This document shows, in pieces, positions 1-64,000 of a DNA stretch of 64,000 nt. The notes beneath the pieces are model-generated. The model had not been told where the DNA came from and did not search any database. It saw only the letters and a list, made by a program, of their open reading frames with translations. A program made the position numbers and the translations under genes. Numbering within the stretch: the stretch's first letter is position 1; each line of letters opens with the position of its first letter. This DNA is from Marchantia polymorpha subsp. ruderalis (lineage: Eukaryota > Streptophyta > Marchantiopsida > Marchantiales > Marchantiaceae): contig AP031353.1 of NCBI GenBank assembly GCA_037833965.1, positions 28,708,501 through 28,772,500 of the forward strand, written 5' to 3'.

Positions 1-445
1 TGGAGCCAATGGCTGACCGAGGCTGATAGTAGGTGTCCGGTCTTGCTCGTGTAGTGCTAGTGATTCTCTGATCATGGCCTTGAAATTCTTCCACAATGGC
101 CCGTCTCGGTGTGATTTGAACTCCGCGTAGGCTCTTTGGTTTTCTTCTCCCACCTCCAGAATCTCACTCGTCTTCCAGGTCTCCTTGCTGAAGAGAGGTG
201 ACCAACAGAGCTGTGCTTACACCTCATCGGTCATTCAATAATAACTCGAGTATAAAGCACCTGCACGATATCGTACACAATGAAATCAACCGCTTATAGA
301 GGTGAAGAGATTGGGCAATCAAGTGAAGTTGAGGCGATTTTGAGTTTCAGATGTCATCGCAAGAATCTTCAACAACAGACAAGTTACTGACGTCGGGTTC
401 TTGGTGGGCCTCTAACTTTAGGTTCACATTAGGTCTGCGTCGACC
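1..445 (+). promoter_or_regulatory. Upstream region of the cyclase gene with possible TATA box and upstream ORFs
   Basis: No recognisable gene. A TATAAAG string lies at 251-257, about 190 bases before the chosen start codon, and could be the core promoter. Two upstream ATGs follow: one at 280 opens a 36-codon frame ending at 390, and one at 351 opens a frame that runs past the main ATG out of frame. If transcription starts near 280 these would reduce translation of the main ORF; if it starts after 351 they are irrelevant. The start site is not visible from sequence alone. Confidence 0.3.
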
Positions 446-3400
446 ATGGAGAAGGCTACATCTTCTTCGGCGACTGATGTAGGGCAGAGTTCTACACAGA
501 CTTCTCCAAAATCTGAATCTCAATCGGCTACTGATGCCGAAACATTTCCTGTTGTCTTAGATGATATGGGAATTGAGCCGATTGTCAAGACTACAGTAGC
601 TCTTAGAGGAGGAAGACGAAGTGAAACCTCGTCTACTCGTATGCCCAGAGACGGTCATGGAAAGAAAATCGGGAGACAACGCCGAATGTCCACCGGAGCG
701 GTGAACAAGCCTCTTGAGGACACTGAAGCTTCTGAGTCGTCTGGGGGTCCTCAAGCAGCTTTTCAAGATGACTCTTTAGGATGGGAAGATTGGCAGGAGT
801 TCGTAACATCCGGAGATTATGTTGGCACTGACGTCGTTGCAGACACTAATGAATTATTGAAATTGCTTGATGCCTTGGAACCGTATGTTCCTCGTATGCT
901 TTTTGAAAGCAGTCTTTACGATCATGGTAATAATTCCAACTTCAAAAATGTTTGTCTCAAAATTGCCCTGATTTGTTCAACCGCGCGAAACCTCATTTCA
1001 TGCGCTACCATCGTTATCCTTTAGCAATCAATCATTCCTATGAAGCGAGAATACATACAACCTAAGCCGTGGTTGCTTACGTATGAAGGGTCCTGTATCG
1101 AGCTAGGCGGTGCAGTGCTGCAGGTGAGAAAAGATGAGCATACTAGAAACAATTTTTCACGTATGGAAGGTTAAACAGAACTCAAGAAAAAAAGAGCAGA
1201 CCACCAACTTTGATATGTGGATTGAGGTTACAGCAATATAATTTTCCTTTACAGTCAAAAGGACTCAATCTACTACCACTATAACATTTTCGTCACAAGA
1301 ATTTTATATTACATAGCACTTTGAAATGCGTCAAAAGTAAGCAATTCTCCTAATGCCGTCTACTTTTCACGAATCATGACGCTGAAAATACAGTGTGTTC
1401 GCCAGTGCACTGATTATCGATATACGTGTAACGTGGCAGACACTCAGTTGAGCAAAATACCGACAATTGACAGTTTATTCGGGGCAGTGATGATCGCCGA
1501 TATTACTGGATTTACAACCTTGACAGAAAGAGCTCTTACTTCTAAGCGTGGAACTGAGCTTGTGGAGGAACTGCTTGTGGCCATGAACAACTACTTCACG
1601 GAGGTGAGTTTCCTTCGTGAGTCTAAAAATCTCACACACTGATGATGAGAGGTTAATACAATAAGAGATTGTCAACAGTTCCTGGAATCAAGTTATGGTT
1701 TCGACTCAGCCTTGATACACCCTTTGATGGAATTGTCTGCAAAACTTGAATGTGACCCTCTCTTCTCATGGAATGGTAGATTGAGCTTCTATAGATGCCT
1801 TGTACCAAATTCTTGCCTGATACACCTAATACACCGAATATAATGTTGGACACCTAGTGCCTTCGCGGTACCTTGCATCCAACAGAACGCTATATTGGCC
1901 GACTGAAGAACTTGCTGGGTTGATTGAACAGGCAGGTGAGATTGTTTCGATGTTTGGAGGTGATATAATCAAGGTGAGAATCCAATCTACGAGAGTAGAA
2001 CCAATTATTTTAATTGCTTTCAAATTGAACTGCAACAAAATAGCAACGAGACCTACGATGGCTAGAAATCGCATGGTTTTCCTCTATGGGTAAGATAAAA
2101 TAGGAATAGGAAGTACTATACTCAGTATCCAGCTCCTTCGCACTCTGGCAGAGCAAGGTATGGCCTGTTAGAGCTTCAACCTATAGTAATTTGCCCAAAG
2201 AGCATGTTTGTCAAGAGGGTCTGTCAAATTCTTTTGTTTCTGATCCCAGCTTCGTCTTCATCTCGTCGTCACATGTTCCGGCCGTGCTTCTGGGAATGTT
2301 AGTAACGGGCTGGACATCGTTTTGACTTTCTAACTTCGTTCTGTAGGTACACGGGTCCTCTTTCATCGCATCAGTCGATAAGAGTCCTCAGTAATGAGAC
2401 ACAATGTCCTTCGACAGTGAAGGAGCATCTGAGCTTCTTACTCTATCGAGCACTTCCAGCTGTCTCCCCCTTCAAACTTTCTGTTCCAGATATCTCATAA
2501 TTTATTTCAGGTCAGTCTTCTCTTAATATCGGTGTCTTGTAGGTTGATTTGGGGGTTGCAGTTTATATTTGTTCACAAATTTAGGCAGTAAATACTTTTA
2601 CTCTTTTTGAAAAGAGACAAATGAAGTGACGTTTAAATATTGCAATTGTTAAAGAGAAGTTTTTTCGATTTCTTTCCATTGTCCAGGAAGGTCAAGGCAT
2701 GAATATTTCGCTGTGCTTGCTGCCTCATCAGTGAGGGACAGAAGACTGATGCAATGAGAGAAGAATCATGCACATAGGCCGTTATCTACTCATTGACATT
2801 CTTCTTGTTGATCGTTTCCGAATAGATCTCTTAGTCATATACCTACTACTGCGTACTAGCTGGTATTTGTTCATTTATGGTTGCAAAAACTCGTTCCTTT
2901 GCTCCTCAGACCTCAGACAATACGACCTACAACAATCTGTTAACTAGACGAATTGGTTGTCTGCACAGTATGCCGGCGATGCTATGATTATTTGTTTTCC
3001 CATACTCCCATCGATTGCGGAGGTGATTCTCGTACTTGACTGAACCCAGGACACTCCTTGTACAGGAAATTTGTCATTTTAGTTAGTTAATTAGTTTAAT
3101 TCCTTACAACTCCAGTTTTTTATATATTTCAAATTTCAAAGTGTATCCCTGTGATTTGTAACTCAAGCACTGAGAGAATTATCTCATCCATGATGTTTTT
3201 GCTGTGTTGAAAGACGAGATCTGCCCTTGCTTTGCGAGCAGCTGCATGTGGACTGGAGTTAATCACCAGTCTAGGTGCTTACACCCCTCAGGTGATTTCT
3301 TTTGTCTTCGTTTTAACTGTTCTTGATCTAGAGTAAGGAGCATTTGAGGTAGGTGTAGCTTCTACATGTGGCATACTTGAGCTCATGGCTTCCTTTCCAG

Positions 3401-6400
3401 TCTCTTCAAGTACATGGCCTAACCTGAAGTGAGGTTCTTCCGCTCATCAAAGTCATTGTCTCGTATGTAATTTAAGGCGCACGACTCTTAAGAAGGGACT
3501 GTATTTGTAGTCGCCGTTTGGAGACCAAGTTACTGATATCCACCCTAGGCTGATGATTAATCTTTGTATAGTGGAATTTGCAGAGCGATGAAAAGACGAT
3601 TTCCTATACCCCTAGGAATAGTTTTCTTACTCTCTGGTTGTTGATTGAGTGGTAATTTTTGCTTAACGTTCCTTCAGCTGGGAGGATATGGAGATACTTT
3701 GATCGCCAGTGATGGGAGGAAGAAAAAACATGAGATGATTAGGAGATTGCGGCCTTCCAGCCCGAGTCTTAGCAAGGAAATCAACACGGACAGGCATTTG
3801 AGTGTTCTGGTCGTTGATGATTACCTGATCAACCGTGTGGTCCTTAGGCAAATGCTCATCAAGCTTAACTGTGAGGTATTTATAAGTATTCATGCATATA
3901 GATATAAATGCCCATTAAACCTCTCTCCAAACCTTGCAAGGTTGGTTTATACCTGTAACGAGATTTGATGAGAGTAGGAAGCAAGGTTTTTGAACCGCGC
4001 AGGTAGGGGGTAGTTCTATCTTACTTTGAAGCGGTTGAAGCTAGTGTCTCATGTCCTCACATGTAGGTAAGAATTGCATCGAATGACCTCTGCAGGTTAT
4101 GGAGGCTGACAGTGGGAAGGAGGCAGTCGCAGCGAATACCAAGGAACAGTTTGATGCCATCTTCATGGATGTACACATGCCTGTGATGGATGGGTGTTTC
4201 GCAACCCGACTTATTCGACAGAGCAGTGAGTCCTCAATTGTTGCCTCCTGGGTGCAATTCAACTTCTATGTCATGTGAAGGTCAGAATACGAAACTATAT
4301 TTACCGTTCTAGTATACATGATAAGTCAGAGAAACATTCAGTCTTTCAAAGTCAAATAATTGGCTCACTAAAGATGTGAGTTTCAAAACAGTGTTTTATT
4401 CTTGTGCTCGCGAGTGGATCTTCGTTCTTGATTGTGGGAAGACAATGTTGGCTTACCGTCTTGGGTCAGTGAGCTGTTATGGGTTTTCCATTCAATGTGG
4501 GGGCGAAGACAATATTGAATGACATTTTGTTTCGTATCTTAAAGTAGCTGCTAGCATTCGGTGAATGTGACTTGTAACTAGTAAGAAAATTCGATGTTCA
4601 CCTGGTTCTTTCAGTATCTTACACATTGTTTGAATCTGCTGAACGCTTCACTGTGAACGATGATAGGCAGACCCACAACTCCAGTCATCGGGGTACGTAT
4701 TTCTCCCCGCAAAACTACGTTCGTACATCTCAATAAGTTACTTGTTACCTGACATTCTAGCCATATTGAAATATTTGATATCAGTTAGTTAGGCCTCTTG
4801 CACAGCAGTCTCTTCCAGTACATCCTGTATCAATTGTACTCCTTGATATCTAATATAAATATGTTTGACAGGCTAGTAGGGAATATATCAGAAAGGTCTC
4901 AGTAAGATCTGCTTTCCAAAAGGCCTTGTCAATCAAACTGTTTGTATTGCAGGTATGTACCAAATCTGACGATGATCTGAAGGGACGGTGCCTGATTGCT
5001 GGCATGGATCAGCTCCTTGTGAAACCTTTGGTTATGTCAGAGCTTGTTGCGGTTTTGAGAGGTCTGAAGTCTGTTCGTAGTAATGAAACCAGCTCTGACA
5101 GCTCTCGTACGGGAACAACAGCAGTTACCGAAATCGAAAAGGGGATTTATAAGCAGATTGACCCACCTAAGCATTCGAAACACAGAAACAGCAACGAGCT
5201 CATGCACCAGTCTGCAGCTGCGGTTCCGGATGCACCTGTTATCCTCACAATGAAAGTTCTTGTAGGAATCGGCCAGGTACAGAAGGCTTCCTTTATACTC
5301 ATGCTTAAATTACCATGTATTCTCCACAGGAATTGAATTTCAGGCCTCGTTCTTAACATTACACTTTCTTAAAAACGTATTAAGGCTCTCCATCTGTAAA
5401 AGTATGGTGTTGAGGCCTGAGACTTTTGATACCCCTTCGTCGCACCCACCAGGTTGGCATGGTGAGTGTTGGTGGAGGTTTGCAAATGCCTTCTGGAAAG
5501 CCTCGATGGGAGTACTTTATGGTAGACTTGCCAGTGCCTCCCGATATCGAGGCTCCCCTAAGTCGGAAGCCCTTGGAACAGCTTCGCATCTGTGAAGAAT
5601 ACGCGACTCCTGGTAATTTTTCTAACTTCAAAGAGCCCTAATCTTGAAGACACTTGCTAGTAGGCTTTATTGGCCTGGAGGATATCCAGTAACTTATTTC
5701 TTGCACATGTGAATTCAGCAGATGTTCAATGAATCACATGTGCAATACGTCATACTCTTCCAGTCTTTCAATAACTTCAAAAGAATATCCTGCGTATCAA
5801 GTCACAATTTTTGCTCCACAACACGGAGAGTTACTTTACAACATAAAATTCCTTGCTGATTGCAAATCGATCATCACACTTATTAGTACCTGTCTCTGAT
5901 CTGTCCACGAAACTCATCTTTGCTGACTCACAGTGCTTGACTGTGGAAAATTCTGATGTAAGCTCCCTTACGATGCCCCTATTTATTAGCATTAGGCTAA
6001 AAAAAATTACTTCTGCGTTGCTCTCATGTTGTGCATCAATGCCCTGTCTTGATACTCTATTTTTCCGGTCGCATCTTTAGCAAAGTTCGCTCTCTGGCTA
6101 CATCCTGCTCAATCACCGACACAGGCTCAATGATTTTACGTCCCAGACCTTCCATGCGTGGCTAGGGTTGATAGCATATTACAGATCAGGAGAGTCTAAT
6201 TTGATTATTGTACCGTTACATAAGAAGCCAGACTCGTCCCACTTCCGATATGAGAGAATTCTTTAAAAGTTTATTTGAAAATGACGTTCTATAATCACCC
6301 GAAAATATACCGTGTGAACCTAGTTACTTGATTCTACAAGGCTTCATCAATAGAAGTTGCAGTTATACACGATGTATTCAAAACAAGTTCTGACTCTACA

Positions 6401-9400
6401 ACCGAGTCACAAGATACGCGGATTGATCTGGTGAGGGGTTTTTCTAAACAGGAAGTGTAATCTTATCTCCAGAAGTCTGCGCTCTTTGTCAGAAGGATTG
6501 TAAATGGGAACTTTTGGCCGATGGATTTGCCCGACTTGTTTATGTTAAAACTCATTCGTATGAAATACCTCCACCAAGGACTCGTTTTGATGTCAGTCGG
6601 GTCCCGCCTGCCACTGTTATCCTGAAAAGGTATGGACTTGTAATGTGCTGATTATTCAGACGAATCTTGTGGTTCAATGTTCCACCTATATTTACTGAGT
6701 TTGTATTTCGTGACATCTTGTCCGCATACTTTGGTCAAATGAACCCTCCCTCCTCCCTTGTTGACTCATTCATACTTCGTGGACTTTCTCGAGCACTTAA
6801 TATCGTTATAAAACTGAAGAAGGACTACTCCATAATACTCGTCCACACGTTAAACCTTAAGACATATAATATAAGTGTAGCATACATATTGCTGTGGTTC
6901 CTTTCGTTTATTTCACATTTTCGAATAACCTAAGGCTCAGTAGATGTTCGGTATAGACTTTTTAGCGCCGGCGCAAGCCGGCGCTAAAAAGTCTATCATA
7001 GAAACAGTTACGGGTTGAGAGGAATGAGGAAGGGATGACCTTGTCAACACAGAAGTAGCCATATTCATCCTGCACGAAGCATTTTGTACACACATGGTCT
7101 AAACTCACCGTTCAAACTTCAGAAGAGGATCTAACTAGATCATCGATGAATGCACCTTCCAGGCTGATTTTAAAATTTGCGTTTTGGTTGTTGAAGAATT
7201 GCCTTTTGGAATTTAGTTCTAATGACGAGGTCGTTGGGATTTTGATCCTGTTCAGACACGCGTTGGCAGTAAGATATCAATGTCTTATGACTCCATGCTT
7301 AGGTACCTACCAGACATGTTAAGAAGCAAATTTGAAGCTGTTTCTGCTAAGGACGGCGGTGCAGCGGGTGCCAGGCCTGAAGTTCGACATGTGACATGTC
7401 TCTTCCTGTGCTTCCCTGGATTGTCAAACATGAGAGGCAACAACTCTGATCTCCTGAACAATGTTCAGAAGATAATGGTTGCTGTGCAGAGGTCCCTCCG
7501 GACATTTGATGGCTTGCTCGTTCAGTTCAAAATGGATGAAAAAGGTACTAAGGTATTGATGGCATTCGATAGTTATATAATACCTTCGTGATTTTCCACT
7601 ATTCAGATGTGACCTCCGTAGAGGAGCAATAAGGTTCATGAAAGTACTATTTTGGGTGAGTTACAGCTGGTAGCTGAAGCTACTAAGTTTTGAAAGAGAT
7701 AAGTCTAAACATAATGTCTTCAGCTGACGGGACTTGGTGGAGATACCTTAAACATCTATTGCTTGCAAGACAATGACGAAATCTCGCTCATCACAGGGTA
7801 TGTGATGCTTTGTGCATTTGGTCTTCCTGGAAATTTGCATGAAGACGATCCTAAAAGGGGTATTCAGACAGCACTAGAAGTTCATCAAAATATTACAGCA
7901 TTGGGTCAAACGACCGATATCGGTGTTACAACAGGAAAGCTTCTATGTACAGTTATTGGAGGCGAAAAAAGGCGCGAGTACACAGCTTTTGGAAACTGCA
8001 TCAATCTAAGTGCAAGGCTCATGAAAAAAGCAAACAACGAGGTAACCACATATACTTTAAGAGCTCTTGTGCCATTCTGCAAATGACGACGACGATGAAT
8101 CCAATTGAATAATTGTAGATCAAGAGTGTTCATCCTTGACAATGTCCAATAACTAACTATTACTGCAAATTTACTCAGCTGCATTTGCCATTTGCCTGCC
8201 GCCAATATTTATTGTCTGTATCTAACGAGAATTACAAGTATTGTTGCACATTCCGTGCTTGCTTAACATTGATTAGGCCTTTGCTTCACGCTTGCCGTAC
8301 TCCCGGGCCCTTGTCTGAAAGTTTTTAGGTTCAGCTCTTCGGATAAACTTACTCTCTTGATATATGTCTTCAGTGTATATGAGTTATGAGCGAGCATGAG
8401 TTAAGAACTGAACGTTTTTTTTTAGGATGTCGTAATCACACCTTCATTTGAGGTTGTCATGCTTACGGTGATGATAAAGCTCATGACTTTTCTCAGTTAA
8501 GAGCTGATTCACACAAGTCGTTTCTACCTTGTCCTTTTAAAAATCGATTAGCGCGCACGTTGGTATTCACTGAAGCGCTTATAAGTCCTATATGTGATAG
8601 TTATGTATATATAAAGTGATAGCTAATTGAAGCCGGCGTTCTCTAAGTGGTATGAAGGTTGTTGTTGAGTGAGTATAATGCAGGCTGTCTTCGTTTTGAT
8701 AAAATGGTGTCGAGTGACTGTGCAGTCTACTTCTAGTCAGGGCATTATCTCTGATTCCTGTTAGCTCACGGTTCTCAAGCCTGAATACATTTTCTTTTCT
8801 AATCTTCAATCTTTGGACCGTCAATGAAATTTTACTATTTGGAAGGTGAGAAGATAAAAGAAAACTGGGAGGTGCACAGTTGAGAGACGTACGGCTTTGA
8901 TGGACATGTGCTGCTTATGATGATGGAATCATCTACCTGCTATACTCACTGCTTACGTATACCTGCATGTTACTTCTCATTAAAGTCAAGATTAGACCTG
9001 ATCTGATCCGAGTCAAAGATTTTCTTTTTATTCGTAACGTTGTCGACGCACACAAGCACAAAGAGTTTACTGCAAAGTGTGCAAATTATTTCTTGGTTGG
9101 AATCGAGAATCTGGTTATATCAGGTTCCCAGAGTTTGTTAGAAGCCCAAAGTGACTCATCGATCAGCATTCATTAGATTCTGCACCCTGTGAGAGAACAT
9201 GTCAGGCTCCTCATACGTACTTCCACACAGTGCCCAGGCACTTTGTCCTACTAAACGGGGCTGTATTGACCACAGGAGTCAATGTTACCTGTTTGTCAAC
9301 TCCTCCCCTCCGTTGGAACCCATCTCTACTTGTGTCTGGCCTCCTTCCAAAAGCTTTCGTCCGATCTGACTCTACCTACACACCCACTGGCAGTCAGTAT

Positions 9401-12400
9401 GATGAAATCCACAGTCTGTGGGTACGACAGTGTGACAGTAGCTTCTTCTCCTAAGCCTTGTTGGTTCTTCGTGGCTATTCTGATAGGATTGCACTTTGTA
9501 AATATCTTTGACTATTTCCTCGAAGTCTTCTCTCGCTGGTTTGTACTATTTCCATATCTATGATATTCCTGATCTATCTGCTGCTTGACTTCAAGAGTCT
9601 TGGTTTTCGCTTTCACCGCTCAAGAAGACAAATTATGGTCTCTAAAAATCTCCAGTTGCTTGATAGTACCAGATTCGTGTATTTCTTGTTTGTAGGAAAT
9701 TTCAGAAATTAGAACTAGATCTGATTAACTACTGAATAAATCGTTGTTTGATTGTAACTATTTCAGGTCCTCATTGACTTGGAGACGTACAATTCGACAA
9801 GTGGCGAATTTGTAGCCGAGCCTCTACCTCCGATGAAAGTCAAAGGCAGAACAGGGCTAATTCATGTATACCGTGTAGTGAAGTATAATGCAGCTGCAGG
9901 TTCTGTGAGCCCCGTGAGACGCTTGTCCGATGAAGTTGGTTTTACTTCTGCTCGTGCTTCGATACAGGTTGAACTAACGGCTGACATTTTTGGGAGAAAA
10001 ACGGAATTGGACTTGGCCATCTCTAAGATTGAAGCTTTCATCACTAGGTCTTCTACCATTGAGGCCCATAAAGTGAAAAGAGGAAAGAGTGAACTATCAA
10101 ACATATGTGAAGTGCAACTTAAGGACGCTGAAAACAATGAGAGTAATTTGACCAACGAAGAATCTGTCAACGTCACAGACAGTTCATCAGAAATTACTCC
10201 ATCACTCGAGGAGATTTCGTTATTAGCCGAAGATGTTACGTGCTCTGCTATTGTCATAATTGGACAAGCAGGCATTGGGAAGACGAGGTTGATGAAGGCC
10301 ATCGGTATGCGCTTATTGAAGCACCGCGTTGAGATCATTGGCGTAGGTAGTGTGAACAGCAACATGTTGGTATACGGAGTATGGGGGAAGCTGCTTCTGG
10401 ATCTACTTCCTTTTGAACCAATTTCTTCTCCAGAGGAGAGAGGTCTCGTTGTCTTGAAATATCTAGATCCGGACTTACATGAACATGCACATTTGCTGAA
10501 GGATGTCATGAAAGTCCAGTTTAAGGTAATTCGAATCAAGGAGCCGGATGTAGGCTTCATGGTCAATCATGTGATATACCACTCAACAGCTAAGCAATGA
10601 GTTCACTCCAGGGCTCATTCCCATTACGGACAGAAGAGCGCTGGATTATGTGCTTCGCACTGAAGTAACTGCACACTGATCCCAAATGCTTCGGTCATTG
10701 CAGGATGCTAGTCTTGAAAAGAATGTTCAGAAAGAGCCGAAGAGATCACATATGTTAAGGCGGACATTCAGTGAACGAAGAGCCCCGAAGGTAACTAACT
10801 TCGGACTACTAGAGAAGATTTACGTTACATGAGGATCAAGCTGTCACAAAAAAGGTAATTGTTATGAAGTTGTTTGGGTTATGAACGAGTTTGGGGTTGA
10901 GTGAGTCTTTGGTAACAGGAAACAGGAAGGAGGGTTTCGTTCATGGCCAAAGTAGCAGCGCAGGGAGCTCTAATAATTGGAGGAAAGAGTTCACAACCAG
11001 AGCAAAGCGTACTAGAATCACTATCGCAGACACGCCCAGCTCTTGAAGGTGGTTCTGGATCCGAAATGGATCCCATGCATTCCACGGATGCAGAAGATGA
11101 ACGAACTCAGGTGACCAGCTTATCAGGAAGTTCTAAGTCGTTAAGTACAGAAAGCGCGACTTCCATCTCTGATACTGAGAATTTTGCATACAGTGCAGCA
11201 CAGAGACTTTTAGTTGATTCTGCGGTACTAATGTCTAGACGAGATTCTGAGGTGCTTTCCCCTGATACTAGAACACAAAGTCCATCTAACTCACCCGGCG
11301 ATGATAACATTGAACTTGACCTTCGAGCGGCAAGAAGGCGAAGTTCAACAGACTCGCACCTCAACAAAACTACTTCACCCGAGGTCAAGATTCAACGACT
11401 TGGAAAGTTGTTGCTAAGTCTGCTTCTTGCAGCTGCCAACAAGCCTCTTGTGATTTTTCTTGAGGATGCACATGTATCCTTCTGCCTCGTGACACCAATT
11501 GCAGCTGGTTACAGTTGTTTGCTTATCGGAGTGTCCTTTTCTGATATGAATCAGCGCAAATTGGAAGAAATTTTTCTAATTTGATTCAAATCAAAGACCC
11601 ACTCAAACTTGTCCTACAATCATTTGAGTTATTAATGTTCCACTGGACGTTGATACTGCTAAAGTTTCAATCAATGATTGCTTAATTGACGACTAAAGAT
11701 TGTCCATTAGTATTGGCCTGAACATAAATGCAGCGCGTCATGCCCGAGCCGTTGTGAAGCAACGAGCAAAGATTAACTGAAATAAATGCATGAGAATGGT
11801 GGAAAGAAAACCCGCAGTGGATAGGCTCCTTGACATGGATCAGCATATGGACTATCCTTCTTGGTCAGTGTTAAGAGAACTGAGTGAGCAGAAGAACAGT
11901 GGTATTCTGGTAATTGCTGCTTGCAGGTTTTGGGGTGTCCATGCTCCTAAGGATTTTACTGCACTTGTGGGGGCTCAGTCCACTCTCCAGTTGCATTTGA
12001 GGTGAGAATTCACGACGATTAATTTATATGTTTCCAATGAGTTGAATGTTGCCTCCACTTGCATATATTCTTGACATTTGTATCAATACAGGGTAAAAGG
12101 TATAAGCCTCAGGTTGTCTGCAGTCTTATTTATTGATTGAATGCCAAATCAAATATCGGTATGAACTGAGTTGTTTTAATGTTGCCTTAAAATGGTGTTC
12201 CTCGTTCCTGATCATAGTAGGTACATATGCAAGAAGAATCAAATGACAATCCTTGTATACCTACTCTATAATTACAAAATATCAATAAGTGCTTTACATG
12301 CATGTGAGATATTTGACATTAATGTTACATAATACTACAAATGAGGATATGGTTTCATTTAATAAGTTCAAAGTGTTAGATTTCTATAGGTTTCTTCCCA

Positions 12401-15400
12401 AATGAACACAAACCTTGAGCCAAGAAGGGGTTGGCTCAGTTTTCATATTCACTTTCCTCAATCTAACATTTAGTATCAATTATTGCATCGCTTGGGTCGC
12501 AAATAGATGCACGTAATAACCTCGTCGTCCTCACAACACAGCGAGCCCGTTACTCTTACCAGATACTACCTTCTCTCATGCGACCCATGCACATCGCAAG
12601 GCTGTGGTCTTCCCTCCAAAAAACTACATCCCCCACGATCCTTTTGAAATGTGCCACTATGACCGCATCTCCAGAATCCGACACCTCGCAACCGATCGCC
12701 TTGATTTCCCTTCCCCTCTCGATTGCTCAATCGAAGATCTTTTTTAACTCCTAAACCCTGAACAAGGACAAATCCTCGTCCAGATTTTGGTTCTAAAACG
12801 CTTCCAGAACTTAGCAGCCACTCTAATTGTCGAGAATTTTGAAACTCTAGCAGACCTTCCGTTTCTTTTAGTTATTTCACTTTCTTTCCAGATTAGTTAT
12901 TTGGTAACACTACACTGTTCAGAACCTTGTGATATCATCAGATTAGATTTAACACCAACATATAGATCTTCGTTGATTATGTGTTGATTGTAATAGGTTT
13001 CGTCGATAAAAGAGACGAAACCTATTACATTTTTGCCTATCTATGCACAATCGGTATTTTTGTCATTTAAAAAATGCATGAAAACAAGATGTTCACCTGT
13101 GAGATGTATGTGAGTCATATATATTTTACAGCTACAATTAGAGCATTTGCAAGATTCTTAATCTTTGGAACATTTTTCCCTTTTTTTTTATCCTTGTCTA
13201 TCACTTGGACAAGAGATGTATGTTATCTACCTTAACGTATACATCTAATTCAATATTTTCAACCAACCGTAAGGTTTGTTTTAGATTCAACACTTCTTTG
13301 TACTAGTATGGCAAGGATGAAGGCTTATAGATATTGCTTTGATAAAGCATCAATACTTTTTTGACTCGCATAAACTAATTTGTTTCAAACTCCGAGCTTC
13401 CGCCTTTGCTTGATTATCTACTTACAGCTTTGATATTGATTTGTGGTCGCAACAATAACTTAGATGCAAAGAAAATGCCACATGATTTCTTCTACATTTT
13501 TTTAACAGAGTAACACTACCTTTAGTACAATTTGGGACGTGATTTTCATCCATGTCCAAGTCGATGGTAAATTCACACTTTTGCTTCATAATTCTATTTC
13601 GTACCTTTTTATACCAAAAAACTAGTCACTTGTAAGCAGAGATCCCATGGATGAGTCTGGTTCAGAAGTTTGCTAACTATCAATTTTGTATAGTGAGTCG
13701 TTGCATGCAGTAGTGATTTTGAACATTGTGACGGACTCTTTAATTTACGACTTCAGGGAACTCGATGCCGAATCGACAGAGGCTCTGATCAAGCACCGAA
13801 TTTCCAGTGCGTTAAATGCCGAAGTAGACATACCTCGCCACGTGTTGCAAGCAGTCTCACGACGTACACAAGTAAGGTTTCAACCTGACCCCTCTCAACA
13901 GGATGTTCAATTTTACACCGGGGGCATCAAAACAAATCCGAACAAAATTCTACATAAGTAGATTCTTTTCCACGAAATTCTCTCCCCAAACCACTCACAA
14001 TATCACTTCAAAATTATATGGATCGATGACTCATGTGGTTCCATTTTTAGCGTGTACCGCTAAAAACTATCATTTTATAGAACTCCCTAAAATCTCATGA
14101 AAGATTAAATATCCGTGACCTTGGAAGAGTCAACAGAAAGTCTAACGAAATGGCACCTTTCCTTCGATCTGATTGGGCACTTTCTGTCTAACCCATACCA
14201 ATATTTCCGTAGGTCGTGAAATTCTGTCACGGGAGTGTTTTGGAACACCCTATTGGCTATGAATCCAAGTGTTGGTTTTACAAGAACATTTCACATTCAT
14301 AGGATGATCATCTTCCGCTGCTTGTGAGCAGGGACATCCGCTGTTTATTGAGCAAATGGCTATGGCTTTAGTGGAGCAGAAACTTAAAGCTTTATCTAAC
14401 TCTCAAGAAGAAAGGAAGAAGGCTCTCCAAACACTCAATCTTGATAATTTCAACTTCTCTCATTCCATGGAGGCTCTTATTACCTCGCGTGTCGATCTTC
14501 TTGAACCAAACCAGGGTCTGGCCCTGAAAGTAAGCTAAGAAATATTCTATCGATGCGGTTATGCTTTTTCATGTTCCTTGACTTCATTCGCCATACTTTT
14601 TGTAGGAATCTGATATATGTTGTGAAACTTCGAAAATCAGTGTGTGAATTTGATCTATGTGGATCGCTTGTAGATGACGTAGCTACCAAACCTTGTCGTT
14701 GGTCTCTTTTGCAATTGCCATAGATTGTATACACTCAAATAAACCCAAAGGTGGATTTTAAGAAATATTATTGAGGTCAGAAATCTCAATGTAATCCTCA
14801 CCACATTATGCCTAGTTCAATGTGGTGAGTATGGTGGTGGAGAGTTCAACAAGTTCAAACTGAACTAGTTTGTAGATTTATGTTGTAAAAAATATTAGAA
14901 TAGTCTTACTCACTTATTTGATTAAAATCTAAAGGAATTTGTAATATATTAATTCTGATTACAGTACAAGTTGTTAATCCAATCTTGTAACTTTGAATAT
15001 ATCAGATTGACCTTTGAGCATTAACACACGAATGCGAAACCTGAATCATAGTGTTCGGTGTCGCCTTTGCGAAAAGTAGTAAAAATTACCTTCTATAACT
15101 CACCTTGTATTCAATATACAATTTTTTATATGATCCGGCTCTCGTATCAATTCACAACACGGGAGAGAAACTGAAGATTGTATGTAATTTATATTTTTTA
15201 TAATATTCAATGTTAATCTACTGAAGATGGAGTTTAAGGGAGAAATCGGTAGTCTTAAGCTGACCTTGTTTTACTCCGACCTCAGTGATAGAGGTTGGTT
15301 CATTCAAGGTGTGGTCTGAAGAATATCATTTGATATCAAATGATATTCTTCAGAAGCGAACCTGCTAAATGAATCTTATATTCTGATCTACGACCTAGAA

Positions 15401-18400
15401 ATTTGATGTTCCACGTTAATATCCAGTAGTCTGCTGCCTATGGTTACAGAGAATGATATACTGGGACGTCTTGCTGTCTGTCAGAGAAACCATTGAAGTT
15501 AAAGTTCTCTAGAACCCACCGAGTCTCCAAATCAACACGTTGTCAATGTGCTGGTCTTGTGTTCAAACATGCCTGTCTGCTTGATCTCTCCTTGGACAGA
15601 AGCCAACGATGGGAACCGTTAACAGGTGGCCAGTGTAATAGGACTTTCCTTCTCTCCGGGCTTTCTTCTATCTATTCTCAACCGGCAACTGCAAAGGTAT
15701 TTTTCTGATCACATCATCCTGTTGACTTTCTCTGGCCTCATCTTGATTATTGTGGTCTTATGTTCATAATGCCTGTCTGCTGACTTACCTGTGTCTCTGA
15801 GAACAGTTTCTCAGAGTCTTATAAGTCGGCAGCAAAGCTCTCTGTTATGAATGGTTGTTGAAACTCTAGATGTCATATTTACAACAATCTATGAATCATA
15901 GCATGTGAACTAAGGTCTGATCTGAGAATAGATTGTGACTGGAAGCAATCTATTTTGGAACAGGGAGGAAGTTGCATGCCTTAACAAGGAACAGCTCGAA
16001 GTTGCCTTGCAAGGGCTTGAGAAGCTGAACTTTATATTTCAATCAGTTCTGGATGCAGGATGTAACTATTCTTTTGCCAACTCGGTATGTGAGATTAGTT
16101 CAGCAGATGTCCATATGTGTTCATCAATACCAAAAACTTGAACATTGCACCGCTTTGTACTCTCACTTGTACCTTAACGAACGAGAAGGAAGACATGGTC
16201 AAACAACTGAGCACAGTCTGTGGGTCATGGCGTCTATGTGGAAAGCGACGTCGAAAGTTGACAGGATCACAATGTTGATCGCTCATGTCACTGCTTCTGT
16301 CGCCATAATTCTCAAAGTCAAGAAGAGCGGAGATTCTTATTGATTAACTTGACGATCAGGTAACGAAGGATGCGACTTACGAGATGCTGCCAATAAAGCA
16401 AAGGCGTACAATCCACGCTGAAATAGCTCAGGAGCTTCTGAAGCTAGGAACTAGTGGAGCGCGGTGTGTCACTATTGCCCAGCACTATACGATGGCTTGC
16501 AAAGATGTTGAAGAGTTGGAGGTTGACCTCGCTGCCATCGCCATTGATCATTGGCAGGAAGCAGTAAGTACAGACCTCAGATCCATTCAGCTTAGAACTT
16601 TTAACAATTGAGATAGCCAAGAGTTACTAGCTTACACTAGCTGGTGCACATGAATGAAAATGGTCTACTGTTTCTCAAACTGAGAGCATCGCCACTAAGA
16701 AATACTAGCTTTTCGCAAGGTCTAGTTTAGCCCTGTTTATTTCTATACGACACGGATATTTCAAACTTGAAAGCCTGTAAAAAAACCGTTTTAAGTTCCT
16801 CAATTCTGATGAGGGGATCAGCTCTTACTCTAGGTTTAGTAAGTGATAGACCTCTCCACATGAAGGGGAATGTTGTTCAATCGCTAAGTCTTCAGAATGT
16901 GATGCCAACTTTTCTCCATTTATTCCGATCGATAGAAAAGCACTGCCGTGTGACGATGCTACAGAGATGTCCCAAACTACTTAATTATAGGCTCTACATA
17001 GCTTGAGGGTCTGGAACAGCCGGTTCTGCAGCAAATGCCAACTGAGATCAAACATTTGTTTTTCTTATGTCCTGACCGATTTAAATGAGATTGATCGAAA
17101 GATTCCACTCTTTGCTACAGAGTTACTTCGTTTTAGTCTTCTTCGTTTGAGTGCCCTCGTAGGTAACACCTAATGCCATGCTGACACCAGAGTACGAAGC
17201 ACTGCAGATGACGACCCAGGTCCTGTAGTGTCGTCTTCTAAACTTATGACCAATGTACAGAAATCGAAGACAAGCCATGCATTTGTTGTTGCTCTGCAGC
17301 TCCTAATTTAAGAGTTAAACAACTTCATGTGCTGTGTGCTTCCAACAGGCGTCTAGTGCCATGTTCAAATTTGGTCAGTATAAGTTGGCAATCGAGTATT
17401 ACCAAAACGCAATACATCTCGAGAAACTTGCTCGTGCTGATATACATCCGCAGCGGATAGCAAGGTGGCATTTTTACTTAGCAAAGGCGTATGGTGCATT
17501 GGGCGACATGGACAGCAGTTTGGAGAACACAATCAAGTCTCTTGATTACGCAGGGGAGAACTCAAGTGACTTTACCATGCAGCAGCAAACGTCCGCTAGT
17601 TGTTCGGCCAGTCTTTTGGCGAGGATCTCATCATGGAGGTCGGAGTGTCAGAGTGGTATACTCAGTTGGCTTGCTACAATAACAGGCAACACAGGCAACG
17701 AACAAGTGCTTTTTTTCAGATGCGAAGCTCTGGCCCACCTCTCACAACTTGCTATAGTCAAGGTACAATGCTTGAATTTTTTTTTCTATTATTTGTCTTG
17801 GAGTTATCGTGTATGTAATGACTGCATCTCCTTACTTGTCCGACACATTTGTCGCTTATAAACTGGACAAAGCTTTAAATAAGAGCGGAGACAATTAATT
17901 TGTAGAATTTGTTAGTAGAAATATAAGGGGAGAAAGGTCTTTTGAACCTTTTGGAGACTAGTATTCACAATACTCCAACTATCTGACGCCCATGTTGTTG
18001 GAACCAATTTTCAGGAGGATGTCACATCTTCCAGAAAAATCATCAAGCGGTACCTCGCAGTAGCCAACGAGGTCAGCAGAATTCAACCTCTCGAGCTTGC
18101 CCGCGCCTACTCCATGAGTGCTATAGTTTCGATGTCTGCTATCAAGGCTAGATACAAAGCTCGAAAGAGTTATGAATTTTTACAACTCCATGCCGGGAGT
18201 ATACGTCCAGCCGTCCAAGCCGGAGACATTCACTTCAATCTCGCAAAACTATGTCAATTCCAAGGTTGAGTCTCGTGCATTACCTGCCAGGTGCGTTATT
18301 GTTGCTTATTGCGGCCATCATTAGTTCTGAAGCATGAGTTCGTACCTAACATTCCATGGTGCTGCAACAGGCAAGTGGCTGAAAGCAGAGAGACATGCAT

Positions 18401-19822
18401 CATCAGCACAACGGATGTATGAAGCAAGCCAAACTCGAAGAGAGCTTGATGTGTGCCGGTGTATTATAGGTCTGGGACAGTTGTACCAGGGTCAGCTTGA
18501 GACTGCTCGTGAAATGGGCATGAGAGTGCTCGAATATCGCCATGAGCATCCTCAACTCCTTTACTGGTCTACCTATCTCGTAATCGCTTGTCTCAACACT
18601 ATGAGACGTTTCAAGGACTCCTCTGATGTCTTTGCCCGAATAAAAAACTATCCTTGCCCCCTGCTCACCTTGACACTCCAGGTAAGAGAGAGCTTCTTAA
18701 AGCTTTTCTTCCACTTTCTGCGATCAGATACCTTTCGTGGAGTATTACCATGACATTGCCTGAGAGTGGCCATCATCCTCTCATATAATCTCAAGAGAAC
18801 TTTCGAACCACAAGGCACGCTCATAACAGCATTGATAAGGGATTTATGTTGATTATCTCATTCACAATATGCACCCCAGCAATATCTCTAGATCGTATCT
18901 TAATAAGGGAATCGTTCCTGGTAGTTCTGCGAAGTATATTCTGCAGCACAAGCAAATGAACTTGAATTGAAGGTGATGAAAGCTGTACTCTGACTGATAA
19001 CAGGCAAAAGCGCTCGGCTGGTTGTCAGCTATGCACCTGGGTGAAGCTGAGGCGACGATTAAGGATGCTGTAGCCTTAGTTCCACGGTTATTGGAAATAG
19101 TTCCTCTTACTCCAGCGTTTCCCTTGGCTTATGCTTCAGCTGCGGAGGTATTGCTTATGTCACTAGAAAATAATCAGGTGCTTGAAGTTGAAAGGACCGT
19201 TAAGGAGAGGCTTGTGGAGTGTCTGGTGAATTTCTTCAAGACATCATCTGCAAGAATAGGTGTGGCTCTCATTATCACGCTTGTGTATTCCAAGTATAAC
19301 TCGATTCACATCTCCCTTCACCGTTCTGTCCAGACCTTTTGAGTTTGTGTGCGGTAAGTTGTTTCAGAAAACCTATCTGATGTCAAGAGATGCACACTTT
19401 TATGGAAACTGAATGTTTCACCTGAAACCAGGCTCCACATATCAGATACATTCGCTTCAAAGCTTGCCGTATCCCAGCTATCCTTATCAGGTGGAGTATC
19501 TCTTCCTGGATTGTGGAAAGAAAATTTAACATCATATTCTGCTCTGCTGCAGAAATATGCGGCCCATTTTATATGTATTATCAAGCTCGCTTGGTGCTTT
19601 TTAGAGGAAACAACCAGATGGCTCTATCGGGGTTTGAAGGAGCAGAAAAGGAAGCTCTGAGACTGAAAATGTTGTAAGAAAACCATACCTTTTGTTGGTT
19701 TGACACCTACGTCCTCTCAATCATGTAGAGAATCGCTCATTGATGCTCAAATGTCGAGGAGGCTTGCTGTGCATCCGATGCGAAAAAGTGACTGCAGTCC
19801 AAATCACCTTTTCGAAATCTAG
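446..19822 (+). CDS. Soluble (class IIIb, ADCY10-type) adenylyl cyclase with a response-regulator receiver domain nested in cyclase domain 1
   Basis: Predicted to make cAMP from ATP in the cytosol. My model has 29 GT-AG exons with all phases matching: 446-926, 1440-1603, 1932-1973, 2969-3022, 3214-3291, 3678-3875, 4096-4225, 4667-4692, 4953-5276, 5453-5612, 6473-6629, 7270-7544, 7797-8041, 9767-10525, 10590-10664, 10704-10790, 10919-11473, 11844-12001, 13757-13871, 14332-14529, 15626-15696, 15964-16084, 16360-16563, 17349-17762, 18015-18264, 18371-18681, 19004-19259, 19553-19673, 19729-19822. The total is 6,123 nt, 2,040 residues; human ADCY10 is about 1,610. Order: Ser-rich N-tail (1-115), cyclase C1 (about 161-270 and 486-600) interrupted by a receiver (314-430), cyclase C2 (about 606-795), P-loop ATPase (853-1440) and helical TPR-like repeats (1560-2030). 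The start ATG has a strong ACCATGG context. The least certain junctions are exon 12 start, exon 24 interior and the last exon. Confidence 0.88.
1440..3291 (+). other. First half of cyclase homology domain C1
   Basis: Exons 2-5 encode the metal-binding part of a class III cyclase domain. The motif [12 protein letters not shown] places the first metal Asp at residue 181. FGGDIIK followed across a splice junction by YAGDAM gives Lys229 and the second metal Asp at 233, matching Asp47, Lys95 and Asp99 of human ADCY10 by motif position. The domain then runs to the helix [17 protein letters not shown] and stops, about halfway through the usual fold. Confidence 0.88.
3798..5069 (+). other. Response-regulator receiver (REC) domain inserted in C1
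   Basis: Residues 314-430, encoded over exons 6-9. The strand LSVLVVDD supplies the acidic pair (Asp320, Asp321). [15 protein letters not shown] supplies the phospho-acceptor Asp364. LLVKPL supplies the conserved Lys415. [13 protein letters not shown] is typical of hybrid histidine kinase receivers. The usual Thr/Ser of strand 4 is shifted: after PVIG come Val, Cys and Thr, so the canonical position seems to hold Cys. A basic linker precedes the domain and a Ser/Thr-rich linker (431-485) follows it. The receiver is flanked by phase-0 introns at both ends of its exon block. Confidence 0.9.
5231..6629 (+). other. Second half of cyclase homology domain C1
   Basis: The cyclase fold resumes with [21 protein letters not shown], whose counterpart in ADCY10-type proteins is the 'VGIGAGEV' strand. 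It continues with [13 protein letters not shown] and an [12 protein letters not shown] segment that corresponds to the 'GEVVLSP' stretch. The transition-state Asn/Arg pair is not seen here, as expected for C1 of tandem soluble cyclases, where C2 supplies it. Confidence 0.82.
5701..5745. repeat. Inverted repeat in intron 10 of the cyclase gene
   Basis: Two perfect 12-base arms, 5701-5712 and 5734-5745, with a 21-base loop. The left arm reads ttgcacatgtga. Confidence 0.7.
6953..6996. repeat. Perfect 20-bp hairpin with GCAA loop in intron 11
   Basis: Arms 6953-6972 and 6977-6996 are perfectly complementary, with a loop of only four bases (gcaa). The inner part of the stem is GC-only (gcgccggc) and the outer part AT-rich. 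In RNA the loop would be a GNRA-type tetraloop. It lies inside an intron and is not coding. Confidence 0.9.
7270..8041 (+). other. Cyclase homology domain C2
   Basis: Exons 12-13. The linker [15 protein letters not shown] is followed by [14 protein letters not shown], the strand where C2 domains have lost the metal Asp. DEKG gives the adenine-binding Lys696. [18 protein letters not shown] gives Thr759, Asn766 and Arg770. Thr instead of Asp at the base-recognition position is the mark of class IIIb cyclases, the group stimulated by bicarbonate. All residues known to be needed in C2 are present. Confidence 0.9.
9767..12001 (+). other. STAND/AAA-like ATPase module of the cyclase
   Basis: The module opens with VLIDLETYN and [12 protein letters not shown], the usual exit from C2, then FGRKTEL before the P-loop. 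Walker A is GQAGIGKT (residues 944-951). Walker B-like is [11 protein letters not shown], ending at residue 1270 and continuing across the splice site into HMDYPSW. Between Walker A and B lies a Ser-rich, probably disordered insert (about 1105-1240). Downstream exons add GHPLFIEQM (1362 on) and VASVIG (1428 on), both typical of this ATPase family. Confidence 0.85.
12002..13756 (+). other. Long intron 18 of the cyclase gene, with hairpin
   Basis: A 1.75-kb AT-rich intron, the longest in the gene. I see no coding sequence in it. It contains a perfect hairpin with 15-base arms at 12990-13004 and 13014-13028. It also has a run of clustered pyrimidines and poly-T stretches near 13160-13190 and 13490-13510. 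Confidence 0.7.
12990..13028. repeat. Perfect 15-bp hairpin in intron 18
   Basis: The left arm gtaataggtttcgtc (12990-13004) pairs with 13014-13028 across a 9-base loop. Confidence 0.85.
14797..14829. repeat. Inverted repeat in intron 20
   Basis: Perfect 11-base arms ctcaccacatt (14797-14807) and its complement (14819-14829), with an 11-base loop. Confidence 0.7.
15315..15354. repeat. Perfect 40-bp palindrome in intron 20
   Basis: The 40 bases equal their own reverse complement with no spacer. The left half starts tctgaagaatatc. AT-rich palindromes with no loop are unstable in many genomes, so its intact state suggests it is recent or selected. Confidence 0.92.
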
Positions 19823-22120
19823 TGTACGCAGGATACTAAGTTTTGCTAGAATTTGTCCTTTTCGCACTTCGGAGTTCATATTTTGGTGAAAATATTTTCA
19901 GAGATCAGCGTTCATGAAAGAAGTTATATATACATGGAGGAGATTTGAGCCTTACTGTGAGAACACAACACACCACTACGATGATTCGATCGGAGTGCTC
20001 ATATATTAGAATCTTCTGTACTTCTGATCTTTCAATGACTTTCTTACCTACACTCTCAGATCAAAGCTTCGACGGGAGGTTTGATTCTTGCACGTCAGAG
20101 CTAGATTTTGAGAAAGATCGGATGTGCAATGTGCAGGCCTCTAGCAAGTTTTGCTCGCGACGGGTGTGAGAGCTGCATCTTTCGCTCAAATCAGCGTCCT
20201 TGAAGTGCCTGTTGGAAGACAAGATAAGCGAGTCAAGTGAATTTTGCGCCAGGGAGCGGCAAAACTTTTGTGCAAACTTCCAGATGAGGGAAATATTATG
20301 AAGGTTTTTTTAACGAAGTACAGTTTAATTCACATTGAGATGCAATTTTCAACATAATCACCATTCACTCCAGGCACATTAATTGAAGGTTTTCTATTAA
20401 CTACATAAATAACTAATTATTCATAATAAAGGGGTTACTAGAGTACTACAAGCTTCAGTTACTATTAGGGCTTTTATAATAAAGGCTGACTTTCGCCATA
20501 ATGCAGGATTGCCCTTACGCGGCCAACGAACTCATACTAATGCTAAGACTTGTCGCAAATTAAGATACGTTTCGATTAGAAGTTGATAAAAAATTTATAT
20601 TTTTTTTTTCAGTTTGTACAAAATATCTTTGTAATTAGTAAACGGATTAGATGGATCATAAAAAAACAAAATCGATGATATCAAACAACACCAAAAACAT
20701 TCAATAAACACTTATGCAAAAAAAGCACGGTATTACTAATATGCATATATATAAAGAAATGAGGTGAATACCATGGGCTTTTGAAGTTCTCAGGAATGGA
20801 AAGTCCAAACTGTCTGAAAACATTGAACTAGCCATCTTAATAAGTTACAAATTCCTGTAATAACACCTGATAGCCTCGTTATGTTCCTAATACTATAATT
20901 TCTAATGATTACCTTGTGTCATTGCCAAAGCAATCATTAGTAGCCATGAATGATGGCCAACGTTTTGTGCATATGTATCTGCATTCATTCAAATTTTTTT
21001 AATGAAAGATGAAAAAGAATATACTCAAATTGATAAGAAAAAACTTTAAGCTTATTTAAAAGTAACTTATAATATATTTGAAAAATGTAAGTATGGATTA
21101 ATTTACAATTATATTAGGTTATCGATATAAATTTTGATAATTAAAAGATTAAGAGCGTTTTACATCCCAATATTGCTTATTTTCTTTAACACTATGGGTC
21201 TTTGAATGTAATTTGACAGTTTTATAATAGACTATGAGCACCTAGTGCATCAATACTTCATCTAACAAATTTAAATAAAGAAATGTGGTTATCAGAAATT
21301 TTCAATATATCTTGTTGTTCATTTGATAATACAATAGCTTTGAGATTTCAATCAAATTACTTAGTGAAACTACCGTGTTAAAAAGACAGCAACGTGGTGC
21401 AATATGCCATATGGTGAAAATTTTTCACTCTATATTTATACAAAACATATTGTGACATATTAGCATTTGATCGAAAATCAGAATCAGTAGTAAAACACAT
21501 AAAGTTAAGTGAGAGCAAATACGATAAGTCAAGACACCAATGTAAAATAGTTAACCACAAAGAGCCACGTCCATGGGACAAGCTTAGCTGTGAGAGTGTA
21601 CTAAGTACTCTTGTGTCGTACACAAACCCTAAAGTTAAATACCCTAGCACCGGCGATCCTTCTACTTTTTTTAGCTAGTACTTGAGGTTACTCTTTAACT
21701 AAAGTTAACCTCAACAATCTATCCTTTACTCGTATTAAGGAAACAATAATTTCTGTAACTTATATTCTTACTTCACAAAAGGTTCTACAAAGAAACTTAA
21801 CACAAGTGTACTCTTTACACGAGAATTTACTAGAACTAAACTCTAGTCAAATCATGATAGAGTAATAACATAAAGAGGTAACTAAAAACTTGCTAGCATG
21901 GAGGAAATAGACATCTGGTAATATATATAATTACTCGGCGAGAAGTTCTAGTAAAAAATTATAATATTAGGTCTCTCTGTACATGAAAGTTAATTAGAAT
22001 TAAACGGTAGACATCACACAATAGAGTAATTATCTAAAGAGATAACCGAAGATACTATGCTAGCAAACTTTACATGTACTCTCCATGCACAACATGTATA
22101 ATACCATAGTGTCGTTTGAA
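19823..22120. other. AT-rich spacer after the cyclase gene
   Basis: The first few hundred bases probably hold the 3' UTR. The rest is AT-rich with many short homopolymers and no frame of recognisable protein. Near 21760-22080 two diverged copies of a segment containing 'actctagtcaaatcatgatagagtaat'-like text and a 'tgctagca' string suggest an old duplication. Confidence 0.5.
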
Positions 22121-22742
22121 ACTCTCCAAAGGAATAACTTTGATCAATGCATCTGGTGGATAGAATTTACCATTAATCTTGACTAGTTCAATCATGTGCT
22201 TAGTAACTCCATCAATACTTATAATACTTCTTGATCATTAATCACATAATGATGAAACTCGCCCACTACCATATCCACTAGTGGAGATTTTTTCCTTGTC
22301 AATACGGAGAGGCTGAAAACTCTCCTCTCTTTCAATTATCTACTAGATTTCATGGCATATAACTCTGTTGAAATCATAGATTGTCATCCAAAAGATCGTT
22401 CTTCTTCGGCTTGAAATCCTCTGCATCATTTACTAATGGAGGAAAAACGTATTTGAGATTTACACAACAATCTTTCTTGATGTAGTTATTGCCACATCTC
22501 CAACCAGCCATTGTCTTCTTTAAAGAAGACTTATACTTGGATTGGGATCTATTTCTCACAATCCTAGACTTGGATCTCTTCCTTTTAGGGATTATATACC
22601 TAGATCTTATCATCGTCTGGTATCCAACATGCCGCTCATCTGAGTTTGCAATGTTCGTCAATAGAATAAAAATTGCATCTTTTACTTCTACAAGATAATC
22701 TTTTTTGATGTGGCCATTCTTGCCACATCTACAACTAGCCAC
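22120..22742 (-). pseudogene. Ty1/copia-type gag fragment with two zinc-knuckle-like motifs
   Basis: Read on the minus strand, 22742-22374 encodes a basic Arg/Ser/Lys-rich peptide. Two degenerate nucleocapsid knuckles flank it: CRCGKNGHIKKDY, whose last Cys is replaced by Tyr, and WRCGNNYIKKDC, which lacks the first Cys and the His spacing. 'GKxGHIKKDC' after an R/S/K-rich stretch is characteristic of plant copia gag. Minus-strand sequence down to about 22120 has further broken frames that may belong to the same element. No reverse transcriptase was seen, so this is a relic. Confidence 0.55.
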
Positions 22743-23194
22743 AGTCTTACTCTTAAATTATCTACCCCAGACAGAGATATCTTTCTTGCATGATACATTC
22801 TTCTAGACCTAGACCTAGATTCCATTGTCTTGAATTTTGCCAATCGTCACCACCCCTTCAACGTTACTGATCATGAATCACAGTCAACGTTATTCTAAAA
22901 GTATATATGCTTGTTTTTGTGACAATTTCTTCCACGGATTTTTTTTACTTGTGTGTTATTCAATAGCTCTCAACAAATATATGAATGCACTAATTGCCTC
23001 GAGAGCAATTTAATTATATCCAATTTGCCTATATTCCGACAAAGATCATTTTGGACGGAATATTTACAAACAAAATGTTATGTTGGATGGATATTCTCTA
23101 CAAACAAAATGTATTGGTCGGAGGGATTATTCAAAAGTAATATTTCAAATCTGTCCGCGGCAATTTCACTTGCCCAGATTTGCTAGTCGCATGT

Positions 23195-23629
23195 TGTAAC
23201 CATCTATAGTTAGTTAGAAATAAAGTAGAGGTTACTCAAAATTAAATAGAGAAGATGATAGTGGAATATGTACAGTGCCACGTCAGCAATCCGTGTACTA
23301 GTTAATGAGTTAGTTGGGAACGACGCGTCATCAATCAATTTGCTTGTTAGGTAAAGATTGAGTGTGTTAGTTGGGACCGGCACGTAAAAAATCTGTATGC
23401 TCATTGTTGAGATGAACTTTAGTTAATGAGTAACCTCGAATCTTAGCTATTTATAGCTAAGACAGTCGCTTGGATTGGGGATAAATACCTCAAAGTTTTC
23501 CATGTATGGAGAGTCTTTTCGACAAGACCTGGAGTAAAGTGCTGAGAGTTTTGGGTGGACGTAGCTCTCTCCCAGAGGGTGAACCACGTTATTTCTATGT
23601 TCGTGTAATTCTTGAGTTTTGCCGTAACA
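23195..23629 (+). mobile_element. LTR (plus orientation)
   Basis: Begins TGTAAC and ends GTAACA, the usual TG...CA ends, 435 bases. It is followed after two bases by a primer-binding site. Its left part (tagttagttagaa...taaagtagaggtta, then the 'gccacgtcagcaatccgtgt' module) is shared with the inverted copy ending at 25942 and with the LTR at 37456, so the three belong to one family. Confidence 0.7.
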
Positions 23630-23631
23630 AT

Positions 23632-23643
23632 TGGTATCAGAGT
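23632..23643 (+). other. Primer-binding site (initiator Met tRNA type)
   Basis: tggtatcagagt immediately after the LTR is one base from the TGGTATCAGAGC site used by most plant LTR retrotransposons. Confidence 0.75.
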
Positions 23644-24069
23644 CGGTTCCGGTTCGGACTCTGTGTTAGAGTTTTTTGACTGTGAAAATTTGCCAACGGT
23701 TTTCTGAACAATGATTTATTCAACGATTTTCACAAGTTTGTTTTGTTTTCAACGGTGATGGTTTCATATGACAAAACTTGTAGACGGAGCTAGGAAGAAC
23801 TTTACTGCTGAATTTAGAGCGGAGTAGAGTCAAGAGGTTTTGTTGGTGAGTTGTTACACTTGTCCCGGTCTTGCACAACATAGAATGCCATTGATAGAGT
23901 CATCAGGAGCTACATATCTTGTATTTCCACCGCGAGAGCTTTTAGGCTCGAGCAGTAGTCCAGCTTTAGCTCTTTCAAAGATTGCAACTTTCCACTAGTG
24001 GCAGTCCAACTTCGCGACCGGCAGTGATCAAAGTCCTCTACATTCCATCAGAGATAACGTCTGCAATTG

Positions 24070-24470
24070 CTATAAATCTCCTATCTTCCTGGGAAGTGAT
24101 TCGAGTAATGTGGAGCTGATCACGCTCAACTCCTTAAGTACCTCAAACATGCCAATCTGCGGAGAGAGCTCCTTGAATTTGCAAGATATGAATTCCAACG
24201 CTATGAGGCTTTTACAGTAAGGAGCTAAATCTGCTGGGAAGCCAGTTAGATTCGGATAGTCTTCTAAGGTTAAAAATTTCAAGGCTGGCACGGAGTTAAG
24301 CTTCGAGACTCACTTTGGATTGGGCAGTAGAGTACAGTCAAGCTCTTGGCATTGGAGATTTTGACAAGAAATAATCTCCAAGTTGATCAAGCGTTGAAGT
24401 TTGTTGATGAGCTTGGAAGAACGGATTTGAGAATTTCAGATTCAAATATGGAAAGAGCTATGGAGTCCAC
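24070..24470 (-). pseudogene. Leucine-rich-repeat gene fragment, NLR-like
   Basis: Minus-strand translation gives repeats such as LKFLTLEDYPNLTGFP, LIALEFISCKFKELSPQIG and LKELSVISSTLLESLPRKIG, the LxxLxLxxCxxLxxLP pattern of plant NLR or receptor LRR domains. The frame can be followed upstream to about 24470 (INKLQRLINLEIISC) but carries an in-frame stop near 24310. No NB-ARC or kinase domain is present nearby. The fragment lies between two inverted LTRs, so it is probably a captured or rearranged piece, not a gene. Confidence 0.6.
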
Positions 24471-25299
24471 ATACTAGCAGCATATCAAACTAAGGTTCTG
24501 CAATGATAGTAGCACTTGAATCAAGAAGGACGTACTTCTTTGATGCGAAAGAAAATGGAAATTTCTTCCTTCATGTTGGTGTGTGTGCTGCCATATCTAC
24601 TTCGGACAAGAAGGAAGGAGGAAGAGGATGGGGAAGAAGCCATCTTAAGGTTTGAGAGATTATCGTCTAGCCAGAATATCTTTGACTGGCAGGTGCTGAA
24701 GCGGCGACGAGGAAGCATAGGATTTGCTTCTTCATTCATTTGGGCTGGTCAAGATGAAAGCATTTTGCTAAACCAGTGACCTTCGGATTGTTCGCGCGCT
24801 CACGTTGGCGGCCCTCGGATTAGCTCCATATTCCATTCTATGGACTCATAGAATGCACACATTGGTACATTCCCTTGCTGATCTCAAATTTTAGTTGATG
24901 ACAGGGTTCCCTTTCCACCTCAACCGCCAATTGGCTGCACCAAAAGTAGAATTGTCAATGCAGTACGCCAGGTCAAATCGAATGACCGTGGCCGAATTTC
25001 CCAATCCTCGTCGATCGATACTCTGCGTGTAATTTAGATACGAAGGGCCAAGGATTCCTTCACCCAAAAGTGAAGGATGACGGTGGCTGCTCTCTATTTT
25101 TTTAGTAGCTGCATTTGTCAAAGGCCGCAGGAAAAGTGGAATTGTAATGCAGTGCACAAATTTCCACAATGTGCATTAATTTAGATCATGGGAGAAAGAG
25201 TCACCGCTTCTCCCGTGCGGTGTGGCAGGGCGAGCTACAAGACGTGGGCAGGCAGCGATGGCACCATGTAGGTCAGTCCCACTCCCGCGGACGCGTGGC

Positions 25300-25560
25300 G
25301 GGTTATCACTCCGGTGGCCGGATTATACCATGGTCATGGTCGAGGTCGGCAAGACCAATCACGGTTGGGAAGAACCATGTAGGTCTAACGTACTGCGGTT
25401 GGGGGATAACCGCGGTCGGAGAAAACCATGACTAACTATGATTGATGATCGAACGTGGTCGCTGTCACACTGGTCGAGATTAAACGTGGTTGAGGTCAAA
25501 CATGGTTGGTAGTCAACATGATCGACTTCAAACATGATTGAGGTCGAATGTCATTGGCAC
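25300..25560. repeat. Degenerate short tandem repeat
   Basis: Loose repetition of a unit resembling 'catggttgaggtcaaa' with strong drift; about eight copies can be traced. Non-coding. Confidence 0.45.
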
Positions 25561-25629
25561 GGCAAAACAGTCAACAAGTGGCGATGACGGTGACGGTGAC
25601 GAACGGTGGCAGAATGACGGTGACAGAAT

Positions 25630-25942
25630 ATTTTGTCAAAAATATATCTCATTAGAGTATAGACAAATTGTGTATCGTTGGAAAGCTCTCGACACATACA
25701 ATCCGCTTGGACAATTTTCAGGAGCTGAACAATGACTCAGAAGGAGCAATCACTTTCACACTCAATCCTTACCTACAAGCACACAGATTGCTGATGTGGC
25801 ACTGTCAACTAACACATCCACTCTTTACCTACCAAGTGCACAAATCGCAGACGTGGCAGCTATGATTAGTGCACACTAAAGTGTCTATATCAATATTTAG
25901 CGTAACCTCTACTTTAATTCTAACTAACTAAAGATGATTACA
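25630..25942 (-). mobile_element. LTR of the same family in inverted orientation
   Basis: The reverse complement starting at 25942 reads TGTAATCATCTTTAGTTAGTT, then aaagtagaggtta and 'catagctgccacgtc', closely matching the LTR start at 37456. Similarity is lost below about 25630. With the plus-oriented LTR at 23195 this gives an inverted, not direct, LTR pair. Confidence 0.6.
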
Positions 25943-26480
25943 AGTAGTCTCGGAGGAAATCGGGATAGAGGCAGGTGGGCCACAGATGCGCATCCTCGGT
26001 CTGACGGTGCCTCTAGAAGGAACACAGGGGATATGGTTAGAGGATGATGACACCTACGCGATGGATGAACCGACTCTCGACACCAGAGACATTCAAAAAG
26101 AAGCGGGGGCTTTTCTGCAGGGGGACGATAGCGTGCCGAAGGGGCCAAGTAGTATTGAGACTCTACCGATAAAGGGAGAGAAGGCACCATTGCAGGAGAA
26201 GATGCAGGAGAAGATACTCTACTGCTGGCGGGAGAGAATGTACCGGTGACGGAAGGGGAGATACCGATAGTAACCTCGCCGGTAGGTGAGAGCCAAGAAG
26301 AGATCGTCCCAGGGGCAGAGATTGCGGGACGAGGAGCACTGACGGATGACGACACTTCGGAGTATACACCGGTTGAATAGGGCAGCATCAAGGAAGTAAA
26401 ACCCGACTTACCAGAGCTGGTGGTTGCCTTTGGGCTGGGGAATATCTTTCTCTTGTACGAGGATGACTCGGATGACTAGT
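25943..26480 (+). other. Remnant coding-like sequence, unidentified
   Basis: Acidic, Gly/Glu/Pro-rich frames (for example ENVPVTEGEIPIVTSPVGE at about 26236-26290) broken by stops. It resembles the 3' end of a retroelement polyprotein or a disordered protein, but I recognise no domain. Confidence 0.3.
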
Positions 26481-26481
26481 C

Positions 26482-27865
26482 CCAAGGGAGGGGAGCGTCG
26501 TAGAGCTGCAGGTCTGAACGGAGTGGAGGAGAGCTGAATGACATGGCTTGTGGGGCCAGCTGGAAGCTTCGGCGAAGATGGAGTCAAGGCGTTGACCCGG
26601 TTTTCAGCGGCGACAAGTCAGCACCGGAATTTGTGGAAGCCGTGTCAGACTTTAGATAGGCTTGGCGACCCTAGCATGGTTGCATTTTAGTTTGTAGTAG
26701 CTTTTGTAGGTCTTTTTCAGGACTTAGTAGACATTGTGGTCGCCTTTGCATTTAGGGTAGCCGCCACCTACTTTTTACCCCTTCAGTTTTCGTGGGGTTG
26801 AGGAATCTTAGAAAGTAGAACTGCTGGCATTATTTAAAGGGAGAATGATGGACAATCTTACTGCTCTTTGTGTACCTTACACCTTCTAATGCACTAGTCG
26901 TACATGCTTGCCCTGAATTGTGTTTCCTTTTCTCTTGTTGGATCTTTTAGATGTAAGTGGTAGACTGGTGTTTAGTGAGAGTCTAAGTGCTCAAAGTCCC
27001 TTGTAACCGGTCTAGAGTAGTGTCTTGGCTTATGATTTGTGGAGACCATTAGTGCTGGAGTAGTTGTGGTGAACGAAGTCCCGGTAAGGGGACTAAGGGA
27101 AAGTCTGCTTTGTGAATTTCATTAGGCTGGCGTGAGACAGTGAGGGAAGAGAATCTCTGGGTCCGGAGTTCAACTGGAGCGGGTAGTCCGGTTGACAGTT
27201 AGTCCTTGTGCAAGTTTGTTAGAAGTAGTTCTACCTTGGATTTTACACCGGTATAGAAGTAACTCAACCGTTGGAAGTACTCCTTCGGACGTTCTATTCT
27301 TTGGTTTGCAAGTAGGAAGTTCTCACGAGTAGGGTAAGATTCGGGCCATCCTTAGTGACCTGCCACTGGAACTAAAAACCGGCGGTTGAAGTTTGGCAAG
27401 AGTCCACCCGGTCTGAAGTATTACTGAAGTTGTCTTTGTGGGTTTGTTGAGTTTGTAAGTTATCTAAAGTGACATTCTCCACATTCTAATCAACGGAGAG
27501 AAGTAAATCCATCACTTCTAAAACTATGGAGATCCCTTTGATGTTTGACAGAGGTTAATTAAACCAGTTGAGAGTGGGAACAGTGAACTGGGATGGGTAA
27601 AAAGAATCCTATATCTCCCTTGAAGAAAATCGGTCAAGCAGAGTCACATCACCGGACAAGTGAGACTAAAGTTCAGGTTGAGGAGTTAGTAGTAGAGAAA
27701 GTTTGACTATTTTGTAATCCAAGTGTGAGAATTGGTGGTCTTTGCACTTCACTCCGCGGAATGATATACTGGGGTAACATCTAAAAATATGTTCTTGATA
27801 CAATAAAAGTATTTTTTGGGGAATACCATATACCAATTGTTTTGACATAATTCCCGAGTTTTGTC
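26482..27865 (+). mobile_element. Probable long LTR or LTR-like repeat of another element
   Basis: A polypurine run (aagggaggggag, about 26484-26495) precedes about 1.3 kb of non-coding sequence. It ends with 'gagttttgtcgtaac' at 27850-27864, nearly the same as the end of the LTR at 23195 ('gagttttgccgtaac'). The next bases do not continue into a primer-binding site but into another LTR. Boundaries are uncertain. Confidence 0.35.
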
Positions 27866-28061
27866 GTAACACTCATTAGGTATATCCGCCATGTCATCAA
27901 TTTATTAGGAGTGTATTGGATGATGAGGATGAGATCTTATCTCCTTGTATTTGTTGGTAAGAACTGTATAAGGGAGAGGAGAATCATTGTTGATGCTTTT
28001 CATAATCAGAGTTTATGTTTCCATCTTCAAATGAGCTTCTCTCTAAATTCTAGTGTTACAA

Positions 28062-28074
28062 CGGTATTAGAGCG
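28062..28074 (+). other. Degenerate primer-binding site
   Basis: cggtattagagcg right after the LTR end (tgttaca, 28054-28060) is a decayed form of the initiator-Met tRNA site. Confidence 0.6.
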
Positions 28075-28650
28075 ATCTTGCTATTTCCTTAAGTGTGGAT
28101 TAATGCTTATGGAATAGCAAGTGAGTGATGATGAAGTGCAGTTTTGAAACTATATAGAGGCAAGAAGAAGTCATTGATCTGCATGTAAAGAGATGAGGAA
28201 TGGAGGAAATTATGATTTTGCAGATATGGATGAACTTGACAAGAATCCAATACCACACTCGTCAATTCCTAACCTATTCAATATTCATTTTTGCTGCATG
28301 GTAAAATATAATTTTCCGATGTATTTTATGACCAGAGTAATGAAGTCAAGAGTACCATTGACTCTACCAATATTTAGTTAAGCAGAGACTTAAGATTGTA
28401 TTATATATATTTTAACTAAATGTTTCATGGATTTGAATTGCGAGCCATACATTCCGATTTGGTTCAACACTTATGTAGAGATTAGAACAGAGTACTGACA
28501 GAAGACATTGTGGAAAAATTTTATCGTGAGAAATTATGGACAAAAGTACTATAAAGTTGTGATAGAATCACCTATACCTTTTGTGGCTCCTTTTTTGAGA
28601 GGTTAGATAGTGATTATACTCACTTTATATTACATGGAGTGTGAAAAAGC

Positions 28651-29610
28651 ATGAGGACATCAATCGATATGGATGAGGTTCTCAATACAATCATGGCGGA
28701 GATGAAGGACTTGAGAAAAGCGATATTAGTTAAGCATACCAAGCAGCAAGCTATGGAAGATAAAATCTTTGCATTGGAGAGTGACAAAGTAGAGAGAGAT
28801 AGAGTTGGAGAGATGAAAGTTGAACCTCAAGTTCAAACTTCTCAAGTTTAGGCAGAACAAACTCCTATTGATGCAGCAAAGTCAAATAGAAGACAATTTC
28901 AAGATATTGAAGATCAAAAAAAATTTTGCTTTGAATGGAAAAAATGTTGAAGGTGAAAGCTTATGAAGGGAGTAGAGCGATGAGAGTGTTAGAGGGATGG
29001 ATAATGAGGATGAATATTCATTTATCCCATTTTCATGTTTCTGATTAAATTGCAAGAATGTTCATGAGATATTATTTTACGGATAAGGCTCTCACATGGT
29101 ACACTACATAGAAGAGAATGCTTTCAAAACAAGGTGCTACCATTTTGTGGAGTAGAATGCAAAAAGTATTTCTGCAAAATTTTCAAGCAGTGAATCTCTT
29201 CAAATTGCAAGAATGACGTTGTGGGATTTGAAGCACAAAGGAGGTATCCATGAGTATATTGAAGAATTTTGTGATCTTCAAGTATCTATCGTGGATATGA
29301 ATGGAGCAGAATCCTTGGACGTGTTCAAACGTGGATGAAGGATCGAATTCGAAAGAAGTTGATGGTAAACACTCCATCCACAGTGAATATAGTAATAGCA
29401 ATTGCTCAATAAATTTTGGGTACTTTTGATATCGCACATGGTGAATCAGTAAGTAATTTTTGAGATTCATCTGATCCAACATTGATGGAGTTGGAAAATC
29501 TTTGACGTAGAAGAATGTTTTGCATCACGAGAGGACCACTGCCAAGATTTGAAGGTGAGATTTGACGACCAAGAGTTCTAAATTTGCAAGAAGTTAATGC
29601 AAATAATAGA
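28651..29610 (+). pseudogene. gag pseudogene, N-terminal and capsid part
   Basis: The first open stretch (28651-28848, MRTSIDMDEVLNTIMAEMKD) is a charged helical N-terminus. Further on, the capsid hallmark ALTWYT appears at about 29088-29105, followed by IHEYIEEFCDLQ. At least ten stops break the frame. The zinc knuckle that should follow is found 4 kb away, beyond an insertion. Confidence 0.7.
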
Positions 29611-30157
29611 ATGATTTTAGGAGTGTGAGCACAAAAATGTGCTCGCATGTCATTTTAACGTTAAAGACAGTCAAAATTTTGGATTTAAGATTCTTGTAAA
29701 ATTATGTTTGGAGTTTTCTGAGAATTTCGGCAAGAGCCGGAGGTTTTTGAGGCTTGGTGGCTTTTGTGGACAAAGGCTGCCGGGTGTAGGAGGTCTGCGT
29801 GGTGGTGGCGGATTTCACAGGATTAATTTGTAGTCTGGTTTTGGCTTCTTTGAGTTTTAGGCGGGACTTTGAAGTTTATTTTCCTCGGGAACTTTGATAG
29901 CATATGTGATAACTATCGTCTTTTATTTTTAATTTCCTGAGAGGCGGGAAAGTGGTGTTGCCTTCCGGAGGTGTGACATTCCCGCACGGTGTGGCGTTAA
30001 AGCAAAACTGTTAGGCTTCCATATTGAGATCGTTTTGAATCTTTAAGTCGAGTTTGAGAGCCGCGATGAGGGCCATGATGATGTTCATCATTCGGGTATG
30101 AACATTTTAATTCAAATTTACGAATTTCTGCAGCAGTCCGGGAGGAAATTCTGGAAG

Positions 30158-31342
30158 CCGCAACTTTTGTTCATCCTTTGGGTCGAAGGGCGGAGCGACA
30201 GTCGAGGAGTACAAGAAGCGCGAGAGGGAGCACAAGAAGAGGTCTAAGAATTGTACTCGACCGGAGACTCTGAAACTCATTAGACTGAGAACAGATTTAG
30301 AATCAAGATTTGCCAAGAGTGGAAGGATAACGGAACTCAGGGACGAGATTGCCGAAGCACTTCAGCGAGAGAGAATTACTCGGGACGCTCAACAATGCCG
30401 AGACAAATGGGAGAAGCTCACAGCAGGATACAAGGAAGTTCGAGATGGTGTTAAGGATAGGGAAGACAATCCATTCTATGATGAACTTCATCCGTTGCTC
30501 TTAGGGAAGTCTTTGAAGCGGGAGCAAGAAAGGGATAAGGATACTTTTGGAAGCGGCAAAGAAGATGTTGGGCGAGACTACTCAGAAGAGTTGAGTCGAG
30601 AGCTGGTAGTGGATGGTTTTACCAGAGAGATTGATAAAGACGGTCTGTGTAGGAATGGAGCCAGAGGAAGAAAAACGTTCAAAGACAACGATGACGACGG
30701 AGACGAGGCGGAGGCCAGAACTCTGTCAAGAAAGAAGAAAGGGTCCTGAAGTACATCACCGTGAATGACCTCGCTGCTGTGCAAAGTTCTTAGAGGCAAT
30801 GATATCACAGCAACAAAGGTTTTTTTTTTAGAGATCTTCTGGACTCCATGGAGAGGAAATAACAGTTACGGAAACAAATTTGTCAGGAGAAAGAGGGTAA
30901 GTGGCGAGCTGAAAAACGAGCTCAACGGGGCATTATCAACAATGCGATGATAGTTCTCGCTCAGAAACTAGTTGGCGATCGCGTTAGTGCGGTCGTATCT
31001 GGTGTTGCTGGGCCATTGGTAGTAGAGAGTTTGGAGGGTCCTCAAGGTCCAAAGAGAAGGTCCAAGAACTGGAAAAGAGTTGAGGTCCTTCAGCTTATCA
31101 AGTTACGGGGGGAAATGGACAGTCAAATTGTAAAGTCTACAAGAAGAGCCGCACTCTGGGAAGAGCTTGCGGAGCTGCTGGCCGCGCAAGGTATCAAAAA
31201 GAACGGCAAACAATGTCAAGAGAAGTGGGACAAGCTAATGGCCGAGTACAACGACGTTGCCGATGGTAAACGGGACCAGGGTGAGAGTCCTTACGTTACT
31301 GAGTTGACTGCAATCATAGGGCGGCCGGCGGAGGCTGCTTAA
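30158..31342 (+). pseudogene. Double trihelix (GT-type) transcription-factor-like pseudogene
   Basis: Two Myb/SANT-like trihelix domains. The first (about 30236-30490) contains RPETLKLIRLRTDLESRF, ELRDEIAEAL and QQCRDKWEKLTAGYKEV. The second (about 31056-31325) contains NWKRVEVLQLIKLRGEMDS, LWEELAELLAAQGI and KQCQEKWDKLMAEYNDV. Both keep the terminal 'QC-x-KW-x-KL' helix. Between them a charged coiled-coil-like linker is broken: the first frame ends at 30748 and the next usable frame starts around 30870 after stops and a run of nine T. Two trihelices resemble GT-2-type factors. As it stands it cannot give one protein. Confidence 0.65.
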
Positions 31343-31478
31343 GCCATGGCTCAAATACAACCCAAGCTGCAAAAAATGGAAGCAGCGGAGTTCAGATAAC
31401 GAAAGTAAGGACGTAGAGTATGTGACAGGGTTCGATCAGCAGGGAATTGTGACGAAGGATCCCAAGGGCTAGTTAGGC

Positions 31479-32758
31479 GTGAAAGTGATTCCCAAGCTGG
31501 AGAACTCGTGTAGGCGGCCCGAGGAACGGATGAAGAATATCAGGATGAAGACAGATATCATGAACAGCACGGATATCCGATTTGAGAAGGAGCTGGATAC
31601 TGTCCTGGCAAGAGCCATCTCCGGAGCTCGGTATGGTTTGACCATTGGGGTCAAGAAGATGGAGATAGTCGGAACAACGACCATTGTCTCGACTGGGAAG
31701 GATCTAAACGGGCGACGTACAATGGAAAGGAGGACTACGCAGAGGACTACATGGAGCGGAATACTCTCTCCTTTTTGCAAATGGAGGAGGAACCTGCTGC
31801 CGGAGCCGTAGAACAGGCTGAATATGAGAGAGAACGTAGGAGGAGCCGAAGTCCTGTGAAGGAAAGGGACAGGGAGACCGAGACAGGGATCATGATATGG
31901 ATCGAGGTCGCAATAGACACAGAGATCGTGACAGGAGGAGGAACTCTCGTAGTCGAAGCAGAAGTAGAGAAGGAAGAGATAGGGACCGTGATGTGCGCTC
32001 GATTTTACCTATGGATCGAAAGAAGAGTTATCGGACACCAACCCCACCCCCTAACCGCAGAAGCGGAGCGCGCCAGTGGAGACCCTGCAGAGAGTGCGGC
32101 AACAGAAGATGTTTTTACATATGTCGAGGATGTTTCTGCTTCAAACATAAAATCAGATGAAGATAAAGTCAGAATCTGATGAATTCAAGCATAGAATCAA
32201 TGTTAGTGAGCAGTTTCCTTTGACCGAAACAGTTTCTGATCCCCAATCGCAGAGATTGAAAGGGCAAGCTAACCGATTCCGGACGAGAGGAGTAACGGGG
32301 GATAAGTAGAAGGAGGAGGCCAGAATCGAGAGGTGTCTTCTAGTCTTCTGGTTACAAAACTTACCATCGATGGCTCGTCGGCGAGTGATCGTGTGGTTGA
32401 ATCAGAAACTTCAGGGAGGGGAACGGGATCTTTCCTATCTGAAGATGTGATTTCCCCGGAGAAATTGGTACCTAGGTGCCTGATGAGAGCGAGCGAGCGG
32501 CAGAGTGATTTGACGGGTGAGCTTGGCAAAGGAAGGCGAGATGAGGCAATTGGACTGCCAGTGCCGAAGAGGTCACAATTCCGAGAAAGGAGAGATTCCG
32601 AGAGAGCTGAACCTAGACCTGATGACAGACGGTATCCGTCAGGAAGAGATGACACGCCGAGAGATGAATATGAAAAGAGGGCTGGACTGTCGATTGGGGT
32701 GCAGGGGATGTCCTTAACTTCCCCTGATTGCACTCGTGGGCGACAACGTCGCCCATGA
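31479..32758 (+). pseudogene. RS/RD-repeat-rich coding remnant
   Basis: Frames switch several times but share composition. RERRRSRSPVKERDRE (from about 31830), then RNRHRDRDRRRNSRSRSRSR (from about 31905), then a Cys-rich patch CRECGNRRCFYICRGCFCFKH ending at 32158, then RERRDSERAEPRPDDRR (about 32580). Arg-Ser and Arg-Asp dipeptides are typical of splicing factors, but no RNA-recognition motif is visible. It may be the tail of the trihelix pseudogene or a second captured gene. Confidence 0.4.
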
Positions 32759-32762
32759 GTGC
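32730..32762. repeat. Hairpin, 15-base arms with one mismatch
   Basis: Arms gcactcgtgggcgac (32730-32744) and 32748-32762, with a 3-base loop. It sits at the boundary between the RS-rich remnant and a GC-rich non-coding stretch. Confidence 0.75.
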
Positions 32763-33680
32763 CCTAAGGCAAAGGTGAGGGCACCCGCACCATTGTGCGA
32801 GCGGTGGATGATCAGAAGCGAAGAATTGCTTGCTGCAAAGGTGGATTTTGAGTTCTTACGTATGGTGTCGTGCGATTGGTGTGACTTTGACCGTTGTTGC
32901 AATGCGCGGGAGGTTGAAGGCGGCGATGCAGCGACGCGAAGGGCCGTCCATCGGACGGCTAGGCTGCTGTGCAGGGCGGCTAACTGTCCGAGAGCCGCGT
33001 GTCATCCTGTGGGTGGGTGGGTGCTGGGCGGCGGCCTTCGACTGCTGCCGTGTGGCGCTTGCTCTTTGGCTCTGTGTGCTAGGGCCTGCGGCCGCAGGCT
33101 CTGGGCGGCGCAGACCTGGCGTGTGGCCGTTGCCGGCTTGTGCGGGGCCTGCTGCTGTGGCGGGGATGGTTGCTGCGGTGAGGTCTCAGGTCTGGGGGTG
33201 GTGTCGGCCGCGCGGGTATCTCAGTTCTCAGTTTTTTTTGGGAAGGGAGAGTTCTGGGGCTGTGGGACGGAGCGCTGTGAGTGTGCGTTCAGGCCGTGGG
33301 CGAATCGCTGTGAGTGTGCGAACAGGCCGAGAGTTGGACGCTGACAGTGTTGGATTTCTAAGATTGGAGGTGTTACCACTGAAAGTGAGGGCGTTGAGTG
33401 AGTTGCTGGTGTTGAGTTGCTGAAGGAAAATAGAATGAAATTCTGAGTGTGGAGCCGAAAAAAGTGATTGCTGCGGGAGGGTTTGAGTGAGAGGGGATGC
33501 AGGTGTGCCTGGTCGAAGGCGAGTAGAGAGAGTAGTCAAAGTATTCAACTCCAGTCCAGCTTTGTGGGGTCAATTATCTTGTGTCGCAAAAATTCTTTCC
33601 AAACTTATTCTTTCACATCAATCTGTGTATATCACTATGACACAATGATTGAGTGATCTGGAAATAGGTATATCTATGGA
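32763..33680. other. GC-rich non-coding stretch with short tandem repeat
   Basis: Long overlapping frames here are composition artefacts (Cys/Gly/Arg-rich). A unit containing cgctgtgagtgtgcg is repeated at 33270 and 33308. The stretch resembles a GC-rich promoter or leader that travelled with the captured gene, but there is no direct evidence. Confidence 0.35.
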
Positions 33681-33835
33681 ATAGATGCCACGGTGAAGTT
33701 CTGATAGATGCTTAACAGTATCTGGGAGGTAGAGCTCCTAGAAGATTGATAAAGATTAGGTAAGGTGATGTTGTGTGAACCATGACCCCCACCCGGATTA
33801 TAAACGCTGAAGTGTGGGGCGTTCAGGCTCACAAG

Positions 33836-33945
33836 GAGGAGCAAGAGTTTGTGACAATCGTCAGTGCTATGCATGTGGACAAATGAATCACATTGCCAAA
33901 TTTTGCCCAATCCGACTTGCATCACAAGGAGAATGGTTCATATAA
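33836..33945 (+). pseudogene. gag zinc knuckle (CCHC)
   Basis: 33865-33906 encodes CYACGQMNHIAKFC, a perfect C-x2-C-x4-H-x4-C nucleocapsid knuckle. It continues the gag frame that was interrupted at about 29.6 kb. Confidence 0.85.
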
Positions 33946-34028
33946 CGACAACCGTTTAACAACATGAAGGAAAAAAAGTATGAAGAGGTTGAGAAAAAAG
34001 TTTCGAGAAACAAAGATCACTAGTAAAC

Positions 34029-34427
34029 TTGCCTCGCGGCCTTACCGGTTCTACAAAGCGAAGAAAATGCGAGGTTGGAAGAAGTCAATGGTTGGGAGCT
34101 AAGAAGCAAGTTCAACTCATTGTCATTGATGGTTTGATGGAAGTACACAAGGTGAGAGTTCTAATTGATCCTATAGCAATAGAGAATTTTCAATCAAGGA
34201 TTGTTGCTATGAAGTTAGGTTTGATGTTGATAAAGTACGTGAGTGAGAAAGTTGAATTGCCAAATGGACAAACTAAAGTGATAGAAACATTTTCACATAG
34301 TGTACAATTATCCATAGGTAGATACAATGAGAGCATTGAACAGATTGTAATTCGATTTGTAATAGCTCTATATGATATCATCCTTGGAATGTCATGGATG
34401 GAAAAATATAATTCGGAGGTAGATTAA
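34029..34427 (+). pseudogene. Retropepsin-like protease fragment
   Basis: An open frame with VRVLIDPIAIENFQS where gypsy proteases have LIDSGATHNFIS, and later IILGMSWMEKYN, the usual C-terminal 'LGMDWL' motif. The catalytic Asp-Ser-Gly is changed to Asp-Pro-Ile, so it would be inactive. Confidence 0.75.
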
Positions 34428-34589
34428 AGAAGAAAAGTGATTACAAGTAGTGGTTGGAAGATCTACGAAGATAGAATTAGATCTCAGAATAGGAATTTAC
34501 TCCTCTTTGTGATATAACATCCAATTCTAAAGATGATGTATGCTTTCTTTGACTTTTAAGAGATATTGGATCCAAGAACAAACTTTACA

Positions 34590-35300
34590 TCCCAAAGTAC
34601 TTGAACTACATTTTTATGGAATATAAAGATGTATTTCCAGATGATCTATTTGCAAGATTACCACCACAAAGTCGAGTAGATTACAAGATTGAGGTGATAC
34701 TTGAAAGTACATCAACTTGCAAAGCTTCATATCGTTTTGCTCCAAACGAATTGGTAGAATTTAAAGCTCAAGTGGAGTAGATGTTGAGCAAGAGATTCAT
34801 TCAACCAAGTGTTTCATCTTATAGAGCGATAGTGTTTTTTGTGAAGAAGTATGGATCCATGAAACTATGCATCGACTACCAGGGGTTGAATCAGCAAACG
34901 GTGAAAAAACAAATATACATTACCTCGTATGGATGATTTGTTCGATCAACTTCAAGAAGCAAAGTACTTCATCAAGCTAGATTTGAGAAGCGGCTACAAT
35001 CAAATTTGAATTGTAGATGAAGATGCATACAAGATAACTTTTCGTACTATGTATGGTCACTTTGAGTATCTAAAGATGCCTTTTGGTGTCATTAATGCAC
35101 TAGCTACATTCATGGAATTGATCAACAATATCTTTTGCCTTTATGTAGATAAATCTATCATTGTATTTTTAGATGTTATATTGGTGTATAGCAAAACTTT
35201 GAGTGATCATAGACGTCCTTTACGAGAAATACTTCAAGTTATGAGAGACAATCAATTGTATGCTAAAAAGTGAAAATGTGAATTTGACAAATCAAAATTA
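34590..35300 (+). pseudogene. Ty3/gypsy reverse transcriptase, decayed
   Basis: Recognisable pieces include [50 protein letters not shown] and IIVFLDVILVYSKTLSDH. The catalytic Asp-Asp of the last motif is Asp-Val. Several in-frame stops and at least one frameshift (near 34915) are present. Confidence 0.85.
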
Positions 35301-35985
35301 GATTACTTGGGTTATAGAGTTAGAGCCGTATGAATCCAAGTGATGAGTGAGAAGATAGATGTCATTCAGAAATGAACAGCACTTGAGTATCAAACTCAAT
35401 TGAAGAGTTTTCTAGGGCTCACTAGTATCTATCATAGATTTGTGAAAGGTTTAACTCGCCTAGCTAAGGCTTTGACTTCCATGTTAGGAATAGGTCTAAA
35501 ATGAAGATGGGAAATAACTCAAGAGTTAGTTTTTCAAACATTGAAAGATGCTTTGTTACACGCATATATCCTCAAGTGGTATGATACTTATCGTCGAATC
35601 AAGTTGGCTACTCACGCATCAGGTACAATTGTAGGTGGCATACTTCAACAAGAATGGAAGGATGAATGACATCTAGTTGCTTTCTATTCTCGAAAGTTGA
35701 TGACGGTGGAACAAAATTATCACACAACAAAATGGAAGAAGTTAGCCATTGTGTTGGCAATCAAACACTAGAAGCATTACTTGGATGATAAAGAGTTTGT
35801 GATAAAGATCGATCATAAATCCTTGGTTTATTTGAAAACTCAGAAAGATTTGTCTAAACAACAAATTCGATAGGTAGAGTGGTGTCAACACTTCAACATG
35901 AAGATTGTGTACGTGAAGAGCAAAAAGTAACTTGCGGATGCTCTCACAGGCATGCCTTGTTTGAATCATGTTGCAGAAGTGAAGA
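35300..35985 (+). pseudogene. RNase H and connection domain, decayed
   Basis: IKLATHASGTIVGGILQQEW is the RNase H start (normally with Asp in 'DAS'), followed by VAFYSRKLMTVEQNYHTT and FVIKIDHKSLVYL, all standard gypsy RNase H motifs, separated by stops. Confidence 0.8.
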
Positions 35986-36039
35986 TTCAAGAAGATTGAT
36001 ACAGCAAGATAACACATGTCACAAAGTAGATGAAGAGAT

Positions 36040-36800
36040 CATGAGGGCATTACAAGCTGGAAGTACAAAGAAGACTAGAGGTTTGGCGTTCTACAAACAA
36101 CGTATATGGAATCCGCAAGATCAAAAGTTACGCACAATGATTTTATCAAAAAATCATGATATAGCCATTGTAGGTCATTTGGGAGAGTAAAAGACCTTGG
36201 AGAACATTCAGCGAGTTCACTTTTGGTCCAAATTACGGGAGTACTTGGAGACTTACATTCAAGTTGTGTTTAATCTTTCTACAAAGTTGTGTTGCTTGTC
36301 AACAAAACAAGGAAAGTAATAAAAAACTAGTTGTTTTATTACAGACTCTCCCTAGTTCCGAACAACAATGGAAACATGTAACCATAGATCTTGTATGTGA
36401 GTTATGAAAACAAATGTTAGTAAATGATTTGGTGGTGATTTTTGTGGACACATTGAGCAAGATGATTCATATCAGACCAACCACAAAAATGATGACAACT
36501 TCACAATTTGCTCAATTGTATATAGATGTTGCTTTTGTGAATCATGGAATTAGCAAAGTTTTAATCACTAATAGAGTTACTCATTTCACTAGTTTGTTTT
36601 GGAAAACTTAAATTAGTTTTTTCAAAACCAAACTAGCAATGTCAACAGCTTATTATCCTCATAGTGATGATTAAAGAGAGAGAGCCAATACACCTGTAGA
36701 GAATATGCTACAAACATTCACATTAGAGTAGCAAGAAAAATGGGATACTCTTTTGACTCTAATAATTCTGTAAATGCATCAACAAAGTTCTCTCCATTTT
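36040..36800 (+). pseudogene. Integrase, decayed
   Basis: A zinc-binding-like region (about 36140-36310) is followed by the core: DLVVIFVDTLSKMIHIRPTT, then VLITNRVTHFTSLFW, where the usual catalytic Asp is Asn, then STAYYPHSDD and a Glu-containing ENMLQTF segment. Stops break the frame. Confidence 0.8.
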
Positions 36801-37254
36801 ACCTCAAGTACGGCACTCATCCCATTACTCATCAAGTTTCATGAAGTTTTTGAAAGTAGAGGAGTTTTCAACTAAGGTAGTCGCGGTCAACGAGTTTGTG
36901 AAACATATCCACCAAGGGCTATACCAAGCAAAAGAGAAGTTGGTGATTGCTCAAAATAAAAAAAATCAGCATAATGATGGTCATCGTCGGGAGTTAGTTT
37001 TTCAGGTTGGAGATTAGGTTTAGCTATCTACAACAAATTTGTCTCTCGTAGGAACATCAAAGTTTAACCCTTTATTCATTGAACTTTTTGTGATGTTGAA
37101 ACATTTTGGTGAAATATTATACACGTTGGAATTTTTGTCACATATGAAAATTCATCCCGTAATTCATGTGTCACGATTGCAAAAATATGTATCACGATCA
37201 AAACAATTCACAAATCAACCAATGTTACCTCCTTTATCAACCTTGATCAAGAGA

Positions 37255-37440
37255 AATTTGAGGTAGAAAATATCCTCAAAATACGAATTCAAGGTCAAAA
37301 GTATTCCAAGGTTGAGTTTTTGGTTCAATGGAAAGGAACTCCATGATACGAATCATCTTGGAAACCAAATGGGAATCTAGCTAATGCACCGTTGATAGTT
37401 CAAGAATTTGAAGTGATGAGCAACAAGTACGTTGCGTCTT
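37255..37440 (+). pseudogene. Chromodomain at integrase C-terminus
   Basis: Encodes VENILKIRIQGQKYSKVEFLV, then QWKGTP, a stop, YESSWKPNGNLANAPLIVQEFE: the 'YLVKWKG...TWEP..NL' pattern of chromodomains. This places the element among chromoviruses, which target chromatin on insertion. Confidence 0.8.
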
Positions 37441-37880
37441 AAAAGGAGGGAGGTTTGTAATTATCCTTGGTTAGTTCGAACTAAAGTAGAGATTAGTCTT
37501 AATGTTGATATATATACTTTAACGTGCACTAGTCATAGCTGCCACGTCAACGATCCGCACGCTTGGTAGGTAGAGATTAGGTGTGTTACTTGATAGCGTC
37601 ATGTTAGTGATCCGTGTGCTTGTTAGTTAAAGATTGAGTGTGCTTGTTAGTGAATTAGTTGGTAACGCCACGTCAACAATCCGTGTGCTTGTTAGGTTTA
37701 TCCGCCACGTCAATCATCCACTAGGATTGAGATGGATGTTGGAAATAATATTTTATCTCCTTGTACTTGTTGGTGAGAGCTATACGAGGAAGCGGAGAAC
37801 TATTGTTGTTAACTCTCATCTTCAAAGTTTATGTTTTCATCTTTGAGTGAACTTCTCTCTAAACATGGTTGAGTTATGAG
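37441..37880 (+). mobile_element. Polypurine tract and 3' LTR
   Basis: aaaaggagggagg (37441-37453) is the polypurine tract. The LTR starts TGTAATTATCC at 37456. Inside are three spaced copies of a 'cacgtcaacratccgtgtgcttgttag' module (about 37545, 37600 and 37665). Confidence 0.7.
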
Positions 37881-38650
37881 ATTGATATGATAAGAAACTT
37901 AATGTTTGAGATCTCCTTTTCTTCAATTTTGAGCCAATTAGAGTCTAGATATGTAGATTAATTTAGGTGTTAGAGTTAGTGTAAATGTAGATAATTTAAA
38001 TTCCTTGGCAAATGGTTGACTAAAATAATCATGCTTGGGCATATGTCATCAAAATCATGAAAAAATAACTTAATACAACATTATTCATGAGATTTTTTTT
38101 ACGAATTAAAATTAAAAATAAAAATATTTAAGTATCATGAATTTGAATGTCAAATTTAAACTCTCTTTGCTTTAGTAAGTTTTATGTTTTATTATTTAAA
38201 TCCTTACTATAAATTTATTTCTTTAAAAGTACAAAATATTATATCAAATCAAATTCTTTAAAATTGAATGTAATTTTTTCATAATAAACATACACAATGA
38301 ATGAAACAATTTTCATCTATCAATGAAATAAAATATTTTTAATATTGCAAATTTTGGGCAATATTTTTTTATAGTAATATCTTATCATGTCAATTCCAAA
38401 GTAGTATCAAATATGATAGATTCATTATAATTTTATATGTCATAAGATTTGATTTTATATCTGACTTTTTTATTAATGCAATTTTTATTTGTAAATATAT
38501 CTTATTAATATAATTTTTAAAGTTTTTTTCAACTTATAAGATGTTGAATTTTAGAACGATGTCTTTAAATTATTATTTATATATCTTGTAGTAAATTTAT
38601 TTTTGATAAATAATATCTTTGTCATGAATAACAATTCATACAAGACTTGA
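37881..38650. other. AT-rich spacer
   Basis: Very AT-rich, no coding sequence, no clear repeat. It separates two mobile elements. Confidence 0.6.
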
Positions 38651-39655
38651 AATGTAATAACCCACTAAAGGCTAAAACTGCAATATAGTGGTAGAAAGGT
38701 CGAACCCACAGGGACAGAGGAACACACAGGGTACAAAGTGTCACGTTTTAACAGACTATTGAGGAGTTTGAATTCTCAGGCAACTGTCACTCCCAGAAAT
38801 ACTGCAAGTGTCCACTCGGAGCGCACTCGGAGGTCGCACAGTGCAGCGTAACACACACACACACCTGAAACTACAGAAACACAACCCAGAGATCCGTTAG
38901 GACCTCTACTTTAAGATTTCAGGGGGAAAGTCTCTTGCGAGCACACTCGGCAAAGCTGCGGGTAGTGACTTCCAACTCCGGCTTTTACAACACTTCCACT
39001 AGCTTGCTGCTAGTGTAGGAAACCCGGTTTGGACTACCTACTTCGGATCGAAGTCACTCAGACGCGGTGAACAACACTCTCAACTCACAAAACGCGCAGA
39101 GAACACAGGTCCACACTGAAGAACTCACTGTGAAACATTCCAGTAACACAACAACAGTCTATTGAAGAGTTTGAATTCTCAGGCACTTGTCATTCCCAGA
39201 AATACTACAGGGGTTACCCTCAAGGCACCTGCTGCAGCGTAACCTGAATTTACAACCAAGGCTTACACGAAGTAGCAAAACTTCACTTTGGCATTCAGGG
39301 GAAAAATCCCAAGGAGTACAATCAGAAAGAGACACTCGAAGGTGTAGGGGCGAAACTGTTCAAGTATCTAACTAGTCACTGGCTCTGAGCATCGGCAGTC
39401 ACCCGCAGGTGCAGATCCGAACTACTCAAGTCTCTAACCAATGTACTAGCTCTGAACATTCGGCCGAAGGCCTTCAGCTACAAAATGCGGAACGCTAAGT
39501 TGTAACTCCTCGTGCGTGGTGACAGAACTCAAAGACACAAACACGCAAAGGAAATGGGTTCCTGATCTGCACTTCTGATGGGAAAGAACCCCAGGCAAAA
39601 CGCCTGGAACTATTTTATACCTTCTAAGTCCTACCTAGCACTACACCGCACTACG
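38651..39655 (-). repeat. 3' non-coding part of the GC-rich element, with an internal 400-bp-spaced duplication
   Basis: Bases 38751-38804 and 39157-39210 are diverged copies ('gtttgaattctcaggca..tgtca.tcccagaaatact.ca'), and neighbouring motifs (gcagcgtaac, ttca ggggaaa) recur in the same order, so a unit of about 405 bp is duplicated. 'ggtcgaacccacaggga' at 38699-38715 resembles a tRNA-derived or conserved LTR-junction string. A small hairpin ccaggc-aaaac-gcctgg lies at about 39591. It probably is the element's 3' end or LTR. Confidence 0.45.
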
Positions 39656-42600
39656 CTACACGCCTGCACGGAACCACGCTACACTACACTCCGCGGAACC
39701 TGTACTACGTCTCCTGCGCGGCCGACTGCCGCGCACTAACTCCCTACCCTGCCACTCTTCCGCTCGACTACGCAGTCCCAACCTCTGCAACGCCGCGGAC
39801 ACCTCCCCCTCGAGGGCGGACATGGTATCCTGTGCCTTCGACAGAAAGGCCTCGAGCTTCTTCGCTACCTTCCGCCGACTCCTACTGTCGCCTGACAACA
39901 ACCCGGCTGCGCGCAATTCAAACTCACGCAGTGTGAGTTTCTCCTGCGCCTTCACTTCCCAGTGGGCGTAGCCCTTGAGACAGTGGGCGACTCGCCTCGC
40001 CGTCTCCACCTTCGTGCGATCCGCCTCCTTCCTGCGATCCTCTTCAATCGTCACTAATTGCGATTCGGCTTCAGCACGTTGCGCTCTCAATTCGCCACAC
40101 TCTGACTGCAAACTGCGGATTAATTCTTCATCCGCCTGCCGTGCGAGCTGACATTGTTCCAACAACCGCGTCTGTCGCACGAGTTCCTCTGACAAAATCC
40201 GATTCTGGGCCTGCTCAGAATCGAGTGCTTCCTTGACCTTCACCTGCTCCTTGGTGAGCTCGCCCAGTTTCTCATCCTTCATCTTCTCGGAGTGCTTGTA
40301 GAATTTCTGATTAAGCTTGTACTGTCCCCACAAGCACTCATGCTTCTCCTTCAAGTCCCTCAACTCCTGGTCCACTCTAGCTAATAGCTTGCTGGTGTGG
40401 ACTTTAGTGCGAGTCCGCCTGCGCACTAACTCGATGTAAGATCCCGGCTGGAGTGGGTCGGCGTATTTATCGACCTTGCGATCCAAGTACCGCAGCAACG
40501 GAATCACCTGCTCAGAGAGCGCCGCCGCCGGCGCTCCAACAATTTCCTCCTCCTCCTCCTCGGTGTCTTCTGCTCCTGACATCTCTTCCGTGGAGCCTCC
40601 GTCGTCATCATCCGAGTGGAGAATTTCAGTCGCCATTGATTGTGTCGGCGACTGCCCCGAGTGGGGCTGCACGTCCTCGACGTGTGCTGCCTGCGAAGGC
40701 ACGGCTGCAGCCTCGCTGCTCGTCGCCAAAATGTCTAAGGCGGAAGGCGAATGTATCCGAGCGGCATCCCCGTCGCTCGCTGGTTGATTGCCTACCGCAT
40801 TCTCTCTGTCGCCGTCGTTCGTCGCCGAAGGCGATTGAGCGGAAGGTGGCTGCGCGGGGTTGGATTGCGCATCGCGCATCGAGATTTCATCCCGCGGACA
40901 GTCACTCCGCTCCTCCGTCTGCTGCTCCCTCGATCGGTCCGTGGGGGCTGTGCCCGGCCCGTGCGCAGGCGCATTTACCGGCGCCTTGTCCGCCGCAGGC
41001 GTAGCGCCGCGGACACCTATCGCCGAAGGCGACATGGCCGGGGGCCGCACGCCCGATGTTCCTTGGCCTATAGGCCCTACCGCCGAAGGCGCATCTATCG
41101 GCGGACTTCCCGCCGATGGTGCGGCCTCCGCACGCTCTCTGCTCATATCTCCTCGGCTCGAAGGCCCTGGCGCCGAAGGCGCAAATTGCGGCGCGTGGTG
41201 CGCCGGAGGGTCTGGCCCCGAGGGCCGGTGTCTCGTAGGCGGTTCTTCCGCCGGCTCCTTCCCCTTCCTGCGTTGGAACGGGGGTGATTCTTGCCTGTGC
41301 ACAGGCGGCACGTGCGGAGGTGCCCTGTGCACAGGCGACCTGTGCACAGGCGAGCGCCTGTGCACAGGCGGACTGCTCCTTCCCACGCGTAAGCGTAGAT
41401 CCACGTCCACTTGTGTTCGCCGCTCCGCGGAGGCTCGTCCGTCCGCGGAGGTTTGCCTGTGCGCAAACGGAACATCTGTCCGCATCGCACGTGGTAACTC
41501 CGGAGGCCCTTGGCCCGTAGGCGGCCTCTCTCCCGACGAGGTTGCAGCGTGGCCCGTCTCTCGTGCGGTCGTCCGCGCTTCCTCTCGCCTCTCTGGCGAC
41601 GCACTTCCTATCTCTGTCGCAATCGTCGCCGTGTCTGCACTGTCAGCTGGTAACACCAGTCTGCGTGCCTTCTGCTTCGGCCGGCTGTATGGCTCGCACA
41701 GCGGCCGCGGTCGAATGGGAGCAGAGGGTTCTTGATGCTGCTCCTCTTCAGACTCTTCCCTCCATCGCCGCTTCCGCGGCACTCGCGCTGCAGGAGTGTG
41801 TCTCCCTTCGTCCCTCCGTCTTGATGGGGTCGAAGTCGGTGACTCCTCTGCATCAGTGTCGACCTCGTTCTCCCGCACATACTTCCCGGGATGGTCGATG
41901 GACAATGGCGGAAAATGCTCAAGCTCCGCCGCTGTCAAACAATTCCGCTGTCGATAAAAATTGATGAGGAAAGGAGAAAGATGGTTTAGAGTTCCCCCCT
42001 TCTCCTCAAACGCGTGCTGTCGCATCACCCTGTGCAGGATGCTCGCCCAGTGAATTGGAGTTCCCTCGATGACGCACTCCACAAAAGAGACCTGCCACAA
42101 TGTGATGTAGCAGGCGCGGTGCGGCTGCAGTAATTGCATCAGCGCCGCGGACAGAGTCCGGCGAAATCGATCTTTGTAATCACGGGTCCTGTACCCATTC
42201 TTGGTAGACCTCCCGGTCTTGAACAGCTCCACAAATTGCGCCTCTTCTTGCTTGGTCACCTTGATGCTCTCGCTGTCGAAAAGGAGATGCCCTGGCATGC
42301 CAGCACATCTTCCCAACGCCTGCGCCCAATCTTGGACTGTCCACCGGTCAACATGCGGACGCAATCCGCGCGAGGGTGGTCCCTGTGGCTCTAGCCACTC
42401 GCGCACCATATTCGCGCAGATGTAATTCCATCCCCATAGTAAGAAATCGAGCTTTCTTGCTATTAAGCGCTCTTCGAAAGCGCGCAGCCCGTTCTGCGGC
42501 AGGCGAAGTGGCACCATCCGCAATCTGCTCGGTCTCGTCATTGCGTTCCTGGGGTTCGCTCGCCCGCTCATTCTACTTCCGCACTGTCCGTGTTTCTTTC

Positions 42601-42793
42601 TCTCTCGGCAAACTCTAATCGCTCTCAATTCCAAATCACGCGCACTCACTTCTCCCTCAATCAACAAGAAATCTCCTGTGTGACGACGTCGAGAATGGTC
42701 CGCAGCCAGCAGATGGATGCGCGCAGCGCGCACAAGAGATTGGAATCGCGAATTCAAGAATGGGACGTTCTCCGCCGCCCGGTCGAAGGTCAT
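39656..42793 (-). CDS. Large intact ORF of a repetitive element (putative plant transposon protein domain, coiled-coil tail)
   Basis: 1,045 codons without a stop. The first ATG is at 42793; a second in-frame ATG (MSGRANPRN, residue 75, base 42571) may be the real start. Residues about 100-310 form a globular helical region with FLLWGWNYICANMVREWLEP, WTVQDWAQALGRCAG and IEGTPIHWASILHRVMRQ. The last resembles the 'putative plant transposon protein' domain found beside plant retroelements. Residues about 320-760 are disordered, Pro/Ser/Ala/Arg-rich, with in-frame PVHR and PSA repeats. An acidic patch (EEEEEE, about 755) and a long coiled coil (about 800-1010) follow. No reverse transcriptase, transposase triad or zinc knuckle is seen. 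I recall similar hypothetical proteins in many copies in Marchantia. Function unknown; gag-like structural role is a guess. Confidence 0.6.
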   Translation of the reverse strand: MTFDRAAENVPFLNSRFQSLVRAARIHLLAADHSRRRHTGDFLLIEGEVSARDLELRAIRVCRERKKHGQCGSRMSGRANPRNAMTRPSRLRMVPLRLPQNGLRAFEERLIARKLDFLLWGWNYICANMVREWLEPQGPPSRGLRPHVDRWTVQDWAQALGRCAGMPGHLLFDSESIKVTKQEEAQFVELFKTGRSTKNGYRTRDYKDRFRRTLSAALMQLLQPHRACYITLWQVSFVECVIEGTPIHWASILHRVMRQHAFEEKGGTLNHLSPFLINFYRQRNCLTAAELEHFPPLSIDHPGKYVRENEVDTDAEESPTSTPSRRRDEGRHTPAARVPRKRRWREESEEEQHQEPSAPIRPRPLCEPYSRPKQKARRLVLPADSADTATIATEIGSASPERREEARTTARETGHAATSSGERPPTGQGPPELPRAMRTDVPFAHRQTSADGRASAERRTQVDVDLRLRVGRSSPPVHRRSPVHRSPVHRAPPHVPPVHRQESPPFQRRKGKEPAEEPPTRHRPSGPDPPAHHAPQFAPSAPGPSSRGDMSRERAEAAPSAGSPPIDAPSAVGPIGQGTSGVRPPAMSPSAIGVRGATPAADKAPVNAPAHGPGTAPTDRSREQQTEERSDCPRDEISMRDAQSNPAQPPSAQSPSATNDGDRENAVGNQPASDGDAARIHSPSALDILATSSEAAAVPSQAAHVEDVQPHSGQSPTQSMATEILHSDDDDGGSTEEMSGAEDTEEEEEEIVGAPAAALSEQVIPLLRYLDRKVDKYADPLQPGSYIELVRRRTRTKVHTSKLLARVDQELRDLKEKHECLWGQYKLNQKFYKHSEKMKDEKLGELTKEQVKVKEALDSEQAQNRILSEELVRQTRLLEQCQLARQADEELIRSLQSECGELRAQRAEAESQLVTIEEDRRKEADRTKVETARRVAHCLKGYAHWEVKAQEKLTLREFELRAAGLLSGDSRSRRKVAKKLEAFLSKAQDTMSALEGEVSAALQRLGLRSRAEEWQGRELVRGSRPRRRRSTGSAECSVAWFRAGV
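40821..41181. repeat. Dispersed cgccgaaggcg motifs inside the ORF
   Basis: Exact copies at 40821, 41021, 41081 and 41171, with relatives such as cgccgcaggcg at 40991. A 4-bp inverted core (cgcc/ggcg) surrounds gaa. On the coding strand they read Pro-Ser-Ala in the same frame each time. Confidence 0.85.
41294..41368. repeat. Cluster of four cctgtgcacagg palindromes inside the ORF
   Basis: Perfect 12-bp palindromes at 41294, 41324, 41339 and 41357, most extended to cgcctgtgcacaggcg. On the coding (minus) strand each is read as Pro-Val-His-Arg in the same frame. Confidence 0.9.
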
Positions 42794-42899
42794 GGTCGGC
42801 TCTTGGTCGTGAAGAACGTCTCACTTGATGGCCGCGCCGGCTGTACGCTGGAACGGTCTTCGCTCTCACGCGCGGCTTCACGCTCCGCCGTCGTCGATT

Positions 42900-43900
42900 A
42901 AACTCTCACGCTCGAATTGGCGGATTTGAACTCCGCGAGCGTGTCACCCTGTGGACATGGGGGCGTAGCGCCGAAGGCGAGTTTTCCGCCTTGCGCGGTA
43001 CACTTGTTCGTACCGCCCCTCAGCCAATCTCCTTCTGCCTTGACGCGTGTGTCCGCATGTCGGACAAAAATTCAACTCCTGCCTGTGCGCAGGCAGGGGC
43101 CTCGGCGGATTCTCCGCCGGCGCGGAACTTGAACATCCTCCTGTGCACAGGCGTTCGCCTGTGCGCAGGCGAATTCCGTCCGCGGCGCTGCGCTGGCGCG
43201 GAAGGCGTTGACCGTGGTCAGCCGTCTCCGTCCAGACTGTCCGTTCCTTGTCTCTCCGTCGGCGCTTCCACCGCCGCAACTCCGTCCGTCCAAGAGCGCA
43301 TCCACCCGTGCCGTCCGCACGGTCCGTACCTGTTGGATTACTCTGGCGGCTCTTCCGACGTACGCGGCGCTGCGCTGGCGCGGAAGGCGCCGTACACTTT
43401 CTACCTCACAAGGCGCATTTCTAGGGCCCAAGGCGGATTTTCCGCCGACGCCGAAGTGCCTGTGCACAGGCGTACGCCTGTGCGTAGGCGGACTTCGCGC
43501 CTTCCCTAACCCTACTTCGCCTGTGCACAGGCGAACGCCTTCGTCCGCGCATAGGACAAAACTTGAATCCCCCTTCCGCGTAGGCGGAATTCGCGCCGGT
43601 GGCGAACTCCTTCCGCCGTAGGCGACCGCCTCCGTTTCTTCCAGTAGCGATAACTCCCTAAGTCCTCGTCCGTTCCAAGCGTTCTTGGGCTCGTTAGAAT
43701 CAGCGCGTCGAGCTCTTTCCAACGGGACCCTAACTTGGTCAAGGCGCCCAAGGGTTGACCTAATTACGGGGGCTTCCCTACAGCCGCGGACGCAACCTCC
43801 GAAGGCGGGTTTTGCGCCGTGCGCCGTAGAGATCCTAACTGCGGAGCTCGCAGGGAGGGTGGTGCCTGTCCTTACTGCGGCACCCCAAATCCCAGATTCT
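42900..43900 (-). promoter_or_regulatory. GC-rich leader/upstream region of the element, full of palindromic motifs
   Basis: No convincing gene: open frames on both strands reflect GC content. Perfect cctgtgcacagg copies at 43140, 43459 and 43520, variants (cctgtgcgcagg, cctgtgcgtagg) at 43082, 43158 and 43477, and cgccgaaggcg at 42969. Many lie in pairs forming longer hairpins, for example 43138-43171. In the element's orientation this is upstream of the ORF, so it could be the 5' leader or promoter. Confidence 0.5.
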
Positions 43901-43924
43901 ACAAGATCCCTCGAGAATTCCCGC

Positions 43925-46170
43925 GATCTTCCGGATTCACTCTGTTTTGATGTACCGAAGGCTATTTACAATGCTGCCAGGGTACAGTTTTTCAAAAATG
44001 TTTTAATTTCCTCAAAATTGCCAAAAGTGGGGTACCACATGAAACAACACTCGAATTGAAAAAACTTGAAGTAGTAAGCAAGAGAAATAGAAGTATTGTT
44101 GTTATTTGAAAGAGTATCGATGATAGAAAGATTAAGAATAATGATATTCAGAGATTCTCTAAATATACTACTACTATGATGCTACAAGGAACTTTAAAGT
44201 TGGAAAATTGGCACACTCCAAAGTTGGCATTAACTCCGCACGGCCATTGCTACTCCATGTCAAGTCTGTGACAAACTTGAATAAAAAAGAACTTTTATTG
44301 ATCTTATATGAACTAATTATCATATTTTTTTATGTGACAATTTCATAAATAATTCACTTAATATCTTTAATCTTTGTCTTTTGTAAAAATTTATTTTTTC
44401 AGAAAAACGATCAATTAAACAATTCTATTTTGATATACATGCATAAAACTCATGAGTATAATTAAATTATTTTACAATCTTATACACTAACAGTTTTGAA
44501 TTAATGTAATAAAAGAAAGTATATAAAAAATTAAAATTATTGTATGATGATAATACAATCAATAAATTGAAGTAAACTTTCATAATAATTATCATGTCAA
44601 TAATTTCATAGTGTTTTTTCAAATATTTGTAAATAGCAATTAGATTAAAAAATTATTTCATATTTGATAAACTTGAAACAATATTTAACATCATCATTTG
44701 ACAAAAATTTGAATGAATGCGTTACAAATCATATATAATCTAATGAAAGACATTATATATTGCTTAAAGATCAAATTGTTTATTTTTTTCGAAATTCCAA
44801 GATTATGTATGTTGATATTGGGATTATATTTTGTGTGAATGCATATATCAAACATAAATAAAAATTTTGACCTCAAAATGCTAGCCATGATTATGAGATG
44901 AAAATTTTATACACCTCATTTATTAATTTGAAATTTTACATCATTTGTATTAGGTCATATTTAAATCTTCACATGTGAAACTGAGGATTTAAAAAAAACT
45001 TTCATACTTATTATCAAAGTTTTGAAAATTTTCTTTCAATCATATTTATTTATCACATTATAATTTAAATGAATGCAAAATCTTGTTTAACAATCTCATC
45101 ATAAATTAAAACATATCAAATACATGCTAGTTCATAGCAAAATAATATATGTTCGTATATTAGATGGTTAGAAAAAACATATATAATCTTGTCTTAAAAT
45201 CCAAAACTTTTAAATTAAGTTGAAAACAATAATATAAATTGCAAAAAAATTCTATAGAACATGATTATGATGTGAATAATTGATAAAGTTTAATCTACGT
45301 TGAAGAAAAATTTAATGATAAAAATATAACTTAAATCTGATAATTTTATTTAATAAAATTTAAATATAAATTATTTCATATTTATTATATAAATTTAAGT
45401 AAAATAGAAAATTATTTATTTTCAAAAACAGATTAAAATAATTGATAAAGAGATTTCAGATTGTGAATAAATTAGATTGTTTTTGCAATTTCTGAATTTT
45501 ACTTTTATTGATATTAATATTACATAAATTTTTAATGTTGAAAAACATACAAATATAAAAGATTGAAGAAATCATGACCATTTTTTTATATTAAATGTGT
45601 TACTAGAGATAATGAAATGAGTGAATATGAAATCATAGCTATAAAAAAATATAAATTATAATTTTTCATATATTTTATATCATATACAATATACAACAAT
45701 CTAGTTCACTATCATTTCACATTTATGAATAAGTATTAAATTATGAAACTGAAGACCATTAGTAATTTTCAATCACAACTCAAAAATCTCAAACTCAAAA
45801 AATTTAATAAGATACGGATTGAATTTGTTGATTAAAAAACAGAATCATCATGCAATACAAATTTTTGAAACGAAGTTGGCAAAATTTTTCTGTGTTCAAT
45901 CAGATATAATTAAATTGAAACACAAAAAATTATATTATTGACAAAGTAAAATATTATCATCTATTTTGCACTTTTCTAACAATGCGAACTCAGACAAAAA
46001 TTCTAATAGCATTTTGCATGCATAGTCTTTCACTCTACATCGACATCACCAAATAAAATTTTGCAGAAGATAAATTCCATTTTTTTCGGCAGAGTGATAC
46101 CATCAACCATAAATTCAGTTGCTTTCTACCATCAGCTATAGATTTTTCTCTCTTCACATGATACATGTGT
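43925..46170. other. AT-rich desert
   Basis: The sequence switches abruptly from GC-rich to very AT-rich at about 43.93-44.04 kb. No coding potential, RNA gene or repeat family recognised. Confidence 0.6.
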
Positions 46171-46343
46171 TATCCATACCTAAAGATAAAATCCATGTCG
46201 AAAACATGGAATTTGCCTTGAACGTTGTGTTCAATTTGAGTGAAAATAGTGAATGGCAAGTAGAAATACTTGTAAGCTAGAAGAGGTTCCAATTGCTTAT
46301 TACTACTTCTAGAATTCAGATGTCTAATATCTGTCATGATACT

Positions 46344-46371
46344 GTATCCTATTCGGGAGAGAATAGGATAC
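46344..46371. repeat. Perfect 11-bp hairpin
   Basis: Arms gtatcctattc (46344-46354) and 46361-46371, with a 6-base loop; one further outer pair also matches. Confidence 0.8.
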
Positions 46372-46599
46372 ACTATCACATACACATAAATTGAGACACA
46401 CAATGGAAAGAGTAACATAAGTGTAATTTGGTAAGAACTTGGTACACATTTGAAGAAAGTAACACGCAAATGGACTATACACATCAATGAATTGATTATA
46501 CTAGGTAACAAAACCAGTAATTAATCATATTAATCAAGTATTTTTGAATGATGATAAAGGATTATTACCATGCCATCTCCTCTGTGCGAGAAACATGTT

Positions 46600-47800
46600 G
46601 TGAATGGAATAATAAATATATCTCAAGCTTTCATTCCATATTGAAGGCCAAGGCATGACCATTCCTGAAATTGATGCTGGACTGCACCAGCTGTCAAGAG
46701 TGTCACCTATTTACTAGCACAGTGCTTGAGTTGGCCTGGGGCCTTCACTTCATTTCCTCGACGACCCATAACTACAGGTGCGTGGTCCCATACAAGTGAG
46801 TGCAGATGACAATTAATTATATATATTACCCTTCAGATCAACCGACAACAGATTTGGAAGGAACATCCGGAAACCTCACAAGATAGTGACGAGATTTTCA
46901 AGCTGAGCCAAAAGATCACCTTGACCATGGATTGGGACTATGACCATCAACAGAAACAATTCCCAAAAAATTCACCCAAATTCTCACTGACTACTTTGAT
47001 GTCTTCCAGGACAAACATGTCTACCGACAAATGTATGTAAACCGAAGCAGTCACAGATTACAAACTCTGTGACCTGTTATTGGGGCTCCGATTTCGCATC
47101 ACACAGCCAACAACTAAACCCAAGTTAATTGAGATGAAGAATTTGACAGTAATAATACTAAAATCAGTAAGACTGTAGTTTGAAGACCATATACTGCCTT
47201 CTCAAAGGTATTCATGATGAATACCTTTGAGAAGAATTGCTAAAGGACATCAGCCCACTGTTAGCCTGTTGACAAGTGTTTGGAGAAAGAGTGTTAAAGG
47301 AATAATAACAAACCAATTGTACATGGTTTTCCGTCGATGCCTCAAGGGATTGACTGAACTCAAAACTGATCCTCATCTATGAGTCGATGCACAACATCAA
47401 AGCTTGCAAGCAAACAGTCCAGAAAGAGCTCACCAAGGATCAAGAAGGGCAATCTATAAACAGATGGTACATTATTATTAACACCCGCCTATATCTACAC
47501 GGTTGGTAGCAATAATCTTACTGGTATTGTCAGACCAAGGAGATGACTGTAGCTCTATACATATCTAGATATCTCCTTACAACTTTCATTCTTTCAAACA
47601 ATGAGAGACAGAGCTGGTACGAGCTGAAAAGTAATAGCTCTTGGAACCTTCTGTGCTCGCTTCGGTGTATGAAATGTCGGCCTCAACTTATGAGCTATAT
47701 CCAGAGTGCGTATTTCTTGGCACTAGTTGAACACGCATCGCCAGCAGTTGTGCTCCTCCAGATACTGAAGTGCTGACCAATATAAATGACCCTACCTCTA
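46600..47800 (+). other. Degenerate coding-like sequence, unidentified
   Basis: GC content rises again and protein-like pieces appear in changing frames, for example LTDYFDVFQDKHVYRQMYVN (about 46985-47045). The piece vaguely recalls a DNA-transposase N-terminus, but the match is too short to name. A near-perfect palindrome lies inside (47198-47234). Confidence 0.25.
47198..47234. repeat. 18-bp inverted repeat with 1-base loop
   Basis: Arms 47198-47215 (cttctcaaaggtattcat) and 47217-47234 are perfectly complementary. Confidence 0.92.
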
Positions 47801-47867
47801 CTATGAACCGCATTCGCGACCCTTAAGCAATGATACTAGCACAAACTTCAATCAGCGATTGAACTAT

Positions 47868-49781
47868 TCACAGTTTTGAATCAGGGGTTATTGGCAGACC
47901 CACTATTAGTGTCACACGGGACACCGCAGCCAGAATTTTTTTTGGAGGTGTGGTACTGGAATCGCTGGAATCGCTGGACTCGCTGGATTTTCTCTCAGAT
48001 TTCATGGTCTCAAATTTCACCTCCCATACCTGTTCCACGAGAAACACAAGTCAGTATGAGCCTAAATAGATGTGATGCCCAAGTAATGCGTGTAGTGGTG
48101 GTGATAGTAAGATGGTTGAATACTGTGTCAGACGGTTCTTCACGAATACAGGTCCTCAGAATCAACGCCCCTATTTCTTTTGTCTCGTCTTTTGATTCGC
48201 ATCCGTAATTGCAATCAATTTGCAATTGAGACTTTCGCAAGTTGATTGCAATGACACAAGTGGGCCTTTTTGACCCCAACATGAGGTTCTCCACAGGCTA
48301 TGGACGAAAGATGATAAACTTCTATCTTCTGTAATGAATATAACAAGCTCTTCGAAGTTCATTTGCTGATGCGCAGAGAAATAAATTTTAGCGCATTTTA
48401 AGTACCTGTATTCTCTTCCCCACTCGCAAAGGAACAGCGGTGATTTCCACTTCAGCCCCAAGAGGGACAGAGTTGAGGTGAGAACAAGTGAGCTCTATAC
48501 CCGCAACACGTTGGTACCCCGAAGCTATACCCGCGGACACGCTGGCAATAGTCTCGGCAATGTAAGCTGTTATTCCTCCGTGAAGAACATTGAATGGCTG
48601 TGAAAGGACAAACACGAACAGTTGAAGTCAGGATTTGAGATTCCAAATAAGCAGATAAAAGTTTCCACTGTATTGATTCCTTGATATTCAATTGCAAATC
48701 CATTTCTGATACACAGACCTCCATAGAACTTGGCAAGTGATGTACAGGAAGATAACTGGGAACATGAACCTGAGGACAGAAAGCGTGCTCTTGATACTTT
48801 TGTTCAGTTCAATTGAGAAGAGAATTGAACTGAACGCAAAACTTCTCTAATTGACAAAAACTCTACTTTCAGATTGGCACTCCTACAGAATTTCGGTCGA
48901 CCAAAACAATTTGATGCGAAGGCTAGTTTAGGGGGCTGATCCGAGCTCTGGCTGCTCGTAATTTCGAAACGTCATAAAATTTACAAGTTGGTACGCACGC
49001 AATATAGCTAGCCCGCAATCGAATGATGCAGCTACACGCTTTAGGTGTGAAGCGTGGTTCACTTCACTCTATCGTGTGCACAAGCTCGTGGTCGTCTATC
49101 CTCAAGATGTGCTTTCCCTGTATAAGCTTTTGACTTGTAATTGAAGAGAGATTCCGGCAAGTGAAGACAATCGAGTGGCAAAACCGAAGAGGTCTGGCAG
49201 GATTACAGGGGCACGAAGATCTTCAATGTACAGCTCGCTGATGCTAGGTATGAAATACTTATTCCAGGTATTGGTTATTAGCTCCCACGCATGATTCTAG
49301 ATATACCACGCTTGCGACTACTCTGGACGACCTTATGTCAACTGAATCCCTGGACTGCAATTCCGTATCACTAATTCAGCAACCACAAACTTTTAATGAT
49401 CAAGTGCAATGTTCATGGAAAAGCCACAGAGACAAAGCAGGTAACAAACGCAACAATCACAAAAAAGCAGAAAATCCCCGACAGAGAATTGGCATTGGCG
49501 GTGCACAGAGCAATGCAAATTAATTGGCTCCTCAATTCGTGGCACTGCCGACGCTTTGTCACCGGTCCTGAACCTACCTGACAGGAGTTCTTCGAGACGA
49601 CGAATTTGGCCGTCGACCTCGTTGCAGTCAGTTCATCCATCTCGCACCCAATAAATTTGAGAACCTCAAGTCCACGTTGCTCTCGTCTCGAATTAGTGTT
49701 GCTCTCGTCGTCTACAGAGTTTCCCTTGCCCGCAGAATCCTTCAAGACATCACCGCTCTCCATAATGCCGTCCCTACTCAT
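47868..49781 (-). CDS. DHNAT: 1,4-dihydroxy-2-naphthoyl-CoA thioesterase, peroxisomal hotdog-fold enzyme
   Basis: Releases 1,4-dihydroxy-2-naphthoate from its CoA ester, a peroxisomal step of phylloquinone (vitamin K1) synthesis. Three exons on the minus strand, all phase 0: 49781-49578, 48597-48406 and 48029-47868, 185 residues; Arabidopsis DHNAT1 is about 157. Exon 1 ends LEVLKFIGCEMDEL...NSCQ. Exon 2 carries PFNVLHGGITAYIAETIAS, with His74-Gly-Gly and Glu83 of the active site, then SGYQRVAGIELTCSHLN. Exon 3 starts VWEVKFE and ends GLPITPDSKL, whose final Ser-Lys-Leu is a type 1 peroxisomal targeting signal. A longer start at 49988 would add 69 residues; I prefer 49781 because the enzyme needs no N-terminal signal. 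A 9-bp tandem repeat in exon 3 inserts a Ser/Asp stretch absent from relatives I remember. Confidence 0.9.
47956..47991. repeat. 9-bp tandem repeat within thioesterase exon 3
   Basis: ctggaatcg, ctggaatcg, ctggactcg, then a partial fourth copy. Read on the minus strand it gives (D/E)-S-S repeats in the protein (SSESSDSSDSS). Confidence 0.85.
48802..48835. repeat. Perfect 13-bp hairpin in thioesterase intron 1
   Basis: Arms gttcagttcaatt (48802-48814) and 48823-48835, with an 8-base loop. Confidence 0.85.
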
Positions 49782-50640
49782 CGCAAAGCGCCGGAAGAAC
49801 CCAAAGCCTCCCTTCGCCTGACGAGAACCGAGAGCAGCTGCCGAGCCCCGAGAGAAGCACAATCTCTCCCTGCCTTCGACAGAATTCGAGGCCACGACAA
49901 AGGCTCGAGGCTTCCTCTTCTCCGTAAAGATGGAAAGCGAAGAAGCCCAGACTCGAGTCGGGGTGCCTCGAATCAGTCGAAGACACATCAGAGCACGTGC
50001 GATCTCCCGAAAAAGACTTTCCGCCCCCCACCGCGAGCTGACTAACAGTGCCCACTCCGGCGAAGACCGAGCGATTCAGTCGGCGAAAGTGCGAATCGGG
50101 GCTCTATGTTCTTCCGACCAGCCGGACCTCCAAAGACTCTGGTCGATCCCTCCCCGCCATGACCAAAATTACGACGGAAAAGCGCAACTCTCAGCACACC
50201 AGCTCCATGGCACTAGCGCCGTGATGATGCTGCTCTACGTGCGGGCGATCGAAGACGGAGATCGGTGGCGTGGGGCTCCTTCTCCTTCCACATTTAGAGG
50301 GTAGCGGGACGGACCGACGATTTAGCGGGATTCATTAGCGGGACTCCCTTCATGGAGCTGTCCCGTTCCCACGCCGCCCTCATGGACACGAGAATTTCGT
50401 TGGTGGCTCCGTTCTGACGGGGGCGTGGGGGATGTGAACGAGCCCCAGTTTAGGGTCTGTCGCCAAGTCTGCCCATCTTGAGACTTTTGGATAACGCCAG
50501 TTTCCGAAGGAATCAGGGATGCTCGTATTAGAAGTCAAACTCTGCTACAAAGCGAGCTAGAATCGCTCTCCAGAACCAGGTTCGGATAAATACTCCTTGC
50601 GAGATTTGCGAGGATCATTTAATTAATCAATTAATTGTTT
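49782..50640. promoter_or_regulatory. GC-rich 5' region of the thioesterase gene
   Basis: More GC-rich than the surroundings, with no homologous protein in any frame. It probably holds the promoter and 5' UTR of the thioesterase gene, which runs leftward. No TATA box is obvious. It ends in a T-rich tract at 50637-50660. Confidence 0.35.
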
Positions 50641-50664
50641 TTTTTTTGTTTTTTTTTTCTTTGC

Positions 50665-50864
50665 CCCATTACGTTCTTTTGGTGCGGGACAAAGCTGCCA
50701 ACTTTTCGAATTTAGCAGTTGAGATCATCACATTGCCTGACGAGCTGAGCCTACCAGAATATTCCAACTGGTACCGTGCACGGATTCCGGAACAAAGATA
50801 GGAAACGTGATATATTATATCTTCACTATTTGGGGGGAAATATTTATCGCCCATTACGTTCTTT
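50665..50864. repeat. 15-bp direct repeat bounding about 170 bp
   Basis: cccattacgttcttt occurs at 50665-50679 and 50850-50864. The enclosed sequence is not recognisable. It could be the target duplication of a small insertion, or chance duplication. Confidence 0.5.
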
Positions 50865-53800
50865 ATTCCGATATGGTAATATGATCATTTATTCTTTTCG
50901 AATTCCATGAATGGAAATAGAACAAGTTAAAGGGTTTTCTTCTCAAGATAACGTTCGCATTTCTATAATGTGATGCTCTACCATATTGCATGTAGAGGCA
51001 TAACAAAGCATGGGATTTGGAGAGAATCAACCTTTGTGTGGGATTTGATAAGAAATTGTGAGTGAAAGCGACGTAATCAATTAAAACCCCTTTGTTTCTC
51101 GTTGTGGTCTACTTGACCAAGTATATGTAAAATGAAATTTGAGGAGAAATATTAGCTATCTCTTGTTCGTTTGGCAACTTGTCGGTTAATTTGTTGGCGT
51201 TTTCTTGGAATCTTAGAGGATGTGGTTGCATGTGTCTCCCCGTTCCCACTCTTTGAAAACGTGATGGTGGTGGTTCCTTGTGCCTATTCCTTGTGGTGCT
51301 CCTTGGAGCACCCTTCTTCATTTCCATTCTATTGCAAAGATATTCCATTGGGATGGACGTTGTCACAATCCACGATGCACTGGTTGAGAATTTTATTTTA
51401 CATGGAACATTTCTTTCAATCGAAATTTATCGTAATACATGTCTTCAAGCTTATGTGTTTGTAGCAATCATGTTTTTGAGAGTCCAGATTGTCCACCAGT
51501 CGGCTACAAACGAAAATCGTCTTTCGTAAGCTCGACTTTGAAATACTCCACGTCAGTGTCTCCTGTTATATTGTTATTCAGATTATTAATATATATTCTG
51601 GATTGTTGATCAAAATCATGAGCGAAGTGAAAATATTTGTAAAATTTCATCAAATCTTTGGATTTGAATTATTTAGTATGATGATGTTATTTATAAAATT
51701 AATAACATGCACAAATATTGCATGCATTTTGAAGGAGATTCTAATGTGAAAATTTCCAAAAAGAAAAATATATAAATAGTGAGAAACTAACCGAAGATAT
51801 CATATGTGTCATTTTCTTATATCATATTATCAAATTTCTCTAATATGATGAGCTATAAATATACATATGAATTAAACTATGTGCAAGTTAGATATATGTA
51901 GCAACTATTTACATGTTATATTACCAAATGTTTCTAATTTAATGATAACCTAGCGCAAATTATATACATATGAAATAAATACTTGCAAGTTAGTAACATG
52001 TAACAACCAACAATTTTTGAAGAGAGTAAATCCAATAATTCATACACATCTCTTATCAAAGTTAGATCATCTACATTTAACATCTTCTTGGTACGCATTA
52101 AATTTCTAATCAAAGTGAGATATAATTTTGAAGTTATGCTTGCTTATTGTTTATATCCAAGCAATGTGTAAAAACATAAATTACTGTAAAATCTGAATCA
52201 AATTTTTTGCGCCAACATTTTTTGGTCAATTTCTTACAGTTATTTTAAAATCTCTAAATAAATACATACGAGAGGAAAAAAATTGGGAAAAACTTTTACA
52301 ACTTACTTTTGTTGATTCTTTTGGAATTCATTTGGAAAACCTGAAATATTGCATATTTATCTAACATTTATATATGAAATAAAACTTGCATCATTGCATT
52401 AACGGTCATATAAATAGTGCAATAAGCATTAGTTTTATTGTTAAACTTTAGTTGATACAAGATATATTTTTGACATTTGATATTTAAAAAAAGATGAAGT
52501 CGATGCTCAATGAATCTAAAGATCTAAGTTGTCTCAATTTTTATAAACGTGTAGTTAGATAATTAGTCAAAATGTGTAAAAAAAAAGTTTAAACCTCTCT
52601 CAAAATAAATCAATCTTCATGCAATGATTTTGAACACTTATAATAATATGCACATTGTATCTTTAGAACATTTAGAGAGACTAATTGATGATTTTTTAGC
52701 TTTATATTCTTCTCACGATCATTGTTTATTTATTTCAATCTCAATGGGATCAACATGACATTTTACAAAAGAATTCATTTTACATGAAGAAAATTCATCT
52801 TTCTCACAGATGCCTTTATTTCAGATTTAATTTGTGTTTCATAAGTTTTTATAAAGCTATCTAGCTATCAGTTTGGTAATATTTAGTGGTGTAATCATTC
52901 TATTAGCAAACAAAACATACATTGTGAATTTTGTAATTCGCATCAAACAATTCTTTAATTCCAAAGTAAATCAAAATTTATTTTGAAAATGACAGAGTCA
53001 AGGTATCAAGGTGTAAAACTTTTAAATCTATTAGATAGCATAACTTATACATTTGCTTCTTTTTATCATTGTTTAGTTTTGAACAAAAACTTTATATCAT
53101 GTTTTTTCGGATCTTAAATTGCTTTATTTTTAATTTCTCGTCTCTTTGGCTGCATCTAGAGGAGTTTTAAATCGTTAGACTGGAACAAGGAAAATGTAAA
53201 TAGATCAAGTCAAGGCCTGTTTTGGTAAAAGTAAATACTGTGAGTTGAAAACCATAATGTTTGGACTGGTTAAAATACATGAGCATGCATTTTTTTTGGT
53301 GAAAAAGAGCGTAAGAAGATCCTTATAGTTCAGAGAATGATCCAATCTAGTAAGAGAAAATCTAATTGGGATTGAAATTATATATCCATCACATTATAAT
53401 CTAACTTTTTAGGCCAATCAAAAGGGGGTAAGAACCAAACCAAAGATCATTTTTTATTTTTGGGACTGAGGTGACTCTAAGTTGTACGAGAACATATAAT
53501 CTTGAGTCCACATATTAAGATACATTTCAAAAAATAGAATATGTCATTCCAAATGGATGGGATTGCGTAGAGAATATAATCTGGATTGTCTCATACACCG
53601 ACAATAAATCTATTGACAGACATATCAGGAATTACAGACATTCAGAAATAATTTATGTGTGGTTAACACACTCAAAGGTACTTGGGGTTTGATGATATAA
53701 CCAAAAACTCATTTTATGTTAGTAATCAGATTATTTCAAACATGATAAAGCGAAATTTTGATATGCTACCTATTTACTTATATATGCACTAAAAGTCATA

Positions 53801-54600
53801 CATTTGTTTATTTCAACAAAGGGAGTCAACGATTACACACCAGCAGAACGAGAGTTTTTAGGTCTGATTCTGTCAAAAACTGGGGGAAGCTTGGTTAGTA
53901 CAGGAATGGGAGGAGGGTTTACGTATATATCTCTCTCCAGCCAGAGGTAGAAGAATGTTACATATATTTATTGCCTTTTTTGAGTACATTTTTTTCAGAT
54001 TTCAGGTGCCCATAGTTTGTAATGGAAGCCGAAGAAGTCTCGGAGTTTTCGTTCACAGTGAGTCTCAACGGTCAACTCTCCATTTTGATTGGTCTAGTCA
54101 AAAAAATCTTTCAGGCCGATATTTTCATATATGTATGATTAGATTTCCCCATCTCCATATACTGTATGTATTTTAGAATTTGACTTGATATTTCTATCTC
54201 TTCATAATGGAATCTTTTATAATGTAAGCCGACATCTTTTCACATTTTAACTTGATCGCACATTCAGACTTTTGGCTCTCTCTCTCTCCTGTGGTTAGTC
54301 ACAAGTGCAGGACCAGCCCTTGACCAGTCACTTCTGGTTGTTTCAATTGCAACTCTGAATGTGTTCCGTGTCTCAGAGAACAGATTACGATTAGACTCAA
54401 CATACTTGACCTGATTGCAAAAAAAGCATCTTTAAACTCGTATCGTCAACCCAGACCACGAAATGTGCTCGCCATTCCTCATCTTCAGTCTTTATTGTAA
54501 AATTTATTTATAGCCCAAGAAATTCGTACTAGAACATTATAACAGTTGGTTCCTTCTGAGATCGAAGTTACTTGTGTAAAGGAGTCTTACTAAACGCTTT
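50865..54600. other. Long AT-rich spacer
   Basis: No gene recognised on either strand over 3.7 kb; only short chance frames. Part of the right end may hold the 3' UTR of the RING gene. Confidence 0.6.
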
Positions 54601-54806
54601 TGTTGAGTAGGGAGTTTACCTTGTTGAATTACCATGAGAACTGCCATGGGTAACACAACACACATCATTGAAGAGAAGAGAATGTGTGTGAGAGCTTGAT
54701 TCTTCTTCCTCGATTACATGTAATCGATGATTTCTCTCGCAGTCTTGCCAACTCCCGTCATATGAATACAGTCGAAGTTGCATTGGAATTTTTGAGGTTC
54801 TAGATC

Positions 54807-56053
54807 TCACATGTCGAGAGATACATTGCACAGAAGTACCTGCATTATTTTCACTCTGCAGCTCGGGCAGCAACCCTTCTGCTCAACTATTTTATGTAAG
54901 CATTTGTTACAATAGAGGAAGTGCAAACATGGTAAAATTACTGCATCTTTAGGACAGGTCTTGCATAGGCCGCATATTACCATTCCCCTTTCCGTTCTGA
55001 GCTCTTCGTGTAAAGCATCCAACTCCCTCATGCAATCTTCCTCCATCGCTTGTAAAGAAACCTGGTGCCTGTCGTCTTTCTTCTTATGTTGACATTCAGA
55101 TGCTTCTTCTTCGTCGTTCTGCAAAAGGAATTTGAGTTGGTATTCCAGCTGCTCACAGTCGATGCAAGCCTTGATCTTTTCCTTCTGAAGGTTTTCTATT
55201 TGGGTCTCGAGGCTGATTCGCGTTTCATCACTTTCGGCAATCACGGTGCTGATTTGAGATTTTAGTCTCTTCAGCTCCTTTCGGTAGACAAGGTTGGTTG
55301 AATTCTCAATGTCGTCGACCACTTGTTTGGTCATTGTCTGGAACTCCACCAGAATTTCGAGCGGGACGTTCCAACTCCCTGTTTGTATTTGCTGCCTAAC
55401 AAACCTTGCGCTCTCATCTAGAGTTTTGTTGACAGAGGCTAGAAACAGAGCCCGAGCTGATGATTGACAATCGGTCTCTTCGGCTGAAGCTTGTGACGTC
55501 TTAATACTTGAAGATTGTTGCTTCATTCCCTCGCCGTCTTCTGCTTTGAACTCATAGATTCTTGAACGTGATCCATCTTGTCTCGCCGACAATTGCTCTG
55601 TTCTGATCTCCTCGAGAAGACTGGCAGTAAAGGAGCTGCTTCTTTTGTTTGTGTGAGATGATACATCGCTGATGTTGGGTGACAAACTCTTGCCTTCCAT
55701 GATCTGCAACTTCGAGAAGAACATGTTAGACTTCAGAGAATTCATTTCTGCTGGACTCTTCCAATTCCCGTAGATGTCTACCACAATTGTCAACGTCAAA
55801 GCCGGTTCACAAATATCTTGCTTGCATTCTAGTCCTGGAGTCTTCAAGCTTTGTGAATCCTAAAGTGCTGGGTGTATCTGGTAGGCATACGAGGAAATAA
55901 ACCGTGCTTGAGAACCGAAACATCAAAGGGCGTCAAGCGGTGAGTCTTCTCACGTCAATTGAAAGGATAGATAACAATAGCGTTACTTGTACATAATACA
56001 TTTACAAAGTGAAAAAGGAAGGGTACTTGTGAACTTATTAGGGGCTCGTCCAT
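54807..56053 (-). CDS. Coiled-coil RING-finger protein, putative E3 ubiquitin ligase
   Basis: Likely a RING-type E3 ligase; substrate unknown. Two-exon model: ATG at 56053 (context GACATGG), exon 1 56053-56027 (MDEPLISSQ), exon 2 55859-54807, 359 residues, phase 0. Residues 1-150 are Ser-rich and probably disordered. Residues about 165-300 are helical/coiled-coil (KELKRLKSQISTVIAE, ETQIENLQKEKIKA). The RING lies at 305-343: CGLC, then PCLH, CNKC and CPSC, giving the C3HC4 spacing C-x2-C-x11-C-x-H-x3-C-x2-C-x10-C-x2-C. The protein ends 16 residues after the RING. A good splice donor (atgcag/gtactt) sits just after the RING, so an alternative C-terminus is possible. A longer N-terminus through an open stretch up to about 56130 cannot be excluded. 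Confidence 0.75.
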
Positions 56054-56099
56054 GTCGTTAAAGTGCAGTGGAGAAGATGAATCAGCAAGCTCTTCATTG

Positions 56100-58300
56100 G
56101 TGGCATCTGTCGATGGTGCATTATCCTGAGGTCAAGCCTTGTCTGTGAATGATGGTGACAGTAAAAACTAAATAAATTAGACATAAATTTGAATATATTA
56201 CCATCTAATTCGCTTGTATAGGCTGGACAGACTGGATGAACAAGAGCTGCTGATTCATGAAATCAGATCTGCATAGCCCGGTAGTTTCAAAACCTGGACG
56301 AAATATGCAACGTCTTTTCAGCATGGGAATGTATATATATATGAATGAGAGAGAGAGAGGCCTTTGAGTGCTCATATCACCCACGAAGCCAGTTTTTAGG
56401 TGTCGGGTCGCTGAAGGTCAATCTCAAATTGTAGACCTTGTCACAAGAATCATTTGGATCAGATTTGCCCATCCAAGTGCTGGTGCTTAGGTACATAAAA
56501 GCACCAAAATATGAATCGATGAAAGTTACGTACCTAAAAACTTATAACTGTTTCAGTTCAAACTATTGAGATGAGTGTTTTAACGAGATAGTTACCCTTC
56601 ACATTCTACCAACCATCTACCGCCTACCGCCCGTGTTTGATAACATAAGTAGGTGGGCAGCCTCTGGAGTTGTTGTTGACTGAGCACGTTCATTACGGCA
56701 TCTGATTACAGGAAGATGTCAAAAGATGCCATGACAAAGATCTGGAGACAAGACCTTGAAAGTCTCTAGTGTTGAACATCTGGAGGGATGTCGATAAAGT
56801 TACTGTAATCCTTCGAACCATGTTTGATGATAAATGATGACTACTCTCTCGACATCCGATCTGAAGCATGGAAGATGAAGAGGTAAGCTTTGAGAGGCCG
56901 AGACTCTGGAGGTCCGAGGCTCGTTGGCATGAACGCAGTTATGTAGGGTGTAGCTGAAACGCCCCGATAATTGGATCGTTTGAGGAAGTTTGAGGGTAAA
57001 AGTTCGTGGCGTTTAGACATCCAGAGCAATCCAGTACCCTCTAAATCTACTAAGTCTGTGAGCTTGGTTAGAAAATCTGAATACTAACAACAAAGAAATA
57101 TGAACAGGTTTGCTGGCCGATATACATACGGAGTTGGAAGAATACACTCCGTCTGTGACCAGTAAAGGATTATGAACATTGGTGTACAGATCTGAACGTT
57201 CGGAACATTGGAGGAATTAGAGACAGCATACTGGAAAGGGGGTAATGGCAAAAGTTAAGTTGTTCAGTGTAGTTGGAAGATGTTAGGGATTTGCAGAAGT
57301 ATTCACTTAATAACTTCAATAAGTGCAAAATGCAAAGTACAACATATTGGTTTCTCCAATGGCACCTAACGATTCACGTTTGGAGGAATTTCCCCTGGAT
57401 GAGACAGTCTCTGACATAGCTCCAGATTTCAGCCATCAGGCCAATGTGCAGCATAATTGTGCTCAGACCATCACGTGTTTTGCCGGTTTCTTTACCTTGA
57501 TTATCTTCAGTCCTGCTGGGGGAGGGGTACTTGCTTGAAGGACCTTAATTGCTATATAGTTTGTGAGCAAATTGATTTTACTCTTCGATAAGAGAACTTG
57601 AAGTTGAAGTGCTGGTCCATGAATAGATCACAATCTTGTGAGATGCGCATAAGGATTAGTTTCCGAAGCACGACAGCACGACACTTGAGGCCGAGGACCT
57701 TCGGAATGACAAATTAGGCAGAAACTAATACCACAGCTGGACTTAAATCTTGAGTATCACTGTTCCTAACAATCAGAGATGTTACAATTGTTGAACAAAC
57801 GAAGCTTCAACTAGAATAGGTAGATATATACCACGAGGAAATGAATGAACATAATAAGTTATTACGATCAGCCCATTCATAAGCCATCAATTTTATTTAT
57901 GAAGAAGACTAGTATTGTCACGACTGAACCAACAGGGCGACAAAAGTCAGGCTCTCAACCGTCGAGATGCCTAGTAAGGCAAATTCGAGTTCTCCGCAAT
58001 ACAATAATTACATCGTTATCACATTCTTCAACAAGTGTCGTGTGAAAGAACACTACATTCTACACCAAAATATGAGGACAAACTATGGGACTAGCCACGT
58101 TTCTATCTGTGACTTAAAGCCCGTGAAATGATCAGATGAACTTATAAACTGTACAACCTCGGAGTATCCCGGTGAGCGACATGTTTCTTTGAGGGGCAAA
58201 AAGTACTCTTGAACCTTCTAAATGACCGCTCTAAGCACACTGGCAGATTCACCGTATAACCCGATATCTCAAAACCTCTCGTGTATGACGAGAATCTCAA
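56100..58300. other. Spacer without recognised gene; microsatellite
   Basis: Short frames only. 56333-56360 is a simple repeat (tatatata then gagagaga). The first few hundred bases likely contain the promoter of the leftward RING gene. Confidence 0.5.
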
Positions 58301-58317
58301 AATTACCATCCTACAAA

Positions 58318-59458
58318 TCAACCAAGCATGGGGACTTTTGCAACCTTTTGATCGGCATCCTTAAAGATGCGAACCCTTCGAAGGTTGTAGTCCATTGTCA
58401 TAAACGAATCCTGAGGGAGAATTACCACCTGGAGATGTGGATGATCTTCCTGAATCTTCTTCTTTGCCTCTTCGGCATTCTGTCCGACCAAGTGGGGCCA
58501 ACTCTTCCCTGCGCGATCAAGACCACGTCAACTCTTCATCCCATCACTGAATACGTACACAAGTATGCCAGATCCAGACATAAAGTACTCAATATTATGC
58601 AATTTAGATCAAAATTTGCATCCAGTGCTACTCTAGAAGTGTTAAATCATCGTCTTATGTCATATTTTCAAAACTTGCATTTGAGTAAATTGGCATGCGT
58701 TGCGATTTTCGCAGAACCCGGGTTGGTTGCTTGAAGCAGCTCGCTCAGCCTCAGCAGTAGTGACTGACTCCTAGCATGGTCACTTGATGCATAATCATAT
58801 ACACCCTAGCCAGTCTATACACGCCTACACGGGAGCAGAGGTATGCAATTAAACGAGTTTCATTCTCTACTATGATCACTATGGCACGGCATCAATTATC
58901 TTTCACAATGTAGAGAATGTCTTAACTTTTGGATGAAGGTCAATTCCTGCAACTAATTCAAAAGTATCCGGGGAAAGCCAGATGCAGTATGTCTGAATAT
59001 TAATGCACGAAAGAGCTGATCGGGCAACATTCAATCTCAAGATTACAAAGTATGATCCGTCTGCTCAATCGCATCGAGGCAATGCTAGTAACAGCAACAC
59101 AAGGCAAATCAAAAGGGCTTGCAAAATCAAGCAAGAGAATGAAAAGAGGCCACATCACAAAATCACCACTCTTGAAAAACAAACACGACTTACTTGGACC
59201 AGTGGACGCCATTTCGTCTCCTCTATCGGTGCGATGAGGTAAGGGAATGTCTTTGGTAACTCCCGACTTCTTGAAATTGGCCGTGTTCACCACCAGCACC
59301 TGCCTGCTAGGCTCCGAATCGTCTGACATAGATTTGTAAGCGTATCCCGAGATCAGCACAATCGCTGCCACGGCCACCGCAAGAATCGTGATCGATTTCA
59401 GTCCTGAACTCAACTTGCGCGCACGGCTAGGGCTCGACACCAAGGGCGATGTGTCCAT
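58318..59458 (-). CDS. Potato inhibitor I (MEROPS I13) family protease inhibitor with N-terminal membrane segment
   Basis: Likely inhibits serine endopeptidases of subtilisin or chymotrypsin type. Two minus-strand exons: 59458-59194 and 58508-58318, joined in phase 1, 151 residues; family members are usually 65-85 residues plus, at times, a signal peptide. Residues 1-21 are basic/Ser-rich, 22-41 form a hydrophobic helix (ITILAVAVAAIVLISGYAY) and 42-87 are a polar linker. The inhibitor domain (90-151) has KSWPHLVGQNAEEA, the family entry motif, then the binding loop FMTMDYNLRRVRIF, where Met127-Asp128 is the expected P1-P1' bond (as Met in barley CI-2), and it ends KVPMLG with the typical C-terminal Gly. 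No cysteines occur in the inhibitor domain. An upstream ATG at 59554 adds 32 charged residues; I chose 59458 because the hydrophobic segment then sits near the start. Confidence 0.8.
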
Positions 59459-60064
59459 TACTCCCTCCTCTCGTCGATCGCTCGCTCGCTGCTCTCGACC
59501 TCTTCGCTGCGATCGGTTCTTCGCTTCGACGCGACCTCGAGCCTCGTCCCTCATCCCTCGTCTCCCTTGCGCTTCGCTCTCGGCTATTCCACGCTGTCAC
59601 CACTCTACGTGTCGCTCCCTCGCGCGACACGTGTGCCCTCAATATGGCTCAACTCTTTCAGCAGGTCATGAGCCGGTCGCGAGGCGGTTGAAACCTTACG
59701 CTGATTCGATGCCCGACCGGCCCGGTCCCGTTTTGCGTGGGCGTCCTATTCTTAAGGACTCTTGGCGACCAGCCTCTCGTGGGTGGAATGAACGTATACG
59801 GAGTACGCACAGGCGAAAATTCGCTGCCAGTTACGAGAATTCCAACCCGGATGATCCAATAACAAAGCAAAAGTCCCAACGAGAAAACACGAAGAAGCTA
59901 CGAGAGAACATCCTACATTTTGAGACTTTACGATTACCTTCACTTCATACTCGCCATGCGAGAATGTCCTACGTTTTGAAACTTCACAAGTCCCTTCACT
60001 TTATGTTCGCCGGTGGACCCATAAACTGCTTGTGTAGAAAGTTCCTCATCATTCCAAGGGCTTG
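59459..60064. promoter_or_regulatory. 5' region of the inhibitor gene
   Basis: GC-rich from 59460 to about 59850, with no homologous protein in either strand; it presumably holds the 5' UTR and promoter of the leftward inhibitor gene. At about 59920-59990 two short diverged copies of 'catccta.attttgaaactt' text lie close together. Confidence 0.35.
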
Positions 60065-60135
60065 ATATTGACATATACGGTATATGTCAATATGTAAAAA
60101 TTGCAAAAGGTATATGACGTACCTTTTGCAATTTT
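60065..60135. repeat. Two consecutive perfect hairpins
   Basis: Hairpin 1: arms 60065-60077 and 60081-60093 (13 bp, 3-base loop). Hairpin 2: arms 60097-60112 and 60120-60135 (16 bp, 7-base loop; left arm aaaattgcaaaaggta). They are separated by only three bases. Confidence 0.9.
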
Positions 60136-60299
60136 GAGATGCAGTTCGGGTAACGGGATGTGCTATATGTATGTGAGTTCCATAACAAGAATATCAGGAT
60201 CTGTCTTCCCTTACTATGAACTCTAGTATCCTCTTTAAAACCAATCATCTTTAATCCATCATCTTCATTCATATCACACTTTTCTTACTCAGTCAACAT

Positions 60300-63200
60300 A
60301 TTTTCTTCTAGGTGTAGTTAGGGTGGACAAGATATGCATTTTTTCAAAAATTACCACAAAGGTTTTCATTTTTTTCCTCTTTGTATTTATATATCATATA
60401 GCTCTGTGGTCAGATATTTTCAACTCGCTTTATGTTTTTACAGCAATTGTTTTCATTCCATTGACTATCAATGCTCTCGCAATGACAAGACTTTGAAATC
60501 TTGACTACAGTATACATAAAGACAAACCCAATATACTTCTTCATAGCATTTGAAGTTCCGCCTTGGTTTCTTCATTCATCTTTAAATTTAATACTTAGAT
60601 CTGAATCCGTGTTTACATGAGTTAGTATTGAAAATTTATATGATTAATAATTCATATGAAGAGCAAATGATATATACTCATGGTTTATGAAGTATATATG
60701 ATTTTTTCTATGATACAAAGGATTGATACATTCTCACATGAGAAATCTTACAATTAGAATCTTCAATTGACTTGTATTCTTATGTATTTATAGTCGATTT
60801 GAAAAAGCTTAACTTGTGTTCCATATCCTAAGCTCACAAGTCCTTCACATGAGTCTTTTTTGAGTAAATAATCACTATTCTTATGAACTGATCGATGACA
60901 TCAAAATTTTTTAGCACACTGATTTTTTTTTCTTTAAATTATTTCTTTTAGCTTTGGAATTATATATGTGAATATTGAATTCAATCAATCCATAAAAGAT
61001 AGCATGAAACTTGAACATATAAGTTGACATGAAATAATATCATTATAAATTTAATTTCATTAAAATAGATTAATTAACACAAATACATTGCTATTCTGAA
61101 ACTCATCAGCTAACCATCAAAGATTAATAAAATCAGATTTTAAGTATTTATATAAAAAAATTTAGATCCAACAATATGAGAATGCATATTCAAGCAATCC
61201 ACTTCAAATAATCATATCATAAGTTTATATTATTCAAGACGAAAATAAAAGCTGTAAAATTAAACTTCAGTGAATATTTTATGGATTTCAAGTTAATATT
61301 TTGTACGGTAATAATCTAAATGTGTTAGTTTAATTGGTATAATACTAATCTATGTGCTCAAAATGAAATACCTGACGGCTTTGATCTGCAAAAAGATTTA
61401 TGAATGATATTGATAAAACTCTATTATCATGACTTTTTTATAATAATTCACATGAGTTAAAAGATAAAACATTTTAATAGATGTTTTTAAAATTTGAATG
61501 TTACATCATATTATCTTGTAAAATTACTATGATATAAGACATATGTTGTTTATTTTTTAAGTTTAAATAACTCTCACTGAATTACAAGAAAATAAAGTGA
61601 TCACATAGAAGCCTGCATAGCTCACTGATCTACACATGAATTATAGAAAAAAAAAAAAAAGTTTGTGATCGTGAAGATGCATGTAAAAAGTTTTATACCA
61701 GAATGAGCAAATTTCAATCCATTCTGCAAATATCTTAAATAAAAAAGTATGTATTGTGAATGTATTGTGATATAAAATAAAATGAAAATTTTATGATTTC
61801 AATTTCAATGAATTTATTATATCATTTCAAAATGATAGATAAGATCAATAATTTTGATGGTCTTTCAATGAAAATTATAAAAAGATACATATACAATTTC
61901 AAACTAAGTATTGGATGGATTTGAATTCATAACTATATACTTCAATTAGATTCAATATATATTTAAAAAGATATATTAAGAGTGATTTATATTTAAATTA
62001 TGGTAAAATAATCAAAAATTTATTGTATAATCGGTTTAGTCTCTTATGAATAATGTTTTGAAATTTATTTAAATAAAACATGAACAGATTATTTTGTATT
62101 ACTGAATTTTTCATGAGACAATACAAAAATTCAGATTTAAAAAATAATTTAGTAGAGACACAACAAAGAAAACTAATCATCCGTTTGATCTTGGTTTTCG
62201 AGGGCAAAGCATATAAGATTATTTGTTACAAGTAAGAAGATATTTTAAAAAATGATTCGGAGAGATTAGTGAAAAGTTGAATACTTAACTAATATACAAG
62301 TTTTATCTCAAGCAATTCTTACTTATAATGAAAGTTCAAATATGAATAGTTCATGCTTTTAATTGTTAATGTATTATTACAAAGAACAATTAAAAAACAT
62401 CATTTAAAAAACTATCAAATTTTTAAAGCTGAAACTTGTTTTTGAAAATGAGTATCATCATTTAAATATCTAAAACTTTTTTGTAATTGTTTCTTATTCA
62501 TAATTAATTATCATCAAATTAACAATCATGTTTTGAATGCATAGTATGAACCTTATATCTCATAAATCATAAACCCTGGATGTTAAAACCCTAAACTTTT
62601 GTTGAAACGAAAGTTTATGTCATTGTTGGTATGTTTTCAACATAATGATCAACTAGATGGAACATACAAGATTGTATTTCATGTGATTCCACAAACTGAA
62701 AAGTTTTTTGCATAAAATTAAGTAGTTTCTGGATTTTTGCAGCTTGAAAAAAAATTTAGTTTGTCATTTCGCATGCAAGCAAGTAAGGAACACTGAGAGT
62801 TGACATTTTTTTTCTAATCTACAATTACCTGCAATATAAAAGAAAATTTTTGTATTAAATTCAGATTCATTTGGATATTGTGAGAAACATCATGATGAAA
62901 TAATAAGCTGTTATTTCTACTAGACATATTGATGCAAACATATATATTTTTTCAACAACCAGGTTTTCATAAATTGTTTTTTAAGTGCATCCTATTTTTG
63001 AATTTTTTTATATAAATATAATATTAAATTCTAATTTTCAGAATTAAATTATGAATTTCATATTTGATATATGGTTTAAAAAATGTGTAATTTTTTTTAA
63101 AACTTAATTTTGAATCTTTAAGCTTGATGAAAAAAGATAGATTTTAGCAATTTTATTGATTTGAATAATAATTATTTATCTTATTGAATTTTTTTAGAAG

Positions 63201-64000
63201 AGTATATCAAGAGTAATAAATTGATTTCAAATAGTGTTTTGAAAAATAATTTCTCTTTTTAAAAGATATTATATAAATTATGTAAACTATTTTAGCTGAT
63301 CTGATAAAAATATATAGATTTTTCTTTATTAGAATGATATACATTCTCTTAAAATTCTTTTGAAAGCACCAAGATGTTTAACGAGGTTACCGACGAGATA
63401 TTTTTTGGCGTGAGATACTTTGTTTTTTTGGTGGTTTATCCATTTTAGTAGAATTTTAAATAATAATAAGGTCCAAACATTTTCATGAAATCTTTTTTAA
63501 ATTATGAAATTTATACTGTGAAATTTTTTTTAGTAATTAATATTGGTAATAACATATTACAAGAAAATAAGAGAAAATTTTAAATCTTTGGTGAATACTA
63601 ATAATTACTAGTTGGACAAAACATAATCAAGCTCATTATGCTTTTATGCTAAGTCGTAGTGGTATTATTTACGAAATCCGAAGGGCTCAGGAATTCGAGT
63701 ATACTCAATTCAAAAATCATATTTGGTATACGTCTTGCTCTTGAAATTTTTTTGATTTTTTTTTGGATCTTGTGATCTCAAAAAATACTTTCATCATTTG
63801 CAATCTAAGTATTTATCCGAAAGTTCAAGTATATAATAAATTGAAAATTAGAAAAAAATATTAAGTACAATAAAAGTAACATTTCATTTTTTTAATGATA
63901 TTCAATTGACTTTTTTTGTATTTTATGATACATTTTGAAATTCTCGTTATGAAAAATTTGCAATTGTAATATCGTTTTTAAAGGATAATTTGCATGTTAA
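60300..64000. other. AT-rich spacer to the window end
   Basis: Strongly AT-rich. No coding frame, RNA gene or element recognised. Confidence 0.6.

Follow-up and report, generated by a model that had tools for sequence, protein, structure and literature searches.

The window, by which is meant the whole stretch of 64,000 nucleotides of Marchantia polymorpha subsp. ruderalis DNA analysed here, contains a gene on the forward strand at 446-20203. Our model of this gene has 28 exons and a product of 2,002 residues. The frame contains no internal stops, and all 27 introns begin with GT and end with AG. The order of the domains in the product is C1 with a receiver in it, C2, a P-loop NTPase, and a TPR tail; the tandem C1/C2 followed by a P-loop NTPase and a long helical tail that is found in ADCY10-type soluble adenylyl cyclases (sAC) is thus present. 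In the Pfam scan C2 was recognized as Guanylate_cyc (E 3e-10), and the C-terminal part gave AAA_16 above the cut-off, other P-loop matches, and TPR_12 slightly below the cut-off. The domain scan, the structure matches, the identities, and the profiles were obtained with a 1,992-residue version of the model, the numbering of which is that of the final 2,002-residue model up to residue 611. Residues 384-2002 (1,619 residues) are identical to the M. polymorpha database protein MPTK1_3g24330 (P0001), after which the start of exon 12 (7303) and exon 28 (20137-20203) were set.

The gene model and its surroundings

Exon 1 (446..926) encodes the N-terminal region, residues 1-160, and was placed by its ORF and donor and by RRMS and WxxWQEF, which are common to P0143 from Sphagnum. 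The first part of C1 with the putative metal-binding Asp181 (ADITGFT) is found in exon 2 (1440..1603), FGGDIIK with Lys229 in exon 3 (1932..1973), and YAGDAM with Asp233 in exon 4 (2969..3022); all three are based on the structure match and the frame, exon 2 also on the C1 profile. Exon 5 (3214..3291) would form the C1 helix alpha3 according to the C1 profile and a homologue model, and its acceptor is weak. Exon 6 (3678..3875), also with a weak acceptor, encodes a linker (LGGYG...) and the N-terminal part of the receiver with Asp320/Asp321, as judged from Pfam and the Sphagnum alignment, while exon 7 (4096..4225) contains the phospho-acceptor Asp364 (Pfam, receiver alignment). Exon 8 (4667..4692) is a microexon of 26 bases encoding beta4 of the receiver (RPTTPVIG); its residues and the joint to exon 9 are matched in P0001, and the counterpart in P0002 from Riccia reads RPKTPVIG. 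Exon 9 (4953..5276) encodes the C-terminal part of the receiver (Cys393, Lys415), a linker, and C1 beta4 in one open frame (Pfam, C1 profile). The second part of C1 with Arg544 and the end of this domain follow in exons 10 (5453..5612) and 11 (6452..6629), both from the structure match and the C1 profile, the latter also from the frame. C2 begins in exon 12 (7303..7544; Pfam, P0001, frame), has its active-site Thr, Asn, and Arg in exon 13 (7797..8041; structure match, frame), and ends in exon 14 (9767..10525; Pfam, frame) together with the P-loop (GQAGIGKT). Exons 15-28 (10704..20203) encode the rest of the NTPase and the TPR tail, based on Pfam AAA_16/TPR_12 and the identity to P0001. An earlier note on this DNA had placed a complete receiver within C1 at 3678-5276; this interval is exactly exons 6-9 of the model, Asp320/Asp321, Asp364, and Lys415 have the same numbers here, and the exons join in phase without a stop, as it had claimed.

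The database model of MPTK1_3g24330 starts in exon 7 in the wrong frame (4190-4280), enters intron 7, and then continues in exon 8 (4667-4692). C1a and half of the receiver are lost through this error, and the gene deserves re-annotation. C1a is missing from both the Marchantia (P0001) and the Riccia (P0002) database proteins, showing that truncated gene models can conceal a domain architecture. No paper was found under the name Mp3g24330, and the gene may appear under another name.

That the gene is a pseudogene or an assembly artefact is very improbable. Little speaks for this other than some poor splice signals, namely the donors of introns 16 and 24 and the acceptors of introns 4 and 5, while the 28 exons are stop-free, most of the product is that of the database protein, and the identity to the Riccia protein is 54% over 1,252 aligned positions.

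Three of the introns contain perfect inverted repeats (6953-6996, 12989-13029, and 15315-15354, with arms of 20, 16, and 20 and loops of 4, 9, and 0 nucleotides), which are perhaps small mobile elements. Downstream of the gene, two adjacent ORFs at 30111-31342 (+) each encode a Myb/SANT-like DNA-binding domain (Pfam E 3e-16 and 1e-18). An ORF of 1,054 residues at 39656-42820 (-) is of low complexity and coiled-coil-like by eye, and gave no Pfam match at E 0.01, while an ORF of 350 residues at 54807-55859 (-) has a RING finger at its end (Pfam E 1e-7). The TGGTATCAGAG motif at 23632 (+) presumably resembles the initiator-tRNA primer site of an LTR retrotransposon.

The receiver and the two halves of C1

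Receivers normally flank the domains under their control. Here the receiver, residues 316-426 (Pfam Response_reg, E 4e-23), is flanked by the two halves of a C1 profile built from 31 bacterial-type homologue rows. Profile positions 3-99 match residues 170-271 (iE 1.3e-25) and positions 101-175 match residues 484-577 (iE 1.6e-6), so that 212 residues separate the halves and a single profile position goes unmatched at the insertion. These scores rule out a chance origin of the C1 match, and a frame artefact is ruled out by the stop-free frame and the open exon 9. From the sequence comparisons we regard it as highly probable that a complete receiver is nested within C1 of an ADCY10-like soluble adenylyl cyclase, as had been proposed. 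Pfam itself failed to recognize C1 in the full-length protein; with the receiver excised C1 reached 17.6 bits, below the cut-off of 21.9. A search of the whole genome (241 Mb, 9 contigs) with Pfam Guanylate_cyc gave no match, which has little weight since introns split such genes.

Human ADCY10 is the best match among solved structures, in agreement with the kinship suggested by the earlier note, with 34 bits for the first half of C1 and 60 bits for the C1 end and C2. When the receiver is excised, the first of these matches extends through the cut to cover ADCY10 34-147, poorly aligned near its end, and gains just 3 bits (from 34.0 to 36.9); the whole ADCY10 match increases by only about 4 bits (from 96.2 to 100.5).

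The insertion point corresponds to residues 128-130 of the homologue P0121. In the AlphaFold model of this protein (mean pLDDT 85.1) a helix spans residues 106-124, a short strand residues 127-130, and a long strand run begins at residue 133; Foldseek matches this model best to human sAC (E 5.9e-37). Since residues 128-130 are found between the helix and the strand run, the receiver is predicted to sit in the alpha3-beta4 loop of C1, which fits the earlier idea of an insertion into a surface loop.

When it comes to the catalytic residues, the C1 counterparts are kept: Asp181, Asp233, Lys229, and Arg544 correspond to human sAC Asp47, Asp99, Lys95, and Arg176, of which we take the first two to be the metal-binding pair and the last two to belong to the bicarbonate site. 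In C2 the counterparts of human sAC Thr405, Asn412, and Arg416, presumably active-site residues, are also kept. Lys334 of the human enzyme, which we assume binds adenine, aligns with a Gln in the window protein, though the register may be off and a nearby Lys may be the actual counterpart; by eye P0005 also has a Gln at this position. Judged from these residues the window protein is likely to be a catalytic enzyme, and given the Gln even the ATP preference of the predicted cyclase is not assured.

A probable single chain, and the relatives of the insert

The end of the receiver and C1 beta4 are both encoded by exon 9, which lies within a single ORF (frame 4869-5336) that also contains the linker, and their linkage thus needs no assumption about splicing. 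A separate receiver gene is ruled out for the same reason, and a transcript skipping exons 6-9 would still lack a normal C1, as beta4 would be lost with exon 9. Junctions 3-4, 4-5, and 5-6 in Marchantia are based on homology, phase, and splice signals. Scored with matrices derived from the gene's own 27 introns (leave-one-out), the donors at these junctions are good and reach 9.1, 9.0, and 8.4 bits against a median of 6.7. The acceptor ahead of exon 5 (intron 4) scores only -0.5 bits and that ahead of exon 6 (intron 5) only 0.7 bits, against a median of 6.2; 34% and 30%, respectively, of the AG dinucleotides in the gene score at least as high. The weak acceptors are offset by the good donors and by the Sphagnum protein.

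This protein, P0143 from Sphagnum balticum (a cluster of 12 sequences), is 35% identical to the window protein (E 3e-38). The alignment covers exons 1-3 and then exon 6, with LGGYG and the start of the receiver, and ends at the exon 6/7 boundary. P0143 lacks exactly the 44 residues of the phase-0 exons 4-5 (2969-3291), which encode the catalytic Asp and alpha3, and this gap is either a model error or a splice form without an active C1. In the Riccia protein P0002 the receiver, the linker, C1b, and the later domains are found on one protein, the model of which starts just before the receiver.

The start of the Riccia model and the weak acceptor of exon 6 could also be read to mean that a shorter isoform exists, which starts near Met293 in exon 6, has the receiver at its N-terminus, and comprises half of C1 and C2, with exons 1-5 belonging to a separate or minor transcript; mammalian sAC isoforms without C1 are predicted in the accessible text of one report (PMC12802110). 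This is unlikely, as exons 2-5 retain an in-phase first half of C1 including the catalytic residues, P0143 joins counterparts of exons 1-3 to that of exon 6, and the start of the Marchantia database model is clearly in error. The gene is probably expressed as one polypeptide chain, and the full-length protein and a shorter isoform may coexist.

The protein searches could find only proteins within a length window that share exact words with the query, and the matches considered are the best 120 of 187 and the best 120 of 417. Together with the window protein the 241 listed matches form a set of 242, drawn by queries containing the window protein and therefore no census, in which C1-like matches are present in 60 proteins, receiver-like matches in 187, and both in five. 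Among the matches listed these five are the window protein, P0001, P0002, P0143, and P0122, the last of which has its receiver ahead of C1 in the ordinary order. C1 is uninterrupted in 44 of the 60 C1-matching proteins listed. A search with C1a alone (234 candidates) gave one protein, P0241, and no further full-length plant relative, and the Chara database protein P0008 begins at C2.

The insertion site was inspected closely in 13 proteins. Inserts of about 220 to 1,070 residues are found at the same site of C1 in Trebouxia P0003, Parachlorella P0004, and Haematococcus P0034 as well as in P0007, and a fungal protein, P0067, has an insert near this site. Cyanophora P0074, Ectocarpus P0105, P0020, and P0027 have no insert there, and part of C1 is missing in P0002, P0009, and P0143. 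Under a stricter threshold on the 242 proteins an insert was flagged only in P0007, P0067, and the window protein, P0003, P0004, and P0034 going unflagged because their second C1 half scores weakly. Pfam found no receiver in P0003, P0004, P0009, P0034, or P0007; P0067 was judged by its row in the search results, which names no domains. The alpha3-beta4 loop appears to have been an insertion-tolerant site in the green lineage, and the receiver would have been acquired there before the split of mosses and liverworts. Two independent gains of the receiver are a possible alternative.

Possible regulation and comparison with known systems

The acidic pair Asp320/Asp321, the phospho-acceptor Asp364, and Lys415 are all present in the receiver, and these positions are kept in both Marchantia and Riccia. 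At the position of the conserved switch Thr/Ser the window protein has Cys393. In an alignment of 259 receiver rows, a set biased by the search, this position is Thr/Ser in 226 and Cys in three. The three must be the window protein and P0001, which represent one locus, and P0002, as each of them has Cys and is part of the alignment. Sphagnum P0143 has VADG where Marchantia has VVDD, and the second acidic residue is thus lost; P0143 has no Pfam match at E 5, and its receiver is recognized by pairwise alignment and a weak profile match (iE 2.6e-4). Compared with Riccia the receiver is the best conserved segment (89/116, 76.7%), followed by the cyclase parts at 66-67% (C1b 82/125; C2 57/85, the rest of C2, about half, being missing from the Riccia model) and the NTPase (274/495) and TPR (318/566) parts at 55-56%. 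The linkers flanking the receiver, about 40 and 50 residues, are variable and the least conserved, 27-30% (6/22 before and 17/56 after the receiver).

The receiver probably regulates the cyclase in some way. The best explanation, to which we assign a probability of roughly 0.45, is a single-chain ADCY10-type cyclase with a receiver in the C1 loop, where phosphorylation of Asp364 would most likely tune the cAMP output. C1 and C2 would form the ATP site at their interface, and flexible linkers would hold the receiver at the outer face of C1, where it would serve as a regulatory module. A histidine-phosphotransfer relay would phosphorylate Asp364, and this would change how the receiver docks to the C1 face formed by alpha1-alpha2/alpha3-beta4, which corresponds to the Gs-alpha-docking face of C2 in membrane cyclases. 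The changed docking would shift C1 against C2 and so tune the cAMP output. M. polymorpha is listed with two CHK, one HPT, one RRB, and one RRA in the part of the source available (PMC10338860), indicating that a phosphate donor exists.

In membrane cyclases the alpha1-alpha2 and alpha3-beta4 loops of C2 are described as forming the groove in which Gs-alpha is docked, and this docking rotates C1 (PMC2576301). Gi-alpha has been proposed to use a pseudo-symmetric site on C1 (PMC5608429). By analogy, a receiver tethered in the alpha3-beta4 loop of C1 may be well placed for a Gs-alpha-like action. However, in the accessible text of the latter paper docking puts Gi-alpha around alpha3 of C1, unlike Gs-alpha on C2, which makes the G-protein analogy a loose one (PMC5608429).

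The earlier proposal that phosphorylation of Asp364 could gate C1 is plausible, and less well supported than the nested architecture. The intact acidic pair, phospho-Asp, and Lys and the strong conservation of the receiver agree with it, while Cys393, the acidic residue lost in Sphagnum, and the long linkers do not; the linkers argue against a simple rigid coupling, and the coupling may be loose. Phosphorylation as the switch of the cyclase is quite possible, though short of probable. We infer that a cytokinin/ethylene-like phosphorelay could be tied to cAMP, as had also been suggested. The features that disagree with gating would suit a nested receiver that works unphosphorylated, as a pseudo-receiver or docking platform or as a cysteine-based or dimerisation module, holding a partner or placing the enzyme. 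The inserts without a Pfam receiver at the same site in three green algae also point this way, as the site tolerates other inserts. Such a role is conceivable but on the doubtful side, given the phosphorylation residues kept in Marchantia and Riccia and a receiver that is conserved above all other segments between them.

With tuning by phosphorylation as the preferred reading, the locus could represent a bryophyte cAMP switch in which a phosphorelay acts directly on the catalytic fold, the receiver taking the role of G-alpha via phosphorylation and not GTP, at an old insertion hotspot of green-lineage sAC where the receiver was gained before the moss/liverwort split; this wider picture is rather doubtful and should be taken as tentative. 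The gene architecture suggests a direct link between two signalling systems. If true, land plants, in which little is understood of cAMP signalling, would have a phosphorelay coupled directly to cAMP. The receiver, found beside C1b in both liverworts and beside C1a in the moss, would then exemplify natural allostery by domain insertion. With a single HPT gene reported for Marchantia in the available part of the source, the phosphorelay link is testable by ordinary genetics (PMC10338860).

The window protein resembles ADCY10/sAC in the C1-C2 tandem, the P-loop, and the long tail, and it retains the metal-site and bicarbonate-site residues, but it differs in the receiver inside C1 and in the Gln for Lys334. 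An ADCY10-type cAMP-producing enzyme drives animal sperm. Full-length ADCY10 is described as a C1-C2 tandem, a P-loop (STAND) domain, and a long C-terminal region (PMC12802110). Bacterial cyclase-AAA-TPR proteins, such as P0005 from Leptolyngbyaceae, likewise have cyclase, AAA, and TPR on one protein, but most of the C1-matching proteins listed have an uninterrupted C1, and in P0122 the receiver precedes C1. CAPE is, like the window protein, a class III adenylyl cyclase of liverworts, with an N-terminal phosphodiesterase and a C-terminal cyclase domain (PMC5159850); the window protein contains no phosphodiesterase domain in the Pfam scan, which rules out membership. For Marchantia, CAPE and one further AC-like gene, Mp7g08500.1, are named in the accessible text of the CAPE papers (PMC8115329, PMC5159850). 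The chlorophyte sAC-like proteins P0003, P0004, and P0034 have a large insert at the same C1 site, but no Pfam receiver.

A receiver and a class III cyclase on one chain are already known from dictyostelid ACR (AcrA) and P0122, and in Arthrospira CyaC, a bicarbonate-type class III cyclase, the receivers are N-terminal to the cyclase. The domain list of ACR contains HATPase_c, two receivers, and a cyclase domain, and by our own reading of this list, as far as that source is available, the receivers are not nested (PMC4399386). The earlier note knew of no described protein with a receiver within a cyclase fold, and none was found in the literature searched, subscription papers and supplements being outside its scope. 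While the receivers of the CyaC and ACR fusions lie outside and ahead of the catalytic domain, that of the window protein is nested in C1, and it is this position of a receiver, inside a cyclase catalytic fold, that appears new from the literature searched and is very probably real.
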